DNA of 64,000 bases from Lewinellaceae bacterium. Its GTDB lineage: Bacteria; Bacteroidota; Bacteroidia; Chitinophagales; Saprospiraceae. The position numbers and the translations under genes were made by a program. The stretch covers positions 39,837-103,836 of the forward strand of contig CANJPT010000002.1 in assembly GCA_947476195.1 (NCBI GenBank), given 5' to 3'. Every line of letters begins with the position of its first letter. The first letter of the stretch is position 1. Below the pieces are notes generated by a model, which worked only from the letters and a program-made list of their open reading frames with translations, was not told the DNA's origin and ran no database searches. This document shows, piece by piece, positions 1-64,000 of the stretch.

Positions 1-1534
1 CCTTTTCAAGGAATTCCTTTTGTTGGCTTTTGTATTTTGATGAATTCGCCATGATAAAGTATGTCTTGCCCCGATCTTTAAAGAGCTCGGGATTGCCGGG
101 ATCCATTTCTATGCCACGATTATAGTCCTTCAATGCACCCTCATAGTCCCCACGCGTAGTAAGGAGGTATTTCCCCCGATTCCAATATGGGAGTACACTG
201 CGCTCTTTGTCACCTTCCTGAAGGTTCATGACATAGGTCCAAAGGGTTTCCCCATCTTTCCAAATGGCTGATTGAAGGATGGTCCAGAGCCCAAAGACCA
301 AGGTTAGTGCTCCAAGTACGGCGTAGACTTTTTTTGTTGCGTTTTCCTTTGTTGAAAAAATATCCAGGTAATCGGCTGCAATCACAAACAGACCAAAATA
401 GGCCACATAAGTAAAACGATCGGCCATAAAGCCCTGTCCGGCGGCAAATATCTGGAGCACAAACATTACGTTGACCGTAAAGAACAAGAGGCCAAAAACC
501 CAGGTTCGATATCCTTTTAACCAGGCCATTACAATCCCTGCCGCCACCAATGCAATCCCAGCCGGTGCAGCATACACCATCCACGACAATTGTTTTGGAT
601 AGGGATACAAAGGTGACATCGGATAAGGAACAAGGAATTTATACAGGTAGATAAGGTATGAATACGCCCCGATACACATCCGGTCGAGCAGGCTGAAATT
701 CGTGAGCGTATCGTTGGTTGAGCCCTGCAATTGGAGCGTGTATAGGTTGATAAGGCCAAACGCCAGCGAGATCAACCAAAAAGGAGCTTTTTCCCAGATA
801 AGTTTGAAATTTACTGGCCTGCGAAACCAAAAATCCAACGCGAGCATCGAAAGCGGGAGTGCAACAGCCTGCACTTTAGAGAAACAGGAAAGCAGTGCTA
901 ATAATACCATGATCCAGTAAGTTCGCTTCCGGCTCTCAGCAGTATTTGCCTGTTTCAGCCATTTCACATAGTACAACAGCGCCCAAAAAAAGAACATGGC
1001 AAACAGTACGTCCTTGCGCTCCGTAGCCCAGGCCACTGATTCCACGCGCATGGGATGTATGCCAAACAATAGCCCTCCAGTAAATACCCCCCACCGTCCA
1101 AAGCCCATGCTCCACAAGAGTCTCATCACGAAAAAAACGGTGAGCAAATGCATTAAAAGGTTGGTGAAGTGGGTGAGCGTGGGACTGAATTCACCTCCGT
1201 TCAGCGATTTCTCCACAGCGAAGGTGAGGATCGGCAATGGGTTATAGTTACCGATTACATTACCGGTTTTGGGGTCGAAAATATTGGGGATTGTGGTGGT
1301 CCATGGAATACCTTTCCCTACCAGTTGGAGATTCGGATTCTCTGTGATGTTTGCCGTATCATCCCAGTTCACAAAATCATGGCTGAGCGTAGGGAGATAG
1401 CAAGCGGCTGTGATGGCAAGCACGAAGAGGCCAAGTTGTAGCCAATTGCCTTCGCTGCCATTTTTTTTAAAGGGTGAAGCAGAGGACTTGGACTGCGTCC
1501 TTTGAGTCGATACGGAAACGGGCGTTTTAGCCAT
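1..1534 (-). CDS. TMTC-like polytopic membrane protein with TPR repeats (3' end outside window)
   Basis: The reading frame is open from an ATG at 1534 to the window edge, so the C-terminus is missing. After a short basic N-terminus come about ten hydrophobic segments. An early luminal-type loop contains NWDD and NPNLQ. The run HPMRVESVAWATERKDVL matches the signature seen in TMTC/O-mannosyltransferase-like bacterial TPR proteins. After the membrane region the chain enters TPR-like helices (YWNRGKYLLTTRGDYEGAL, then DYNRGIEMDPGNPELF). By family knowledge such proteins are inner-membrane proteins, possibly glycosyltransferases, but the substrate cannot be read here. It is a monocistronic minus-strand gene at the edge. 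I am confident of the family and not of the function. Confidence 0.8.
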   Translation of the reverse strand, partial: MAKTPVSVSTQRTQSKSSASPFKKNGSEGNWLQLGLFVLAITAACYLPTLSHDFVNWDDTANITENPNLQLVGKGIPWTTTIPNIFDPKTGNVIGNYNPLPILTFAVEKSLNGGEFSPTLTHFTNLLMHLLTVFFVMRLLWSMGFGRWGVFTGGLLFGIHPMRVESVAWATERKDVLFAMFFFWALLYYVKWLKQANTAESRKRTYWIMVLLALLSCFSKVQAVALPLSMLALDFWFRRPVNFKLIWEKAPFWLISLAFGLINLYTLQLQGSTNDTLTNFSLLDRMCIGAYSYLIYLYKFLVPYPMSPLYPYPKQLSWMVYAAPAGIALVAAGIVMAWLKGYRTWVFGLLFFTVNVMFVLQIFAAGQGFMADRFTYVAYFGLFVIAADYLDIFSTKENATKKVYAVLGALTLVFGLWTILQSAIWKDGETLWTYVMNLQEGDKERSVLPYWNRGKYLLTTRGDYEGALKDYNRGIEMDPGNPELFKDRGKTYFIMANSSKYKSQQKEFLEK

Positions 1535-1686
1535 TTTGTCTTGAGTAGTAAAAGCTTGACAACAGATTTGGGGATTCACCACAAAGGACAATAAGTTTCA
1601 TCAAGTTTTTTCAAAAATACCCTTGTGCCCTATTGTGTGAAATGGTGCGCAAAAGTAGAAAATTCAAACATTAGACTTGTTGTAGT

Positions 1687-1716
1687 ATAAGCGCTTATTC
1701 AGGAATTGCTTTGGGG
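1687..1716. repeat. Fragment of the 174-bp dispersed repeat (terminal end only)
   Basis: About 25 bp resemble the end of the larger repeat family found at 28976, 31322 and 34856 (AAGCGCTTATTCAGGAATTG here against AAGCGCTTGTTCGGGAATTG). It ends a few bases from the stop codon of the next minus-strand gene. No second end is visible nearby, so it is a solo end or a chance match. Confidence 0.4.
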
Positions 1717-1722
1717 GTTACG

Positions 1723-3438
1723 TTAATTACCCCTCCCACTATTTTTCCCTTTCTGTGCCGGCGCATTTACTTTGTTAGGTGGCTTGACCTCTCGTTTAGG
1801 AGCAGGTGCCGGATTGCTGGGCCGTGTTTGTTGCGGCTGCCTTGGTACTGGTCTGCTCTCCTCCCATTTCTGACGGTGGTAGTCTTTTGCTTCGTCGGGC
1901 AGCGACCAGGGTTCTTTGGTGTGTATACGCTGGGCGGGGTTATCCGTTTTTGTACGTTCCCGACTCGGAGGCATGGGAGCTGGGGTCGGCTCTATGCGTG
2001 GCGGGCGTTCTGTGCTAGGGGTGGGAGCAGGTTCTGGCTTGGCAGGCGCTTTGGGTGGCGCCCAATCGGACCTTTTTTCTTGATTAATCTCGTTTTCACG
2101 CTTTATTTCCGTTTTAGCTGCCTCCCGGGAACGCTGTAAATCAGGATATTTTCGCATATTTTTGTCGAGGTACTCTTCCTGGCTAACCGGTGTCTTTGGG
2201 TTTTTGGCATTGTAAGTCTGTCTCCCCGTTTCAAACTGGCCATATTCTTTGAGCCTTTCTGGCAATCGGGTTTTGTCTGACAGAAAGTCGTCCGAAATAA
2301 CAGCACGGTTGCGATCATGCCAATCCCGTACCCCCATGGTAATCGTAGTTCCTGAGTGCCGATGACCATCATAGTGGTTTACAAAATGAGTGGATAAGTG
2401 GTTGTAGTGCTCATGGTGGTATGGACGGTCGAAATACCAGTGCATAAAATAGTACGAAGGGAAATACACAACCACCATGCCATGCGGTTGAAAATACCCC
2501 CCACAGTCCCACCACCAAGGATAGGGTCGCCAGCGCGGATAGGAATCCCACCAAGGATACCCGTACCAGTATGGATATGGGTTGTAGTAGTGATGCAAAA
2601 CGATTGGATCGTCCTGATCGTAATATTCACCATTATAATATAGGTCATCGCCAGAATATTCGTCTGTCTTGTAGCCGTTCTCTGTGGCGTATTCTTTGGC
2701 AGCGGATTGCAGCTCGGCTTTGGCATCCGGGTCGTTTTCGAGGCTGGTTTTCCAATTTTCAAGTTCTTCGGCTTGGGAGCGGGCAACAGCCAGATTGAGC
2801 GAATCCATTTTTTGGATGACCCAGGCCGGATTGTCACGATAGGTTTCGCCGACTAAAATTGAAAATCTCAAATCCTCATTGAGCAAGTCAATAACCTCTG
2901 GCAACCCCAAGAGATGCTCAAAAGCTTGTTGAGCCGGGGCCGAATATCCAGCGATTAAGCGATCAAAGGCCCGGCGGGTAGTCTGATTCAAATCATTGAT
3001 CTGCACGAACGTAGGCATCTGCCAGGTAACCACACCGTAGGCATCTTCGCGTTTGCTGTCGGGCAATACCTCGAGTGCTTTTCGGAGTGCATCGGGCTTG
3101 TTTTTTTGCTGCACCAAAACGGCCGTCAGTCCCGGGTAGCGGCTTAAGTCATAAAATACCTCCTGGGTACTGCGCGGAAAATCCTCCAGGAGGGTGCGGA
3201 AGGCAGCGCTGGTTTTTTCGCGCATATCCTGCATTTTGATGAACACTTCCGGATACTTCGTGGCTTCCAGAATGGCCAATCGGGTTTCTGAAGGATACAA
3301 AATAAGTGCGTCAACGGATTTTTTATTCTCGTCTGCCAGATCCTTCAGCAGGGCAACATCGGTTTGTGCAAGAACGGTATATTGGTTAACTACCAATAAA
3401 AGCGTACCCACAAACCATAATTTAGGAATGAATTGCAT
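1723..3438 (-). CDS. Secreted protein of unknown function, aromatic/His-rich centre and Pro-rich C-terminus
   Basis: Not recognised with certainty. Residues 1-24 form a signal peptide ending in VLAQ. Residues about 25-260 are helical with repeated units of the type YPSETRLAILEATKYPEV, faintly recalling the DUF3300 pattern (ALYPD..LAQVL.ASTYP). Residues about 265-360 are extremely rich in Tyr, Trp, His and Pro (NPYPYWYGYPWW, HHEHYNHLSTH), a composition that could bind metal or wall polymers. The last about 150 residues are basic and proline-rich (PKAPAKPEPAPTPS), typical of an unstructured surface tail. The 571-aa length and signal peptide indicate a periplasmic or surface protein. It is single, with no operon partner. 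Confidence 0.7.
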   Translation of the reverse strand: MQFIPKLWFVGTLLLVVNQYTVLAQTDVALLKDLADENKKSVDALILYPSETRLAILEATKYPEVFIKMQDMREKTSAAFRTLLEDFPRSTQEVFYDLSRYPGLTAVLVQQKNKPDALRKALEVLPDSKREDAYGVVTWQMPTFVQINDLNQTTRRAFDRLIAGYSAPAQQAFEHLLGLPEVIDLLNEDLRFSILVGETYRDNPAWVIQKMDSLNLAVARSQAEELENWKTSLENDPDAKAELQSAAKEYATENGYKTDEYSGDDLYYNGEYYDQDDPIVLHHYYNPYPYWYGYPWWDSYPRWRPYPWWWDCGGYFQPHGMVVVYFPSYYFMHWYFDRPYHHEHYNHLSTHFVNHYDGHRHSGTTITMGVRDWHDRNRAVISDDFLSDKTRLPERLKEYGQFETGRQTYNAKNPKTPVSQEEYLDKNMRKYPDLQRSREAAKTEIKRENEINQEKRSDWAPPKAPAKPEPAPTPSTERPPRIEPTPAPMPPSRERTKTDNPAQRIHTKEPWSLPDEAKDYHRQKWEESRPVPRQPQQTRPSNPAPAPKREVKPPNKVNAPAQKGKNSGRGN

Positions 3439-3671
3439 AACTTGATATTATAATTTGGTTACAAAATTGGGGGCGATTATGGAGGAATGCGGCAATACAG
3501 ATCATTATGGAACATGATTTTAGGAGCCACCGCATAAAAGATAAGCCCAAATCGAAGCTTTTGGACTTGATTTAACTCAAAAGACACGGCGTAGCAAAAA
3601 TCTCCATTCGATGGTTTGAATATATAAAGACAGCTTGACTACATTTGGGGACTGACTAAATCAAACTATAA

Positions 3672-4601
3672 ATGCAACACACGCTCTCCATCGGTGCAGA
3701 CATCGGCGGCACCCACATCACCTGTGCGGCGGTAAAAATCCATGAAGGCAAACTTCTAACGGAAACCCTATCAAGGGCTACCTATAATCACGAATCATCG
3801 GCAGAGACCATTCTCCAAAGTTGGGCGAAGGCCTTGAACAACACGCTTTCCAAAATAGACGAATCACAACTGGCTGGTATCGGCTTTGCCATTCCAGGGC
3901 CTTTCGATTATCAAAACGGTATTTCGGAGATGGAACACAAGTTCAAAAACCTGTTTGGACTTCATATTCCAAGTGCCTTAAAACCCTTGCTGGACACTCA
4001 AAAAGACTTACCCATGCGGTTCTTGAACGATGCTTCCTCCTTTGCAGTCGGGGAATCCTGGTTGGGCGAAGGGCAGGGGTTTCAAAAAGTGGTGGTCATA
4101 ACCCTGGGAACTGGTTTTGGCTCAGCATTCATTGAAGATGGCGTGCCTGTTGTATACGGGGAAGAGGTGCCCAAGGAAGGTTGTCTCTGGCATTTACCCT
4201 TTAAAGACAGCATTGCAGACGACTATTTTTCGACCCGCTGGTTTATAGGCGAGTACCTCAAACAAACTGGTTTTTCCATTTTAGGGGTGAAGGATCTGAT
4301 GGATAAACCAAGCACTGATGCCGTAGCCCGGGATCTCTTTTTACAGTTTGGCCAAAATCTGGCCGATTGTCTGGCAGCTCCGCTCCAAAAATTTGGTGCA
4401 TCAGTTTTGATCATTGGGGGCAATATCGCGCATGCATTGCCGCTGTTTGGCGATAAATTCAGCGAAGGTTTGGCCAAAGCAGGTGTTTCTTTGAACGTTG
4501 TGGTTTCCAGACACAGCGAACACGCTGCGCTGATCGGTAGCGCCCGGCTGCTCGATGATGCCTTTTGGGGAAAAGTATCCGCGCAATTGCCCAACATTTA
4601 G
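3672..4601 (+). CDS. ROK-family sugar kinase-like protein
   Basis: Belongs to the ROK branch of ASKHA ATPases (glucokinase, N-acetylhexosamine kinases), which phosphorylate sugars in the cytosol. Visible landmarks are the phosphate-1 loop DIGGTH (residues 10-15), GFAIPGPFD (71-79), the catalytic pair ND (119-120) and LGTGFG (145-150). The zinc-binding CxCGxxGC motif of typical ROK kinases is absent; only C171 lies in that region (PKEGCLWHL). At 309 aa the length is normal. It is transcribed alone between two minus-strand genes. The substrate is unknown. The missing zinc site makes a plain glucokinase assignment unsafe. Confidence 0.85.
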   Translation: MQHTLSIGADIGGTHITCAAVKIHEGKLLTETLSRATYNHESSAETILQSWAKALNNTLSKIDESQLAGIGFAIPGPFDYQNGISEMEHKFKNLFGLHIPSALKPLLDTQKDLPMRFLNDASSFAVGESWLGEGQGFQKVVVITLGTGFGSAFIEDGVPVVYGEEVPKEGCLWHLPFKDSIADDYFSTRWFIGEYLKQTGFSILGVKDLMDKPSTDAVARDLFLQFGQNLADCLAAPLQKFGASVLIIGGNIAHALPLFGDKFSEGLAKAGVSLNVVVSRHSEHAALIGSARLLDDAFWGKVSAQLPNI

Positions 4602-4842
4602 CGCGCATTGCCAGGCTCGCTGTTGTCCAGATAGTATAACATAAACTCGTCAATGGTTTTATCTGGCCTATTCAGCTCCATTTCTATCTGGAATCTACTG
4701 CGTTGATATTCAAAGTAATTTTATTGGGTTGACAAAAATCATTATATGGCCTAATAGTAGTCATTCTTCAATAAAGCAGCATACCGAAATTTTATCCCTG
4801 ACAAACACTTTATAGCTAAAATTAAAAAATAGGTTTGTGACT

Positions 4843-5805
4843 TTAAATTTGTGCCTGAGAAGGCCTTTTCCACAAGGTCCATTCAAACAGCAGGTAAAAA
4901 ACAATTAATCCAGGCCACCAATCTTCCCGAAAAGCCAAAATGACGGCCAAATGCCACAGAATAAAACTACGGACCGTGGCGGCTATTGACACGGAAGCAT
5001 TGGCTTCTGTTTTTTCACTGGTAATATGAGCGTAGATCTGTCCCGCTACGGCAATAACCGTCGCCAGGCCCCAAACCACTTTTGACCAGCCATCGGAAAA
5101 GGTAAGGGCTGCCCCCCACCCTGCACTCAACAAAACCAACAGATCTCCGACCCAAACGGTTGGATTCCAGCCAAACACCACCGGAAAGGTGTTGTATCCG
5201 GTTGCCCGATCAGCACTAATGTCCTTCAAATACCCCATCAGGACGAAGTTGGTATAGGTAAAAAAACTGAGTGCCATGACCGGGACAATATCTTTGAGGT
5301 GTTCCGGAAGCCCCGTTCGATCCATGGAAACGTACCCGATCAGGGGCAGCAACGCCACGATCCAGGCATTGTAAAACGGTCCGGCAAACCAGTAGCGTCG
5401 TTTAAAAAAGGTATAAGTTGCCAACCCAAGAATGGACAGCGCTCCAGCGAAGGCATTCCATGGATTCAGGAATACGAGTACGCCCACACCAGCCACCAAT
5501 CCAATCAAACTCACCGTGCCGATCGCTTTCGTAGAAACAATGCCTTGCGACAATGGACGATAAGGTGCTGAGAGCCGATCTGTATCAACCTGAAAACAAT
5601 CTGTCAACGCCTGGCCGAAACCATAACTGAGGAAAAGGGGTAAAAACCCTAAAAAAAGCAAGTTCGGCGGAAGCGGTTCTACCGGAGCGGCTGCAATACC
5701 TGCAAGGCCTGCCGCGCCAGACACAAAGAGCAGGTATGGCCGCATATGAATCAAATAAGCCTTCCAGAATCGCGCGGAATAAACGGGATAAGGAGCATTT
5801 GTCAT
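4843..5805 (-). CDS. UbiA-family membrane prenyltransferase
   Basis: Integral membrane prenyltransferase of about nine hydrophobic segments, 320 aa. The first Asp-rich motif is TDCFQVDTD (68-76) followed by YRPLSQG. The second is YLKDISADRATGYNTFP, with the usual D-x3-D then GY.T.P. These two motifs bind the Mg-diphosphate of a polyprenyl donor. The acceptor cannot be read; the second motif resembles lycopene-elongase and geranylgeranylglycerol-phosphate transferase relatives as much as quinone-pathway UbiA. It is the last gene of a minus-strand run (ThiL-like, alpha-oxoamine synthase, lipid kinase, UbiA), 40 bp after the kinase. A membrane-lipid or pigment role is likely. Confidence 0.8.
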   Translation of the reverse strand: MTNAPYPVYSARFWKAYLIHMRPYLLFVSGAAGLAGIAAAPVEPLPPNLLFLGFLPLFLSYGFGQALTDCFQVDTDRLSAPYRPLSQGIVSTKAIGTVSLIGLVAGVGVLVFLNPWNAFAGALSILGLATYTFFKRRYWFAGPFYNAWIVALLPLIGYVSMDRTGLPEHLKDIVPVMALSFFTYTNFVLMGYLKDISADRATGYNTFPVVFGWNPTVWVGDLLVLLSAGWGAALTFSDGWSKVVWGLATVIAVAGQIYAHITSEKTEANASVSIAATVRSFILWHLAVILAFREDWWPGLIVFYLLFEWTLWKRPSQAQI

Positions 5806-5845
5806 GATCAGAACGATTTAGATTAATTAATATATGGCAGCTTTT

Positions 5846-6808
5846 TTATAGTCCCAGGAGGGTGATCGCTTGGGGGATCACAGAAAACCGAACTTCTGTG
5901 GTTTGAAAAACCTCGCCGTCCATTTCCAGGGCTACCAGTGTTTGCATTTGCACCGACAGCTCTTTTTTTGCAATACTGAGCGTCTTAGGACGCCCTCGGA
6001 AATGCCCTTTTGCGAGGCCGGCTAACACACCGAGCAATTCAGTTTTTTTCATATCCAGACAGGCATTCAGCCCAAAAAATCCATCGTCCCGCTGCACCGG
6101 ATCGTCAAAATGAAAACTACCTGATACGTACGGACTTTTCAAAACTGCCAGATTGGAAAGTTTGGTTTCCAATACTTCCCGTTCAAAAGCCAGTATTGCC
6201 TGAAAATTTTTAAACCTCATAATGGTTCTTAACGCTGCGTAAACAATGGCTAAATCAGTCCAGCGGTCTTTCGTAAATTGAACAAACCAATCTCCGTGAT
6301 TGAAAAACCAATTGGCTTCTGCGGTAACGCCCAGACTGGCATTGGCGATAAAATATTGAACTTTCCATTCACCGGATGTGTCGCGAAATTCAGCCTTTCC
6401 CACATCCACCAAACTTGCAGTCTGAGTCTCCAAACGGGTAGGCAAACCCTGCAAAAAATGCTGTTTTGGTTTGATAAAATCATTGCTGGAACCCAATCCT
6501 ATACCCCCCAGGATCAACTGTCGCGCATCTTCTCCTGTTTCCCGCAGGAGCAGGTTGAGCAAGAAATTGGCACTCCCGTCTCCTCCTGCAGATACAAAAC
6601 CTTGCACCCCTTCCTGAAGCAGCGCCTTCAATATCGGCTTCAGATCGGTGGGCGGATGAAAGCTTATGACGCGCGTGCCCGGAGGCAAGCGCAAGGCCAC
6701 TTCAGCAGCAATGCTTTCCCATCTCCGGGCAGCCCGACCATTATTGGCGTCGAGATTGACCAGTACGGCATATTTTGTGGGCATCGCAGGCTTTCTATTT
6801 TTTGACAA
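5846..6808 (-). CDS. Diacylglycerol/sphingoid-type lipid kinase (DAGK catalytic family)
   Basis: Cytosolic lipid kinase fold of about 320 aa. Residues AGGDGS (74-79) form the nucleotide-binding glycine motif (usually GGDGT), and GLGSSNDF (104-111) matches the usual GTGNDF. The family phosphorylates diacylglycerol, sphingosine or related lipids. The ATG at 6808 overlaps the upstream alpha-oxoamine synthase gene by 14 bp. A second ATG at 6784 (MPTKYAVLVNLD) begins just before the first strand and may be the true start. Being coupled to a serine-palmitoyltransferase-like gene favours a long-chain-base substrate, but this is inference. Confidence 0.85.
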   Translation of the reverse strand: MSKNRKPAMPTKYAVLVNLDANNGRAARRWESIAAEVALRLPPGTRVISFHPPTDLKPILKALLQEGVQGFVSAGGDGSANFLLNLLLRETGEDARQLILGGIGLGSSNDFIKPKQHFLQGLPTRLETQTASLVDVGKAEFRDTSGEWKVQYFIANASLGVTAEANWFFNHGDWFVQFTKDRWTDLAIVYAALRTIMRFKNFQAILAFEREVLETKLSNLAVLKSPYVSGSFHFDDPVQRDDGFFGLNACLDMKKTELLGVLAGLAKGHFRGRPKTLSIAKKELSVQMQTLVALEMDGEVFQTTEVRFSVIPQAITLLGL

Positions 6809-8099
6809 TGGGTGAATCCCAGGCTAAGCGGAGCACTTCGGCCAGTTTATCAATATCGGCACGTGTATGTTCTACCGTAATGCTGATCCTGAATCTTTCT
6901 TCACCCTCCGGAACCGCAGGATATTCGATCGAATTGAGGAAAATGCCCTGCTCGTGAATGAATTGATTGGCCTTACGCACATCCATCCAGTCAGGTACTT
7001 TCAATGCGATAATGGCCGCTTCCGGTTTTGAGATCACCCCAAAAGGTTGGAGTTTTTTGATCGCATAACGGGCATTGTCCAGCAATACATCCCGGAGTGC
7101 CGGCTCCCTTTCAATAACATCAATTCCAGCCAATACCGCCGCAAGGGTTACCGGCGTAAGTGCTGCTGAAAACATATATGAACGAGCAAAAAAGCGCATA
7201 TAATCAATCAGCTCCTTGGGCCCGGCCAGGAAACCTCCGGTCATGGCAAATGACTTGCTGAAGGTTCCCATGGATAGATCGATCTGTTTTTCCACGCCAA
7301 AATGCTCCGCCGTGCCACTTCCGGATTTACCTAAAACGCCCGTACCATGTGCGTCATCAAGCAATATGAACCCGCCATATTTTTTTACCAACGGGACTAT
7401 TTTGTCCAGCGGGGCCAAATCACCATCCATAGAGTAGACGCCTTCAACCGCTACAAAAAGGGTGTCTTTGGTGGTTTTGGAAAGTTGGGCCAGTTTTGCT
7501 TCCAAATCTACCAGATCATTATGGGCAAATTTAGTAGCGGGTACCTGCGTCATCCGCATCCCATCAAACAAGGAGGCATGGCTTAACTCGTCGTACAAAA
7601 TATGGTCGTTTTCTTGTGCCAGAGCAACCAACATACCCAGGTTAGCTCCATAGCCGCTGGAAAAAATCATAGCGGCCTCCTGATGTTTCAGTCGGGCAAG
7701 CCTTTCCTCCAGTTCGCTCATCAAGCTGGTATATCCATTGAGCAAAGGTGGACCTGCCAGACCTGCGCCATATTTATCCATGGCCTCGGTCACCTTTTTT
7801 TTCATATACGGGCTATTGGCCATGCCCAAATAATTATTGGATGCAAACATGATCATTTTGCGGTTTTCGGCTGTGTTTGCATCCCAGATCGTTACTTCGC
7901 GGCTTTGTGGCGTTAGTACTTTTCGGCAGTAAGTGTAAATGTGCTGCCCTTTCAAATAGTTGATAAACTTTGAAAAGAGCGGGATATATTCCCTGTTCTT
8001 TAAAGACTTATTCGCAGTAAGAAAGGTATGCAGATTGGGGGTCTCCTCTACTGTATTGGAGGTAGCGGTTGTTACCCGTTTTGGATCTGTATTTGCCAT
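6795..8099 (-). CDS. Alpha-oxoamine synthase, serine palmitoyltransferase-like
   Basis: PLP enzyme of fold type I that condenses an amino acid with an acyl-CoA and releases CO2. Features seen are SSGYGANLGM (147-156), the cofactor-stacking H174 (DELSHASLFDG), DDAHGTG (248-254) and the Schiff-base lysine K282 in TFSKSFAMTGGF. It has 434 aa with an N-terminal extension of about 45 residues compared with Kbl/BioF. In Bacteroidota this form is often the serine palmitoyltransferase that starts sphingolipid synthesis. BioF or glycine C-acetyltransferase activity cannot be ruled out by eye. The adjacent lipid kinase supports the sphingolipid reading. It overlaps the preceding gene by 28 bp, so translation is coupled. 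Confidence 0.85.
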   Translation of the reverse strand: MANTDPKRVTTATSNTVEETPNLHTFLTANKSLKNREYIPLFSKFINYLKGQHIYTYCRKVLTPQSREVTIWDANTAENRKMIMFASNNYLGMANSPYMKKKVTEAMDKYGAGLAGPPLLNGYTSLMSELEERLARLKHQEAAMIFSSGYGANLGMLVALAQENDHILYDELSHASLFDGMRMTQVPATKFAHNDLVDLEAKLAQLSKTTKDTLFVAVEGVYSMDGDLAPLDKIVPLVKKYGGFILLDDAHGTGVLGKSGSGTAEHFGVEKQIDLSMGTFSKSFAMTGGFLAGPKELIDYMRFFARSYMFSAALTPVTLAAVLAGIDVIEREPALRDVLLDNARYAIKKLQPFGVISKPEAAIIALKVPDWMDVRKANQFIHEQGIFLNSIEYPAVPEGEERFRISITVEHTRADIDKLAEVLRLAWDSPIVKK

Positions 8100-9124
8100 G
8101 ATGCTTCTAAATTTAAAAGTTGAGCAAGAAATGTTTGCGGATCTCCGCCGGATTCGACGTAGGTATTTGCAATTTTAATAGGGTCGATCGGTATATATCC
8201 CCCCTTTGAAACACGGATGGTACAGCCTTTGGCCGCTGTACAAATCCCGATACGAAGTGGCTTCCAATTCAATTTTTGGGCTTCTTCTAAAAAGTGCTTT
8301 TCTTTTGCAGGAGCAATGGTAAAAAGCAATTCAAACTCTCCATGCGGCCCTGCCAGAAAGATCCAGGCAGGTATTTGCTTCGCCTGACAGATCGCCAATG
8401 CTGCTGCATGTGTCATCGTTGACAACGGAATATCTATTTGAAATCCTATTGAATTCACCTCCAGCAGATTGGTCATTCCGTGAAAAAAGCCATCGCTGGT
8501 ATCAATGCATGCGGTTCCTAAATGGCGGATCAACGCACCTTCTTTTAACCGTGGAATGGGTTGATAAGGAACCTGCTGAGTACCTCCGGCCAATAAAACG
8601 CTAAAAGCATAAGCACTGCCCAGGCCCATCGGGCCGGTACTATACAGCACATCGCCGGCATTTGCCCCTTTTCTGGCAATGACAGGTTCGCCGGCAGGGA
8701 TCAGGCCGATCGCAGTCCCCCCCATCTGCCACTCTTTTGAATCGTTGGTATCGCCGCCCAATACAAAGACGCCGGTTGCTGCACAGGCCGCTGCGATCCC
8801 TCCCTGAACAGCTTGCAGTTTTTCAGCTGGAAAATCAGGCGGCAGACTTTCCGATAAAAGCAGCCCTAAAGGCCGGGCGCCAACCGCTGCTAAATCGCTG
8901 AGATTGACCACCACAGTCATCCAACCAATATGTGCCGGATCGCTATATAATCCTGAAGCAATTTCTTCAGCAATACAGTCGGTTGTAACAGCCAATACAC
9001 TTCCATCCGGCAAACGCAGCAATTCGGCATCACTTTCCAGCAACTGATTGATTTGCTGTGGTGAGCGGCGAAACTGGCTGCTGAGTTGTTGGAGAAAAGC
9101 GTTTTCGAGGAGTTCAAACTTCAT
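8072..9124 (-). CDS. ThiL-like AIR-synthase-family kinase
   Basis: Member of the PurM/AIR-synthase superfamily most like thiamine-monophosphate kinase. Visible motifs are VTTDCIAEEI near residue 46, NLSDLAAVGARPLGLLLS (ThiL has NLSDLAAMGA), GGDTND and DTSDGFFHGM. These bind Mg-ATP in ThiL. The 350-aa length is close to ThiL. It is the first gene of a four-gene minus-strand operon with lipid-synthesis genes and no thiamine genes, which is odd for ThiL. A related kinase acting in the same lipid pathway is possible. About 210 bp of non-coding sequence plus a MITE separate it from mgtA. Confidence 0.75.
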   Translation of the reverse strand: MKFELLENAFLQQLSSQFRRSPQQINQLLESDAELLRLPDGSVLAVTTDCIAEEIASGLYSDPAHIGWMTVVVNLSDLAAVGARPLGLLLSESLPPDFPAEKLQAVQGGIAAACAATGVFVLGGDTNDSKEWQMGGTAIGLIPAGEPVIARKGANAGDVLYSTGPMGLGSAYAFSVLLAGGTQQVPYQPIPRLKEGALIRHLGTACIDTSDGFFHGMTNLLEVNSIGFQIDIPLSTMTHAAALAICQAKQIPAWIFLAGPHGEFELLFTIAPAKEKHFLEEAQKLNWKPLRIGICTAAKGCTIRVSKGGYIPIDPIKIANTYVESGGDPQTFLAQLLNLEASWQIQIQNG

Positions 9125-9333
9125 AATCGATCCGTTTTATGGTCAAAATAACCTGACCTTAGGGTACGAAAGTGGGCACATTATGCTCCCTTAAGCCATG
9201 ATTCGGATCATTAGAAACCATGATTTTAATTAAATTGTCAGCCATGCCCATTACAAGAGCGATAATCTCAACGGGGAGGCAATACGGATCTGGCTATACT
9301 CGCTACAATGGTGGGGTTTAGTGTGATGATGAT

Positions 9334-9424
9334 CACACTACTGGACATTTTCTAAAATCAAGACTTATAAGGTTTTTGGAAACCTTATAGGACAGGGGGC
9401 AAAACAACGATGTCCAGTAGTGTG
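9334..9424. repeat. 91-bp MITE, copy 1, with 9-bp target duplication GATGATGAT
   Basis: Non-coding element of 91 bp with terminal inverted repeats (left CACACTACTGGACATTTT, right ending TGTCCAGTAGTGTG) and an internal second palindrome around a TAAGG/CCTTA arm. It is flanked by the direct repeat GATGATGAT at 9325-9333 and 9425-9433, the footprint of transposition. Two further copies of identical length lie at 14062 and 35035. It sits 36 bp from the mgtA stop codon, in the gap between mgtA and the ThiL-like gene. It carries no transposase, so it must have been mobilised in trans. Confidence 0.85.
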
Positions 9425-9460
9425 GATGATGATACTTTTCGTTGGCGTAGTAATATCTGC

Positions 9461-11974
9461 TCAAAGTGCCGCTTTTCGAAAAAAGCGCCGCTTTGTACTT
9501 TCCACAATAAAGCTGTACAGGATTGCAATCCCGATCATAAATCCAAGCAAGGACATTGGCAAAGGCTCCAGGCCCACTTTCCTTCCAAGTGGCAGATAAG
9601 GCAAAAGCAAGGTAAACGCCACCGTTGCAATGCTTGCCCCAAGCAACCAACGCGAGGGCCGGCTCTTAAGCGCAGGGCGGACCGTTCGTATGATGAGCAG
9701 TACCATGATCTCGGTCAGCACCGATTCTATGAACCAGCCTGTCTGAAATGTTGTCTCACTGGCTTTGAAGATTAGCAGTAAACAACCGAAAGTAAGGTAG
9801 TCAAACAGTGAACTCTGAATACCAAAGACCACCATAAAGCGACGGATGAGCGCTATATCCCAGTGTTTTGGGCGACTCAGTTGTTCATCGTCCACATTAT
9901 CAGAAGCTATCGTGAGGGCAGGTACATCAGAGAGAAAATTGAGCATCAGGATTTGGGCAGGCAATAAGGGTAACCAAGGCAGAAAAAGTGAAATGCCTGC
10001 CAGGCTGAACATATTTCCAAAGTTGGCACTCGTGGTGATGAAGATGTATTTCAGGGTATTGACGTACGTTTTGCGTCCGTCAAGAATGCCTTTTTTAAGC
10101 ACCTCCAGGTTTTTCTCCATCAAAACAATGTCGGCAGCCTCTTTGGCTACGTCCACGGCGGAGTCCACTGAAATACCTACATCGGCGGCTTTAAGGGCCG
10201 GAGCGTCGTTGATGCCATCGCCCAGATACCCCACTACATTGCCATTGGCACGCAACGCCCGAATTAGTCGTTCCTTTTGCTGCGGTTCCACTTCAGCAAA
10301 AAGGTTGACCGAATGTACTTTACGGGCAAGTGCCGCATCTCCTAAAATAGAAATATCATGCCCGGTGAGCAGTTTTTGAGCATCGATCCCGATTGTACGG
10401 GCTAAATGGGCAGCGGCCAGATGGTTATCACCTGTAATAATTTTAAGGGTAATGCCCAGATCTTCCAGACTTTGGAGGGTATCGGCGATGTCGGAACGCG
10501 GTGGGTCTTCGAGCAAAAGAAAGCCGAGAAATACCATTTCAGTCTCGTCATCCTTGTTGATGAGGGGATCTCCGGTCACGTCTTTCCAGGCAATCCCTAT
10601 GGTGCGAAATCCCTGAGCACTTTGGGTTTCGAATTGCTGCATAGCCTCCTTCCGCACACTTTCAATGTCCACCAGACTACCATCGGGCATTTCGACACGA
10701 TTGCAGACCGATAACACTTCCGCAAGGGCGCCTTTAGTGATCATTAGTTCTTTGGCGCCATCATAAACAACAACACTAAGCCTTTTTCGCAAAAAATCAT
10801 ACGGCACTTCATCCTTTTTCGAATAAGATCCAACTTCCATACCCGTCATTTTGCGAATGGCTTCGTCCAATGGATTGGTAAAACCAGTTTCAAAATAGGC
10901 ATTGAGCCAGGCGAAAAGCCGTACCCTGTCATTCGTCTGACCGTCGAAACCAAGGGTCCCGGCTACGCTTGCCTCACCCGTAGTCAGCGTTCCTGTTTTG
11001 TCTGAGCAAAGGATATTGATTGCACCAAGGTTCTGAATCGCATCCAACCTTTTTACGATAACCTTGTCACGAGCCATCCGGATAGCCCCGGCTGAAAGCG
11101 TGGTGACCATGATGGCGGGTAAAAGCTCCGGGGCAAGCCCTACAGCCAGGGCAATTGAAAACAGGATACTTGCCGCGATGGGCTTTCCAAGAAAAAGGTT
11201 AAAGATGAGGATACCTGCAGACAAAACGAAGGTCATTCGAAGGAGCAGGTAGCCAAATTTGCGAATGCCCGATTGAAACGAAGTTTCTGGCTCAGCCTGG
11301 CCCATCTGGGCACTTATTTTGCCAAATTCAGTTTCGCCACCGGCCAGTACTACGACTACCTTGCCACTACCACTCATTACACTTGAGCCTTCAAACAAGA
11401 CATTTTTACGTTCAGAAAGCGAAGCGTCTGCGTCTGAAATACCAGGTTCTTTTTCCGCTGGAAAGGACTCACCAGTAAGGGCAGATTCGTTGGCATGCAG
11501 GTCCGTGGATTCCAGGAGCAGGCAATCACCTGGTACTACATCCCCAGCAGAAAGCAGCACTATATCACCCGGCACAACGGCTACTTTGGGGACTCTTTTA
11601 AGTTTGCCCGCACGCATCACATTGCAATGGATATGCATCATGGCCTGGAGTTTCTGTACTGCCTTACTGGCGCGATATTCCTGCCAGAAACTGATGGATC
11701 CAGTTAAAAAAAGGATAGAGATCAGAATGATTGCGTTACTCCAGTCGCTCATGGAAGCTGACAATATTGCTGCAAATACCAGCAGCAAAACCAAGGGAGA
11801 AGCAAACTGTCTGACAAACAAGCGCAGAATATCCAACCATTCCGGCTGGTATTTGTCAGCTTTTCTGCGGTTTGCCAACCTGCTTGCTGCCATTGCATTG
11901 CTCAGCCCGTTTTCTGAGGTGCCAAGATTTTGGAGAACTTCTTCCGGGGCTTGTTGCCAGAATGGATTGGGCAT
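9461..11974 (-). CDS. mgtA: Magnesium-translocating P-type ATPase (MgtA/MgtB type)
   Basis: P-type ATPase of the P3B class, inner membrane, importing Mg2+ at the cost of ATP. Residues 165-170 are the actuator loop ALTGES (usually TGE). GLAPELLPAIM (279-289) is the membrane-helix-4 signature typical of MgtA. The phosphorylation site is DKTGT (325-329). DGINDAPAL forms the hinge of the P domain. At 837 aa, somewhat shorter than E. coli MgtA (about 900), it starts directly with the cytosolic N-terminus (PFWQQ). It is monocistronic, with 318 bp upstream containing no other gene. No Mg-sensing leader is evident. Confidence 0.92.
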   Translation of the reverse strand: MPNPFWQQAPEEVLQNLGTSENGLSNAMAASRLANRRKADKYQPEWLDILRLFVRQFASPLVLLLVFAAILSASMSDWSNAIILISILFLTGSISFWQEYRASKAVQKLQAMMHIHCNVMRAGKLKRVPKVAVVPGDIVLLSAGDVVPGDCLLLESTDLHANESALTGESFPAEKEPGISDADASLSERKNVLFEGSSVMSGSGKVVVVLAGGETEFGKISAQMGQAEPETSFQSGIRKFGYLLLRMTFVLSAGILIFNLFLGKPIAASILFSIALAVGLAPELLPAIMVTTLSAGAIRMARDKVIVKRLDAIQNLGAINILCSDKTGTLTTGEASVAGTLGFDGQTNDRVRLFAWLNAYFETGFTNPLDEAIRKMTGMEVGSYSKKDEVPYDFLRKRLSVVVYDGAKELMITKGALAEVLSVCNRVEMPDGSLVDIESVRKEAMQQFETQSAQGFRTIGIAWKDVTGDPLINKDDETEMVFLGFLLLEDPPRSDIADTLQSLEDLGITLKIITGDNHLAAAHLARTIGIDAQKLLTGHDISILGDAALARKVHSVNLFAEVEPQQKERLIRALRANGNVVGYLGDGINDAPALKAADVGISVDSAVDVAKEAADIVLMEKNLEVLKKGILDGRKTYVNTLKYIFITTSANFGNMFSLAGISLFLPWLPLLPAQILMLNFLSDVPALTIASDNVDDEQLSRPKHWDIALIRRFMVVFGIQSSLFDYLTFGCLLLIFKASETTFQTGWFIESVLTEIMVLLIIRTVRPALKSRPSRWLLGASIATVAFTLLLPYLPLGRKVGLEPLPMSLLGFMIGIAILYSFIVESTKRRFFRKAAL

Positions 11975-12205
11975 GACTACATATTAGTTTTACGGTACAT
12001 CACAGGCACTTCATACGAAGCTTATCGCATATACTTCCTGTATAAAGCAGCATAATAACACAGCTAATACTCAAATTGAAAGCATTGAATGTAAACCTAC
12101 ACAAAGTTGGGTCACTAAGTTACGTCCAGGTATTGATAACAATCAGGGATTGCAATGATCTTTTATTTAAATCATCCGGTACTGTGATTACGATCCTGTT
12201 TCATA

Positions 12206-12219
12206 GTGATGGAAATCAT
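12206..12219. promoter_or_regulatory. FNR/CRP-like palindrome (GTGAT-N4-ATCAT) in the mgtA-usp gap
   Basis: The 318-bp gap between the divergent mgtA and universal stress protein genes holds no gene. About 75 bp before the usp start is GTGAT-GGAA-ATCAT, which resembles an FNR-type site (TTGAT-N4-ATCAA). Two similar boxes lie at 15571 and 58286. The match is imperfect and no regulator of this family is in the window. Confidence 0.3.
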
Positions 12220-12292
12220 ACTCTTATGCGGTAGCATCCTGCAATTTTGCTGCGAAAAATAACCTTCTACTAAAAACGTTACTGTTTAAATT

Positions 12293-13159
12293 ATGAAAAC
12301 GATAATCGTTTGTACTGATTTCTCCCACAATGCCAGTCATGCTATACTTTATGCTGCTTCATTGGCCAATGCTACAGAGTCACGCCTGATTTTGTTTCAC
12401 TACTTCAATTATCCGGTTCCTGCAACGGATCTTCCGGCGGTATTTCCATCCGTTTTCGTAGATGAGATGGCGGCAGGCTTTGAGCATCGGTTGCAAGAGA
12501 TCAAAACGGAACTAACGCGCAGTTATCCGATTGACATAGATTGCAAGGTTAGGTCTTGGACCCTATCCAGCGATTTATTAGAGGTTTTTCAGGAGGAGCA
12601 GGCCGATTTGGTCGTTATGGGGATGCATGGACAAAGTGCAGTGCTTAACACGTTGATTGGCAGCGCAACTTCTGCTGCGATCCGGCGAGGAAATTTACCC
12701 ATACTGGTGGTGCCACATGGGGTGGTTTTTCATCCTATCCGAAAGATTATCTTCTCCTGCGATGACCAGACGATTGAGAACACGGAAACCATTAAACCCT
12801 TATTAGACCTGGCAAAAAGTTTCGATGCTTATATCGAGGTATTGACCTTATTCGATCTGGAAAAGACTCCGTCATTGGTGCCTCAGGACCATCTATCCGC
12901 AGCCAAAAACTCCCTGCAGGTTCAACTGGCTGGAACACGCCATGGATACACTTTTGAAAATGAAAGGGCCGTAGATAAGGGTATTCTGTATGAAGCTGCC
13001 CGCAGTACTGCGGATATGGTAGCAATGATATCTCACCACCACTCCTTTTGGTTCAACCTGTTGAATCAGAGCAAGACACAAAAGGTAGCGGCAGCCATTA
13101 CCTTGCCCTTACTTGTAATGGGAGAAAAAGTTGCAGTGCTGTCATCATCAGAAGGGTAA
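12293..13159 (+). CDS. Tandem-domain universal stress protein
   Basis: Two Usp domains in one 288-aa chain. Domain 1 (about 1-142) starts with TIIVCTDFS and ends with an ATP-binding motif GMHGQSAVLNTLIGSAT, fitting G-x2-G-x9-G(S/T). Domain 2 (about 148-278) begins KIIFSCDDQ and lacks a clear nucleotide motif. The family is cytosolic and induced by stress or anaerobiosis. It is a single gene. An FNR-like box lies about 75 bp upstream of its start, which would suit anaerobic induction, but this is only suggestive. Confidence 0.88.
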   Translation: MKTIIVCTDFSHNASHAILYAASLANATESRLILFHYFNYPVPATDLPAVFPSVFVDEMAAGFEHRLQEIKTELTRSYPIDIDCKVRSWTLSSDLLEVFQEEQADLVVMGMHGQSAVLNTLIGSATSAAIRRGNLPILVVPHGVVFHPIRKIIFSCDDQTIENTETIKPLLDLAKSFDAYIEVLTLFDLEKTPSLVPQDHLSAAKNSLQVQLAGTRHGYTFENERAVDKGILYEAARSTADMVAMISHHHSFWFNLLNQSKTQKVAAAITLPLLVMGEKVAVLSSSEG

Positions 13160-13256
13160 GATTGTTAAAGATCACATTTCTGGATGACGCCCATCATTTT
13201 GTTTCAATTTTTCATCCTGGAATTTTGCCCTATAATTTTCACTCAATTACTATATT

Positions 13257-13889
13257 ATGAAATTCGAAAAAATTCTTTCTTCCTTCGTTTTATCAGTTAT
13301 GCTGATACCGATTGCTCAAGGTCAATTTACAGACCGGGGTCGATTTATGTTAGGATCGGCGGTTGGTTTTGCCACCAACTCGTCCAAGACCTCTTTGGCG
13401 AATGCCGCTGAATCGGAGCCTAAGAACACACAATGGAACATATCCCCATCAATCGGCTATTTTCTGTTCAATAATTTGACACTGGGGATTGGTCTTGATT
13501 ATACCTCCAGCAGTGAAACACGGGCGGGAGAAGACAAAACCAAAGATGCCGATTTACTTTTTGGTCCATTTGCAAGATACTATTTCCCATTTGGTGATAA
13601 AGCGATTTTCTTACAAAGCAATTTTGGCTTTGGCAATTCAGCGGATAACCTGACCGTTGATGGCGCAAAACAGAATATCAACACCAATATCTTAGCAGTA
13701 GGTGTAGGGCCTGGTTTCACCATTTTTTCAAATGATGGTATCGGTATTGAAGCTTTGGTAAAATACAATTACGCCCGAAGCAAGTTTGATATTGACCTTG
13801 CAGGGGTGAAAACCACCACGACCACCAAGACCAATCAGATTGCCTTGTCCTTGGGCATACAAGTTTATTTCGCTGGTTTAAAGCGATAG
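13257..13889 (+). CDS. Small outer-membrane beta-barrel protein
   Basis: A signal peptide (residues 1-23, ending AQGQ) is followed by alternating amphipathic strands typical of an eight-stranded barrel: FMLGSAVGFATN, WNISPSIGYFLFNNLTLGIGLDY, FGPFARYYFPFG, LAVGVGPGFTIF, IALSLGIQVYFAG. The chain ends a few residues after the last strand, as usual for such barrels. Length is 210 aa (OMP_b-brl/OmpW-like class). Ligand and role are unknown. It lies about 100 bp downstream of the usp gene on the same strand and is followed by a hairpin terminator. Confidence 0.75.
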   Translation: MKFEKILSSFVLSVMLIPIAQGQFTDRGRFMLGSAVGFATNSSKTSLANAAESEPKNTQWNISPSIGYFLFNNLTLGIGLDYTSSSETRAGEDKTKDADLLFGPFARYYFPFGDKAIFLQSNFGFGNSADNLTVDGAKQNINTNILAVGVGPGFTIFSNDGIGIEALVKYNYARSKFDIDLAGVKTTTTTKTNQIALSLGIQVYFAGLKR

Positions 13890-13921
13890 GGTTTAGAAGA
13901 TTGTCCGCCTCCTACTTTTGT

Positions 13922-13959
13922 AATGGCTGTGGTTTCAAATTGGAATCGCAGCCATTTTT
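13922..13959 (+). terminator. Hairpin terminator after the beta-barrel gene
   Basis: An imperfect stem AATGGCTG...CAGCCATT with extended partial pairing is followed by a short T run, 33 bp after the stop codon of the barrel gene. It fits a rho-independent terminator. Confidence 0.6.
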
Positions 13960-14061
13960 ATTAACGCCAGAAGTGGTTGCCATCTATGCAATTTCTCATC
14001 ATTAAAGGGAATGGTTGCCCGAATGACAATCCGAAATTTGAAGCAGCGGTAAGCTTTACGC

Positions 14062-14152
14062 CAGACTACTGGACATTTTCTAAAATCGAGACCTATTAGG
14101 TTTTCAAAAACCATATAGGTCTGGGGACTAAACAAAAATGTCCAGTAGTATG
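14062..14152. repeat. 91-bp MITE, copy 2, with 9-bp target duplication GCTTTACGC
   Basis: Second copy of the 91-bp element, beginning CAGACTACTGGACATTTTC and ending AAAATGTCCAGTAGTATG. The direct repeat GCTTTACGC is at 14053-14061 and 14153-14161. The right-hand copy of this target duplication contains the TAA stop codon (14156-14158) of the AI-2E-type transporter, so the element landed exactly at the end of that gene. Confidence 0.88.
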
Positions 14153-14155
14153 GCT

Positions 14156-15169
14156 TTACGCTATCTGATGAAACTCCTTGTGATAAATGCGTAGCAGTAA
14201 AATAAACAATGAAATTAAGATGGGCCCGAATACGAATCCGATAAATCCAAATAATTGAAGCCCTACCACCACTCCGAACAAGGTAATGAGGGGATGGGTG
14301 TGACTAATTTTATTCAACAGCCACATCCTGGCGAGATTGTCTACAGAGCCCATGATGAAAAAGCCGTACAAAAAGATCAGAACTGCCTTGCCATCATCTC
14401 CCTGCGAAAGAAACAGGAGTGAAAGTGGTACAAAAGCCAAGGCAACACCCAAAACAGGCATCATTCCAGAAACAAAAGTAATGGCAAACCACATCCAGAT
14501 ATCTTCCACACCTATCAGCCAATAGATCAGTAGTCCTGCAAGTGCCTGCACAAATCCCATTAGTGGAATACCGATCGCATTGCCCCAAACCATATCATTG
14601 AGTTGCTTGCGGACAAATATAACATTGTCGTGGCGTAGTGGCATCCACTCAAAAAACGACTGCTCCATTTTTTTTCCCTCTGTCAGCATGAACCACAATA
14701 TAAAAAAGGTGGCCAGTAACAGTCCAAGTCCATTTATGGTGGCTCCTACCAAACCCTGTGCGGCAGCAACCAGCCATTCACTTAAGTGATTCATATTGTC
14801 TGGGGTGAGCAGCGAGATACTGTACTTGATTTCCAAGTCTTTGATGATCGATTCGGCATTTTGACGGATTGTTTCGGAGTTCTGAAGCACGAATAAAATC
14901 CGTCCTTGGAGCATAATATACAAGCCGTTAAACAGCAAAAATACCACCATAAAAGACAACAACAGCAGCACGGCAGAGGCCACATGGTTCGGCCATTTCC
15001 AACGTCCGGTGAGGTAAGTCTGAGGGGCTTTCAATAAAACGAATAACGTGTAGGAGCCCAACAGCGCAGGTACAAAAAACTGGAGATTCCAGAAAATCAC
15101 CCCAAAAAGGCTCGCAATGAGTAAGATGAGAAGTACCTGTCGAATCTGGCCGGCGGAAATTTGGTTCAT
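14156..15169 (-). CDS. AI-2E/PerM-family membrane transporter
   Basis: Polytopic inner-membrane protein, 337 aa, of the AI-2 exporter-like superfamily. There are two N-terminal hydrophobic pairs, a soluble helical stretch (about 95-150), then further helices with GLGLLLATFFILWFMLTEG, GNAIGIPLMGFVQALAGLL and the glycine-rich end GFIGFVFGPILISLF, characteristic of the family. Substrates in this family range from signalling molecules to ions, and the genome context gives no clue here. The stop codon lies inside the target duplication of MITE copy 2, so the insertion did not shorten the protein. Confidence 0.82.
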   Translation of the reverse strand: MNQISAGQIRQVLLILLIASLFGVIFWNLQFFVPALLGSYTLFVLLKAPQTYLTGRWKWPNHVASAVLLLLSFMVVFLLFNGLYIMLQGRILFVLQNSETIRQNAESIIKDLEIKYSISLLTPDNMNHLSEWLVAAAQGLVGATINGLGLLLATFFILWFMLTEGKKMEQSFFEWMPLRHDNVIFVRKQLNDMVWGNAIGIPLMGFVQALAGLLIYWLIGVEDIWMWFAITFVSGMMPVLGVALAFVPLSLLFLSQGDDGKAVLIFLYGFFIMGSVDNLARMWLLNKISHTHPLITLFGVVVGLQLFGFIGFVFGPILISLFILLLRIYHKEFHQIA

Positions 15170-15200
15170 AATTTAGCTGAGATTGAGCCCTTTTTTAGCG

Positions 15201-15235
15201 AAAAAAAAGCAGGTTGTTCGTTTTGAACGACCTGC
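15201..15235 (-). terminator. Rho-independent terminator of the truncated Hsp20 gene
   Basis: On the minus strand GCAGGTCGTTC-loop-GAACAACCTGC is followed by a run of eight T. It lies 26 bp downstream of the stop codon of the Hsp20 remnant, so the original 3' end of that gene is intact. Confidence 0.72.
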
Positions 15236-15260
15236 GAAAGGTAAAAATATTCCGGAGATA

Positions 15261-15489
15261 CTACTTTAATTCAATCGGCTTGACTGGTTTTACTTGGGCA
15301 TTTTCCTTGGGCAGCTCAATTTTCAACACGCCATCTTTATGTTCAGCAGAAATGCCGTCTTTGTTTACATTTCCTGGAGGTGTAAAGGAGCGGCTAAACC
15401 GACTGTAGGAGAGTTCACTCAGGGTGAATGACTCGTCTTTGCCTTCTTTTTCCTGCTTGGTCTCGACTGAAATAATCTGGTTCTTAGTA
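15261..15489 (-). pseudogene. Small heat-shock protein (Hsp20) remnant, C-terminal part only
   Basis: The minus strand encodes about 75 residues of an alpha-crystallin domain: VETKQEKEGKDESFTLSE, then SYSRFSRSFTPPGNV, DGISAEHKDGVLKIELPK and a C-terminal KPIELK with the expected IxI/V-like tail, before a TAG stop at 15261. Normal Hsp20 proteins have about 140-150 residues. The first half is missing: upstream of about 15489 the frame continues through unrelated residues to a stop with no start codon. A proper terminator remains downstream. This is best read as a 5'-truncated gene left by a deletion or recombination. Confidence 0.75.
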
Positions 15490-15570
15490 TACCATCTATG
15501 TAGACAAAGTTAAGGTCATATATATTCCAAAAAAAATGATCTGTGTCATATCAAAAGTTGATTTTCGTGG

Positions 15571-15584
15571 ATGATCAATATCAC
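15571..15584. promoter_or_regulatory. FNR/CRP-like palindrome (ATGAT-N4-ATCAC) upstream of the macro-domain gene
   Basis: ATGAT-CAAT-ATCAC lies about 76 bp before the ATG at 15660, at the head of a plus-strand run of four genes. It shares TGAT-N4-ATCA with boxes at 12206 and 58286. This is suggestive only. Confidence 0.28.
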
Positions 15585-15659
15585 CCTTTACCCCAACGCC
15601 TATCATCTCCCCAATAAATCTGAAGTTGCCATCTTGCAGCCTAAATAACCTATTATTAT

Positions 15660-16142
15660 ATGATTATAGAAGTTAGCGGTGACATCCTATTGTCTAAAGC
15701 TCAAGCCATTGCGCATGGTGTTGCGCCGCACGATCACTTTGAGCATGGATTGGCCCTCAGCCTTCGGCAAGATTTCCCTTCAATGGTCAAAGATTTTCGG
15801 CACTGGTGTCGCCAGACAAATCCAGAAACGGGTAGTGCTTGGATTTGGTCTGGGGCAGAAGGCAAGCGCATTGTAAGTCTCCTTACGCAGGAACCTGCCT
15901 CCGGACACAACGGCCACCCTGGCAGCGCCTCCTTGCAAAATGTTGGCCATTCACTGCGCGAATTAAAAAAGATCATCCAGAAAGAAGAGATCAAAAGCAT
16001 CGCCCTTCCTCGCTTGGCTTCTGGATTAGGTGGTTTGAGATGGGAGCTTGTAAAGGATTTGATTTACAGCATATTAGGCGATTCAGAAGCAGTTGTGTAT
16101 GTCTATTCTACCTTTGTGAAAGGCCAGACAGCTGAAGAATAA
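15660..16142 (+). CDS. Macro-domain protein (ADP-ribose binding or hydrolysis)
   Basis: A single macro domain of 160 aa. The start IIEVSGDILLSKAQAIAHGVA matches the first strand and ADP-ribose loop of TARG1/DarG-like macrodomains, where the usual N of AIVNAAN is absent. Later landmarks are SASLQNVGHSLRELKKII and the phosphate-loop ALPRLASGLGGLRWELV. Such cytosolic proteins remove ADP-ribose from proteins or nucleic acids. No ADP-ribosyltransferase (DarT-like) gene lies beside it, so a toxin-antitoxin role is not supported. It starts a plus-strand series with a DUF417-type gene 23 bp downstream. Confidence 0.78.
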   Translation: MIIEVSGDILLSKAQAIAHGVAPHDHFEHGLALSLRQDFPSMVKDFRHWCRQTNPETGSAWIWSGAEGKRIVSLLTQEPASGHNGHPGSASLQNVGHSLRELKKIIQKEEIKSIALPRLASGLGGLRWELVKDLIYSILGDSEAVVYVYSTFVKGQTAEE

Positions 16143-16165
16143 ATTTATAAAATCGTCTACTAACT

Positions 16166-16615
16166 ATGAATCCAAACAACGTTTTTACTGCTTTTCTTTA
16201 CGCCAATTCAACACGCCTTTTGAGGTTGGCCATTGCTGTCAATTATTTTTGGTTTGGCATGCTGAAGTTTTTCAGCGGATTAAGCCCTGCAGAGGATTTG
16301 GCAAAAAATACCATCCGAATTTTGACGTTCGGCTTCATCCCCGACAATGTCAACCTCCTGCTACTGGCCATTTGGGAAGTGGGGATTGGCGTGATATTCC
16401 TGAGCGGTCGATTTACCAAATTGGGCGCTAATGCAGCTGTTTTACACATGATTTTTACATTTATGCCCCTATTTTTCTTTCCAGAGGTATCCTTCTCACA
16501 CGCACCTTATGGGTTTACAATTGTGGGACAGTACATCGTAAAAAATCTGGTGTTTTTGGCAGCCTTAGTAGCTATCCTGAAATCAGAAAATTCCTTAGTA
16601 ACACGGGTGGCCTAA
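16166..16615 (+). CDS. DUF417/YkgB-like small membrane protein
   Basis: Four hydrophobic helices in 149 aa. The motif NYFWFGMLKFFSGLSPAE followed by a Trp-Glu pair (AIWEVGIGVIFLSGR) matches the DUF417 (YkgB/RclC) family, related to DoxX. E. coli RclC belongs to a reactive-chlorine response system, but the function of this copy is unknown. It sits 23 bp after the macro-domain gene and 64 bp before the QueD-like gene, so co-transcription is plausible. Confidence 0.75.
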   Translation: MNPNNVFTAFLYANSTRLLRLAIAVNYFWFGMLKFFSGLSPAEDLAKNTIRILTFGFIPDNVNLLLLAIWEVGIGVIFLSGRFTKLGANAAVLHMIFTFMPLFFFPEVSFSHAPYGFTIVGQYIVKNLVFLAALVAILKSENSLVTRVA

Positions 16616-16679
16616 TGGTTTCAGGGCAGACGATCTGCCAACCAAGAGATTCTTTTCCAGCGATTAAAATAGCAGTCTC

Positions 16680-17126
16680 GTGCGAATAAGGCTCACTAAA
16701 ATACTAACCTTTGAAATGGCGCATGCCCTACCGGGTTACGATGGGGCATGCCGCCATATCCATGGGCATTCCTTTCGGCTTGAGGTCTGTGTACTGGGTG
16801 AACCACTACAACAACAGGGGCATCCTAAAAGTGGCATGGTGATGGATTTTAAAACCTTGAAGCAGATTGTAAATGAAGCATTTATCAACATTTACGACCA
16901 TGCGCTTGTGTTACCTGATACGACTTCGCCTGAGGTCATAAACGCCTTGCAAATTCATTTTGGCAATGTATTAACCCTCCCGTTCCAACCAACCTGTGAA
17001 AATATGATCGCCATTTGTGTGGATGCGCTGCGCCCAAAAATGTTGCCAGGTGTACAATTGTGGTGCGTTCGACTTTCCGAGACTGCATCTTCGTTTGCAG
17101 AATGGTACGTGACGGACGAGGTTTGA
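16680..17126 (+). CDS. queD: 6-pyruvoyl-tetrahydropterin / 6-carboxy-tetrahydropterin synthase (QueD family)
   Basis: Cytosolic zinc enzyme of 148 aa. The zinc ligands are the histidine in FEMAHALPGYDGAC and the pair in HIHGHSF. The cysteine before them (AC-RHIHGH) is the expected catalytic residue. MVMDFKTLK and DHALVLPD complete the T-fold signature. QueD makes the first pterin-type intermediate of queuosine, and PTPS relatives act in biopterin synthesis; sequence alone does not separate them. The reading frame starts with GTG at 16680. No other queuosine gene is nearby; deoD follows 32 bp downstream. Confidence 0.83.
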   Translation: MRIRLTKILTFEMAHALPGYDGACRHIHGHSFRLEVCVLGEPLQQQGHPKSGMVMDFKTLKQIVNEAFINIYDHALVLPDTTSPEVINALQIHFGNVLTLPFQPTCENMIAICVDALRPKMLPGVQLWCVRLSETASSFAEWYVTDEV

Positions 17127-17158
17127 TTTTTTATTGACACACCAGTTTATCATTCAAA

Positions 17159-17860
17159 ATGGCCACACCACATATCGAAGCGAAAATTGGAGAAATTGCT
17201 GAAACGATCCTACTGCCTGGCGATCCATTACGGGCAAAAGCCATTGCAGATCATTACCTGTCAGACGTCGTTCAGTTTAATCACGTCAGAAATATGCTGG
17301 GATATACCGGGCTATATAAGGGGAAAAGAGTTTCGGTGATGGGAACTGGTATGGGCATGCCTTCCATGGCCATTTATTCGTACGAACTCATACAGGTATA
17401 TGGCGTAAAAAATCTGATCAGAATTGGTACGGCCGGTGCTTTACAGGAAAATCTGAAACTCCATGACATCGTCGTCGCACAAGCGGCCTCCACCGATTCA
17501 AATTTTGGAAAACAGTATGGTTTGGACGGAGAGATAGCAGCCATTCCGGACTTCCAATTACTGCTTAATGCCCTAAAAGAAGCGGAAGCCTTAGGCTTGA
17601 AGTATCATGTGGGAACAGTATTGAGTTCCGATGTTTTTTACCATATTGACAAGGATAATTGGAGAAAATGGCAAAAAACAGGCGCGCTTTGTATTGAAAT
17701 GGAGGCATACGCCCTGTTCCTGAATGCCGCATACCTGGGCGCGGCTGCCCTTGCGATTAACACGATTTCTGACTCTTTGGTCACTGGAGAACAACTTTCA
17801 CAGGAGGAGCGACAAAATTCTTATGCCGATATTATGAAGGTAGCAATGGGATTAGTTTGA
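17159..17860 (+). CDS. deoD: Purine-nucleoside phosphorylase, DeoD type
   Basis: Hexameric cytosolic enzyme splitting purine (deoxy)nucleosides with phosphate. Near-canonical DeoD features are visible: MATPHIEA at the start, LLPGDPLRAK (phosphate loop), NMLGYTGLYKGKRVSVMGTGMGMPS, IRIGTAGAL and IEMEAYALF, the ribose-binding Met-Glu. Near the end TISDSLVTGE contains the catalytic Asp region. The 233-aa length is normal. It follows queD by 32 bp and ends the plus-strand run before the Rrf2 gene. Confidence 0.93.
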   Translation: MATPHIEAKIGEIAETILLPGDPLRAKAIADHYLSDVVQFNHVRNMLGYTGLYKGKRVSVMGTGMGMPSMAIYSYELIQVYGVKNLIRIGTAGALQENLKLHDIVVAQAASTDSNFGKQYGLDGEIAAIPDFQLLLNALKEAEALGLKYHVGTVLSSDVFYHIDKDNWRKWQKTGALCIEMEAYALFLNAAYLGAAALAINTISDSLVTGEQLSQEERQNSYADIMKVAMGLV

Positions 17861-17952
17861 GGCTTCCCGTGTATATAGGATTAGTCATGTATCTGACATT
17901 TGTAGAAAAAAAAAGCTCCTCGAGAGGTACAAGAAAAAAATTGGCTCTATGT

Positions 17953-17974
17953 TTGCAGACTAAATACTCTTAAA
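17953..17974 (+). promoter_or_regulatory. Candidate Rrf2 operator upstream of its own gene
   Basis: TTGCAGA-N8-TCTTAAA, a degenerate copy (left arm 5 of 7, right arm 7 of 7) of the palindrome at 29222 and 58074. It ends 11 bp before the ATG of the Rrf2 gene, the same distance as the perfect site before the porin gene. The position suits autorepression. Confidence 0.5.
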
Positions 17975-17985
17975 TAAACATACCC

Positions 17986-18423
17986 ATGCGAGTTATTTCA
18001 AAATCAGGAGAATACGGGCTGCGGGCATTGATGTATATGGTAGCACATCGGGAAGAAGGAGTATTTGTAAGCATCCGCGATATGGCTGAGCATCTTGACA
18101 TCTCATTCCATTTTTTGACCAAAATTCTGCAAAGCCTCACTCAAGCCGGTTTGCTCAAATCCTATAGGGGGCCGAACGGTGGTGTGGCCTTCAATATCTC
18201 ACCCGAAAAAGTGCTGCTTAGCGACGTGGTACGCATACTGGAAGGTGACGATTTTTTTGACAAGTGCCTGCTAGGTTTGCCGGGTTGTGGCAAGTTGGCT
18301 CCTTGCCCGATGCACAATATTTGGAAAGAAATCAAGGGGGCGCTCAAACACGAATTTGAGACCACTTCGATGGCTGAATTGGGGCAAGCAGCACTGTTGA
18401 ACAGGATTGGGTTGGTTTCGTAA
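17986..18423 (+). CDS. Rrf2-family Fe-S transcriptional regulator (NsrR/IscR-like)
   Basis: 145-aa winged-helix repressor beginning with the usual RVISKSGEYGLRALMYMV. The recognition helix region contains ISFHFLTKILQSLTQAGLL and the wing YRGPNGG. Three cysteines, C94, C101 and C107 (CLLGLPGCGKLAPC), are placed as in NsrR and IscR, where they hold an Fe-S cluster sensing NO or cluster status. Its position directly before a nitric-oxide-handling gene favours an NO-responsive role. A related palindrome lies before itself, the Nod-like gene, the porin gene and bcrC, which defines a candidate regulon. NsrR identity rather than IscR is inferred from context only. Confidence 0.88.
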   Translation: MRVISKSGEYGLRALMYMVAHREEGVFVSIRDMAEHLDISFHFLTKILQSLTQAGLLKSYRGPNGGVAFNISPEKVLLSDVVRILEGDDFFDKCLLGLPGCGKLAPCPMHNIWKEIKGALKHEFETTSMAELGQAALLNRIGLVS

Positions 18424-18452
18424 GCAATGACAGCGGGATTTTTTTGACTGTA

Positions 18453-18474
18453 TTTAGGACAAAATACTCTTATA
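18453..18474 (+). promoter_or_regulatory. Candidate Rrf2 operator upstream of the Nod-like gene
   Basis: TTTAGGA-N8-TCTTATA, with one mismatch per arm to the consensus. The spacer CAAAATAC resembles that of the site before the Rrf2 gene (CTAAATAC). It lies 191 bp before the ATG of the large NO-reductase-family gene, leaving a long apparent leader with no convincing gene. Confidence 0.5.
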
Positions 18475-18665
18475 TATTATTTTACCTAAAACGAATCATT
18501 CGACATACGTTTAAACCCTACATTTCAAACCTTTTTTATGAGCCTAAATTATTTGCAGCTGCCTTAGCTACCATTTTGCTGAACATCTCAAACTCACACC
18601 TTCACTTCACACAGGATAAATCTGGTTTTCCCATCTCAGCCAGGTTGATTCAAAAAAAATGAACA

Positions 18666-21080
18666 ATGAAAGAAGAAAACGGAGCCTCCAATAACGGCAC
18701 CCCAAAGAGCATCAATTACTTTATGAACACGAAGAATTGGTGGCAGCCGCTGCTGTTCATTTTGGTTACCAGTATTGCCGGCGTAGGCATGATTGGATAC
18801 CAAACCTATGTGGACGCGCCCCCCATGACCGGATTTAAAGCACCCTCAGGCGAAGTCCTGATCAACAAAACCACCATAGAAAACGGGCAGAAAGTGTTCC
18901 ACAAATATGCCTTGATGGAATACGGCTCCTTCATGGGAGACGGAGCGCAAAGAGGTCCAGACTTTACAGCGGAAGCTTTGCACCAAATTACGCTTTCCAT
19001 GAACGATTACTATGTCGAGACCTTCAAAAAAGACAATGGAAGGGATGCGAGTGATATGGAAAAGAAGATCATCGGAGAAAACATCAAAACAGAACTAAAG
19101 GCGAACAAATACAATGAGGCGGAGAACATTGTAATACTTTCTGAAGCCCAAACCTTCGCCTTGGGTAATCTGAAAAAGTATTACACAGACATGTTCATTG
19201 ACAATAATCCCGATGGGAAATTTCCGCCGAAAGATTACATCAAGGATCGGACTGAAACAGCAGATTTGGCGTCTTTCTTCTTTTGGGGGGCCTGGGTTTG
19301 CGTCACGGAACGACCTGGAACCAACTTTAGCTACACCCACAACTGGCCTTACGACCCCGTCGCCGGCAATACCCCCACCTCTCCTGTAATCCTGTGGAGT
19401 GTACTTGGACTATTGGCATTTGTGCTATCCTGCGGCATTGTGCTTTATTATATTGGGCAGTACAATCAACTCCCCAACAAGTTTTTCAAGCCTTCCAGCA
19501 AAGACCTACTAACGGCAGAACGGGTGAGCAGTTTCCAACCCACCAAGACCCAAAAGGCAACATACAAATTCTTCTTTGTTGCGATTCTTCTATTCTTCCT
19601 GCAAGTATCGAGCGGAATTTTTACGATCAATGATTTCGTCAACTTCCTGGGATTCTTTGGGATCCACACTTCAGAGGTGCTGCCGGTCACCATTACCCGC
19701 AGTTGGCACTTAATGTTATCGCTTTATTGGATCTCCATATGCTGGATAGCCTCTTCCATTTTCATCCTTCCAATTTTGGCCAAAAAGGAAATCCCCGGGC
19801 AATTGCGTCTGGTAAATATCCTTTGGATCATGCTTTTGGTCTTAGGGGGTGGTTCGCTGGCAGGAATGGTTCTTGGGCCCAAAGGTATATTGGGCAGTTG
19901 GTGGTATTTGCTGGGACACCAGGGCTGGGAATATGTGGACTTGGGGAAAATATATCAGGGATTGCTCATGGCTATCTTCATATTGTGGGGCGTGGTTGTT
20001 TATCGGGGTGTTAAACCTGCCTTTATCAAAAGTGAGCCCTGGAATCTTCCCAATTGGATCTTTTACTCCGTTATAGGCATCCCAATATTGTTTATTTCTG
20101 GATTTGTAGCAAAACCCGAGACCAATTTTGTCATTGCAGACTTTTGGCGCTGGATGGTAGTTCACATGTGGGTAGAGGCATTTTTCGAAGTATTTATTAC
20201 GGTCATCGTCAGTTATCTGATGGTTTTAATGGGCTTAGTAAGCCGGCAGGCAGCCATCCGGGTGGTCTATTTTGCCACCATACTTTTCCTTGGCACTGGG
20301 CTTTTGGGCATTTCACACAATTTTTATTGGAATGCAAAGCCCGTAGCGACTATGGCGCTGGGTTCCGTGTTTTCTACCCTTCAATTTGTTCCTTTAATCC
20401 TTTTGACCGTAGAGGGCTGGAGGTTCAAGAACATGCCCAAAATGGCCGTCAATGGGATTGAGCACAAACAGCTGGGAAATTTTGGATTCCCGGAAGTTTT
20501 CCTGTTTCTCGTTGCGGTCAACTTCTGGAATTTCTTTGGCGCGGGTGTCATGGGCATCATCGTCAACCTTCCGATCATGAATTATTTTGAACACGGTTCA
20601 TACCTGACAATCAACCACGCGCACGCCGCACTGATGGGCGTTTACGGCAATATTTCACTTGCTGCATTGCTTTTTGCCTCGAGGTTGTTGCTCAAACCAA
20701 ACCGTTGGAGCGAAAAGTTGGTCAAATTTTCGTTTTGGTCTATCAATGCCGGTTTGATGCTGATGGTGGTCCTGGATTTGTTCCCTGCGGGCTCTATTCA
20801 ATTCAAAGCCATTGTGGATCACGGACTTTGGTTTGCCCGTTCAGAAGCATTTATCGGTATTGGTATATTTAAAACCCTGACCTGGCTGCGTGGTGTCGGC
20901 GCTTCTGTATTCTTCTTTGGTGGCGTGATTCCATTGACCTGGTTTATTGTTTCGAGGATTCGCTCGCTCAAACCCGCTTCAAATACCGTGTATGAATTTG
21001 AGGATTTGCCGAAGGGAAAAGCTCAGCCAAATACGCGTCAGACGGAGGAGGAAGAAGAAGAAGAAGCGTTGACTTTTTAA
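18666..21080 (+). CDS. nod: Quinol-NO-reductase family protein with NO-dismutase (Nod) signature
   Basis: An 804-aa haem-copper-superfamily membrane protein with the N-terminal periplasmic extension and about 14 helices of qNOR. Retained residues are H348 (RSWHLM) and H651/H653 (NHAHAAL) for the haems, and H500 and E504 (VVHMWVEAFFEVF) at the FeB site. Three features differ from ordinary qNOR. The His pair at FeB is H551-N552 (GISHNFYW, normally FHHLY). The conserved Glu after it is Q573 (STLQFVPL). The quinol site, normally His-x3-Glu-x3-Phe, reads N322-x3-N326-x3-F330, and the C-terminal Asp of RxPGD is A746. From memory, these positions are those altered in the proposed NO dismutases of Methylomirabilis, which turn 2 NO into N2 and O2. 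A divergent NO reductase is the alternative. Confidence 0.85.
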   Translation: MKEENGASNNGTPKSINYFMNTKNWWQPLLFILVTSIAGVGMIGYQTYVDAPPMTGFKAPSGEVLINKTTIENGQKVFHKYALMEYGSFMGDGAQRGPDFTAEALHQITLSMNDYYVETFKKDNGRDASDMEKKIIGENIKTELKANKYNEAENIVILSEAQTFALGNLKKYYTDMFIDNNPDGKFPPKDYIKDRTETADLASFFFWGAWVCVTERPGTNFSYTHNWPYDPVAGNTPTSPVILWSVLGLLAFVLSCGIVLYYIGQYNQLPNKFFKPSSKDLLTAERVSSFQPTKTQKATYKFFFVAILLFFLQVSSGIFTINDFVNFLGFFGIHTSEVLPVTITRSWHLMLSLYWISICWIASSIFILPILAKKEIPGQLRLVNILWIMLLVLGGGSLAGMVLGPKGILGSWWYLLGHQGWEYVDLGKIYQGLLMAIFILWGVVVYRGVKPAFIKSEPWNLPNWIFYSVIGIPILFISGFVAKPETNFVIADFWRWMVVHMWVEAFFEVFITVIVSYLMVLMGLVSRQAAIRVVYFATILFLGTGLLGISHNFYWNAKPVATMALGSVFSTLQFVPLILLTVEGWRFKNMPKMAVNGIEHKQLGNFGFPEVFLFLVAVNFWNFFGAGVMGIIVNLPIMNYFEHGSYLTINHAHAALMGVYGNISLAALLFASRLLLKPNRWSEKLVKFSFWSINAGLMLMVVLDLFPAGSIQFKAIVDHGLWFARSEAFIGIGIFKTLTWLRGVGASVFFFGGVIPLTWFIVSRIRSLKPASNTVYEFEDLPKGKAQPNTRQTEEEEEEEALTF

Positions 21081-21195
21081 TCGCTTTGTTGAATGCGTTT
21101 GATAGCACTTTAGCCTCAATCGCCCGGCAGGCCCATTTAATACTGGCAAGATCTGTTTGGGTCGGCGGAATAATTGGTTGTAAACGATTGATCGA

Positions 21196-21225
21196 TTAAG
21201 CGCTTGTTCGGGAATTAGATTTTAG
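21196..21225. repeat. Fragment of the 174-bp dispersed repeat (one end)
   Basis: TTAAGCGCTTGTTCGGGAAT matches the left end of the repeat at 28976 almost exactly and continues TAGATTTTAG. No partner end is seen before the gene at 21278, so this is a solo end in the 197-bp gap. The rest of that gap is AT-rich and shows no operator. Confidence 0.5.
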
Positions 21226-21277
21226 AATTCACCTGCATTAAAAATTATTCATTCAAATTTAATTAAAACAAAAAGTC

Positions 21278-22717
21278 ATGAAATTTTTCAAACACATTCA
21301 AGTCTTGTGGCTCGTGGCCTTTGCTGCAGCGCTATCGTTGCAGTCCTGCCACAATGATGAGGTCATTCCATCAGACCGTTCACAGACAAAATCATTTGAT
21401 TACAATGTATATAAATCTTGGAACAACAAATACATGGAACTCGACCGCTATGCCAAAGGTAACCGGCCGGGTACTGGTCCAAGAGCCTTGGCATACATGG
21501 GTTTATCTGCCTACGAGTCGGTTGTAGCCGGAATGCCGGAATACAAGTCTCTCGAGCTTCAATATCCCGGACTTTCGCTTCCAAAAGTAGAAAATGGTCA
21601 GGAATATTACTGGTCTGCCTGTGTCAATGATTCCTATGCTTATCTGATGAAAAGATTCTTTTCCCGGTTGGAAATTGAATATCCTACCCTTTTTCAAAGC
21701 ATAGACCAACTTCACAACGTATTACACGAACAATATACCGATAAGACTACTCCTGAAATTCTGGATCGTTCTGAAGCGTACGGAAAATCGATCGCAACCG
21801 CCATTTACGAATGGGAAATCGGTGACATTGCCGGGCATAATGCGTTTTTAAATCCTCAGCCAGCCGAATATCACCCACCGCTCGGCCCTGGATTGTGGCA
21901 GCCTACCGTGTCGGATTACGGTGCCGCCATGTTTCCTTTTTGGGGTGATGTTCGTTGTTTTGCCATGGGTCAATCGGATCTGATCGCCCGCCCGCCATAT
22001 CCCTATAGTGAAGACGAAGGATCTCCCTTTTACGCACAAGCTTTTGAAACGTACAGTGCCGTAAATAACGTCATCAAAAATGGTCCTGGGGCATACGATG
22101 CAAAATGGAGAGCAGAATTCTGGAGCGACGATATGGTAGATATGACTTTTGGCCCTCCAACACACTTAGCTGCAATTGCAACTCAGGTAATCGAGAAAGA
22201 GAACCTGAACCTGGCCCAATGCGCAGAACTGTATGCCAAACTTGGTATGGCCATGAGTGATGCAGGCGTTGCCCTTTGGAAATCCAAATACATATACAAT
22301 GTAGAAAGGCCCATTTCCTATATCCGCCGAGTATTTGCTCAAAAATATCCGGAAGCAGCCAACTGGAAAACGATCCTGAACAACCCCCTTACTGGATTAA
22401 CTGGTTTTACCCCTCCATTTCCCGCTTATCCTTCTGGCCACTCTGGCTTTGGCGGTGCTGGTGCAAAAATTCTGTCCTCTTACTTTGAGTATACCCCGGA
22501 GCACTCGGGTACCTATACGTTTACCGACTTGTGTCACAAAGACCGGGTAGAATTTATCGGCACACCGCGCACTTTCACTTCTTTCAAAGAATTAGGCGAT
22601 GAAGATGCTTACTCCCGAATCCCACTGGGCGTACACTTCCGGATGGATTGCGATGAAGGGGTGCGCATTGGCGAATTGGCAGCACAGCGCGTGTTGGAGT
22701 TGCCATGGAAAAAATAA
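21278..22717 (+). CDS. Vanadium-haloperoxidase/PAP2-superfamily lipoprotein
   Basis: Residues 1-25 form a lipoprotein signal ending in the lipobox LQSC, so the mature protein is anchored in the membrane on the periplasmic or outer side. The C-terminal half carries all three vanadate/phosphate-binding blocks: K-x6-RP (KYIYNVERP), PSGH (AYPSGHSGFGGAG) and SR-x5-H-x3-D (SRIPLGVHFRMD). This is the complete site of vanadium haloperoxidases and PAP2 phosphatases. The length (479 aa) and the bacterial lipoprotein form fit the vanadium-dependent haloperoxidase-related group. Haloperoxidase or phosphatase activity cannot be decided by eye. It is monocistronic with a downstream terminator. Confidence 0.88.
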   Translation: MKFFKHIQVLWLVAFAAALSLQSCHNDEVIPSDRSQTKSFDYNVYKSWNNKYMELDRYAKGNRPGTGPRALAYMGLSAYESVVAGMPEYKSLELQYPGLSLPKVENGQEYYWSACVNDSYAYLMKRFFSRLEIEYPTLFQSIDQLHNVLHEQYTDKTTPEILDRSEAYGKSIATAIYEWEIGDIAGHNAFLNPQPAEYHPPLGPGLWQPTVSDYGAAMFPFWGDVRCFAMGQSDLIARPPYPYSEDEGSPFYAQAFETYSAVNNVIKNGPGAYDAKWRAEFWSDDMVDMTFGPPTHLAAIATQVIEKENLNLAQCAELYAKLGMAMSDAGVALWKSKYIYNVERPISYIRRVFAQKYPEAANWKTILNNPLTGLTGFTPPFPAYPSGHSGFGGAGAKILSSYFEYTPEHSGTYTFTDLCHKDRVEFIGTPRTFTSFKELGDEDAYSRIPLGVHFRMDCDEGVRIGELAAQRVLELPWKK

Positions 22718-22805
22718 AAACCGGTGATCTTTATCTCCATTGATGGTGACCAGGATCAATGGACTGTAAAATACTACTATAGACCTTTGTGGACGATTTT
22801 TGACA

Positions 22806-22838
22806 GGGCTGCGAAAAAGTTTAAACCATTCGCAGCCC
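22806..22838 (+). terminator. Hairpin terminator after the haloperoxidase-like gene
   Basis: A perfect 10-bp stem, GGGCTGCGAA and TTCGCAGCCC, is followed by TTCATTTTT, 88 bp beyond the stop codon. It separates this gene from the desaturase operon starting at 22900. Confidence 0.75.
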
Positions 22839-22899
22839 TTCATTTTTCAGCTTGGAAAGTAGTACTCCAGCCCACCTATAAACGTCATCCTAATTAGCA

Positions 22900-23931
22900 A
22901 TGCAATCAGCAGACAACAGCATTTACAAGCAGCTGCCAGCCATCGTCAAGCAATATCAACTACACAATAGCCGAAAAGCAACCATTCAAGTCATCAATTC
23001 ATTCCTGCCTTTCATCGCTCTCTGGATTGCGATGTATGTTTGGCGAGACGAATCTATTTGGCTCATCATAGGCCTGGCTGTGGTCAATGCTTTCTTTCTC
23101 GTTCGGATTTTTATCATCCAGCATGACTGCGGCCACCAGTCGTTTACGGCTTCCCGCAAGGCAAACAACCTTATTGGCGCGTTGTGCAGTTTACTGACTT
23201 TTATCCCTTACAAATATTGGGCAAAAAACCATAACTACCACCATGGCCACAATGGTATTTTGGATAAAAACCGTGCCATTGGCGATATCAATACGCTGAC
23301 GGTCAATGAGTTTCGAAGCCTGAGTCCTTTTGAACAATTTAAATACAGGCTATTCCGAAGCGCACCAGTACTATTTTTGATAGGGCCCCTGTTCTACATT
23401 TTTTACAACAACCGCTTCCCAATTATCCGGCTAAAAGGCTGGGAAGTGGCCAATCGGGCGCTTTTGTGGAACAACTTTTTCCTGATCTCTCTACATGCCA
23501 CGCTTATTTATTTTTTGGGCTGGGAGGCCTTTACGCTCGTACATTTTCCAATTATTGTAGCATTTGGTACCATTGCAATTTGGTTTTTTTACGTGCAACA
23601 CCAGCATGAATACACCTATAAAGCCTGGAAAGACCAATGGAACTACCTCCAGGCTTCCATCCAAGGGAGCTCGTACTACAAGCTGCCCCGCCTTTTCCAT
23701 TGGCTTTCGGGCAATATCGGTTACCACCATATCCACCACCTCAACGCACTGGTGCCGAATTACGAACTCGCCCGCTGCCACCATGAGAATCCTATTTTTG
23801 ACCAGGTAGCAAATACCCTCACCTTCTGGCAAAGCCTGCACTGTATTTATAACAAACTCTGGGATGAAGACAAGGAAAAAATGATAGGCTGGCGGGAGTA
23901 TTCCAAGATGCAGAAAAAAACAAAAATATGA
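22900..23931 (+). CDS. Membrane fatty-acid desaturase (di-iron)
   Basis: Membrane di-iron enzyme of 343 aa with the three histidine boxes of acyl desaturases: HDCGH, HNYHH and HHIHH (GYHHIHHLNALVPNY). Hydrophobic pairs lie between the boxes as usual. The family inserts double bonds in acyl chains using O2 and two electrons. It is not AlkB, whose boxes differ. The last codons overlap the next gene by 4 bp (ATGA), so it is translationally coupled to the unknown 600-aa gene and heads an operon with NorC/NorB-like proteins and tyrosine phenol-lyase. An O2-requiring enzyme in this company is notable given the Nod-like gene upstream. Confidence 0.87.
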   Translation: MQSADNSIYKQLPAIVKQYQLHNSRKATIQVINSFLPFIALWIAMYVWRDESIWLIIGLAVVNAFFLVRIFIIQHDCGHQSFTASRKANNLIGALCSLLTFIPYKYWAKNHNYHHGHNGILDKNRAIGDINTLTVNEFRSLSPFEQFKYRLFRSAPVLFLIGPLFYIFYNNRFPIIRLKGWEVANRALLWNNFFLISLHATLIYFLGWEAFTLVHFPIIVAFGTIAIWFFYVQHQHEYTYKAWKDQWNYLQASIQGSSYYKLPRLFHWLSGNIGYHHIHHLNALVPNYELARCHHENPIFDQVANTLTFWQSLHCIYNKLWDEDKEKMIGWREYSKMQKKTKI

Positions 23932-25730
23932 ATCAAAAATCTGAGCACACCTTTCATATCCCTGTAATGGGAATCGCTTTTACCATTGATTCTCCCATTA
24001 AGGTAGCTCGATTCGGGATATCGTCTGTTATTTCAATCATTGAAGACCGCTTAATCGAAATAATGCGTAAGCATTATTATCCAAGTATCAACAAACCTTA
24101 TGAGCCCATTGCAAGCCATGAACCTGATTGTCGGGCAAAAAGAATAACCGATTATCTCAACCTGGTGAATACCATCGTTCAGCAGCAAATGCAAAAAATA
24201 AAAGCTGAAGCATTTGAAAGGGGATCTGAAATCGTCAAATACTTTGAGATGTTGCCCAAAGAAAGCCGATTAAAAAAATTGTATCACGAAATGGTAGATT
24301 GCTCCCAAGCAGAGGAAAAAGAAATCAAACAATCGTATCTTAGAACACAACTGGTAGCCGGTAGTATTGATGTAAACATCATGACAAAAGTTGACCGGGA
24401 TAACCGGGATAAAACTGGAAATATCATTCAAGATGGATCAGATGCCGTATCAGCATTGCGTGGCTATATAAATAGTAATCTCTCCAATTCTTCCATTGTC
24501 TTCTCTGCAGGACTGAATCCCAGGATATTCAACTATCTCGAGCACTTCAATGCTTTTGATCCGAATGACAATTTTGAATTCCAGAAAAAAGTAATTATTA
24601 AGGTAAGCGATTACCGGTCGGCCCTTATTCAGGGAAAGTATTTGGCCAAGAAAGGAATTTGGGTCAGCGAATTCAGAATTGAATCGGGATTAAACTGCGG
24701 CGGCCATGCTTTTGCCACAGATGGATATTTGCTCGGGCCCATTCTTGAAGAATTTAAAAACAAACGACAAGCATTATCAGAAGCTATTTTTGAGGTATTT
24801 AAGGCAGCCATCCACCAGAAGCTTGGTTTCAGTTTTACTCAGCCTCCTGAAATAGAAATTTCCGTGCAAGGTGGAATCGGGACGCATGAAGAAGATCTTT
24901 TTCTTCAGCAGTATTACCAGATAAACAGTACCGGTTGGGGCACTCCATTTCTGCTGGTTCCGGAAGCGACCACCGTAGATCCACATACCTTAGGTTTATT
25001 AAGCGCTGCAAAGGACAGTGATATCGTGCTGAGTAAAAACTCGCCACTTGGAGTCCGCTTTTACCATCTGAATGGCACCACCGCTGACGAAGAGAAGCAA
25101 CAACGTATTGCCAAAGGCAAACCTGGCAGCCCATGCACTGAAAAGCATTTGGCCTTTAATACCGAATTTACGGAGGAACCCATCTGCACAGCTTCACACC
25201 TCTATCAAAATCTGAAACTGGAACAATTGAAAACCCTACAACTGTCCAAGAAGGAGTTGGAAAGACAGCAAACAGATGTCCTGGCAAAAGAATGCTTGTG
25301 TGTAGGCCTTTGCAATGCTGCTTCTATATGCTACAAAGAACCTTTTTTGAGAAAAATGAAAGCCGTAACAATTTGTCCGGGACCAAACATTGTAAATTTT
25401 TCGGAAATCGTGTCGCTAAAGACAATGACAGACCACATTTATGGAAGAACAAACATTGTCAGTAACCAACAGCGCCCCCATGTATTTATCGCTGAAATGA
25501 AAATTTACCTCCATTTTTTGAAAGAACAACTGATGGATGGAAATGGGGATACCGTAGATACAAAAAGAAAGAATTACTACCAAACTTTCCTCCGAAATTT
25601 AACGGATGCCATCCATTATTATCAAAGCATTTTACAAAATATCGTGGTAAAGCAGGCTGAATTTATGCATGCATTGCAGCGTGCTGAAAAGGAAATTGTT
25701 GCCATTAAACTCGAATACGCACTTGATTAG
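23928..25730 (+). CDS. Conserved-looking protein of unknown function in the nor-like operon
   Basis: I do not recognise this 600-aa protein. It has no signal peptide and no membrane helices, so it should be cytosolic. The central part has a compact enzyme-like look: SSIVFSAGLNPRIFNYLEHF, KVIIKVSDYRSALIQGKYLA, then ESGLNCGGHAFATDGYLLGP, a Gly/Cys/His-rich segment suggestive of a TIM-barrel flavin or metal site. A cysteine group CLCVGLCNAASIC (about residues 463-475) with a further Cys in TICPGPN could bind an Fe-S cluster. The C-terminal 90 residues are helical. It overlaps the desaturase by 4 bp and precedes the cytochrome gene by 9 bp, so it probably serves the same NO- or electron-transfer process. 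Confidence 0.75.
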   Translation: MNQKSEHTFHIPVMGIAFTIDSPIKVARFGISSVISIIEDRLIEIMRKHYYPSINKPYEPIASHEPDCRAKRITDYLNLVNTIVQQQMQKIKAEAFERGSEIVKYFEMLPKESRLKKLYHEMVDCSQAEEKEIKQSYLRTQLVAGSIDVNIMTKVDRDNRDKTGNIIQDGSDAVSALRGYINSNLSNSSIVFSAGLNPRIFNYLEHFNAFDPNDNFEFQKKVIIKVSDYRSALIQGKYLAKKGIWVSEFRIESGLNCGGHAFATDGYLLGPILEEFKNKRQALSEAIFEVFKAAIHQKLGFSFTQPPEIEISVQGGIGTHEEDLFLQQYYQINSTGWGTPFLLVPEATTVDPHTLGLLSAAKDSDIVLSKNSPLGVRFYHLNGTTADEEKQQRIAKGKPGSPCTEKHLAFNTEFTEEPICTASHLYQNLKLEQLKTLQLSKKELERQQTDVLAKECLCVGLCNAASICYKEPFLRKMKAVTICPGPNIVNFSEIVSLKTMTDHIYGRTNIVSNQQRPHVFIAEMKIYLHFLKEQLMDGNGDTVDTKRKNYYQTFLRNLTDAIHYYQSILQNIVVKQAEFMHALQRAEKEIVAIKLEYALD

Positions 25731-25739
25731 TTTTTTAGG

Positions 25740-26195
25740 ATGCCTATCATATCTTTCCATAGTGCCGAATTTGATTACAATATGACGTTAAGACCTGTAC
25801 ATTCCTTCAGCTTTTTAAGCGTAGTATTTCTCGCTTTTTCGCTCAGTATTTACCTAAAACCGGCCTTTTCCTTACCAACTATTGATATAGCAAAACCAGA
25901 AGCTTCAAAGGGACGACTGACATGGCAAAAATACAATTGTCAGAGCTGTCATCAATTGTATGGCCTGGGGGGTTATTTAGGGCCTGACTTGACCAATGTT
26001 TATGCAGCCCCTAACAAGGGAGAACCTTTGATCCGGGCAATGCTTCAAATAGGCATTCCGCCGATGCCCTCTTTTAACCTACCCGAGGAGGAAATAGCAC
26101 TTTTAGTAGCCTTTCTTAAAGAGACCAATGCAAGCGGCACTGCCGATCCCCGAATGTTTTTAATCCTGTCCAACGGAATGACACAACGAAAATGA
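25740..26195 (+). CDS. NorC-like membrane-anchored cytochrome c
   Basis: A hydrophobic anchor (about residues 20-42) is followed by KGRLTWQKYNCQSCHQLYGLG, with the CxxCH haem-c site. This arrangement and GGYLGPDLTNVY resemble NorC of cytochrome-c NO reductase. The distal ligand is probably the Met in IPPMPSF. The size of 151 aa is normal for NorC. A second ATG at 25782 (MTLRPVHSFS) is an equally good start. The gene overlaps the NorB-like gene by 4 bp. It should pass electrons from the periplasm to that partner. Confidence 0.82.
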   Translation: MPIISFHSAEFDYNMTLRPVHSFSFLSVVFLAFSLSIYLKPAFSLPTIDIAKPEASKGRLTWQKYNCQSCHQLYGLGGYLGPDLTNVYAAPNKGEPLIRAMLQIGIPPMPSFNLPEEEIALLVAFLKETNASGTADPRMFLILSNGMTQRK

Positions 26196-27541
26196 CTAAT
26201 CTCTATCAAAATATTGGGAAATACTATCTGGCTACTGCATTACTGATGTTGTGTATCGGGTTGGTCTTTGGCCTAACAACCGCACTCTATTACATCATCC
26301 CAGGTGCTGAAAGCCATCTTTTAGGGTTCAATTCTTTAAGGCCCATGCATGTTTCCGCAATCATGTTCTGGATATTACTGGGCGCTACGGGTTGTGTTTA
26401 CAGTGGTTTGGCTTTTTTTTACAAGTTTGAGTCGCCAAACCCAATCGCCCGAACCCAATGGTTTCTATGGATTATAGCCATTGGAGGCATATTTTATTCC
26501 TATACGAAAGGTGATTTTGGCGGCCGCGAATATTGGGAGTTCAACCCAATTTGGGCCCTTCCGCTGGCAATGGCCTGGTTGCTTTTTATCCTAAACTTCA
26601 TAAAAGCCGTTAAAAAAATAAAACCCTGGCCAGTCTATGTTTGGATGTGGATGACTGGTATCGTGTTTTTCATTTTTGCCTTTACCGAAAACTATTTGTG
26701 GCTATTCCCATATTTTAGGGGGCATTTCGTGACAGATATGACCATTCAATGGAAGGTAAACGGTTCTCTATCAGGCTCCTGGAATCAGATGCTATACGGG
26801 ACGGCTTTCTTTTTGATGGAGCGCATCAATAAAAATTCTACTGTAGGCCACAGCAAACTTGCATTCGGGATGTATTTTCTGGGCTTATTCAACCTCATGT
26901 TCAATTGGGGACATCATATTTATACCCTTCCAACAGACGACTATGTGCGGTATACCGGTTATATCGTCAGTATGACAGAATGGGTGTTTTTTGCCAAGAT
27001 TGTTTACAACTGGCGGCAAAGCATCAGTGAGGCACAAAAACATTACCATTACTTCCCTTACCGTTTTTTAATGGCTGCCGATATATGGGTTCTGATCAAT
27101 TTGAGCCAGGCCATTTTGATGTCTATCCCAGCACTTAATCTTTATACGCATGGCACCCATGTAACCGTCGCACACGCCATGGGCACTACCATCGGGATCA
27201 ATAGTATGATCTTATTTGCTGCATGCTTCGAGTTTTTGGGGAATGGAAGCATCGCATTCAACACGAAAAACCGGTGGATTACGCTTTCTTTCTGGACAAC
27301 CCAAAGCGCATTGCTAGTATTTTGGGTATCCCTCAATCTGGCAGGGATAAAAAAAGGAATCTGGCAAATGAGCGAGCCTCAAATCCCTTTCAGCACAATG
27401 ATGAAAGGGCTCCACTTATATTTTGGGATCTTCTTTGTCGCTGGCTTAGTGTTGGCGACGGCGCTCTTTACCATTGTATCTATTCTATTGCGATCCTATT
27501 GGACAATTCCTGGCAAAGAATTGCAAACAGAGAACGTCTAG
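26192..27541 (+). CDS. Divergent NorB-like haem-copper oxidoreductase subunit I
   Basis: 449 aa, 12 predicted helices, size and plan of cytochrome-c NO reductase subunit NorB. H53 (LRPMHVSAI) matches the first low-spin haem ligand, H241-H242 (NWGHHIYTLP) the FeB histidine pair, and H328 (THVTVAHAM) the haem-b3 ligand. Three normally fixed residues differ. WVVHLWVEG of NorB aligns with WKVNGSLSG, replacing the first FeB His by N190 and the Glu by S194. The second low-spin ligand (AHGH) is M330. It is therefore not an ordinary cNOR. It may be one of the newer NOR-like families or have another activity. It is translated with the cytochrome gene. Confidence 0.85.
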   Translation: MTNLYQNIGKYYLATALLMLCIGLVFGLTTALYYIIPGAESHLLGFNSLRPMHVSAIMFWILLGATGCVYSGLAFFYKFESPNPIARTQWFLWIIAIGGIFYSYTKGDFGGREYWEFNPIWALPLAMAWLLFILNFIKAVKKIKPWPVYVWMWMTGIVFFIFAFTENYLWLFPYFRGHFVTDMTIQWKVNGSLSGSWNQMLYGTAFFLMERINKNSTVGHSKLAFGMYFLGLFNLMFNWGHHIYTLPTDDYVRYTGYIVSMTEWVFFAKIVYNWRQSISEAQKHYHYFPYRFLMAADIWVLINLSQAILMSIPALNLYTHGTHVTVAHAMGTTIGINSMILFAACFEFLGNGSIAFNTKNRWITLSFWTTQSALLVFWVSLNLAGIKKGIWQMSEPQIPFSTMMKGLHLYFGIFFVAGLVLATALFTIVSILLRSYWTIPGKELQTENV

Positions 27542-27567
27542 TCCAATTAATAACCACACACCAATAA

Positions 27568-28971
<1,404 letters not shown>

Positions 28972-28975
28972 AATA

Positions 28976-29149
28976 TTAGCGCTTGTTCGGGAATTGGTTT
29001 AGAGCCGAAAGCGAGCAGTTTTTATTTCAATCATGGCAAAATTTGCAGTCGTAAATGGGAGATCCAGCGTCCCGCTTGAAGTGGGATAACGCTGGATGAA
29101 ATAAAATTGCCGGTTATAGGCTGAAATCCAATTCCAGCACAAGCGCTAA
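28976..29149. repeat. 174-bp dispersed repeat, full copy
   Basis: Non-coding element with long terminal inverted repeats (left TTAGCGCTTGTTCGGGAATT, right ending AATTCCAGCACAAGCGCTAA). The interior shares the core GATCC...GCTTGAA...GATGAA with the copy at 34856. It begins 5 bp after the tyrosine phenol-lyase stop codon. Related copies are at 31322 (inverted) and 34856, and end fragments at 1687, 21196 and 35964. Confidence 0.7.
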
Positions 29150-29221
29150 GACAAAACCATAGGACAAAATGATGCTGAGGCGACGGTCAAATATATTTTG
29201 ATTTTGGAGCCTTCGTATTTA

Positions 29222-29243
29222 TTTAAGATAAAATAGTCTTAAA
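29222..29243 (+). promoter_or_regulatory. Perfect palindromic operator TTTAAGA-N8-TCTTAAA before the porin gene
   Basis: Both 7-bp arms match exactly, with an 8-bp spacer TAAAATAG, ending 11 bp before the ATG at 29255. The same perfect palindrome occurs before bcrC at 58074. The spacing to the start codon equals that of the degenerate site before the Rrf2 gene. Repressor binding here would block the promoter or early transcription. Confidence 0.7.
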
Positions 29244-29254
29244 CATTAAATAAC

Positions 29255-30535
29255 ATGATGAAATTTACATTTACCCTTGCACTCTTTTTATCGGCACAAT
29301 TTGCTGTAAACGCTCAGCAAGTATTTGAACTTTCCGCTCAAGTGATATCACGCCCTGAAATGCGCCGAGGTTATCTAACGCTGCCACCTCCAAATGCCAA
29401 TGCTGCATTTTTTGTTTCGCAGCGCAGCCGGCTCAACGCAGCCTTCAGCAACGAAAAAATAAAGCTTGGACTAAGCATTCAGGATGTCAGGGTTTGGGGC
29501 GAAGAGCCGCAATCAGCGGACGTTGCCTCTTTTGGCCTGCATGAAGGCTGGGCAGAAGTCGGGTTAGGCAAGAATACTGCGTTCAAATTTGGCAGACAGG
29601 AACTCGTCTATGATGATCAACGACTGTTTGGCAACAATGACTGGCTGGGCCAAGGGCGTAGCCATGATGCTGCAATTTTAAAGATGAAAATCGGAAAAAA
29701 CGCAGTTCATCTCGGTGCCGCCTTCAATCAAACAAAGGAAAGCCTGTTTGGCAAAAGCGACCCGGTCGACAACTACCAGGGGCTTGGCTGGCTTTGGTAC
29801 AACCGAAAATTCAATCAGGAAAAATTTGAACTCTCGTTCTATGCTGTGTCGGATGGATTCGCCGCAGATGGAACCCTGAAAAGCAATAAGACATTTTTCC
29901 GGGGTACTACAGGCCCATTGATGCATTACACTTCGGGAAAGATGATGGCAAATGCAACCCTTTTTGGGCAATTCGGCAAAGATGCCTTTGACAAAACGAT
30001 CACTGCGTTTTTTGCGTCTGCTTCTTTGGATTATACGGTTTCAAAAAAATTCTGCACCTCGCTTGGCTACGAATATATTTCTGGCAACGACCCGGTACGT
30101 ACCAAATCGAATGAGACCCACCAATTCAACACGCTTTATGGCACCAACCACAAATTTTATGGGTACATGGATTATTTCCTCAACGTACCCAAGGATACCA
30201 AAGGTGGCGGACTACAAAATGTATTTGTAAAATTCAAGTATAGCCCTTCGATGCGCACAGATCTGGCCATGAATGCACACTATTTTCTGCTTGCCAACAA
30301 AGTAAGGTCGGCTAGCAATAGCTTGGTTGACCTGTCACTTGGTACCGAGCTTGATTTGACAGCAACGCACCAAGTAAATGCATACGCAAAAGCTCAGTGC
30401 GGTTTTTCTGTCATGCTCGGACAAGATGCACTGGAGACCTTGAACAAAGTGCCTGGCGGCCTCGCCAGCGAAACTGGTATTTGGGGCTATTTTATGCTAA
30501 TCGTGAATCCAAGTCTATTCAAATTAGAAAAATAA
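29255..30535 (+). CDS. Outer-membrane porin, alginate-export-domain type
   Basis: A signal peptide (1-20, ending VNAQ) precedes a beta-barrel of about 400 residues. FKFGRQELVYDDQRLFGN followed by DWLGQGRSHDAAIL is the characteristic segment of alginate-export (AlgE-like) family porins found in many Bacteroidota. It continues with repeated amphipathic strands and ends FMLIVNPSLFKLEK. Its substrate is not known; the fold also serves uptake of small hydrophobic or anionic compounds. A perfect copy of the operator also found before bcrC lies 11 bp upstream, suggesting co-regulation with the aromatic operon and a role in substrate entry. Strong inverted repeat downstream. Confidence 0.82.
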   Translation: MMKFTFTLALFLSAQFAVNAQQVFELSAQVISRPEMRRGYLTLPPPNANAAFFVSQRSRLNAAFSNEKIKLGLSIQDVRVWGEEPQSADVASFGLHEGWAEVGLGKNTAFKFGRQELVYDDQRLFGNNDWLGQGRSHDAAILKMKIGKNAVHLGAAFNQTKESLFGKSDPVDNYQGLGWLWYNRKFNQEKFELSFYAVSDGFAADGTLKSNKTFFRGTTGPLMHYTSGKMMANATLFGQFGKDAFDKTITAFFASASLDYTVSKKFCTSLGYEYISGNDPVRTKSNETHQFNTLYGTNHKFYGYMDYFLNVPKDTKGGGLQNVFVKFKYSPSMRTDLAMNAHYFLLANKVRSASNSLVDLSLGTELDLTATHQVNAYAKAQCGFSVMLGQDALETLNKVPGGLASETGIWGYFMLIVNPSLFKLEK

Positions 30536-30558
30536 AAGCCCTCGCATAGTGTTTGCAC

Positions 30559-30623
30559 GTCATACGGACAGCCTTTTTAATCGGGCAAATTGGATTTGCC
30601 CAATTAAAGGCTGTCCGTATGAC
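30559..30623. terminator. Long inverted repeat, probable bidirectional terminator
   Basis: About 30 bp on each side pair almost perfectly (GTCATACGGACAGCCTTT and AAAGGCTGTCCGTATGAC, then GGGCAAAT and ATTTGCCC), with short T and A runs. It lies 24 bp after the porin stop codon and before the convergent hemerythrin gene, so it can end both transcripts. The stem is longer than usual, so a mobile origin is possible. Confidence 0.6.
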
Positions 30624-30774
30624 ATAACGTAAGTTGAATAGCACAATCTCAAAACCCCGAAGGGATTGAATGTATAGTCCAGAATGAAATCCGGGATAGT
30701 CGAAGAGGTGTAACACCCAATGCATGCCCGCTGGGACTATTGCCCGGTGTGCATCCTTTAATTTCATAAGCCTG

Positions 30775-31299
30775 TTACAAGCGTTTCAAACCCTCCTCTA
30801 ATTCAAGCTTGCGCTCCTGCCCCAGATCCCGATCAATATCTTCGAACAGGAAATAAATACGCTCTAACTCGTCGTCGCTAAAAACCGACTCAGCCATGTT
30901 GAACAATTCGTCATTTTCTACCGCAATGTGGTCAAGCAGGTCGTTCACATACTCCTTGAGGAGTTTCTGGGTTTGAGGCCAATCCTTATTTTGCAGCGCG
31001 TCCTCAATTTCAGCCACCGTTTCCCGAAACATCTCGTGATGCCCCTCAAGTTCGGAAATGATATCGTTTAGCAGAAAATCAGGATTGTCTCTAAGTTTTT
31101 TAAAGAGCACCTCCTCCTCCTTATGGTGATGGAATTGATCACTGTATTCTCTGAAAAATAGGATCAGATGCCCTACCTTCTGGCTGTATTTATTCTCATT
31201 GATTTCCCAGGTATTTTGGAGCGACCGAACGATCCCTTCCGCCATACTGATGATGTCATGTTCTTTTACAAGAACCTCTATTGGATTGCTATTTGACAT
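30775..31299 (-). CDS. Hemerythrin-domain (HHE) protein
   Basis: A four-helix hemerythrin-like domain with the expected iron ligands: H14 (VKEHDI), a histidine cluster FHHHKEEEVLF, HHEMF and DHIAVENDELF. Length is 174 aa from the ATG at 31299 (MSNSNPIEVLVKEHD). An in-frame ATG at 31416 exists, but the added 39 residues are encoded by a dispersed repeat and are not part of the protein. Such proteins bind O2 or NO, or assist repair of damaged iron centres (RIC-like). It lies just downstream of the korB gene, separated by the repeat. A protective role for the Fe-S-rich pathway is plausible but inferred. Confidence 0.83.
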   Translation of the reverse strand: MSNSNPIEVLVKEHDIISMAEGIVRSLQNTWEINENKYSQKVGHLILFFREYSDQFHHHKEEEVLFKKLRDNPDFLLNDIISELEGHHEMFRETVAEIEDALQNKDWPQTQKLLKEYVNDLLDHIAVENDELFNMAESVFSDDELERIYFLFEDIDRDLGQERKLELEEGLKRL

Positions 31300-31321
31300 A
31301 ATTTTTTGCTCAAGTGATGTA

Positions 31322-31480
31322 GAATTTGTTCGGGAATTAAATTTTGGCCTGCACCCGGAAAATTTTATTCCATACAGCGTAAAAACTTTTGCAGGATCGC
31401 CCACATACGACTTCAAATTTCGCTTTGCCTGAAATACAACTTGCTCATTTTGAGCTCAAAACCAATCCCCAACCAAACCA
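31322..31480. repeat. 174-bp dispersed repeat, inverted and diverged copy
   Basis: The reverse complement shares with the copy at 34856 the segments GGTTTTGAG, the core GTGGGCGATCCTG and the terminal AATTCCCGAACAA. It fills the gap between korB (stop at 31481) and the hemerythrin gene. It extends an open frame in front of the hemerythrin start, which would mislead automatic start prediction. Confidence 0.65.
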
Positions 31481-32521
31481 TTAAAAGATCTGCCAGGTTC
31501 TGCTGCCAGACAATATTTTATTCAATGGCATCCGGCCACTCCTGGCTTCGGCCTCATGTAGCTGCTCCTCCATATTTTCTTCATAAACCGGGCGCTGGCG
31601 TGCGTAAAGCACCCCAAAAGGACGCGGAAAATGTTGGCTGCCATCCTCATTACTTAGGAATCGTGCAAGTAAGTTTGCCTTGGTTTTATCCTGTTCATCA
31701 TGGAGCCATAGTTCGTCAGAAGTGATACCGGTTTCGCTGAGGTTAACAATGACCGGGAGTAATCCATCCAGTTTAATCCCTTTATCCCTGTTATTTCCAA
31801 AGATCAGTGGCTTGCCATGTTCCAGATATATAGCTTCTTCTTTTTTGGTTTCCTTGTCGGAATATGCAAAAAAAGTAGCGTCGTTGAATATCGGGCAGTT
31901 TTGATAAACCTCTACAAAAGAGGTGCCTTTGAATTCGTGTGCCCGTTTGATGATGCTCTGCATATGTTTGGGGTCGCGATCGAGGGTACGGGCTACAAAT
32001 GAGCCATTGGCTCCAAGTGCCAGTTCGGAAGGGTTGAAAGGTTCCTCCAAGGAGCCAAACGGAGAAGTTTTCGTCACTTTTCCTTTTTCAGAGGTTGGCG
32101 AATATTGGCCTTTCGTAAGGCTGTAAATTTGGTTGTTGAACAGGAGGTAATTGAGGTCGAAATTTTTTCGGACCGCATGGATAAAATGGTTTCCGCCAAT
32201 GGACAATGAGTCTCCATCCCCCGATATCACCCAGACGCTGAGTTTTGGATTTGCCGCCTTTACTCCGGAGGCAATGGCAACTGCCCGACCGTGTATGCTG
32301 TGCATACCGTACGTATCCATGTAATAGGTAAACCTCGAAGAGCATCCAATACCAGAGATAAAAACAAAATTTTCCTTAGGGACGCCCAAATCTGGAAACA
32401 CGGTCTGCACCTGTTTCAGGATGGAATAATCTCCACATCCCGGACACCATTTTACCTCCTGGCTGGACACAAAATCTTTCGGACTAAGTAGGATATCCTG
32501 TTCTGTAATAGCAACTTCCAT
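31481..32521 (-). CDS. korB: 2-oxoacid:ferredoxin oxidoreductase, beta subunit (KorB)
   Basis: 346-aa thiamine-diphosphate-binding subunit. VKWCPGCGDYSIL and GIGCSSRFTYY carry three of the four cluster-binding cysteines. SGDGDSLSIGGN to LLFNNQIYSLT is the TPP motif GDG-x(about 25)-NNQ. GMHSIHGRA follows the usual pattern of 2-oxoglutarate:ferredoxin oxidoreductases. The enzyme oxidises 2-oxoglutarate to succinyl-CoA and reduces ferredoxin. In Thauera and relatives this is the electron source of benzoyl-CoA reductase. It follows korA by 5 bp. Confidence 0.92.
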   Translation of the reverse strand: MEVAITEQDILLSPKDFVSSQEVKWCPGCGDYSILKQVQTVFPDLGVPKENFVFISGIGCSSRFTYYMDTYGMHSIHGRAVAIASGVKAANPKLSVWVISGDGDSLSIGGNHFIHAVRKNFDLNYLLFNNQIYSLTKGQYSPTSEKGKVTKTSPFGSLEEPFNPSELALGANGSFVARTLDRDPKHMQSIIKRAHEFKGTSFVEVYQNCPIFNDATFFAYSDKETKKEEAIYLEHGKPLIFGNNRDKGIKLDGLLPVIVNLSETGITSDELWLHDEQDKTKANLLARFLSNEDGSQHFPRPFGVLYARQRPVYEENMEEQLHEAEARSGRMPLNKILSGSRTWQIF

Positions 32522-32526
32522 ATCAT

Positions 32527-34413
32527 TTACGGGTTTAGTAGTTCAATGATTTTTGATCTCATCTCCTTCGTTGAAAACGGCTGTCCCTGTATTTTGGAGT
32601 ACCCAATTGCCGGGATCAGGTATTTAGCCCGGATCAGTTGCAGCAATTGTCCACTGTTCATTTCCGGGATCATAACTTGTTCATAACCCTTTAAAAGTTC
32701 ACCCAGATTTTTGGGAAAAGGATTGAGGTGCCGAAGGTGTAGGTGTGCAACACTGTGCCCTTGTGCGATCAACTCCTGAACGGCGGTTTTGATCGCACCA
32801 TAGGTAGAACCCCATCCCAGCACCAGTAAGCGGGCGTTTTCGTTTCCTGAATCGGGAGCCGCAAGTGGAATATGATCTGCTATTTTTTCAATTTTTTCGG
32901 CGCGCAGCCGCACCATGATCTCGTGGTTAGGCGCTTCATAGGAAACATTTCCCGTTTCAAATTGCTTCTCCAATCCACCGATGCGATGCTCCAAACCTTT
33001 GGTCCCTGGTATTATCCAGGGCCGCGCACCTTTTTCGTTTCGTTTATAGGGAAGCAGTTTGTCATCCGGCCCGTTCCGTTGTTCCAAAAATTCATATTGA
33101 ATGGCTTTCAACTCGTCTTCAGATGGGAATCGCCAGGGTTCTGCTCCATTGGCGATATAACCATCCGTGAGTAGGACCACAGGGGTCATATGTTCTACTG
33201 CTAAACGGCAGGCCTCGTAAGCCATGTTGAAACAATCGGAGGGTGAGGCTGCTGCTATGACCGGCAATGGTGCTTCGCCATGTCGGCAATACATAGCCAT
33301 CAACAGATCCGCCTGCTCGGTTTTGGTTGGCAGGCCTGTGGATGGACCCCCTCGTTGAACGTTAACAATGACGAGTGGAATCTCAAGCATGACTGCGAGT
33401 CCGGCCGCCTCCGTTTTCAAAGACATGCCCGGACCGGAAGTAGTCGTAACGGCTAGATTACCGGCATAGGACGCGCCAATCGCAGCGCATATCCCTGCAA
33501 TTTCATCTTCAGCCTGAAAGGTCTTTACGCCGTTAGATTTGTAGCGAGCCAGGTCTTGCAAAATGTCGGTGGCCGGAGTGATCGGGTAGGAACCAAGAAA
33601 AAGTAGCAATCCGGAACACTCGGCGGCAGCAACCAATCCAAGCGCTGTGGCATGATTACCGGTGATGCTTCTGTAATTACCCGGTGGTAATTTTGCTGGA
33701 CGGACGGTATAGCGCGTATTGAATATTTCGGCATTTTCGCCGTAATCCCAGCCGGTTTTTAGCATCCTGATATTTGCATCTGCAATCTCTGGCTTCTTTT
33801 TAAATTTATCCTTAAAGAACTGGATACTGGAGTCTGTCTCCTTGTCGAACAACCAAAAAAGCAGACCCAGTACGAACATATTCTTGGAGCGTTCCACCTC
33901 CTTGGTTCCCAGGCCTGTTCCGGCCAGAGCCTCTTTCGTTAGTTTGGACACATCCACTTTATGAACGGTATAGTTGTCGAGACTGCCGTCTTCCAGGGGA
34001 TCCACACCCGGAGGATATTGCGCCAACTCCAGGTTATTCCGGTCAAAACCAGCGGCATTGACAATGATGATGCCGCCTTTTTTTAGTTTTGGCAACTCGA
34101 CCTTTAAGGCTGCGGCGTTCATGGCTACCAATAGATCGTAGCTGTCGCCTGGCGTGAAAATTTCTTTACTGCCAAAATTCACCTGGAATCCTGAAACGCC
34201 TGCAATGGTTCCACCAGGCGCACGAATCTCGGAGGGATAATCCGGAAATGTACTCAGGTCATTTCCCAAAAGTGCCGCTGTATCCGAAAACTGTATTCCG
34301 GTAAGTTGCATACCATCGCCGGAATCACCTGAAAAGCGCACGACAACGTTTTCCATTTCGATCACGATTCCTGAAGGGGTAGCCCTGTTGTCTAGATTCT
34401 CTCTCATTGCCAT
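32527..34413 (-). CDS. korA: 2-oxoacid:ferredoxin oxidoreductase, fused gamma-alpha subunit (KorA)
   Basis: 628 aa with a gamma domain at the N-terminus (VRFSGDSGDGMQLTGIQFSD, then TFPDYPSEIRAPGGT) fused to the alpha domain from about residue 230 (NHATALGLVAAAECSGL, SYPITPATDIL, FQAEDEIAGICAAIGASYAG, TTTSGPGMSLKTEA). This two-subunit arrangement is typical of 2-oxoglutarate-type enzymes of aerobes and denitrifiers. It begins immediately after the ferredoxin gene (stop 34414) and is coupled to korB. Substrate preference for 2-oxoglutarate is inferred from the architecture and the neighbourhood. Confidence 0.92.
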   Translation of the reverse strand: MAMRENLDNRATPSGIVIEMENVVVRFSGDSGDGMQLTGIQFSDTAALLGNDLSTFPDYPSEIRAPGGTIAGVSGFQVNFGSKEIFTPGDSYDLLVAMNAAALKVELPKLKKGGIIIVNAAGFDRNNLELAQYPPGVDPLEDGSLDNYTVHKVDVSKLTKEALAGTGLGTKEVERSKNMFVLGLLFWLFDKETDSSIQFFKDKFKKKPEIADANIRMLKTGWDYGENAEIFNTRYTVRPAKLPPGNYRSITGNHATALGLVAAAECSGLLLFLGSYPITPATDILQDLARYKSNGVKTFQAEDEIAGICAAIGASYAGNLAVTTTSGPGMSLKTEAAGLAVMLEIPLVIVNVQRGGPSTGLPTKTEQADLLMAMYCRHGEAPLPVIAAASPSDCFNMAYEACRLAVEHMTPVVLLTDGYIANGAEPWRFPSEDELKAIQYEFLEQRNGPDDKLLPYKRNEKGARPWIIPGTKGLEHRIGGLEKQFETGNVSYEAPNHEIMVRLRAEKIEKIADHIPLAAPDSGNENARLLVLGWGSTYGAIKTAVQELIAQGHSVAHLHLRHLNPFPKNLGELLKGYEQVMIPEMNSGQLLQLIRAKYLIPAIGYSKIQGQPFSTKEMRSKIIELLNP

Positions 34414-34764
34414 TTATTGATCGTGTAAGGAGTACATTTTCTCAATCAGATCTGCCTCCAATTCCACATAATCAGGGTCCTGAACACAGCATTCTACCGG
34501 ACAAACAGAAGCACATTGAGGCTCATCGTGAAAACCTACGCATTCTGTGCATTTGTCAGGAACGATGTAATAATATTCATCGGATATGGGAGAGTGAGCA
34601 TCGTCCGCATCACAATTGTTGCCGCTTTTCGAAGTGACCATGCCAGAAACGTCGGTCTTGTCCGAGAATCGCCATTCCTTTCCATGTTTGTAGATCGCGC
34701 CATTAGGACATTCCGGCTCGCACGCGGCGCAATTGATGCAATCGTCTGTGATAATTATTGCCAT
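34414..34764 (-). CDS. fdx: 2[4Fe-4S] ferredoxin with extended second motif
   Basis: 116-aa low-potential electron carrier. Cluster motif 1 is CINCAACEPEC (C9, C12, C15, C19). Motif 2 is CTECVGFHDEPQCASVC with the eight-residue insertion between the second and third Cys that marks Chromatium/Thauera-type ferredoxins. Between the motifs is an acidic insertion of about 45 residues (SDKTDVSG...DADDAHSP). This type donates electrons to benzoyl-CoA reductase in Thauera. It is directly upstream of korA and korB, which reduce it, and is separated from the hcr genes by repeats and plsC. Confidence 0.9.
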   Translation of the reverse strand: MAIIITDDCINCAACEPECPNGAIYKHGKEWRFSDKTDVSGMVTSKSGNNCDADDAHSPISDEYYYIVPDKCTECVGFHDEPQCASVCPVECCVQDPDYVELEADLIEKMYSLHDQ

Positions 34765-34855
34765 AATCTTTTGGTTTACTATTTTCAGGAAGGGTTTGAA
34801 TCGTCCAAAGAATTGGGATGCATACCTCCTGTTGGTGAATGAAATTTAATACTGA

Positions 34856-35031
34856 CTAAGCGTTTATTCGGACATTGGTTTTGAGTCGAAATTGAGCAAA
34901 ATTTATTCCTGGCAACACAAAATTTGTATTTGCATGTGGGCGATCCTGGGTTCTGCTTGAATCCGTATACCGATGGATGAAAAACATTTGCCGATTGCAG
35001 ACTAAAATCCAATTCCCAAACAATCCCTAAA
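34856..35031. repeat. 174-bp dispersed repeat, copy next to a MITE
   Basis: A copy of the larger repeat (left TAAGCGTTTATTCGGACATT, right AATCCAATTCCCAAACAATC) with the conserved core GTGGGCGATCCTG. Its right end runs straight into the target site of MITE copy 3, so the two mobile elements are nested or adjacent. It lies between the ferredoxin promoter region and plsC. Confidence 0.65.
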
Positions 35032-35034
35032 GAC

Positions 35035-35125
35035 CAGACTACTGGACATTTTCTAAAATCGAGACCTGTAAGTTTTTCAAAAACCTTACAGGTCTGGGGA
35101 CAAAACAAAAATGTCCAGTAGTATG
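35035..35125. repeat. 91-bp MITE, copy 3, with 9-bp target duplication CCTAAAGAC
   Basis: Third 91-bp copy, beginning CAGACTACTGGACATTTTC and ending AAAATGTCCAGTAGTATG. The direct repeat CCTAAAGAC is at 35026-35034 and 35126-35134. The right-hand repeat contains the TAG stop (35127-35129) of plsC, exactly as copy 2 does for the AI-2E-type gene. Confidence 0.9.
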
Positions 35126-35126
35126 C

Positions 35127-35894
35127 CTAAAGACTCAAACCATATCTTTTTTTTAAAGGCATATTAATTATTTCGCGAACTTGATTCTGGAGCAGAACCA
35201 CCTCATTCTTTGTTAAGCCTGTTGTAAGAATGGGTTTATGAATTACGACTTCCGCCAGTCCCGGCGAAGCTTTTCCGGCAAACAAACCACCTCTCTGTAA
35301 TCGTTCCCAATTGGTAATAAAAGTAACCGGCAGAATGGGGATCTGCTTTTGAATGGCCATTACAAATACACCAGGTTTAAAAGAGGTAAGTTTTGGCGCT
35401 TGCTTTGAGATGGTTCCTTCCGGAAACATAATCAACGGTCTGCCTCTGTTTATTTCTTCAGAAATTCTCTTTACCACTCTGATCGCATCACTTTTGTTAT
35501 CTCTATCCACTAAAATATTCATTCCTGAAGTATAAAAAATATGAAACAACGGCCATTTTTCAATCTCTTTCTTTCCGGTAAAAACAAAGTAATTTTTAAA
35601 GATGCTGTACAAACAAGTAATATCCAAAAAGGAACTATGGTTGGGACAAATTATATAGGAACCGCTTTCCGGAATATTATCAATACCCTCCACTTTGATG
35701 CGTTGCATACCAAGGGTATTAAGCAATTTAGCCCAAAACCGCATCACAACGAATGCTTTCGGATAGCGACTTGGATTCGCTAAAAAATACCTAAAAACTG
35801 GATAAAGCAGGGTAAGCGAAAGCGCAAAACACAGCAAATAATACAGTTTGTAAACAACTCTAATCGGAAGTAGAAGGTAGTTCATAGGTATCAA
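35127..35894 (-). CDS. plsC: 1-acyl-glycerol-3-phosphate acyltransferase (PlsC family)
   Basis: 255-aa membrane-associated acyltransferase. The catalytic H-x4-D is in NHSSFLDI, block II near KKEIEKWPLF, block III MFPEGTIS and block IV PVTFITNWERL. An N-terminal hydrophobic helix (about 10-35) anchors it to the inner membrane. The family acylates lysophosphatidate in phospholipid synthesis. It lies between the aromatic genes and the ferredoxin/kor genes on the same strand but has no obvious pathway link. Its stop codon lies in the target duplication of MITE copy 3. Confidence 0.85.
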   Translation of the reverse strand: MIPMNYLLLPIRVVYKLYYLLCFALSLTLLYPVFRYFLANPSRYPKAFVVMRFWAKLLNTLGMQRIKVEGIDNIPESGSYIICPNHSSFLDITCLYSIFKNYFVFTGKKEIEKWPLFHIFYTSGMNILVDRDNKSDAIRVVKRISEEINRGRPLIMFPEGTISKQAPKLTSFKPGVFVMAIQKQIPILPVTFITNWERLQRGGLFAGKASPGLAEVVIHKPILTTGLTKNEVVLLQNQVREIINMPLKKRYGLSL

Positions 35895-35963
35895 TTTAAA
35901 ATCACGGCAATTCGATCATAATATTTTAACAGCCAATAGTTTTAATACTGATTTCAGCATAAT

Positions 35964-36002
35964 GACGGTTACAGGCCAAAATCCAATTCCCCAACAAGCG
36001 CT
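35964..36002. repeat. Fragment of the 174-bp dispersed repeat, right end only
   Basis: GACGGTTACAGGCC followed by AATCCAATTCCCCAACAAGC corresponds to the right end of the full copy at 28976. It stops exactly at the hcrB stop codon, continuing the pattern of repeats abutting gene ends. Confidence 0.5.
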
Positions 36003-36935
36003 CTATCGGGCCAATGCTTCAAAACTATTATTCAGGTAAACAGTGATCATATCCTTTCGATATTGTCTGGAGTATACGTCATTGTTCACAATACGCGATT
36101 TTTTGACCGCTTTCCGGATCAATTCCTTTGGATCATCTCCTACCTTTCCGGTGATAACTACCGGCTTTGGATCAACGCCCCCCAGCACAATTTTGATCTT
36201 CCCCTGCCGGTCTGTGGTGACTACAGTTGTTAGCGAACTAAATTCCAACGTTTCGCGCTGGCGCAATTTTTTAAAAACAGACCGGAACCCTCGATCGAGC
36301 GGAATTTCGATGGATTTTATCAGCGTAGTTTTATTGAATTTCCTGGGTTGGATACCATCGCCAGTGTAGATCTCCTCGAGGGGAACGACGTACGCTGCAT
36401 CCTTCTCCAAAACAGAGATCGTAGCATCCAAACTGATCAGGGCAATCGCGGTATCGGAAGCAAATTTGGAGAAACAATTTTCTGTTCCCCCGGTAGCAAT
36501 GCAAATGTCCCCCTTGCATTTCAGGCAGTATCCAACTGCTTCGCGCCACCATTCTGTTTGGTTGAAAAAGGAGCAGCGGTTTTCGCATAATACATTGCCG
36601 CCAATAGTGGCTGTTTTGCGGATAACCGGTGAAGCAACCGCTTGTGCAGCTTCAAGCAAGACCGGGAACTCCACAGCAAGCACGGGATAATTTTTTAACT
36701 CGTCCAGACAAACCAAAGCCCCGATACTCAGGCAATGATCCAGCGTCTGCACCTGCCTCATTTCTCCGATCCCGGTCAGGTCAATCAGGCAGGAACTGGT
36801 TTCAGTTTCCTGAAATTTGTTGACAATCACGTCAGTACCGCCTGCCAGATAGCGAAAGTCGTTTTCGTGTCCGGCGGCCAATTGTACGGCCTCTCCGATC
36901 GATTGAGGCCGAAAATATGTTTTTTCAATATTCAT
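36003..36935 (-). CDS. hcrB: 4-hydroxybenzoyl-CoA reductase, beta (FAD, extra 4Fe-4S) subunit
   Basis: 310-aa FAD subunit of a xanthine-oxidase-family enzyme. AGGTDV (31-36) and TIGGN (110-114) bind FAD. Between them and the C-terminal domain is an insertion with C117, C121, C137, C140, C145 and C154 (CENRCSFFN, GYCLKCKGDIC, TENC). This matches the [4Fe-4S]-binding loop unique to HcrB of Thauera, whose ligands I recall as C122, C138, C146 and C155. The extra cluster lets the enzyme run towards reduction, removing the phenolic hydroxyl from 4-hydroxybenzoyl-CoA. It lies one base downstream of the fused hcrC-hcrA gene. Confidence 0.9.
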   Translation of the reverse strand: MNIEKTYFRPQSIGEAVQLAAGHENDFRYLAGGTDVIVNKFQETETSSCLIDLTGIGEMRQVQTLDHCLSIGALVCLDELKNYPVLAVEFPVLLEAAQAVASPVIRKTATIGGNVLCENRCSFFNQTEWWREAVGYCLKCKGDICIATGGTENCFSKFASDTAIALISLDATISVLEKDAAYVVPLEEIYTGDGIQPRKFNKTTLIKSIEIPLDRGFRSVFKKLRQRETLEFSSLTTVVTTDRQGKIKIVLGGVDPKPVVITGKVGDDPKELIRKAVKKSRIVNNDVYSRQYRKDMITVYLNNSFEALAR

Positions 36936-36936
36936 A

Positions 36937-39732
36937 TCAGGCCAGGTTTGATTCTGAAGAAACTTCTGTCTTTTTAATTTCGCTCATTTGGCGAAGCACC
37001 TCTTCTGCATCGATCGGAAGTTTGGTGATACGCACGCCTATTGCATTAAAAATAGCATTCGTGACCGCCGGGATCACAGGATGCAATGCACCTTCCCCAC
37101 ACTCCTTGGCCCCAAACGGGCCTTCAGGGTCTATGGTCTCAATGATGTTGGTGTGTATATCCGGGGTATCGAGGCTGGTCGGTATCTTATAATCAAGAAA
37201 ATTGTTGTTAACCAGTAGTCCGTTGAAATAGCGCATCTGTTCAGTCAATGCCTGACCAAGACCCATGTGCCACGAACCTTCCAACTGGCCCTCCACAGCC
37301 ATTGGATTAATGGCTTTTCCACAATCATGCGCACCCCAAACCTGGAGTACTTTAACCTGGCCAGTGTCTGCGTCCACCTGTACTTCAGCGACACAGGCGC
37401 CAAAACTGTACGAAGGACTCAGGCCCGCACCAGCTCCTTTAAAATCACCACCCAACTTTGGCGAGATGTATTTACCACTCACATTGACGGCGCCCCGCCC
37501 TGCAATGAGCAGATCGACGGCCTCGATCCAGGACAGGTCTACAGATCTGTCATTCGAAAAGACGCGACTGCCGACAAGATTCAATTCTGATTCTTGTATC
37601 TCTTTATGGGCAGATACGGCAGTGAGAATCTCAGATTTGAGATTTTCTGCCGCGTCCTTAGCTGCATTACCTGCCATAAAGGTCACACGGCTGGAATAAC
37701 TGCCTAAGTCTACGGGCGTTAGCAAGGTATCCGCAGCCAGCACGAAGATCAATTCCGGATCAATTCCAAGCACTTCAGCTACCATAATGACTAACATGGT
37801 ATCGCTGCCCTGTCCGATGTCGCTTGCACCGGAAGTTACCAGCACCCGCCCGTCAAAATCGACTTTGAGGTGGACGACCGATTGTGGCAATTCATTCCAA
37901 ATGATTGGCAAAGCACTGCCGCTGATAAAAAAACCACAAGCGAGCCCAAGGCCATGCCCCGGTGGCAGTTTCCCGATACGTTCTTTCCACCCCGACTGTT
38001 CCATGACCTTTTGCAGAGATTCACGGCTACCGTTCGAGGTGATACGGTATTGTCCAACGGTGAGCGTATTGGCGTCCAGAAAATTTTTCATCCGCATCTC
38101 GCCTGGATCCATCTGGATTCTGTGTGCCAGATCATCGATGAGAGACTCGACCGCAAATCTGGAATTGACGGCTCCGTGACCACGCATGGCGCCACATTGT
38201 GGTTTGTTGGTATAAACCCGGAATGTCCGGAAGCCAAAGTTGTCCAATTTATAAGGCGCTTGAAGGAGCACCCCGTTATAATAGGAAGTAACGACCCCAA
38301 AGCTTCCATACGCGCCTCCGTCTATGGCAATGTCGGCATCCAGTACCTGAATGATGCCTTCCAGGGAAATCCCCATTTCCACGGTCATTTTTGATGGGTG
38401 CCGGCCGTGATTGGTCAGAAACACCTCTTCTCGCGTGAGCCGCACCCGTACGGGCCGACCAGTTTTACGTGCAAGATGGGCGATGATGACCTCATGCGGG
38501 AAAGGGTCGCTCTTGCCCCCGAATCCGCCACCTACGTATGGTTTGATAACCCGGACCCTGCTGAGAGGCACACCCATGACTTTGGCCAGGCTTCGATGCA
38601 GGTAATGGGGAACCTGAGTGGCGGTGTGCATGGTCAACCCATTTTCATCCCAATATGCTGTCGCTGCATGTGGCTCTGTAAATCCATGGTTGACCCCTTG
38701 AAATTCGAAGGTCATTTTGGAGCTCAGGTCCGCATCCCGCAATCCCTGTTGCTGATCGCCGAAACGGAGCTCAGCCTTTTTGTGAACGTTGTTATTGAAT
38801 TTGCCGTAGTCATGAATTTTTTCGCAATCGCCTATATCATTGAGTGAATCGTCAATCGTTAAAAATGCTTTGATCGGGCGATATTTTACCCTGATCAACT
38901 TGCAGGCTTCAGCTGCAATGGATGCTGTATCGGCAGCGACGGCGGCGACGATCTCACCCAGATAGCGTGTTTTTTCAATGGCCATTGCTGTCTCATCCTG
39001 GGAGATTGGCAGTACCCCGAATTTGACCGGGAGTTCCGGGCCGGTGGCTATGTAATGAACACCCTCCAATTTCAACGCTTCTGAAAGATCAATGTCCTCA
39101 ATTTTAGCATGCGGATAAATGCTGCGCAGGAATTTGCAATTCAAGGCATTTTTTATGCGCAGGTCGTCTGCATATTCAGCGATACCACAGACTTTTTTGC
39201 CAGCTTCGATATAGGGCCTGGATACGCCCACAGCGGAAGCGCCTGCCTGTCGGACCGCTGGTTTTGATTCCGGTGTCCCGGCAGCGTATGAAGCCACTGC
39301 TTCAATGATTTTTTTGTAGCCCGTGCAGCGGCACAGATTTCCGGACAGCGCCTCTTTGATCTCCTGGATCGAGGGATTGGGATGATTGTTCACAAAATCC
39401 AGGGCGGTCAGCACCATGCCAGGGGTACAGAATCCGCATTGAATAGCTCCTTTTCCCACGAATTTTTGCTGAAGCGCATGCAGTGCTCCATTTTGGGCCA
39501 GTGCTTCAATGGTAGTAATTTCAGCGTTGTGGAAGCGAAGGGCCGGCGTGATGCAGCTCAATACCGGTTTGCCGGCAGCCAGCACGGTGCAGGCGCCACA
39601 GGTACCCTGCTCGCAGCCTATTTTAGTGCCGGTCAGGCCAATTTTGTCACGTAGGACGGCAGACAGCATCTCGTGGCTTTCCACCAGAAGTTCGTGTTGT
39701 TTACCGTTAATTTTGAGCTTGATCCGTTCCAT
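36937..39732 (-). CDS. hcrA: 4-hydroxybenzoyl-CoA reductase, fused gamma-alpha (2Fe-2S + molybdenum) subunit
   Basis: 931 aa combining two subunits that are separate in Thauera. Residues 1-155 are HcrC-like: C40, C45, C48 and C60 (CEQGTCGAC) bind the plant-type 2Fe-2S cluster; C99, C102, C134 and C136 (CGFC, CRC) the second. Residues about 170-925 are the molybdopterin subunit, with YVGGGFGGKSDPFPHEV and the active-site Glu in GAKECGEGAL. With HcrB this reduces 4-hydroxybenzoyl-CoA to benzoyl-CoA. The closest alternative would be another Mo-hydroxylase of the family, but the HcrB partner with its Cys loop and the bcr neighbours argue for the reductase. Confidence 0.88.
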   Translation of the reverse strand: MERIKLKINGKQHELLVESHEMLSAVLRDKIGLTGTKIGCEQGTCGACTVLAAGKPVLSCITPALRFHNAEITTIEALAQNGALHALQQKFVGKGAIQCGFCTPGMVLTALDFVNNHPNPSIQEIKEALSGNLCRCTGYKKIIEAVASYAAGTPESKPAVRQAGASAVGVSRPYIEAGKKVCGIAEYADDLRIKNALNCKFLRSIYPHAKIEDIDLSEALKLEGVHYIATGPELPVKFGVLPISQDETAMAIEKTRYLGEIVAAVAADTASIAAEACKLIRVKYRPIKAFLTIDDSLNDIGDCEKIHDYGKFNNNVHKKAELRFGDQQQGLRDADLSSKMTFEFQGVNHGFTEPHAATAYWDENGLTMHTATQVPHYLHRSLAKVMGVPLSRVRVIKPYVGGGFGGKSDPFPHEVIIAHLARKTGRPVRVRLTREEVFLTNHGRHPSKMTVEMGISLEGIIQVLDADIAIDGGAYGSFGVVTSYYNGVLLQAPYKLDNFGFRTFRVYTNKPQCGAMRGHGAVNSRFAVESLIDDLAHRIQMDPGEMRMKNFLDANTLTVGQYRITSNGSRESLQKVMEQSGWKERIGKLPPGHGLGLACGFFISGSALPIIWNELPQSVVHLKVDFDGRVLVTSGASDIGQGSDTMLVIMVAEVLGIDPELIFVLAADTLLTPVDLGSYSSRVTFMAGNAAKDAAENLKSEILTAVSAHKEIQESELNLVGSRVFSNDRSVDLSWIEAVDLLIAGRGAVNVSGKYISPKLGGDFKGAGAGLSPSYSFGACVAEVQVDADTGQVKVLQVWGAHDCGKAINPMAVEGQLEGSWHMGLGQALTEQMRYFNGLLVNNNFLDYKIPTSLDTPDIHTNIIETIDPEGPFGAKECGEGALHPVIPAVTNAIFNAIGVRITKLPIDAEEVLRQMSEIKKTEVSSESNLA

Positions 39733-39762
39733 TACAAGGTCGTTTTAGTACCTGCGCTGTTT

Positions 39763-40503
39763 TCAGCCGCCGGCTCCGATGCTTTTGCCGCCATCCACAT
39801 AAATCGTCTGGCCAGTGATAAAATGAGTTTGAGGGGAAGCCAGAAAAGCGACGGCATTGGCCACGTCTTCAGGCTTTCCCATGGTTCTGGTCGGTTGGGC
39901 TTGTATCAATTTTTGGAGCACATCCGGTTCCAGGTTCCGGGTCAGGGTGGTATCAATCAGTCCCGGGGCAATGGTATTTACGTACACGTTGTATTTTCCA
40001 AGCTCCAACGCCAGGGCACGGCCCATACCTACCACGCCCGCTTTAGAAGCGGAGTAATTGGTTTGACCACGATTGCCCAACCAGGCACGTGAGGCGATGT
40101 TAATAATGCGCCCGCTGTTTTGACGTTTCATCAGACGGGCCGCTTCCTTGCAAAGGAGCCAGGGGCCTTTCAGATTCACGCTAATCACCAGATCAAAATC
40201 CTCGGCGGGCATGTTCCAGATCATATTGTCTCGGATGATCCCTGCATTGTTCACCAGTACCTCCAAGCGTCCAAATTTCTGGTCAATTTTGTCAAACAAA
40301 GCGTTTATGCCAGATTCACTGGTAACATCCACTGCTTCAAACGAAAGCTGGTTTTCCCCAAACACCGCAACAAGTTCCTGACCGCCTACCGCATCAATAT
40401 CAGCAGCTATGACAAAATAGTCATCGCTGATCAATCGCTCCACAATTGCCCGGCCGATTCCTTTTGCAGCGCCCGTAACTACTGCGATCCTTTTGCTTGT
40501 CAT
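39763..40503 (-). CDS. Short-chain dehydrogenase/reductase
   Basis: 246-aa classical SDR: NAD(P) loop TGAAKGIGRAI (11-21), NNAG followed by IIRDN, catalytic Ser in INIASRAWLG and Tyr-Lys in YSASKAG. The C-terminus ends with the common TGQTIYVDGG. It resembles FabG/3-hydroxyacyl reductases. It overlaps the MocA-XdhC gene by 4 bp and precedes the hcr genes by 30 bp, so it belongs to the aromatic operon. It may oxidise a 3-hydroxyacyl-CoA or an alicyclic alcohol intermediate; the substrate is not visible in the sequence. Confidence 0.82.
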   Translation of the reverse strand: MTSKRIAVVTGAAKGIGRAIVERLISDDYFVIAADIDAVGGQELVAVFGENQLSFEAVDVTSESGINALFDKIDQKFGRLEVLVNNAGIIRDNMIWNMPAEDFDLVISVNLKGPWLLCKEAARLMKRQNSGRIINIASRAWLGNRGQTNYSASKAGVVGMGRALALELGKYNVYVNTIAPGLIDTTLTRNLEPDVLQKLIQAQPTRTMGKPEDVANAVAFLASPQTHFITGQTIYVDGGKSIGAGG

Positions 40504-41876
40504 ATGGTTACCTTACGTTTTACTTCGATCAATTTGGCCAATATACTGACTGCGATTTCCTGCGGCGTTTCTGCGCCTATGTCGAGGCCTATTGGCATAT
40601 CAATTCGGTCCAGTACTGCTGCTGTTGCGATTCCTGAATCCCGGAACCTCTTTTTAGTTATCAGTATCTTCCGGCGACTACCGATCATGCCGAGATAGGC
40701 ATGCTGCTTTCCAAGACAATAAGCAAGAATTTTTCGGTCTGTGTCGTGGTTGTATGTCAGGATGACAATGCTGGTATATTCGTCGAAGGACAAAGCATTG
40801 AGGGCCTGGTCAAAATCTGCACAGAGGATTTTGACGCCCGGTTTATTGATCTGCCCGATATATTCTTCCCGATCATCCACCACGGTTATGTCGAAATCCA
40901 TGTCCGCAGCGTAGTTTGAAAGTGCTTGACCCGTATGACCAGCCCCGAAGATGTACAGCTTATTTTTCCTAATAATTGGCTCAATAAAGATGTCCACCGT
41001 TCCGCCGCAGCACATTTCGTGTTGTTGGAGTAATTCGTGCCGAAACAGTTTAGGCTTATTTTGTCCGATCACCTCCAGGGCATCTTCGGTCACTTTTTTC
41101 TCCAGATGGCCGCCTCCGATACTGCCAAATAATCTCCCGCTTTTACTCACGATCATTTTGGCCCCGGCCTTTCGGGGCGTGGAACCTTTGGTGGCCACTA
41201 CGATACACAGCGCGAGCGGTTCAAGGATTGCTGCCTGTATCAATTCAATGTCAGCATAACTACTCAGATTGGGATGCTTTTCGGAAAGCAAATAAGCTGC
41301 CCAATCCTGCTTTGTATTCAGATTGTGCATTACGTTGGTAGCTCCGGCATCCACAGTTATTTTTTCAAAGCGCTTCAATTCATCCCTCAGGATCCAGGTC
41401 CCGGAGCGAAGAGACCTGAGATGCTCCAGAATGCGCGGGCCGATTAGTACCGGATGACCATTTTCACCTTTGAAGGCCGGCACTACATATTGCTCCGGGT
41501 TAAGCACCCCGACCATGTTGCTGATCAAGGCTGTATCCAGTGCAGGATTGTCAATATTGTGGATAAAACAACCTCCTTCCACCTTCAGGTTCTCCAAACC
41601 GATCTGCAGGGAATACGCCCGGTCGCGTTCTGGAAAATCATTTTTGACCAACAAAGTTTTTTCAGAGAGATTATCCAATGTGGCCCGCCATTCTTTTGTG
41701 TAAAGCCCGGCATTTAGCACCAAAACAGACTTCAAAACCCCTGCTGATCGATAAATCGAAAGCAGTTTTTCGGACAAAGTTTGCCCATTAAGCTGCAGAA
41801 ACGCCTTTGGAAAACCCATCCGGGAGGAGCTTCCGCCGCTTAAAATCAAGGCACCTATGTCGAGATTATTTGTCAT
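40500..41876 (-). CDS. MocA-XdhC fusion: molybdenum-cofactor cytidylyltransferase and Mo-enzyme maturation factor
   Basis: 458-aa two-domain protein. Residues 1-about 195 are a MobA/MocA-type nucleotidyltransferase with ILSGGSSSRMGFPK (11-24) and GENGHPVLIGPRI. Residues about 205-455 are XdhC-like: the domain signature VATKGSTPRKAGAKM, SIGGGHLEK, CCGGTVDIFIEP, and a Rossmann part IFGAGHTGQAL. MocA makes molybdopterin cytosine dinucleotide and XdhC sulfurates and inserts the cofactor, so one polypeptide could serve the adjacent 4-hydroxybenzoyl-CoA reductase, which needs exactly this cofactor form in Thauera. It overlaps the downstream SDR gene by 4 bp. Confidence 0.87.
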   Translation of the reverse strand: MTNNLDIGALILSGGSSSRMGFPKAFLQLNGQTLSEKLLSIYRSAGVLKSVLVLNAGLYTKEWRATLDNLSEKTLLVKNDFPERDRAYSLQIGLENLKVEGGCFIHNIDNPALDTALISNMVGVLNPEQYVVPAFKGENGHPVLIGPRILEHLRSLRSGTWILRDELKRFEKITVDAGATNVMHNLNTKQDWAAYLLSEKHPNLSSYADIELIQAAILEPLALCIVVATKGSTPRKAGAKMIVSKSGRLFGSIGGGHLEKKVTEDALEVIGQNKPKLFRHELLQQHEMCCGGTVDIFIEPIIRKNKLYIFGAGHTGQALSNYAADMDFDITVVDDREEYIGQINKPGVKILCADFDQALNALSFDEYTSIVILTYNHDTDRKILAYCLGKQHAYLGMIGSRRKILITKKRFRDSGIATAAVLDRIDMPIGLDIGAETPQEIAVSILAKLIEVKRKVTI

Positions 41877-41885
41877 ATAAAGCGC

Positions 41886-42659
41886 TTAAGCATTGGTCCA
41901 AATTGGTTTCCTTTTTTCAATAAATGCAGCAATACCTTCATTGGCATCTGCCGTGTTCATCAATTGATTTACATATATTGACTCCAGCTGTGGCAGGAAA
42001 TTTCCGAGTACATGGTTGAATTTTATGCGCGCAGCCCGTACGGCAAATCGCAAGGAAGCAGCACTTTTGGGCAGAATGTATTGCTCAATCCAGGCATCTG
42101 TACCAGACTGTAATTCGGTCTTGTTTTCAAATATCCTGTTTATCAGCCCGAAGGATTCCGCTTCTTCCGCCTCAATAATTCTTCCTGTGAGCAGCAAGTC
42201 TTCTGCACGCGACAGGCCTATTTTTTCCGGTAAAAGGATCGAGGCGGGTGGAGGGAACACGCCCAACGTGATTTCTGGTTGTCCGAGCCTGGCCGTTTTG
42301 TCAGCAAACATCTGGTTGCACATTAGTGCGAGTTCCAGTCCGCCACCCAGGCATTGGCCGCTGATTTTGGCCAAGCTGGGAATGGATAATTCACGTAGGC
42401 TTAGAAACAAGCGGTGAAATCCGCGCAGCATGGTGGCTGCGAATTCTTTTTGATGCTCTTCTACGCTCGCGCCAAAAGAGAAATGTTTTCCGGCGCCTTC
42501 AAAAGTGATGAGTTTCAATTCGCAGTTTTGGCTAAAGCGGTCCAATTGCGTCTGTAATTGCTCCATCATAAGGTAGTCCAAAACATTTCCATTTTCGTCC
42601 TGCAGGACAATTTTAGCGACGGATCCGCCGTGTGTATACTCAACATTGATCTTTTCCAT
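41886..42659 (-). CDS. dch: Cyclohexa-1,5-diene-1-carbonyl-CoA hydratase
   Basis: 257-aa crotonase-fold enzyme. GKHFSFGASVEEHQ (about 57-70) is the signature I associate with Dch/BadK-type dienoyl-CoA hydratases, and GQCLGGGLELALMCNQMFAD forms the second oxyanion loop. It adds water to the product of benzoyl-CoA reductase, giving 6-hydroxycyclohex-1-ene-1-carbonyl-CoA. It sits 6 bp after oah and close to had, which take the next two steps, so the assignment is well supported. General enoyl-CoA hydratase activity is the fallback. Confidence 0.88.
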   Translation of the reverse strand: MEKINVEYTHGGSVAKIVLQDENGNVLDYLMMEQLQTQLDRFSQNCELKLITFEGAGKHFSFGASVEEHQKEFAATMLRGFHRLFLSLRELSIPSLAKISGQCLGGGLELALMCNQMFADKTARLGQPEITLGVFPPPASILLPEKIGLSRAEDLLLTGRIIEAEEAESFGLINRIFENKTELQSGTDAWIEQYILPKSAASLRFAVRAARIKFNHVLGNFLPQLESIYVNQLMNTADANEGIAAFIEKRKPIWTNA

Positions 42660-42665
42660 AATCGG

Positions 42666-43790
42666 TCAAACCGTTTCGATTTTGTATTGTGGTGAGGTGC
42701 TTATGAGCAATTCTTCATTCCATTCTGCGCCCTCCGCGAGCAATTGGCGGAGTTTGATAAAATCAATTTCCCGATCATGCTTTGGTCCTTCATTGAAGGC
42801 CCTAAAGCCGGCTTTGGCTTCGGTCATCATATTGAGGGCCAGCCATTCGCGACTGCTTTCTTTGTTTTTATCCCAGTGCTCGAGTTTTTTCTTGCGCATC
42901 TCAGACAGCGTTTTGGCCATGCAGTTTGGGAAGGTGTGGAGCAATTTGGCGACTAATTTGTTCACTGTCTCGTCCAACTTAGTCAGGTCCAGAGTTCCTT
43001 TGGCCATTAGTTCCTTTCCCTTTTGAAGTTCCTCCCCCGTTTTCTGAGTGCCGAAAATGATCCGGCCAAATTCATCTGCATAGCGGTCAATATTGACCAA
43101 AGGATTGGGCACAAATTGCCCATCCACTTTTAGCACAGGAGCTATGTCTGTGATCAAACCCAACTGATAGGCCTGATGGGCTGTCCAGGGTTCGCAAAGA
43201 GTCAGGGAAGCCATGGCGCGTTCGATGCCTACGAACAAGTGCAAGAAATCCGTAGCGCCGCCGATGGCAGCACTACCGTGTTTAGGGCCAGCCTGACCGA
43301 ATCGGGCGAGGTCAGAAGCAATAGTAAAATCCGCAGCCATACCAATTTCTTGTCCACCGCCAATACGCATACCGTTGACCCGGCAAATGACCGGCTTCTC
43401 ACATTTTAGGATGGCGCTCACCATATCGTTGAACAAACGCATGTATTGTGCGTATTCCTGTGGATTGCCTGCATAATACTCGGCGTATTCCTTGGTGTTA
43501 CCGCCTGTGCAAAAGGCTTTATCCCCAACCGCAGTGAAAATCACAGCTACTACACTCCTGTCGTTAGAGGCTTCGCCAAAGGCGAGTATGACCTCCTTGA
43601 CAGCACGGGTGGTATAGGAGTTAAACTGTTGTGGGTTGTTCAAAACGATCCAGGCGTTGTAAAGCCCTGAAACAGGTGTGCCGCCATGATCCAGACACGG
43701 GCGCCTTTCAAAAATAATATCGGTGTACTCGTGTTCCGTCAGGTTATGGTCTTTAAGTTTAGTCATGGCAACTGCATTTTGGATGTACAA
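42666..43790 (-). CDS. oah: 6-oxocyclohex-1-ene-1-carbonyl-CoA hydrolase (ring-opening, Oah/BamA)
   Basis: 374-aa crotonase-superfamily hydrolase that opens the alicyclic ring to 3-hydroxypimelyl-CoA. Characteristic features are LDHGGTPVSGLYNAWIVLNN near the start, FCTGGNTKEYAEYYAGNPQE, and AGPKHGSAAIGGATDFLHLF, which are typical of Oah/BamA and not of ordinary hydratases. BamA is the usual marker gene for anaerobic aromatic degradation, and length and motifs fit. A second Met at residue 9 (MTKLKDHNLTEHEY) is an alternative start. It lies 8 bp after had. Confidence 0.93.
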   Translation of the reverse strand: MYIQNAVAMTKLKDHNLTEHEYTDIIFERRPCLDHGGTPVSGLYNAWIVLNNPQQFNSYTTRAVKEVILAFGEASNDRSVVAVIFTAVGDKAFCTGGNTKEYAEYYAGNPQEYAQYMRLFNDMVSAILKCEKPVICRVNGMRIGGGQEIGMAADFTIASDLARFGQAGPKHGSAAIGGATDFLHLFVGIERAMASLTLCEPWTAHQAYQLGLITDIAPVLKVDGQFVPNPLVNIDRYADEFGRIIFGTQKTGEELQKGKELMAKGTLDLTKLDETVNKLVAKLLHTFPNCMAKTLSEMRKKKLEHWDKNKESSREWLALNMMTEAKAGFRAFNEGPKHDREIDFIKLRQLLAEGAEWNEELLISTSPQYKIETV

Positions 43791-43798
43791 TTTTGGAT

Positions 43799-44857
43799 TT
43801 ATCTAAAGTCTGGTACCAACACCGGACGTTTGTCGTATTTGTGTTCCAGGGCGTTTTGAAACACCTCATTGATCCTGCTCATTGGAAAGGTTTGTACAAA
43901 ATCCCGGATCTCCAACTGCCCGGAGGCGATCAGATCTATGACCGCCGGATAGAGTTCAGGTTTGCAGCCCCAGGTACCGATCAGTTTAGCATCGAAGGCC
44001 ATGAGGTTACTCAGCCGAACTTCCAGTTTGTCGAGGGTAAATCCGACGATACTCAGGGTAGCACTGTACGTGATCAAGCTGAAAGCCAGCGCCTGACCTG
44101 CGCTTGTGCCGGAAATTTCAAATATTTTCCAACCATATTTGGAAGCACCCAATTCACGGGCGATTTCTTTTACCCGGTTCTTTACTTCTTTGTGATCCAA
44201 ACCCTTGGAGTTCAGGGTAGCATCCACCCCATGCTTTTTTGCCACGGCTAATTTCTCCTCATTGAGGTCGATGGCCAGAACCCGGGCACCCATGATCTTT
44301 GCAATCAAAGCCCCATACATCCCAACACCTCCAATGCCGATGACAATGGCCAGATCGCCGGGCTCCAGTTCCGATTTTTGGACCACCTGATAAGGGGTAG
44401 AAATGGCATCGGCAATGACTGAAAGTTGTTCCAGTGGATATTTTTCTAAAATGCCATCCGGTACAGGGCATAGAAACTGATGCGGCACGACAATATGGGA
44501 AGCGAAACCGCCATGGAAATCATTGCCGGGCATTCGCTGGTTCTGGCAGATATTACTACGGCCTTTTTTGCACAGTTCGCAATATCCACAGGGCAGCACA
44601 GCTGGGATGATTACATTTTTACCAATCAACCCCACTGGGCCTTGTACGACGGAACCACTGATCTCGTGGCCCAGCGTAAGGGGCATTTCTTTTTTGGTAT
44701 GTACTCCATCATGCCAGAAGCTCAGATCGGTGTGGCAAACCCCACAGCCTGCAATTTTCACCAGAGCTTCGTCTTCCAGGATCGACGGTATCTCGGACTC
44801 CACTAAGGTGAAATCCTCCCGGAGTGCCGTCATTTGCCATTGTTTTATCTTTTCCAT
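43799..44857 (-). CDS. had: 6-hydroxycyclohex-1-ene-1-carbonyl-CoA dehydrogenase (Had)
   Basis: 352-aa zinc-dependent medium-chain dehydrogenase. The catalytic zinc site is CGVCHTDLSFWHDG and GHE. The structural zinc lobe is CGYCELCKKGRSNIC, four Cys. The NAD loop is GIGGVGMYGA. The C-terminus contains MAFDAKLIGTWGCKPELYP, a feature I recall from Had/BamQ-type enzymes. It oxidises the hydroxyl made by Dch, giving the 6-oxo compound opened by Oah. It lies 8 bp from oah, within the aromatic operon. Confidence 0.9.
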   Translation of the reverse strand: MEKIKQWQMTALREDFTLVESEIPSILEDEALVKIAGCGVCHTDLSFWHDGVHTKKEMPLTLGHEISGSVVQGPVGLIGKNVIIPAVLPCGYCELCKKGRSNICQNQRMPGNDFHGGFASHIVVPHQFLCPVPDGILEKYPLEQLSVIADAISTPYQVVQKSELEPGDLAIVIGIGGVGMYGALIAKIMGARVLAIDLNEEKLAVAKKHGVDATLNSKGLDHKEVKNRVKEIARELGASKYGWKIFEISGTSAGQALAFSLITYSATLSIVGFTLDKLEVRLSNLMAFDAKLIGTWGCKPELYPAVIDLIASGQLEIRDFVQTFPMSRINEVFQNALEHKYDKRPVLVPDFR

Positions 44858-44897
44858 TGCATATTCGTTGTCATCATCAGCGTTCCCACCAATAAGT

Positions 44898-46181
44898 TTA
44901 AATCATATTCTCGAACAGAATCGCAGTTCCCTGCCCCCCCCCGATACAGGCAGAAGCAATGCCGTACCGTACACGACGGGCATTCATTTCCCTCGAAAGG
45001 GTCAGAGATAGCCGGATTCCGGTTGCTGCCAGCGGATGTCCAAGCGCAATGGCACCACCATTGACGTTGCATCGATCGCGATTAAGACCCAATTCACGCT
45101 CGCAGCCGATAAATTGGGCCGCAAAAGCCTCATTTATTTCGATCAGTCCAACATCGGAAAGGCTTAATCCGGCAATTTCCAAAACCAGACGGATGGCCGG
45201 AATAGGTCCCAGGCCCATCACCGAAGGGTCGAGTGCGCTGGTGGCTGAAGCAGCAATGCGGCTCAACGGTTTTAGTCCCCGGTCTCTGACAAAATTGCCG
45301 TGTGCAACCACAACAGAAGCGGCTCCGTCAACAATGCCACTCGAGTTGGCAGCCGTCTGTATCCCATCCTTTGTGAATGCGGCCGGCAACCTGGCCATGG
45401 ACTCCGGGTCGGTCAGTCGTACATTCTCGTCGGTATTGAACTCATTGACTTTTTTAGGTAGGAATACCTTCCGAGGGTTCAGTCCTTTCCCTTCGAACAC
45501 CGTCGAATTCATCTTCAGGACCTCCTCCTGAAAGAACCCTCTTTCCTTCGCCGCCAGATATCGCTCAATGGATAAGCGGGCGAAGACGTCCGCATCTTCT
45601 CGGGTGATGCCATATTGTTTGGCTATATTCTCGGCGGTGCAGCCCATCGACACGGAGGCCGTATCATTCAAAGCTTCCCAAAGCATATCCACAAAACCTG
45701 GCTTCCCGAGTTGGTATCCCATTCGGTTACCGAAGGCGGCAGTAGGCGAAAGCGTCATATTTTCCGTTCCACCGCAAAGGGCCGTTTGGGCTTTGCCCAG
45801 GGCAATCTGCTCAGCCCCTGCGATGATGGTCTCGAAGCCAGATCCACAGATCCGCTGAAGCATCACCGCAGGAATGGTTTCAGGAATCCCTGAATACAAC
45901 CCGATATGACGGGGTAGAAAGTATGTGTCGACAGCGCTTTGGCCGATGTTGGCGTACATCAGCTGGTCGATGTCCGCACCGACAATTCCTGATCCCTGAA
46001 GCGCTGCTATGGTCGCATAGATTCCAAGGTCGGTCGGTGAAATATTGCCCAGGGTGCCGCACAATTTTCCAAACGGCGTCCTGGCGCCATTCACCAGATA
46101 TATGTCGTCGTAGGTAATCCCAAATCCTTTTATTTTATCGTGGTATCCTTTCATAATCCTCAAATACTTATCGGTGAACAA
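44898..46181 (-). CDS. Acetyl-CoA acyltransferase (thiolase)
   Basis: Degradative or biosynthetic thiolase of 427 aa. The nucleophilic cysteine is in LQRICGSGFETI. The second and third blocks are NVNGGAIALGHPLAATGIR, with the catalytic His, and GIASACIGGGQGTA, with the proton-relay Cys. In this operon it should cleave 3-oxopimelyl-CoA to glutaryl-CoA and acetyl-CoA, or other 3-oxoacyl-CoA. The ATG at 46181 overlaps the upstream gene by 14 bp. A second ATG at 46154 (MKGYHDKIKGFG) is a reasonable alternative start. It is 40 bp ahead of had. Confidence 0.9.
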   Translation of the reverse strand: MFTDKYLRIMKGYHDKIKGFGITYDDIYLVNGARTPFGKLCGTLGNISPTDLGIYATIAALQGSGIVGADIDQLMYANIGQSAVDTYFLPRHIGLYSGIPETIPAVMLQRICGSGFETIIAGAEQIALGKAQTALCGGTENMTLSPTAAFGNRMGYQLGKPGFVDMLWEALNDTASVSMGCTAENIAKQYGITREDADVFARLSIERYLAAKERGFFQEEVLKMNSTVFEGKGLNPRKVFLPKKVNEFNTDENVRLTDPESMARLPAAFTKDGIQTAANSSGIVDGAASVVVAHGNFVRDRGLKPLSRIAASATSALDPSVMGLGPIPAIRLVLEIAGLSLSDVGLIEINEAFAAQFIGCERELGLNRDRCNVNGGAIALGHPLAATGIRLSLTLSREMNARRVRYGIASACIGGGQGTAILFENMI

Positions 46182-48186
46182 AATGGGCCTGGGCTTTCGG
46201 TCCGTTTATTTTGAAATTTTCCAGCCCTAGCTTCATGTCCTCGGTCTGCATACAGTTTCCGAACAATTTCGACTCCAGCGCAAGTCCGTCATGCAGGGTC
46301 ATTCGGTAACCATCGTAAATACTCCTGACAATAATTTCATCGATCTTTTTGCTCAGGTGGCCGATTTCGAGTTCGATAGGACTTCCGTTCTGAGGCAGTG
46401 GCTCCCTGGAAATCTGCTTGGGTTTAAATTTGCCGTCTGCTATATCCAGGGCCAGCCTCGCGGCTTCACTAAGCAGATCACCTCCTGCCTCCTGGTGAAT
46501 AAACCCGAGTTCCAACGCTTCTTTTGAAGTAACCGGACGCCCGGTACGCAGGATCTCGGCTGCTTTTTCCACGCCGATGATGCGTGGCAACCGTTGGGTG
46601 CCGCCCGCTCCGGGGATAAATCCGAGGTTAACCTCTGGTTGGCAAAAGACAATAGGCAAGCCTTTTTTGGTGATGCGAGCCGTGCAGGCCATCGCCAGTT
46701 CGTTGCCGCCGCCGAATGCGAAGCCGTTCAGTGCACACACGACCGGTTTAGGATAATCGGCTACATAATTCAGGACAGACTGGAAACTCCGGGAATTCTG
46801 CACGCCTTCTTCTGGTGTTTTTAGGGAGGTGATCATATTCAGATCTGCCCCGGAAACGAACGCTTTGACCCCAAAACCTGTGAGAACGACTGCCCGGACG
46901 GAAGCATCCTCTTTGGCTTCCTCCAGGGCTTCTTGTAACTGCCCGAGTACTGCCAGGTTCAAGGCGTTCATCACCTTTGGCCGCCGGATCGTGATAAACA
47001 GCACCTGCTCCTTGGTGCGACAAACAATGTCACGCAATTTCCAGCCTCCTGCCTCTTTTGCTTTCTGCAAGGAGCCTGGAAATGGAAAGCCCGGGTGCGC
47101 TGCGCAAAATGTGGCCGTGAGATCCTGGGCAAGTTCAATACCCAGCTCATTCATAAAACTAAAAGGAGCCTTGATCACGAGGGAGGTTTCGCAGGCCATA
47201 TTCAGATCATCGATCTGAACGATCCCGGTATCGAGGATAAAAGCTGACAAGGCAAAGAAGGCGCCTTGAAAAATCTTGATCAGTTTTGCTTCCTGTTCAG
47301 GATCCAGCGAAACCAATTCACCACGCTTAGCTGTTTCCCAGGGTTCCTTCCGTTGATTTTTTTCCACCAATAATACAGGGGTTTTGAACCAAGGCAGGAC
47401 AAGTCGCCCCATTTCGTCGAGGCCATGGGCGGTGATCGGATTACCGCCGGTAAGGTTTAATGCAGTGAATGGTCCTACGCCCAATCCGAGTGCCTTTACA
47501 GCGGCGGCGTCTATTTCCTTTTCGTTGCCCCAACCTTTTTCCAGGCAAAGGATAGCGGTCTGGCAAAGCCCTTCAAAAATGGGGTCTATGGCATATCCAT
47601 AGGCGCTTTTCACCCGAATGGGGATCTTGCCAATGGATTCGTAAAATGCCAACAACAAATCAGCCATTGCAGTGTCTGTCTTTTCACCAGGCACTATTTC
47701 TACCACAGGATTGATCTCCGCGGGAAAAAAATAATGGGCTACCAAACAGCGGGATTGGTTTTGGAGGTTTCCAAAGATCACTTCTGGCTGTAGGTGAGAG
47801 GAATTGGACAGCAAAATACAATGGTCATCAGTCAGTGCTTCCACCTGGCGGAAGATGTTATCCTTAATCCGGGCATCTTCAGTAGCGGCTTCCACGACCA
47901 TTCCTGCCCCTCGAATTCGTTCGTAATCCAGGGAAAAAATCAAGGATTTTTTGATCCTTTCAGCCTGTTCTGGCTTAAACGAACCTGTTTCAACGGACTT
48001 TTGTATCTTTTTTCCAATCTTAGTCTCCGCCAGTACAAGTGCATCCTGGGAAATATCCACTACAATAACCTCCACGTCGTACGGCGAGAGTGATTTGGCG
48101 AAATGCAAGGCAATGTCGGGGCCTATCTGGCCGGCTCCGACCACCGCAATTTTCGAAATACTCAGTGTTTTGAATGGATAAGCCAT
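46168..48186 (-). CDS. Fused 3-hydroxyacyl-CoA dehydrogenase / enoyl-CoA hydratase
   Basis: A bifunctional beta-oxidation enzyme with the order reversed compared with FadB. The N-terminal part is a 3-hydroxyacyl-CoA dehydrogenase: Rossmann loop [46 protein letters not shown]. The C-terminal part from about residue 410 of the longest frame is a crotonase: [51 protein letters not shown] with the two expected Glu. I start it at 48186 ([12 protein letters not shown]), since the 28 residues added by the ATG at 48270 overlap the upstream gene and look non-conserved. In context it oxidises 3-hydroxypimelyl-CoA, and could also hydrate aromatic enoyl-CoAs. Confidence 0.87.
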
Positions 48187-48263
48187 ACCTTCTTCGTTAT
48201 TTGTTATGTATATTGACCAGAATTTTTGTTTCAACTTCGCCGTCTTCTCCACACCTCCAAGGG

Positions 48264-50117
48264 TTAGCAAACGGTGCTTTCCTCCTCTTCCATAGAGCGT
48301 ATTTTCTGCCCCGATCTGACAAAAGCATCGCGGGCAGTGATTGCGGCACCTAAAGCCACAACGTACTGGGGCATATCAATCACTTGAATGTCCTTGTTGA
48401 ATTGTTCGTTCAGCATGGTTTTGAGGTAGGGATGATTCGCCGCCACGCCGCCAATCATAAAAGTCGGAATACCCGGGTCGAGGCGCATTTTGGCCACTTT
48501 ACCGGCAATAGACAGATAGACCCCCCGGGAAATATCCTGCGGGCTAATGCCTTCAAAAATCCAGTTCATGATTTCAGTTTTGGCGAAAACGGTGCAGAAA
48601 CTGTTCAGCGGTTTGTTATAATTGGAAAGGGTGGCCAGGCTGCTCATTTCAGCGATGTTGATCTGGGCGCGTTCCGCTATTTCTGATAAAAAGGATCCCG
48701 TTCCGGCGGCACATTTGTCGTTCATGTAGAAATTTTCGACGTTGTTGTCTTTGTCGCATCGGATGATCTTGATATCCTCGCCACCGATATCAAGAATGTT
48801 TTTATCGCCTGGATAAAGATGCGAAACGGCTGCCGCTGCGCAATTGATTTCAGTCTTAACAATATCGGCTTGATCAAAATATTTTCGGCCATACCCGGTG
48901 GCGCAGCTGTACCGGATGTTGAAGTTGGATGCAATGGTTTGCATTACATTTTTGGGCGCATGCTTATCGCTGCCGAGCGAGGGAAGGCAATATCGGAACA
49001 GGGAATTGCCTTTCTCATCCATGACAACAAACTTGGTGAAAGCTGAACCAAGATCAACACCGAGAAAGCAATCTGTATTTTTGAACTCCGCCAGCACAAG
49101 ATTTTTGTTTGCCAGCCCTTTATGAAGAATTTTTTTGTTGACCTGCCCGCTTACGCCGGGAATGCGGTACACGATGTTCTTATTGGTCATGGCCTTCACC
49201 ATGTTCGTAAAGGAGAGGTTCAGCGAAGTCCGGATATAGTGCTTTCGCCCGTAAGCGACGATTTTGCTGTTGAAAAAGTCTATTTCAGTCGGCCGGTTAT
49301 TGATGATATCCAGCGCCAGGGAAGGGAAGTGATCGCCGCCATTTTTTAGGTAGCGCAAGCATTGTCGGACAAAGTCATCAGGGAAGCGCATTTTTTCACA
49401 TTCGGCAACCTGCATGGCTTCAGAGATGATCTGTTCGATGAGTTCTACTGTATCCGGGTCGGCCATTGCTTCGGCCATAGTCAACCGACCTATACCGCAC
49501 AATGCACTCAAGGAGGCATTTAGGATGGTTTTCTCCCAGATTCTTTTCTGAATTTCGAATGAATCGACCGCTTCTGTATCCAAATCTACGCTGCTAAGCA
49601 ATTCAGCCAATTGTCGGGCACTTTCGGGACAGGCATCATTAACAGAACCGATATAATTGGGGGGCAGGAAAAAGCTAACTTTGACGGTATTGGGAGCAAC
49701 GAATCCGCCGGCAAAATTCACGACCATGCGCAAGGTTTTGGATTCTCCGAAAGCTTCTGAGAGCATTTCTTCCACATCAATACCGTTTTGTGCACTGACG
49801 ACCTTCAGTTTTTCTGAATTAAGGGCCATCGCTTCTTTCAAAGCAGCCGGTAAATGGTAAGTCTTTACCGCGAAAAACAGGTAATCCAGACCAACGTCAG
49901 CCATCTCTCCGATACTGGCATATACTTTATCGAAGCGAGCGGCTGCGCAAATTGCATTTTCGAGGAATAGTCCTTCTAATACGATTTTGTTGCGCTTTAC
50001 TTCGTTCAGTTCGCAAAGCGCCACGACACATCCAGCTTCCTGAAGTTTAACACCCAAAACCGAGCCTACGGGCCCCATGCCTATGATACCAACCTTGATT
50101 TTTTGATTGCTCATCAT
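48264..50117 (-). CDS. Ketopantoate-reductase-like domain fused to BcrA/HgdC-type ATPase activator
   Basis: Unusual two-domain protein of about 617 residues from the ATG at 50117, overlapping the upstream stop by one base. In the longest frame, residues 38-345 are a ketopantoate reductase/2-hydroxyacid dehydrogenase: GMGPVGSVLG for NADP, WEKTILNAS with the catalytic Lys, RPTEIDFFNSKIV. Residues 380-632 are an ASKHA ATPase of the BadF/BcrA/HgdC family: GVDLGSAFTKF, the cluster Cys in NDKCAAGTGSF (C499) and SFCTVFAKTE (C538), and a C-terminal GGVAANHP. I know of no described protein joining these. It may reduce a 2-oxo acid and also energise the HgdB-like protein encoded directly upstream. Confidence 0.85.
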   Translation of the reverse strand: MMSNQKIKVGIIGMGPVGSVLGVKLQEAGCVVALCELNEVKRNKIVLEGLFLENAICAAARFDKVYASIGEMADVGLDYLFFAVKTYHLPAALKEAMALNSEKLKVVSAQNGIDVEEMLSEAFGESKTLRMVVNFAGGFVAPNTVKVSFFLPPNYIGSVNDACPESARQLAELLSSVDLDTEAVDSFEIQKRIWEKTILNASLSALCGIGRLTMAEAMADPDTVELIEQIISEAMQVAECEKMRFPDDFVRQCLRYLKNGGDHFPSLALDIINNRPTEIDFFNSKIVAYGRKHYIRTSLNLSFTNMVKAMTNKNIVYRIPGVSGQVNKKILHKGLANKNLVLAEFKNTDCFLGVDLGSAFTKFVVMDEKGNSLFRYCLPSLGSDKHAPKNVMQTIASNFNIRYSCATGYGRKYFDQADIVKTEINCAAAAVSHLYPGDKNILDIGGEDIKIIRCDKDNNVENFYMNDKCAAGTGSFLSEIAERAQINIAEMSSLATLSNYNKPLNSFCTVFAKTEIMNWIFEGISPQDISRGVYLSIAGKVAKMRLDPGIPTFMIGGVAANHPYLKTMLNEQFNKDIQVIDMPQYVVALGAAITARDAFVRSGQKIRSMEEEESTVC

Positions 50118-51334
50118 CAGCTGTAAATTTTGAATTCTTCCAGTTGCTCCAGGAAGGTTTCGATTTTGGTAATGCTTTGCCCTTCTGAGAAAAAGCGCAG
50201 ATCGCACAAGTCACCTTCGATCACTAAAGCGGGAACGCTGGTCAACGTCCTGAGCCGTTGTGGCATTCCGAATTTCGCATTGGAATTATTGAAACAGGTT
50301 TTACTATCATGATATACGATACCGTCGATACTGAATTCCCGAAACCAGTCGCTGAGCATCTTCATTTTTGCTTTTTCACTGCGGTTGATAAAGATTTCAG
50401 TGTAGGCACGCGCTGTTGAATTCCAAGGGTCGTTTTCATCGAACTGATCGAACACCCAGCTGCTGCAATACGTAGAAGCGACCACCGCAGCACCATTGGC
50501 AGCGAAGAGATCACTCATCATCCGCAATTTCCCCCAAATCGGCATACCTTCCCAGAAAATGCGGGTTTGGGCCTTGGGTAAAAAACCGATGCCGTTGAGT
50601 ACGTTGTCCTCCAACTCTGCCAACAAAATCGTATAATAGTCTTTGGCCATTTGGGTGCCCCTCAGCACTACGATAGGCCCCATGTGAATGGTGCCGTCGA
50701 AAAAGCTTAGCGGAGCATTGGCGGCGGCAGATGTTTTCAAAACCTTTTGCCAGAGCAGGGTAGCTTCCTTACTAAGTTTGACGACTTCCCTGAAGCGGTC
50801 CAGGTCGAATTTTTGGCCGCTTACCTGCTCACAAACGGGAATCATTTTTTTGAACTGTTTCACCACCAGATCCACCTCGTCTTGGCTCACCTCATCTAAG
50901 TGCCGGGGGGGCTGAATACCCACGATAGGACAGTTAAATTGCTCAGCATAAAAGGCAAACCAGTCTTCCACTTCACGGCACTGATTGGTATTGAACGCGA
51001 TGAGGTCGGGTTTGGGGGCACCTTTGATACCGTAATGCTTTTGTAACGGTGATTCTTTTTTAAGAAAAGCACCGATATCAGCCGTCGTGTACGAGCAAAC
51101 ATGGCCGGAATAACCACATTTCACGGCCTCGGGGATAAAGTCCATCGCAGTACGGGTAGTACCGAGCAATGCCCCATGGTTTTCGGGAAAATACACTTCA
51201 AAACCAAAGGAGCGCAACAACTCTGCCGGGCCCACACTGGTACACCAGGCAATCTTTTTGGCACCCGATTCCAGGGAGCGGAAATAGGCTCCCATTAATT
51301 CTTTCATGCGTTCCGTAGCGGCTATTTTGTACAT
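50117..51334 (-). CDS. 2-hydroxyacyl-CoA dehydratase / benzoyl-CoA reductase subunit family (HgdB/BcrBC-like)
   Basis: 405-aa member of the HgdB/BcrB/BcrC family that carries a [4Fe-4S] cluster for radical chemistry. Candidate ligands are in CGYSGHVCSYTTADIGAF, NQCREVEDW and DSKTCFNNSNAKFG. PIVGIQPPRHLDE and GTQMAKDYYTILL follow the family pattern. It is distinct from bcrB and bcrC further upstream. It is flanked by the ligase gene (13-bp overlap) and the KPR-activator fusion (1-bp overlap), so the three act together. Only one such subunit is present, whereas known enzymes use two, so it may be a homodimer or share a bcr partner. Confidence 0.85.
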   Translation of the reverse strand: MYKIAATERMKELMGAYFRSLESGAKKIAWCTSVGPAELLRSFGFEVYFPENHGALLGTTRTAMDFIPEAVKCGYSGHVCSYTTADIGAFLKKESPLQKHYGIKGAPKPDLIAFNTNQCREVEDWFAFYAEQFNCPIVGIQPPRHLDEVSQDEVDLVVKQFKKMIPVCEQVSGQKFDLDRFREVVKLSKEATLLWQKVLKTSAAANAPLSFFDGTIHMGPIVVLRGTQMAKDYYTILLAELEDNVLNGIGFLPKAQTRIFWEGMPIWGKLRMMSDLFAANGAAVVASTYCSSWVFDQFDENDPWNSTARAYTEIFINRSEKAKMKMLSDWFREFSIDGIVYHDSKTCFNNSNAKFGMPQRLRTLTSVPALVIEGDLCDLRFFSEGQSITKIETFLEQLEEFKIYS

Positions 51335-53070
51335 GCTGCGGTTGTTTTTTTTGTTTCCAGTTCGATGACATATACTTCCTCATCCACCGGAACAGATTCA
51401 CCGTAGAGATTCAGGAGGTGTGCCCGGTATTTTTCGACGACATTTTTGGGGGCCATTTTCATGGAGGGGGTGAGGGTATTGCTGTCCAGAGATAACTCGT
51501 CAAGGATGATGGCAGCAGATTTGATTTTTGCGAATTTTTGTCCAATGCTCTCATTTGCTTTTTCAAGGCAACCCGTTAGGCAGCGACCGAGTTCGTTGAG
51601 GGTTCTGGGGCAGAAACAGCCTTCTTCAGGTGTAATTTCGAAATCTGGCTTTTCGAGCATCTTTTTATTCGGAAAAATCAGCGCCACCGGGTGTTGCTCC
51701 CCGTTGCCGGATACCACTGCGTACTGGACGTAATGACATTTCAGTTCAATGGCCCGTTCAAGATCTGTCGGGATTACTTTTTCACCGTTGGAAAGCTTAA
51801 AAATCCGGTCTTTACGCGAAATAAGTTTCAGACCGTTTTCGGTTATCTCACCGACATCACCGGTGCGGTACCAGCCGTCTGGGGTAAAAATGTGCTCATT
51901 TGCTTCGTCGTTGTGGTAATAAGAGACCATGACATTGGGGCCTTTCACCTGTATTTCACCATCGTCAGCAATTCGGATACTCACACCTGGAATGGGCTTA
52001 CCAACCACACCTGGCGCTCTTTTAAGGCTTGGGTCGGTGAGGGTACAGCAGGGCGAAGTTTCTGTAAGGCCCCATCCTTCGACAACTGGAATGCCCCGTT
52101 TTTCAAATTCATCAGACAATCTTTCAGACAGCGCCGCCGCGGCAGTAAAGATGAATTTCAAGCCGGAGTTAAAAAGAATATCTTCTGCCTCATTGCTCGC
52201 GCGGGTTAAATCGAAGAGCGACTGATACACTTTGGGCACGCTAAAAAAAACGGTAGGCCGTATCTGTCTCCAATTGTCGAAAATGGCATTCGGATCTTTG
52301 CCATAACTGCTTTCAAGCGCGTAAGTAGCACCGCTATATAGCGCGGAGAAAAGCTCGAAAATGCCGCCAAAACTGTGGTGCCAGGGTAGGTAGGACAAAA
52401 ACCGATCGTGTTCGTTGATGCCCAGGAGAGACTGGATCGCGGCCTGTTGGGAAAGGATGTTTTTGTGGGTAAGCTGTACGCACTTGGGAGTCCCCATGGT
52501 GCCCGAGGTGTACATGTTGAGGCAAATGGTATCTGGGTGGATATTTTCCGCCAGAATAGAATCGTTACCAGTCTGAGGTTTTATTAATTGGCTGAAAGGA
52601 GTTAAGCCGGGGAATCTCTTGTCCTGCACATCGTCGTCGAAGACATACAGGTGCTTGATCTTTAAGTCAGTGCTAATATTGTCCAATTGATGTTCGCCTT
52701 CTACGGCAAGCCATTCGGCATCGGAGTGATCAATCAGTAATTCGGCTGTTTGTTGTTTGAAATTGGCAAAAATTGGCACGGCTATTCCGCCGGAAGCCAT
52801 GACGGCGAGTTCCAATTCCAGCATTTGCAGGCAGTTTCGGGAAAAGATTGCCATTTTGTCACCATGGGAAAACCCAGCCTGCTGCAGGCTTTGGATAATA
52901 TTGCGGATATTGATGTAGAAGTCGCCCCAACTGATGCCGGCATAATATCCCTGCTCATTTTTATGCTGAAAAACTATTTTTTGCCCGAAACACTGAGCGT
53001 TTCGGTTCAGCATTATGGCTACGTTGGGCAATATTTCGCCTACCGGGTGTTCAGCGTGTAACATGTTCAT
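51322..53070 (-). CDS. AMP-forming acyl/aryl-CoA ligase
   Basis: 582-aa adenylate-forming enzyme: P-loop-like YTSGTMGTPK, then PWHHSFGG, the EGWGLTETSP motif and WYRTGDVGEI near the hinge, with a C-terminal lysine region typical of long-chain acyl-CoA synthetases. It converts a carboxylic acid, ATP and CoA into an acyl-CoA. The sequence is closer in style to FAA1-type ligases than to benzoate-CoA ligases, so the acid could be aromatic, a phenylpropanoid, a 2-hydroxy acid or a fatty acid. It lies 23 bp after bcrD and overlaps the HgdB-like gene, which makes an aromatic or 2-hydroxy acid attractive. Confidence 0.85.
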   Translation of the reverse strand: MNMLHAEHPVGEILPNVAIMLNRNAQCFGQKIVFQHKNEQGYYAGISWGDFYINIRNIIQSLQQAGFSHGDKMAIFSRNCLQMLELELAVMASGGIAVPIFANFKQQTAELLIDHSDAEWLAVEGEHQLDNISTDLKIKHLYVFDDDVQDKRFPGLTPFSQLIKPQTGNDSILAENIHPDTICLNMYTSGTMGTPKCVQLTHKNILSQQAAIQSLLGINEHDRFLSYLPWHHSFGGIFELFSALYSGATYALESSYGKDPNAIFDNWRQIRPTVFFSVPKVYQSLFDLTRASNEAEDILFNSGLKFIFTAAAALSERLSDEFEKRGIPVVEGWGLTETSPCCTLTDPSLKRAPGVVGKPIPGVSIRIADDGEIQVKGPNVMVSYYHNDEANEHIFTPDGWYRTGDVGEITENGLKLISRKDRIFKLSNGEKVIPTDLERAIELKCHYVQYAVVSGNGEQHPVALIFPNKKMLEKPDFEITPEEGCFCPRTLNELGRCLTGCLEKANESIGQKFAKIKSAAIILDELSLDSNTLTPSMKMAPKNVVEKYRAHLLNLYGESVPVDEEVYVIELETKKTTAACTK

Positions 53071-53093
53071 GATATCCGATTTAAAACTTGCAC

Positions 53094-53960
53094 TTAAATA
53101 GCTTGCATCACAACGGCAGCATTTTTTTCATTAAGTTTATAATAGCGAAATCCGCCCCACAATGCAGCTCCGATGGCACCGGAATATATCGCTTCCGGAT
53201 GGGACACGAATACCAGACTGTTTTTTTTGCTTTCGTTGGATAACTCTTCGATAGCTTGAATCATGCCCACATTCATACCCATACCACCAACTAAAGCGAC
53301 CGGCGATTCTGCGCGCAGAGAACTCATTAATTTGATGACCCTTTGCGCAATAGAGATGTTGATCCCTTTGACGATGTTGGGCGTAGAGAGCCCCTTTGAA
53401 ACGAGGTTGATGACATCAGTCTCCGCCAATACCGCGCAGATGCCAGAAGGGACTTCAGGATTATCGGCTTTCAGTGAAATCTCGCCGACTTCCTCAATGG
53501 CAAGGCCCAAATACCTGGAAATATTTTCGATGAACTGGCCTGATCCGGAAGCGCACTGGCCCGTCATTTTGTAGTCCATGACCTTACCTCGAGGATCCAC
53601 CTTGATTGCCCGGACGTAAAGTCCACCCATATCTACAACGGTTTTAGCCTCGGGAGCGAAAAATATTCCACCCCGCGCATGAGAGGTCATGCTGTAAAAG
53701 TGGCCAGTCTTTTTCTCCACCATCTCGCCTTCGCCCGTGGAGGCCAGGTATGCAATGTCTTTATCGTAGTTGAGGTTGTTTCGGTCTAAGATCATGTCAA
53801 TGGCTTCCACCACAACCTCTTTGGGATTCCGCTTCCTGATTTTTTCTGTTTGCTTGTCTATCAACTGATGATTCCCCGAATGATGATCATAGGACATCAA
53901 GGCAACTTTGACGTAGCTGCCTCCAACGTCAATACCCATTGTTTTAATTATCTTTTGCAT
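53094..53960 (-). CDS. bcrD: Benzoyl-CoA reductase, ATPase subunit D
   Basis: 288-aa ASKHA ATPase: MGIDVGGSYVKVAL (8-21), cluster-binding Cys in TGQCASGSGQFIENI and the second Cys in SGICAVLAETDVI, then GGMGMNVG. The motif CASGSGQFIENISRYLGL is a close match to BcrD/BadG of class I benzoyl-CoA reductases. With BcrA it forms the ATP-hydrolysing module that holds one bridging [4Fe-4S] cluster and drives electrons to below ring-reduction potential. The gene order bcrC-bcrB-bcrA-bcrD equals that of Thauera aromatica. It is 56 bp after bcrA. Confidence 0.93.
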   Translation of the reverse strand: MQKIIKTMGIDVGGSYVKVALMSYDHHSGNHQLIDKQTEKIRKRNPKEVVVEAIDMILDRNNLNYDKDIAYLASTGEGEMVEKKTGHFYSMTSHARGGIFFAPEAKTVVDMGGLYVRAIKVDPRGKVMDYKMTGQCASGSGQFIENISRYLGLAIEEVGEISLKADNPEVPSGICAVLAETDVINLVSKGLSTPNIVKGINISIAQRVIKLMSSLRAESPVALVGGMGMNVGMIQAIEELSNESKKNSLVFVSHPEAIYSGAIGAALWGGFRYYKLNEKNAAVVMQAI

Positions 53961-54016
53961 ATTGTTTTTTTTAGAAAATCGAAACAGTTGCCTCTGCAGG
54001 TGACACCTCCAAAAAA

Positions 54017-55438
54017 CTAATCTTCCACTAACTCAGCTGTTTTGCTTGCCATGGGCAAATCAGCACTGATATTTCTGCGAGCAAACATGGCTCCGCCGAG
54101 CGCTCCCATAAAAATTGAATCGGTGTGGATATTCATGGTCACTTCGCCATAAGAGTCGGTCACCATTTGCCTGACATATTTTAGGACCGCCTGATTCCTC
54201 GCCACACCACCCGTGAACGTAAATTCGTTTTTTATGCCGCCAGAGCGAGCAATGAGCGACATGGCGCGTTGAACGATTGCCTTGTGCAGGCCCGCCAGAA
54301 TATTGGGCCTTGCTTCACCGTTATGCAAGAGTTCTTTGACTTCCGCGCCTGCAAAAACCGTACAGGTGGAACAGATTGTGGTTTCCCGGGTAGCGCTCAT
54401 AGCTTCTGGGCCTAATTCGTTCAGCGACAAGCCAAATTCGTCAGCTATGTAGCCCAGGTAGCGGCCACAGCCAGCGGCACAGCGGTCGTTCATGTGGAAG
54501 CTGGTCACTAAACCGTGACTGTCCACCTGAATAGCTTTGGTATCCTGTCCGCCAATATCCAATACGGTTCTGGTGTTGGGAAATATGGCATGCGCACCAA
54601 AAGCATGACAGAGAATTTCCGACTTGATACAGTCCTCCGGGAAAGGCAGCAGCGCCCTTCCGTAGCCCGTTCCGACCATTTTAGAGATGTGTATTTCCTC
54701 GCCGACGATGTCTTCAATATGCTGACGCAGCGTATATTCTACATTTTTGTAGTTGTTTTTCACGGCGTTCAGTTCTGCATAATACCAATCTTCTTTGCTG
54801 CCGTCTTCTTGTTGATCCGCCAATCCCCGATACTTTTCATCCAGAATCTTCATGGATTCAAAGACCAACTCTTTGAAGTTGAACTGCATCATTTCGTTTT
54901 CAACGGGGGTAATACTTTTGTCGAAGGCGAGCATCAGGGGTTCGTAAAGCGATTTGCCTTTTGTCTCGACTTCTGCATTGTAGCGTTCGCTGACGATGTC
55001 GCGAAAGAATTGGTTTTTAGAACCAAGATCCTCATTGATAAACCCGTGGCGGATTTGAGGGCGGATGGTTTCAATGATTTCGTTCAGTTTTTCTTTAACG
55101 GCAGCTTTGTTTGGGTATGGAAACTCCGCCACAGTTTTCTGCAACACTGTTTCTAAACGGTCCATCCGCCGTTTAAACTGGCGATACTGAAAGACCGCCC
55201 GGATATCCGTCATGTATCTTTTGAACTCGGGCTTGGAATCCATATCCTGCTTGATCCGATTGGCCAGGAGTGTGAACCGAGCATCATAGATTGCCTCTTC
55301 CCGTGCTATATCGGCTGCCACCTTGTAATTGGCGCGGGTGTTGGTGATGCCACGCCCAATGATCTCATCTTTTTCATTGATAATGACGGCCTTCGAAGTG
55401 GTAGAGCCTAAATCAATACCTAAGTAATACTTATTCAT
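54017..55438 (-). CDS. bcrA: Benzoyl-CoA reductase, ATPase subunit A
   Basis: 473-aa ASKHA ATPase, larger than BcrD because of a helical insertion (about 60-250) as in BcrA/BadF. GIDLGSTTSKAVI (7-19) binds nucleotide. The cluster Cys lies in NDRCAAGCGRYLG, and CSTCTVFAGAEV holds the second. VLDIGGQDTKAIQVD and TGGVARNQAVL complete the fold. It pairs with BcrD. Overlap with bcrB is 8 bp, so the subunits are made together. Confidence 0.94.
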   Translation of the reverse strand: MNKYYLGIDLGSTTSKAVIINEKDEIIGRGITNTRANYKVAADIAREEAIYDARFTLLANRIKQDMDSKPEFKRYMTDIRAVFQYRQFKRRMDRLETVLQKTVAEFPYPNKAAVKEKLNEIIETIRPQIRHGFINEDLGSKNQFFRDIVSERYNAEVETKGKSLYEPLMLAFDKSITPVENEMMQFNFKELVFESMKILDEKYRGLADQQEDGSKEDWYYAELNAVKNNYKNVEYTLRQHIEDIVGEEIHISKMVGTGYGRALLPFPEDCIKSEILCHAFGAHAIFPNTRTVLDIGGQDTKAIQVDSHGLVTSFHMNDRCAAGCGRYLGYIADEFGLSLNELGPEAMSATRETTICSTCTVFAGAEVKELLHNGEARPNILAGLHKAIVQRAMSLIARSGGIKNEFTFTGGVARNQAVLKYVRQMVTDSYGEVTMNIHTDSIFMGALGGAMFARRNISADLPMASKTAELVED

Positions 55439-56732
55439 GGGCTAAAACTTTTTCCGTGGAGTGAATGATTTTCCGCTGTTCCAGCATCTGAAAATAGGAC
55501 TCTAACCTGTTTTTGATGTTGGAATAGGAGAAATAGCGCGGGTCAACCAAATCCGATTCGATAAATCCGACGGGTACTTCCATACGGTCTTCAATTTCTC
55601 TCATCATAGCCAATTGACCGGCGGAGAAGGAGTTGCAGCTCTTAATGGAGTTGGTGATGTAGCCGTCGGCATCGTAGTCACGGATATATTTCGAGAGCAG
55701 GTCTATGCGCTGGGGAATATTCATATTGGTATAGCAATTCATACAATATTCTGCCAAAGATTCCAGCGGTCTGTCGGGATCATGCCGCCATCCCAGATCA
55801 TACACCCCGCCTACTTTGGTGTAGGAGGAGGCCACAATGACAGCACCCATATCATAGAAAATTTTCCAGAATTCGCGGAAGTTGGTCCAGTTAGGTGGTC
55901 CTTCTACAACCAACCGGTATTTTTCTTCTTTCATTTCTCCTTCCGGGGTAATAGGTCCAAGCCCCAGACGCACTCGTTCCTGAATCTCGCTGTAAAGCTC
56001 TTTGTAGTATTCCACTGCCTCTTGCGTGCCACGGAAGCCTATATTGATTGGGCCTATATAATAGACGCCAGCGAAGTAGGCATCAATGGGCGATGGTTTG
56101 TTTTTGGTGGTATCGAATATTTTGGTAATCCAGTCCTCTGCCTCTTTGGACAGGGCTAAAATTCTTTTCAGTTTTCCCTCATCGAATTTTATTCCTGTCA
56201 CGGCTTCCATTTGAGGGATAACCTCTACCTTCAATTGTTCTATCATGTACTCGAGCATTTCCGGCGTTATCCGGCCATTCTCCTGGTAGGGGGTGTGGAT
56301 CATGATCACTTTTGCATTGGGATACTCCCGTTTTAAAGTTTCAAACCACTTCATGAATGTGAAACATCCGGTGTAGCTCAGCAGAAGGATGTCGGGTTCT
56401 GGGATTACCTGTCCGGTGGGGCCAATATTTCCCTTCATCATCATGCCAACGTCGCACTTAACATAGGTGCATACGTCTTCAGAGTGGGCGTGACGTTCCG
56501 CTTCCTTGATGTAGGCAGCGGATTTTTTTCGCATTGCGCTTTGCAGCGCATTGATTTCGGGATATACCGGCAACATGTCGAAGGTTCGGATCAATTCAGA
56601 GAGATTGCCTGGCACGAACGTATAGCACACTTTCTTTCCGGTCTCCTTAGCAGTTGACAAATCGTTGAAAAGACCTTCGATCATCTCCTTCTGGAGGATC
56701 ATACTTTTCTCTTTTTGAACTTCTTTTGACAT
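55431..56732 (-). CDS. bcrB: Benzoyl-CoA reductase, subunit B (substrate/cluster module)
   Basis: 433-aa subunit of the BcrB/BadE group. Distinguishing landmarks are SEDVCTYVKCDVGMMMKGN, PDILLLSYTGCFTFMKWFE, VVEGPPNWTNFREFWKIF and a late cysteine in SIKSCNSFSAGQ. These cysteines bind [4Fe-4S] clusters that pass electrons to benzoyl-CoA. Length and motifs fit class I (ATP-dependent) enzymes and not the tungsten class II. A 55-bp spacer with short tandem repeats separates it from bcrC. Confidence 0.93.
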   Translation of the reverse strand: MSKEVQKEKSMILQKEMIEGLFNDLSTAKETGKKVCYTFVPGNLSELIRTFDMLPVYPEINALQSAMRKKSAAYIKEAERHAHSEDVCTYVKCDVGMMMKGNIGPTGQVIPEPDILLLSYTGCFTFMKWFETLKREYPNAKVIMIHTPYQENGRITPEMLEYMIEQLKVEVIPQMEAVTGIKFDEGKLKRILALSKEAEDWITKIFDTTKNKPSPIDAYFAGVYYIGPINIGFRGTQEAVEYYKELYSEIQERVRLGLGPITPEGEMKEEKYRLVVEGPPNWTNFREFWKIFYDMGAVIVASSYTKVGGVYDLGWRHDPDRPLESLAEYCMNCYTNMNIPQRIDLLSKYIRDYDADGYITNSIKSCNSFSAGQLAMMREIEDRMEVPVGFIESDLVDPRYFSYSNIKNRLESYFQMLEQRKIIHSTEKVLAHE

Positions 56733-56751
56733 ATTTACAGGATGTTTTAGA

Positions 56752-56794
56752 CGTTGGGCGTTGGGGCGTTGGTCATTGGAGCGTTGGTCATTGA
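56752..56794. repeat. Short tandem repeats between bcrC and bcrB
   Basis: Units of GCGTTGG and TCATTGA alternate four to five times (CGTTGGGCGTTGGGGCGTTGG, then two copies of GCGTTGGTCATTGA-like units). They fill the spacer and run into the bcrC stop codon at 56788. Slippage here could change subunit coupling. Nothing else is in the spacer. Confidence 0.6.
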
Positions 56795-58050
56795 GTCATT
56801 TGTACCAATAATTCGGCTGGTTCGTCTTCCCACAACTTGATAGAGTCGGAGAAAGCACCGACCTGCTCTTTGATGACCTTAAATTGGTTGATATTTTCAC
56901 TGTACTGGAACGCGATGTAGCGGATACCCATTTTATTAAAGGCATTTTGGAAGATCGGTGCATCGAGCAAACTGGGATCACAAAAGCTGGCTGAGGCGAA
57001 TATGACCCCTGCAGCGCCCCTATCTTTTACAATTTGAGCCAGACGGAATTCCTTGGGATCGTTTACGTCATAAATAGAGGAGGAGTACTGACTCTGCCGG
57101 ATGTAGGCGTTGGCGATGGCTTCCAGAGGCTTATCGGTCGAATCATCAATGTCGCCAAGGATCATGCGGGAGCCCAACATATAGTCGTCGTCTACTACAT
57201 AGCATCCGGCTTCTTCGATGGCCTTAATCAGGCCGACAGCGGGTTGTTCGCAGAATGCCCCTGATACGACCACCTTGACTTTGTCTTGAGGTTTGCCAAT
57301 GTCGTTTTGAATGTGTTCACAGACTTGTTCGAGCAGTTCATTGTGTTCTTCTACTGGCATAACCGTTCCCGCCCGGATGATATGGTAAACGTCTTCAATA
57401 CTCAGCCGCCAAGGGTATTCCTGCCGGATATCGTACATAAATTTGATCAACTGGCGGTTTCGGTTGTACAGCTGTATGGCATGGTTCAGACGCTCTGTGG
57501 TGACTTCTACTCCATTGATTTCCTTCATGTATTGTAGGATGTGCAGCATTTCCTGCTGGTAATAAACACCCCCAATCTCCGGCAGGAAGTTTTGGGGGAA
57601 ATCCATGTATTTGACAAATTTACCGATTCCCTTCTGCTTGAAAATCCCTGACAGATTGCGAATCACATCACAAATAGATGGGAAAATAAATCCATCGAAA
57701 TGGTCCAATTGTTTGTCCAGTGCCAGTTCAATGACACTCCTTGGTATGTGGCAGATGTAGGATTGGTAGTAAGCGTCTCCTTTCACGATTTGCTTCCGGT
57801 CACCGCCGCCAAAAATCCCCACCGCTATGCCGCCCGCTGCATGGATGATTTCCCGGGGAAAATAAATGGGTAGGTAGCCGACTATGACGCGCCCTTCTTT
57901 TGCGGATTTCCACTGTTTAGCGTAGTTGAAATCCAAATCGAAGGACAGTTCCTTGCAGGTTTGAATGATTACATTTATATTATTCATACGAGCTATTACC
58001 AGTTTTTTACTTTTTTCTGCGCAGTTTACCTTTTGAAGGCTCTTTGCCAT
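56788..58050 (-). CDS. bcrC: Benzoyl-CoA reductase, subunit C
   Basis: BcrC/BadD group: DLDFNYAKQWKSA, then GYLPIYFPREIIHAAGG, the Cys residues in ICHIPRSVIE and SICDVIRN, GIFKQKGIGKFVKYMDFPQ and FASASFCDPSLLDAP. With BcrB it forms the module that binds benzoyl-CoA and performs the ring reduction. The longest frame has 420 aa; an ATG at 57987 (MNNINVIIQTCKEL) gives 399 aa, closer to Thauera BcrC, and is the more likely start. First gene of the aromatic operon. A perfect palindromic operator lies 23 bp upstream of the longer start, so the whole operon may be under the Rrf2 regulator. Confidence 0.93.
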   Translation of the reverse strand: MAKSLQKVNCAEKSKKLVIARMNNINVIIQTCKELSFDLDFNYAKQWKSAKEGRVIVGYLPIYFPREIIHAAGGIAVGIFGGGDRKQIVKGDAYYQSYICHIPRSVIELALDKQLDHFDGFIFPSICDVIRNLSGIFKQKGIGKFVKYMDFPQNFLPEIGGVYYQQEMLHILQYMKEINGVEVTTERLNHAIQLYNRNRQLIKFMYDIRQEYPWRLSIEDVYHIIRAGTVMPVEEHNELLEQVCEHIQNDIGKPQDKVKVVVSGAFCEQPAVGLIKAIEEAGCYVVDDDYMLGSRMILGDIDDSTDKPLEAIANAYIRQSQYSSSIYDVNDPKEFRLAQIVKDRGAAGVIFASASFCDPSLLDAPIFQNAFNKMGIRYIAFQYSENINQFKVIKEQVGAFSDSIKLWEDEPAELLVQMTQ

Positions 58051-58073
58051 AAGATATCTATGATGTCTTTTTA

Positions 58074-58095
58074 TTTAAGACAATAATATCTTAAA
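58074..58095 (-). promoter_or_regulatory. Perfect palindromic operator TTTAAGA-N8-TCTTAAA before bcrC
   Basis: Exact 7-bp arms with spacer CAATAATA, identical in arms and spacing to the site before the porin gene at 29222. It is placed at the head of the long aromatic operon. On the minus strand the centre reads TATTATTG, one mismatch from a Bacteroidota -7 element (TAnnTTTG), so a bound protein would cover the promoter. Confidence 0.72.
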
Positions 58096-59054
58096 TTTAG
58101 GCCAAAAAAAATGGATGCACACTTTGTTCAGAAGTCCCAATTTTGGACAAATGAGTCAGCATACCGCTCCACCAAATCTTAGGGCGTATTTAACAACACC
58201 ATTTTCCTCAAGCGTGAGGAGGCTATTTCTCCCAATAAGTAGATATCAGGATTTACAAAGGAAAGGAGGTATGCGATTTTAAAAGTTGATGAATATCATC
58301 ACTTGAGGTGAGTTTTATCATAAACACCTAAATCTGAATGGAAAAAAATTGCTCCACCAAAACGCCACTTTTCCCAAAACTCAAATTCTGGTTGGCACGC
58401 TGTAGCGAGGCTCATTTCCCAGACAGGTACTGCCAAGGGGAAAAATATACTATTTCTTACCTAAAGGATAAGACACTGCGCTATCCTGAGCATGTAGCAC
58501 TTATAACTGCTGGGTAAGGATAAAGGCTGTTTTGATTTTATCCTTGATTACCTGAAACAAAGCGGCGTGATATGGAAGAAATCTGAATGATTAAAGTTTA
58601 AACACATCGTGTTGAAGGCAAAAACGCAGTGTCCGTATTTGCTTAGGACCGTTTTTCCGTGCAAGGATTTTAAAATCCTCCGACATCCAATGCACAAAAA
58701 GCAAATGCCGTTCTACTGCCAATTGACCAGATTTTACCAGCATTGTCAGGCAAAAAACCTGCGGACAAGTAACCCGCTGAAGCCTGCATTGGTGACCGTT
58801 TTATACCACCAATTGTATACGTTGGATGCGTCTGAAACGGTGTCGCCGAAGCTCAGGTATCCTCCAAGGAGGCAATTTTTGCCACCCACTTCGAAACAGA
58901 CCGATATCTCTTTAAAAAGTACACTTCTGGCGCATTCTCCCAGGATTACTACCGTACTGACTGAAGTCTTGCCACGGGGTGATGGTCGTCATCCTGCAAG
59001 CCAATTTTGCGCCCATTCTTTGTGGTGATTATCACCTTGTTTACTAATATTTGA
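58096..59054. other. Gene-poor gap between bcrC and tnaA, possibly a decayed gene
   Basis: No convincing gene was found in these 0.96 kb. A 59-codon frame at 58338-58517 (+) ends LRYPEHVALITAG. The adjacent frame continues KGCFDFILDYLKQSGVIWKK until 58588, as if one gene had been frameshifted. A 139-codon frame at 58609-59028 has a composition unlike the neighbours and no known motif. The stretch may be a degraded gene plus the regulatory region of tnaA. The palindrome GGTGATTATCACC is at 59024-59036, 18 bp before the tnaA start. Confidence 0.4.
58286..58299. promoter_or_regulatory. FNR-like box (TTGAT-N4-ATCAT)
   Basis: TTGAT-GAAT-ATCAT is one base from the FNR consensus TTGAT-N4-ATCAA. It is 191 bp beyond the bcrC operator and far from any certain start codon, so its target is unclear. 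It shares TGAT-N4-ATCA with the boxes at 12206 and 15571. Confidence 0.3.
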
Positions 59055-60434
59055 ATGACTTTCAAGACCATCATAGAACCCTTCCGCATCAAAACCGTTG
59101 AGCGGATTCGCCTCACAACTCCGGAAGAACGGGAGGCCTTTCTCCAAAACGCACACTACAACCCTTTTTTACTGCATTCCACGGAAGTCATCATTGACCT
59201 GCTTACAGACAGCGGCACCTCCGCAATGAGTAGCGAACAATGGGCGGGCATCATGCGTGGCGATGAAAGCTATGCAGGAGCTACCAGCTGGCTGCGCATG
59301 GAAAAAGCAGTGCAAGACCTTACGGGATGTCCCTATATTCTACCAACACACCAGGGTCGTGCGGCAGAACATCTGTTGTATTCCCGTATTGGTGGCCCGG
59401 GAAAAGTATTTATCAGCAATACGCATTTTGATACGACACGGGCTAATATTGAATTCTCTGGAGCAATGGCCATTGATTGTCCAATCCCGGAGAACAGCAA
59501 TCCATCTTTGTTGCATCCTTTCAAAGGGAACCTGGATATAGGAAAATTGGAAGAAAATATCACCCTGCACGGTGCTGCAAACATTGCTGCAGTAATCCTA
59601 ACAGTAACAAACAACAGCGGCGGCGGACAGCCTGTGAGTATGGAAAATGCCCGTGCAGTATCCAATATCTGCAAAAAACACGGCATCCGTTTCATCCTTG
59701 ATGCTTGCCGGATCGCCGAGAACGCTTGGTTCATTAAACACCAGGAAGCTGGATTTGAAAATGTCAGCTACCGTGAAATTGCGCAACAAATGTTTGCACT
59801 CTCCGACGGTTGCATCATGAGCGCCAAAAAAGATGCATTGGTGAATATGGGCGGCTTCCTTGCCCTTCGCGACCTCGATCTGGCCGTTATATGCCGTACT
59901 GTACTCATCGTCACGGAAGGGTTTTCTACTTATGGCGGACTTTCCGGTCGGGATATGGAGGCCATTGCGATTGGTTTGGAGGAGGTGTTTGATACGGATT
60001 ATTTAAATTATCGCATCAAAAGCACCGCGTATCTGGCCGACAAATTACATGCGCTGGGCATCCCGATCATGCGCCCGGCGGGTGGGCATGCCGTATATGT
60101 AGATGCGCGAGCCTTCTACCCCGACATTCCCCTGGATCAATACCCTGGTCAGGTGATGGCCTGCGAATTGTATCGATTGGGCGGTATCCGTTGCTGTGAA
60201 ATCGGCTCCGTAATGTTTGGAAAATACGATGCGGAAGGTCAGCTGATACCTGCAAAAATGGATCTGGTTCGCCTCGCTATCCCACGTCGGGTGTATACCC
60301 AAAGCCACGTGGATTATGTGGTAGAAGCTTTTGGTGAATTGGCCAAAAGCAGAGACCAAAAAGACGGCTTCAGGATTGCCTATGAACCACCGTTTTTGAG
60401 GCATTTTACGGCTCGTTTTGAGCCAGCATCTTAA
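59055..60434 (+). CDS. tnaA: Tryptophanase (tryptophan indole-lyase)
   Basis: 459-aa PLP enzyme paralogous to the tyrosine phenol-lyase at 27589. Shared family features are [31 protein letters not shown] and the PLP lysine in [14 protein letters not shown]. The substrate region follows TnaA and not TPL: GIRCCEIGSVMFG (TnaA has GIRAVEIGSFLLG) replaces the MERGI motif, and the C-terminus reads LRHFTARF where TPL has RFF. It cleaves tryptophan to indole, pyruvate and ammonia in the cytosol. No tnaC-like leader is seen. It is closely followed by hemN. Confidence 0.88.
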   Translation: MTFKTIIEPFRIKTVERIRLTTPEEREAFLQNAHYNPFLLHSTEVIIDLLTDSGTSAMSSEQWAGIMRGDESYAGATSWLRMEKAVQDLTGCPYILPTHQGRAAEHLLYSRIGGPGKVFISNTHFDTTRANIEFSGAMAIDCPIPENSNPSLLHPFKGNLDIGKLEENITLHGAANIAAVILTVTNNSGGGQPVSMENARAVSNICKKHGIRFILDACRIAENAWFIKHQEAGFENVSYREIAQQMFALSDGCIMSAKKDALVNMGGFLALRDLDLAVICRTVLIVTEGFSTYGGLSGRDMEAIAIGLEEVFDTDYLNYRIKSTAYLADKLHALGIPIMRPAGGHAVYVDARAFYPDIPLDQYPGQVMACELYRLGGIRCCEIGSVMFGKYDAEGQLIPAKMDLVRLAIPRRVYTQSHVDYVVEAFGELAKSRDQKDGFRIAYEPPFLRHFTARFEPAS

Positions 60435-60453
60435 TTACTTAGATCCGCAGAAA

Positions 60454-61791
60454 ATGCAGGAATTATTAGAAAAATACGACATCCCCGCACCGCGGTACAC
60501 CAGCTACCCAACGGTACCTTATTGGGAAGAAGAGACTATTGCTGAATCCGAATGGACGGAACATGTAGTCAGGGTGTTCGAGCGCGATCAGCGTTTGAGT
60601 CTCTACCTTCACTTGCCCTTTTGCGAAAAATTATGCACCTATTGTGGCTGCAACAAGCATATCACCAAGAACCACGCGGTGGAATCGCCTTATATCCAGG
60701 CAATTCTGGCGGAATGGAAAATGTATCTGGATCGTTTGCCCGGACGACCCGTTTTGAGCGAACTGCATCTGGGCGGCGGCACTCCCACCTTTTTTCATCC
60801 GGAAAATCTGAGACAATTGATGGAGGCCATTTTTGAGACGGCAGACATTGCGCCGGAACATGAATTCAGTTTTGAAGCCCACCCCTCCAGCACCACCCTC
60901 GAACATCTGGAGGTGCTGTACGAATTGGGTTTCCGGCGCATCAGCATTGGGGTACAGGATGTGGATGAGGAAATTTTGCACGTCATCAACCGCTTCCAGA
61001 CGTTAGAGCAAGTGCGCTTTGTAACCCGAACCGCCCGTGAAATCGGCTATGATTCGGTCAATTTTGACCTTATCTTCGGTCTGCCATTTCAGCAACAAGC
61101 GCATATCGTCAAGACCATGGATCTGGTCGGTAATTTGATGCCCGACCGGATCGCTTTTTATAGCTATGCCCACGTTCCATGGCTAAAAAACGGACAACGT
61201 GCTTTTGATGAGGCCGACCTCCCGAATGCTGTTTCCAAACGTGCCTTGTATGAGACTGGTAAAACGCTGCTGGAGCAATTGGGCTACCATGATGTTGGCA
61301 TGGATCATTTTTCACTTGAAAACGATGCCTTGTATCAATCCGCCCAAACAGGTGCATTACACCGAAATTTCATGGGTTATACGCCCGTTTTTACCCCGCT
61401 AAGCATCGGTTTGGGCGTCTCGGCGATCGGCGATACGTTTAGCGCTTTTGCCCAAAACTTAAAGACGCTGGCCGAATATCAAAACGCGATTGCTGAAGGT
61501 CATTTGCCTTTGTTGCGCGGTCATTTTTTAACAGAAGAAGATAAGCGGATCCGCATGCACATCCTGAATTTGATGTGTAGATATGAAACAAACTGGCAAC
61601 CGAACGACAAAAAGGATTTGATTTTGGCCAGGTTAGCCGAACCCTTTGCCGATGGACTGGTTGAAATCAGGCCATTTGGCGTACGGGTGACCGAGCCAGG
61701 CAAAGGTTATTTGCGCAATATTTGTCTGGCATTTGATGCCCGGTATTGGGACAAGGTGCCTGGTGGGCGGGTATTTAGTCAGGCGGTTTGA
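60454..61791 (+). CDS. hemN: Oxygen-independent coproporphyrinogen III oxidase (HemN)
   Basis: Radical-SAM enzyme for anaerobic haem synthesis. PRYTSYPTVPYW at the start is the HemN family mark. The radical-SAM cluster motif is CEKLCTYCGC (CxxxCxC), followed by ELHLGGGTPTFF and SFEAHPSSTT, RISIGVQDVDEEIL and DLIFGLPFQQQ. I choose the ATG at 60454 (MQELLEKYDIPAP). A TTG at 60418 in frame would overlap tnaA by 17 bp and add 12 residues. The length of about 445 aa is normal. Haem made without O2 suits a denitrifier with two haem-copper-type proteins in this window. Confidence 0.92.
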   Translation: MQELLEKYDIPAPRYTSYPTVPYWEEETIAESEWTEHVVRVFERDQRLSLYLHLPFCEKLCTYCGCNKHITKNHAVESPYIQAILAEWKMYLDRLPGRPVLSELHLGGGTPTFFHPENLRQLMEAIFETADIAPEHEFSFEAHPSSTTLEHLEVLYELGFRRISIGVQDVDEEILHVINRFQTLEQVRFVTRTAREIGYDSVNFDLIFGLPFQQQAHIVKTMDLVGNLMPDRIAFYSYAHVPWLKNGQRAFDEADLPNAVSKRALYETGKTLLEQLGYHDVGMDHFSLENDALYQSAQTGALHRNFMGYTPVFTPLSIGLGVSAIGDTFSAFAQNLKTLAEYQNAIAEGHLPLLRGHFLTEEDKRIRMHILNLMCRYETNWQPNDKKDLILARLAEPFADGLVEIRPFGVRVTEPGKGYLRNICLAFDARYWDKVPGGRVFSQAV

Positions 61792-61820
61792 AATTGATTT
61801 TCAGGGTATTACAAAGAATA

Positions 61821-61918
61821 TTTTTTTGACAGGATTTACAGGATAAACAGGATTTAAGATAGCACGTAGTCGGCGAAGCCGACAAAATCCTGTTTATCCT
61901 GTAAATCCTGTCAAAAAA
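61821..61918. repeat. Long inverted repeat with internal hairpin
   Basis: About 35 bp (TTTTTTTGACAGGATTTACA and on to ACAGGATTT) are repeated in inverse orientation (AAAATCCTGTTTATCCTGTA and on to TCAAAAAA), enclosing a small hairpin GTCGGCGAAGCCGAC. Both arms contain tandem ACAGGAT units. It begins 30 bp after the hemN stop codon, so it can act as a terminator. The length and tandem units suggest a dispersed mobile repeat. Confidence 0.7.
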
Positions 61919-61957
61919 GAAAAATCGTCCACCGCATTTTGAATAAAAAACAAACTC

Positions 61958-62449
61958 ATGCTCCTCCTGATCGCCGGACTTCCTGGCTCGGGCAAAACCA
62001 CCGTCGCCCGCGCTTTTGCCGCCCTAAGCGGATCGGTGCACCTGAACAGCGACACCATTCGTCACGAGTTGGGGCTGATGGGGCATTATCGTCCGGAAAA
62101 CAAGGAAAAGGTATATTTTACACTGCTTGAGCGCAGCCGTAAAGCTTTGTTGCAGGGCAAGACCGTGGTGGTGGACAGCACCTTTTTTAAAGAAAGCGTT
62201 CGCGAGCCGTTTCGTGCCTTGGCTTCCGAATGCAGTGTGCCGCTGCGCTGGGTAGAAGTACGAGCGGAAGAACATACCTTGCGTGAGCGACTGAGCCATC
62301 CCCGGCCAGATAGTGAGGCAGATTTTAGTGTATATGAAAAAATCCGCGATGCATTCGAACCCTTGCTGGACGAACGGCTCATTGTCAACACAGACACTGA
62401 AACGCCCGAATCTGCCGCGTTAAAAATCCAGCAATATCTTAAGGTATGA
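61958..62449 (+). CDS. P-loop kinase (Zeta-toxin/AAA_33-like)
   Basis: 163-aa nucleoside- or sugar-kinase-like P-loop protein. Walker A is AGLPGSGKTT (residues 6-15). SDTIRHELG and VVVDSTFFKESVR are the substrate-binding and Walker B-like parts, with an arginine-rich lid RLSHPRPDSEAD. It overlaps the next gene by 4 bp. The two together equal the fused AAA-kinase/aminoglycoside-phosphotransferase-like proteins (COG0645 plus COG2187) found in other bacteria, here as separate proteins. The substrate is unknown. A toxin role is not supported. Confidence 0.8.
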   Translation: MLLLIAGLPGSGKTTVARAFAALSGSVHLNSDTIRHELGLMGHYRPENKEKVYFTLLERSRKALLQGKTVVVDSTFFKESVREPFRALASECSVPLRWVEVRAEEHTLRERLSHPRPDSEADFSVYEKIRDAFEPLLDERLIVNTDTETPESAALKIQQYLKV

Positions 62450-63447
62450 GCAGCGAAGATATCCATCGAATTGTGTCGGAAGGCTTGTTTCCGGGCTCAA
62501 AAAAGGGCGTTTCACTGGTTGAAACACATATTTCCTGGGTTCTCCTGACAGATGAGTTTGCGTTCAAAATGAAGAAACCCGTCCGATTTGATTTCCTTGA
62601 TTTCAGTACCCTGGAACAACGGAAGCATTTCTGCGAAGAAGAATTGCGCCTCAACCGACGCCTTTCGCCACAGATGTACCTGGGCGTGTTGCCTGTGGGG
62701 GCAGGAGGCATCGGATCGGAGCAGTCGCCCGCAACAGACTATGCCGTGCAAATGCATCGGATGGACAATACCCGGGAGATGGATAAACTGCTACTGGCAA
62801 ATGAGGTAAGTACCCTTGACATGGAACATCTGGCCGGACTACTTGCCGGATTTCACCTCCAAAACCGACTCGATTCCACCCTACCCTACCAACCAGCCGA
62901 AGATGCCCACGATTTTGCAGATCTGTTTGCCTTAAAGGCCGATTTGGCCGCTTTAAAAGTACCCGATGCTGATCTACTACGCACTTGGGCAGAAACGATC
63001 CCTGCTTTTCTCTATAAGCATAGATCACGTTCGGAGGATCGTATCCAGCGCGGGTTTTGGGTCGAAGGACATGGTGATCTGCACTCCCGCAATATTTTTT
63101 TACCCCAAAACACCCCTCCTGTCATATTTGACTGCCTGGAGTTCAACGAACACTTCCGACGGATGGACGTGTTGAATGAGCTGGCTTTTCTATGCATGGA
63201 TCTGGATTATTACGACCGAAAAGACCTGGCCGAAAGCTTTCTAACAGCCTATACGAAGCTTTGGCCCTGTTTTGAAAATCAGGAAGACCAACTGTTATTC
63301 ACGTATTTCAAAGCCTACCGCGCCAATGTGCGCCTGAAAGTTGCCCTATTAGAACTGCGACAACACCCGAATGAACAGCTTTCTAATTCAGCCTTCTTGT
63401 ATTGGTCACTTTTAAAACAGTATGTTTTTGACCTGATCGGTTTTTGA
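62446..63447 (+). CDS. Aminoglycoside-phosphotransferase-fold kinase-like protein (COG2187 type)
   Basis: 333 aa. The N-terminal lobe has ETHISWVLLTDEFAFKMKKP, with the ATP-anchoring Lys. The catalytic loop is EGHGDLHSRNIFL (H-G-D-x-H-x-x-N), and FDCLEFNEHFRRMDVLNELA gives the metal-binding Asp. The fold is that of small-molecule kinases. In other organisms it is fused to a P-loop kinase like the one encoded just upstream, with which it overlaps by 4 bp. It should not be read as antibiotic resistance. Substrate unknown. Confidence 0.82.
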   Translation: MSSEDIHRIVSEGLFPGSKKGVSLVETHISWVLLTDEFAFKMKKPVRFDFLDFSTLEQRKHFCEEELRLNRRLSPQMYLGVLPVGAGGIGSEQSPATDYAVQMHRMDNTREMDKLLLANEVSTLDMEHLAGLLAGFHLQNRLDSTLPYQPAEDAHDFADLFALKADLAALKVPDADLLRTWAETIPAFLYKHRSRSEDRIQRGFWVEGHGDLHSRNIFLPQNTPPVIFDCLEFNEHFRRMDVLNELAFLCMDLDYYDRKDLAESFLTAYTKLWPCFENQEDQLLFTYFKAYRANVRLKVALLELRQHPNEQLSNSAFLYWSLLKQYVFDLIGF

Positions 63448-63572
63448 ATGTGAATTACTTAATCCTTCGGGTAAGAACTGACTATGATCTTTCCAGGTAC
63501 TGACTAACATCATCTATAGTCATGTCCCTAACCCCCATCTTTGTAGGAACAATTTATTAAACAACGACTCTT

Positions 63573-64000
63573 ATGGATAACAACGATGTTCAATTTGATT
63601 ACCGGGTAAAAGCCATTCAAAACGAAAACCGGATCAGTAAATTAACTGCTGTAGAAGTGGAAACCCCCATAGAGTGCGCTACCCCATCTGAATTTCCAAA
63701 TGGGATTGCCGGGGCATGGTCGCCTGAAACTTTTTTTCTGGCATCCATCGCGGGTTGTTATATCAATACTTTTCAGTCATTTTGTGATAAATATAAATTG
63801 AAGCCTGTATCATTGGAGTGTGAAGCCGCTGGTACGGTTGCACTGCTGAATGGCAAGTATGCCTTCACTGGCGTTATGCTAAACCCAATCATTACCCTGC
63901 AGAACTACGAAGACGAGGCCATTGCTATGAAAATCCTGGAGAAAGCACACCGCTATTGTCTGATCTCGAATTCTATCAAATGCCCGGTATCGGTGTCTGA
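63573..64000 (+). CDS. OsmC-family protein (3' end outside window)
   Basis: The frame begins at ATG 63573 (MDNNDVQFDYRVKAIQN) and runs past the window edge, giving 142 residues so far. The two redox cysteines of OsmC/Ohr-type thiol peroxidases are present: one in LASIAGCYINTFQ and one in SNSIKCPVSV, close to the end. The N-terminal segment EFPNGIAGAWSPETFF positions the substrate pocket. OsmC proteins detoxify organic hydroperoxides in the cytosol. It follows the kinase pair by 125 bp of AT-rich sequence. Confidence 0.82.
   Translation, partial: MDNNDVQFDYRVKAIQNENRISKLTAVEVETPIECATPSEFPNGIAGAWSPETFFLASIAGCYINTFQSFCDKYKLKPVSLECEAAGTVALLNGKYAFTGVMLNPIITLQNYEDEAIAMKILEKAHRYCLISNSIKCPVSVS

What the first reader, a model, noticed from the sequence alone, without database searches (positions are those of the whole stretch)
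18666..21080. Candidate nitric-oxide dismutase (oxygen-producing) in a Bacteroidota genome
Seen in the sequence: an 804-aa qNOR-type protein in which the FeB His pair reads H551-N552, the following conserved Glu is Q573, and three of four quinol-site residues are replaced (N322, N326, A746; F330 kept). H348, H500, E504, H651 and H653 are kept. Established knowledge, from memory: the proposed NO dismutases of Methylomirabilis and strain HdN1 differ from qNOR at these same sites, and do not need quinol because 2 NO give N2 and O2. Inference: this organism may make O2 from NO. The alternative is a qNOR-like reductase with another electron donor.
Basis: partly seen in the sequence, partly recalled or inferred. 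Interest (0 to 1): 0.95.

Follow-up and report, generated by a model that had tools for sequence, protein, structure and literature searches.

The report
Oxygen-making NO dismutase candidate in Saprospiraceae
This gene, from a likely Saprospiraceae bacterium, encodes a nitric-oxide-dismutase-type protein that is predicted to split nitric oxide into nitrogen gas and oxygen in the dark; such proteins are already reported from this phylum, but nearly all of the related genomes checked also carry an N2O reductase, so what the protein really makes is open and could be tested in relatives that are likely in culture.

Summary
ORF 18666-21080 (+, 804 aa) has a qNOR fold with H551-N552 for the FeB His pair, Q573 for the second catalytic Glu, and N322/N326/A746 for quinol-site H328/E332/D746. 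It falls in a 38-row Nod-type clade (100/100) that holds two Muricauda proteins; all 8 HH/E qNOR rows lie outside. Nod-type genes in Bacteroidota are in print since 2012: a new member of a known kind. O2 formation is untested here; a 2026 paper says the enzyme was never isolated.
Not seen in the papers I looked into: of 51 Nod-carrying genomes, 46 have NosZ above cut-off and 2 more have pieces; none has a convincing NirS, 9 have NirK, 5 NrfA. The host has NosZ and none of the three. In 23 of 51 neither cNOR nor the divergent NorB-like 'X' was found, yet 19 of these have full NosZ. This fits NO/N2O scavenging and leaves N2O as a possible product. The same window holds cyt c + X and a class I benzoyl-CoA pathway; X and BcrB are enriched among the family's Nod carriers.

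The parts
18666..21080 (+). Nod-type heme-copper oxidoreductase, 804 aa: qNOR fold, FeB pair H551-N552, Q573, three of four quinol-site residues replaced, no CXXCH
17986..18423 (+). Rrf2-family regulator just upstream (superfamily model above cut-off; NsrR, the NO sensor, is one of several hits below their cut-offs)
   Evidence: an Rrf2 relative starts within 900 bp upstream, same strand, in 13 of 46 N-type and 11 of 24 HG-type loci with enough upstream DNA
21278..22717 (+). PAP2-family protein (vanadium-haloperoxidase-like, label recalled) next to nod
   Evidence: relatives in 17 of 80 nod loci
22900..23931 (+). Membrane fatty-acid desaturase (O2-dependent enzyme class by established knowledge)
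   Evidence: of 80 nod loci, also near nod in L005 and L007 only
23928..25730 (+). 600-aa protein of no known family
   Evidence: no Pfam hit under E 0.1 and no NCBIfam hit; relatives in 20 of 80 nod loci
25740..26195 (+). Small c-type cytochrome (one CQSCH), likely partner of X
   Evidence: relative present in 9 of the 10 nod loci that hold X
26192..27541 (+). X: divergent NorB-like HCO without the TM6 FeB His (N190 aligns there) and with M330 where cNOR has the low-spin heme His
27589..28971 (+). Tyrosine phenol-lyase (above NCBIfam cut-off)
30775..31416 (-). Hemerythrin HHE-domain protein, weak match to DnrN (Fe-S repair) below cut-off
36003..39732 (-). Two genes best matching 4-hydroxybenzoyl-CoA reductase beta and alpha (below curated cut-offs)
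41886..58050 (-). Class I benzoyl-CoA pathway cluster: Dch-like, Oah, Had, thiolase, BcrD, BcrA, BcrB, BcrC and further genes (Oah, Had, BcrB, BcrC above cut-off)

Best explanation
The 804-aa protein is a Nod-type relative of quinol NO reductase in which three of four quinol-site residues are replaced, and it likely consumes nitric oxide without quinol electrons, predicted to dismutate 2 NO to N2 and O2. Shown by sequence: qNOR domains and heme ligands kept, FeB third ligand His to Asn, second Glu to Gln, quinol-site His/Glu/Asp lost, clade separate from qNOR. Inferred: an Rrf2-type, perhaps NO-responsive, regulator turns the gene on; NO comes from neighbours, because no NirS, NirK or NrfA was found in this genome; the O2 formed is taken up at once by the cell's own terminal oxidases or by O2-dependent enzymes such as the desaturase nearby; N2O met in the same places is removed by NosZ.
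For: All the residue changes that define putative Nod are met (against the list in PMC3413370). One clade with Muricauda proteins, 38 rows, 100/100, long stem; 8 HH/E qNOR rows outside. AlphaFold2 model matches 3AYF (TM 0.84) and other qNORs. No CXXCH, so no cytochrome c entry inside the protein. Two further high-scoring COX1 genes in the genome (not typed further) could take up O2. Evidence for labelled O2 from 18O-nitrite in M. oxyfera, as told in PMC3413370 (passages).
Against: NosZ above cut-off in 12 of 12 Nod carriers of the family sample and in 46 of 51 of a wider set, including 19 of 23 in which no cNOR or X was found: an enzyme that skips N2O does not explain this. The low-spin heme histidines are kept, as if electrons still enter. 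The window also carries class I benzoyl-CoA reductase, known to be O2-sensitive (recalled). No Nod has been purified, and foraminiferal nor genes with nod features come from organisms that made N2O (PMC6636425 passage). The model is under pLDDT 50 at 550-553 and 556-561, the FeB stretch itself.
Confidence: 0.5

Rival explanations
1. It is an N2O-forming NO reductase whose electrons arrive by a route other than the qNOR quinol site; it is used for NO scavenging and its N2O is finished by NosZ.
For: NosZ with Nod 12/12 and with cNOR-type matches 11/11 against 29/126 in genomes with neither these nor a qNOR; Nod carriers therefore look like NOR carriers. Genomes with Nod but no cNOR or X found: 19/23 NosZ+. 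Low-spin heme ligands kept. Rrf2-type regulator upstream in part of the loci. Opposing results on dismutation are mentioned in print.
Against: No alternative donor site is visible: no CXXCH, quinol residues lost. Asn at FeB and Gln for Glu would be expected to impair the reductase chemistry (inference). NosZ may serve N2O taken from outside: 29 of 126 genomes with no such NO enzyme have it.
Confidence: 0.32
2. It dismutates NO to N2O plus O2 (4 NO give 2 N2O and O2), so that NosZ is needed downstream; this joins both sets of facts.
For: Would explain loss of the quinol site and NosZ co-occurrence together. The start of the abstract of PMC11408285 (listing) mentions an NO dismutation pathway in an ammonia-oxidising archaeon.
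Against: I know of no Nod shown to do this; M. oxyfera lacks a recognisable NosZ yet makes N2 (PMC3413370 passages).
Confidence: 0.1
3. It is an ordinary quinol-oxidising qNOR.
For: Same fold and domain make-up; best solved relative 3AYF.
Against: FeB HH to HN, E to Q, quinol residues lost, apart from the 8 qNOR rows in the tree.
Confidence: 0.02

Closest known systems
Putative NO dismutases (Nod/NOD) of Muricauda, Algoriphagus and Sediminibacterium (Bacteroidota)
   Same: H-N FeB pair, Gln for Glu; same clade as Muricauda and Algoriphagus proteins in the tree; Sediminibacterium is known from PMC10264387 only
   Different: Saprospiraceae sublineage (92% to nearest, L005); N-N-F-A quinol pattern, where the Algoriphagus group has H-G-F-G or H-G-I-G; near DesA and cyt c-X, in a window with a class I benzoyl-CoA cluster
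Nod of Methylomirabilis (DAMO_2434/2437) and strain HdN1
   Same: Published residue signature
   Different: Not aligned here (sequences not obtained). M. oxyfera has pMMO near nod and no recognisable NosZ; in this genome NosZ was found and NirS/NirK/NrfA were not
Quinol-dependent NO reductase (3AYF, 28PN)
   Same: Fold, N-terminal cyt c-like domain without heme, heme ligands
   Different: Active site and quinol site
Cytochrome c NO reductase NorB (for X)
   Different: Two of the six HCO histidines missing in all 43 aligned rows

Membership tests
Putative NO dismutase (Nod) | FeB ligand His560 (3AYF) replaced by Asn | tested here: met
   N552
Putative NO dismutase (Nod) | Catalytic-site Glu581 replaced by Gln | tested here: met
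   Q573
Putative NO dismutase (Nod) | Quinol-site residues His328, Glu332, Asp746 replaced | tested here: met
   N322, N326, A746 (F330 kept)
Putative NO dismutase (Nod) | Other heme/FeB histidines and qNOR fold kept, no heme c | tested here: met
Putative NO dismutase (Nod) | Clade separate from qNOR, with known putative Nods | tested here: met
   With two Muricauda and three Algoriphagus proteins among 38 rows, 100/100. M. oxyfera, HdN1 and M. ruestringensis Nods were not in the tree, and the tool warns of long branches among the qNOR rows
Putative NO dismutase (Nod) | Makes N2 and O2 from NO | not testable with these tools
   Needs biochemistry; not shown for any purified Nod
Quinol NO reductase (qNOR) | His-His FeB pair and Glu581 | tested here: not met
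Quinol NO reductase (qNOR) | Quinol-binding His/Glu/Asp | tested here: not met
Oxygenic denitrifier (organism level) | NO supply from its own NirS or NirK | tested here: not met
   None found in G000 (97% complete): PF02239 no match, TIGR02376 best 34 bits against cut-off 296
cNOR (for X, 26192-27541) | Three FeB histidines and bis-His low-spin heme | tested here: not met
   TM6 His position is N or Y, TM10 H-x-H is H-x-M

The most novel reading that the evidence does not exclude
In Bacteroidota, nod, a small cytochrome c and X form one NO-handling system with two heme-copper enzymes whose active sites have both lost a histidine: Nod splits NO, X deals with the product (O2 or N2O) using cytochrome c electrons, and NosZ finishes N2O. 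Cells that make no NO themselves thereby turn neighbours' NO into N2, and in this lineage pair it with anaerobic breakdown of aromatics.
Probability: 0.15. Interest if true: 0.88.

Novelty: new member of a known kind. Interest (0 to 1): 0.58.

Why it matters
Nod genes are used as markers of oxygenic denitrification without N2O (titles and abstract starts). If Nod-type enzymes of Bacteroidota sit almost always in genomes with NosZ and seldom with a nitrite reductase, the marker may not mean 'oxygenic denitrifier' there. PMC12569097 (passages) reports nir and nosZ without nor in 9% of Bacteroidota genomes with denitrification genes (as I read it); Nod could be the missing NO step in some. Two strains in the set whose records are not marked as MAGs, Muricauda sp. 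CP2A (L034) and Cerina litoralis F89 (L028), have NirK, Nod and NosZ with no cNOR or X found, so the product question can be asked in living cells.

Tried and rejected
Ordinary qNOR, pseudogene and sequencing-error readings were rejected. Getting Methylomirabilis or HdN1 Nod sequences failed: the one genome-contig scan (best 80 of 277) and two protein searches (best 120 each) listed none. X as an nNOR, sNOR or gNOR: rejected, because those are B-family-related (PMC11388526 passages) while X is nearest to cNOR and cbb3. No promoter signal above the shuffles near nod (4 found, mean 5.3); terminator-like sites 8 against a mean of 4.7, not pursued.

Judgements behind the counts. NirS: 17 of 51 genomes have a PF02239 match and 9 of 51 pass Pfam's lax cut-off of 25.5 bits, but single matches reach 29 bits at most (47 summed in one frame) over parts of the model; I took them as beta-propellers, so 'no convincing NirS' is my reading. 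NirK: two hits at 174-177 bits (G572, G583) are below the cut-off of 296 and are not among the 9. cNOR in the 51 genomes was read from the X query, which found all 11 cNOR-only genomes of the family sample; two of the 11 counted are a partial frame (G565) and a weak match (G543, 19% identity). In the family sample one of the 11 cNOR-type matches is partial (G060), and the qNOR of G125 was judged by length and 38% identity, not by residues. qNOR was not searched in the 51 genomes, and completeness is not told for 50 of them. The 51 and the 150 genomes overlap (G093 = G540, G044 = G547, G145 = G561 by identical NosZ places and scores). Fisher tests ignore kinship. Neighbour counts on the 80 loci are lower bounds, as many contigs are short. 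L105 duplicates L059 in the tree (identical rows).

Literature limits: of the 4 papers I opened only PMC13386854; of the 22 I opened passages of PMC6636425, PMC10286720, PMC13386854, PMC10359470 and PMC5852087. Murali 2024 and Ruff 2024 are not held.

Full report
WHAT IS THERE. The ORF at 18666-21080 + encodes 804 aa with the qNOR cytochrome c-like domain (PF22085) and COX1 domain (PF00115). No NCBIfam model matches it at E 0.001. Its best solved relative is Geobacillus qNOR 3AYF (561 bits), and its AlphaFold2 model (mean pLDDT 78; under 50 at 550-553 and 556-561) matches 3AYF with TM 0.84, then the other qNORs.

ACTIVE SITE. Aligned to 3AYF, the window protein has H500, E504, H551, N552 and Q573 for FeB-site H508, E512, H559, H560 and E581, and N322, N326, F330 and A746 for quinol-site H328, E332, F336 and D746. 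The H-N pair is present in the window protein, in all 119 further proteins aligned (from the best 120 of 2029 hits) and in all 80 loci; Gln at 573 in 119 of these 120 proteins and 80 of 80 loci. None of these rows keeps E332 or D746 (L054 and L057 have a gap at 746). H328 is kept in 26 of the 80 loci: L059-L081, L083, L084 and L028.

TREE. IQ-TREE on 46 rows (45 different): 38 Nod-type rows (all H-N and Q) form one clade, support 100/100, stem 4.8 changes per site; the 8 rows with HH and E (two solved qNORs and six Bacteroidota qNORs) lie apart. The window protein sits with L005 (92% identity, Saprospiraceae MAG). Muricauda, Maribacter, Robiginitalea and Cerina proteins lie in its 21-row subclade; Algoriphagus, Hydrotalea and others lie in further branches. 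The tool warns of long branches among the qNOR rows. M. oxyfera, HdN1 and M. ruestringensis Nods are missing from the tree. In the wider phylum sample, 5 of 395 genomes have a full-length match at 55% identity or more, the host among them; the other full-length matches are at 28-38%.

WHAT IS KNOWN. PMC3413370 (passages) defined putative Nod by exactly these changes and already named Muricauda ruestringensis. PMC10264387 (passages) reports nod in Sediminibacterium and Algoriphagus MAGs. PMC13386854 (section 21 read, other passages) found 66 nod-carrying MAGs in lakes, Bacteroidota among them, cites two Bacteroidota nod clades from earlier work, notes NsrR beside nod in Cecembia, and states that the enzyme has not been isolated and that opposing results exist. 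PMC6636425 (passages) notes foraminiferal nor genes with nod features in N2O producers. A search for 'Saprospir' with 'nitric oxide dismutase' found 0 papers in the held library; this library lacks most subscription journals.

HOST. G000 has 4.76 Mb and is 97% complete. Family mate G093 and the genome of L006 (titled Saprospiraceae, handle G540) share the same NosZ place and score, so the host is likely Saprospiraceae. It has four COX1-family genes: two high-scoring ones not typed further, Nod, and X. NosZ clade II is present (926 bits). NirS, NirK and NrfA were not found.

CO-OCCURRENCE IN THE FAMILY. Of 150 family genomes, 12 have Nod (69-100% identity), 1 a qNOR-like protein (38%), and 11 only a cNOR-type match, one of them partial. 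NosZ above cut-off: 12 of 12, 1 of 1, 11 of 11, and 29 of the remaining 126 (Fisher 12/12 against 29/126, p 1.3e-7, kinship ignored). Two same-genus genomes have neither Nod nor NosZ.

CO-OCCURRENCE IN A WIDER SET. I took G000 and the genomes behind 50 of the 80 loci (limit of 50; even-numbered L006-L056, L058-L080 and L084). NosZ is above cut-off in 46 of 51 and in pieces in 2 more; G560 (L046) and G563 (L052) have no match and G587 (L079, Indibacter) only a weak one. NirS: no convincing one; 9 of 51 pass Pfam's lax cut-off with partial matches of at most 47 bits, which I read as beta-propellers. NirK above cut-off 9 of 51, NrfA 5 of 51. X was found in 17 and cNOR-type proteins in 11; in 23 neither was found, and 19 of these 23 have full NosZ. 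So the usual Nod carrier in this set looks like a consumer of NO and N2O that does not make NO by a known nitrite reductase. Most are MAGs, so single absences may be gaps.

NEIGHBOURHOOD. In the window the order is Rrf2, nod, PAP2, desaturase, unknown 600 aa, cyt c, X, tyrosine phenol-lyase. L084, a Saprospiraceae locus with the other Nod type (56% identity), has Rrf2, nod, PAP2, cyt c, X and tyrosine phenol-lyase in the same order; L076 has the same up to X, where its contig ends. In L059, L060, L069 and L074 cyt c and X stand divergently right beside nod, and in L063 about 1.7 kb away. X lies in 10 of 80 nod loci; in the other 70 it was not found in the DNA held. In the family X is in 5 of 12 Nod carriers and 1 of 138 others (p 7.7e-6). 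This supports a functional link, not an obligate one: in 34 of 51 Nod carriers X was not found.

X. The 449-aa protein is NorB-like (best solved match cNOR 4xyd, 4e-9); the predicted fold ties cbb3 and cNOR. In 43 aligned rows the invariant histidines are H53, H241, H242, H320 and H328; the TM6 FeB histidine is absent (N190 here, Tyr in others) and M330 stands where cNOR has the second low-spin heme ligand. Among the 120 relatives listed, sources that name it call it NorB or cbb3 subunit I. Its reaction is unknown; I would guess NO or O2 as substrate.

AROMATICS. The same window encodes a class I benzoyl-CoA pathway (Oah, Had, BcrB and BcrC above curated cut-offs; BcrA, BcrD, Dch and 4-hydroxybenzoyl-CoA reductase as best hits below cut-off). 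BcrB is above cut-off in 5 of 150 family genomes; 4 of these carry Nod, and the fifth (G054) is 72% complete (4/12 against 1/138, p 1e-4). A Bacteroidota MAG expressing anaerobic benzoyl-CoA degradation is in print (PMC8099898, passages), so this is not a first.

HOW IT LIKELY WORKS. Shown: family, residues, context, co-occurrence. Inferred: NO enters from outside, induces the gene through the Rrf2 regulator, and is consumed by Nod at a heme b3/FeB site with an Asn ligand and no quinol feed. The lost donor site favours a redox-neutral reaction, 2 NO to N2 and O2, with O2 drained by the cell's oxidases or desaturase. The NosZ pattern favours N2O as product. I hold the first at 0.5, the second at 0.32 and dismutation to N2O plus O2 at 0.1.

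Noticed in passing
window 26192-27541 (+), with cyt c 25740-26195: X: a large family (over 2000 hits, several labelled Bacteroidota) of NorB-like HCOs; the 43 aligned rows lack the TM6 FeB His and have Met at the low-spin heme position. Named NorB or cbb3 in databases and enriched in Nod carriers of the family.
   Followed up: partly
window 31481-58050 (-): Class I benzoyl-CoA pathway with 4-hydroxybenzoyl-CoA reductase-like genes, a 2-oxoacid:ferredoxin oxidoreductase and a ferredoxin; BcrB in 5 of 150 family genomes, 4 of them Nod carriers.
   Followed up: partly
window 23928-25730 (+): 600-aa protein of no Pfam or NCBIfam family, relatives in 20 of 80 nod loci.
   Followed up: partly
window 27589-28971 and 59055-60434 (+): A tyrosine phenol-lyase and a second gene of the tryptophanase/tyrosine phenol-lyase family in a window that also degrades aromatics; 11 of 80 nod loci hold a relative.
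   Followed up: no
window 22900-23931; L005, L007: A fatty-acid desaturase (O2-dependent class) near nod in the window, L005 and L007 only; a possible local O2 user.
   Followed up: partly
L046 and L052: Nod loci whose genomes gave no NosZ match; both share one neighbourhood (tyrosine phenol-lyase, PAP2, nod), as does L043, whose genome was not searched.
   Followed up: no
L021 and L025: N-type nod on contigs labelled Chlorobiota and Thermoanaerobaculia, within the Bacteroidota clade: transfer or misbinning.
   Followed up: no
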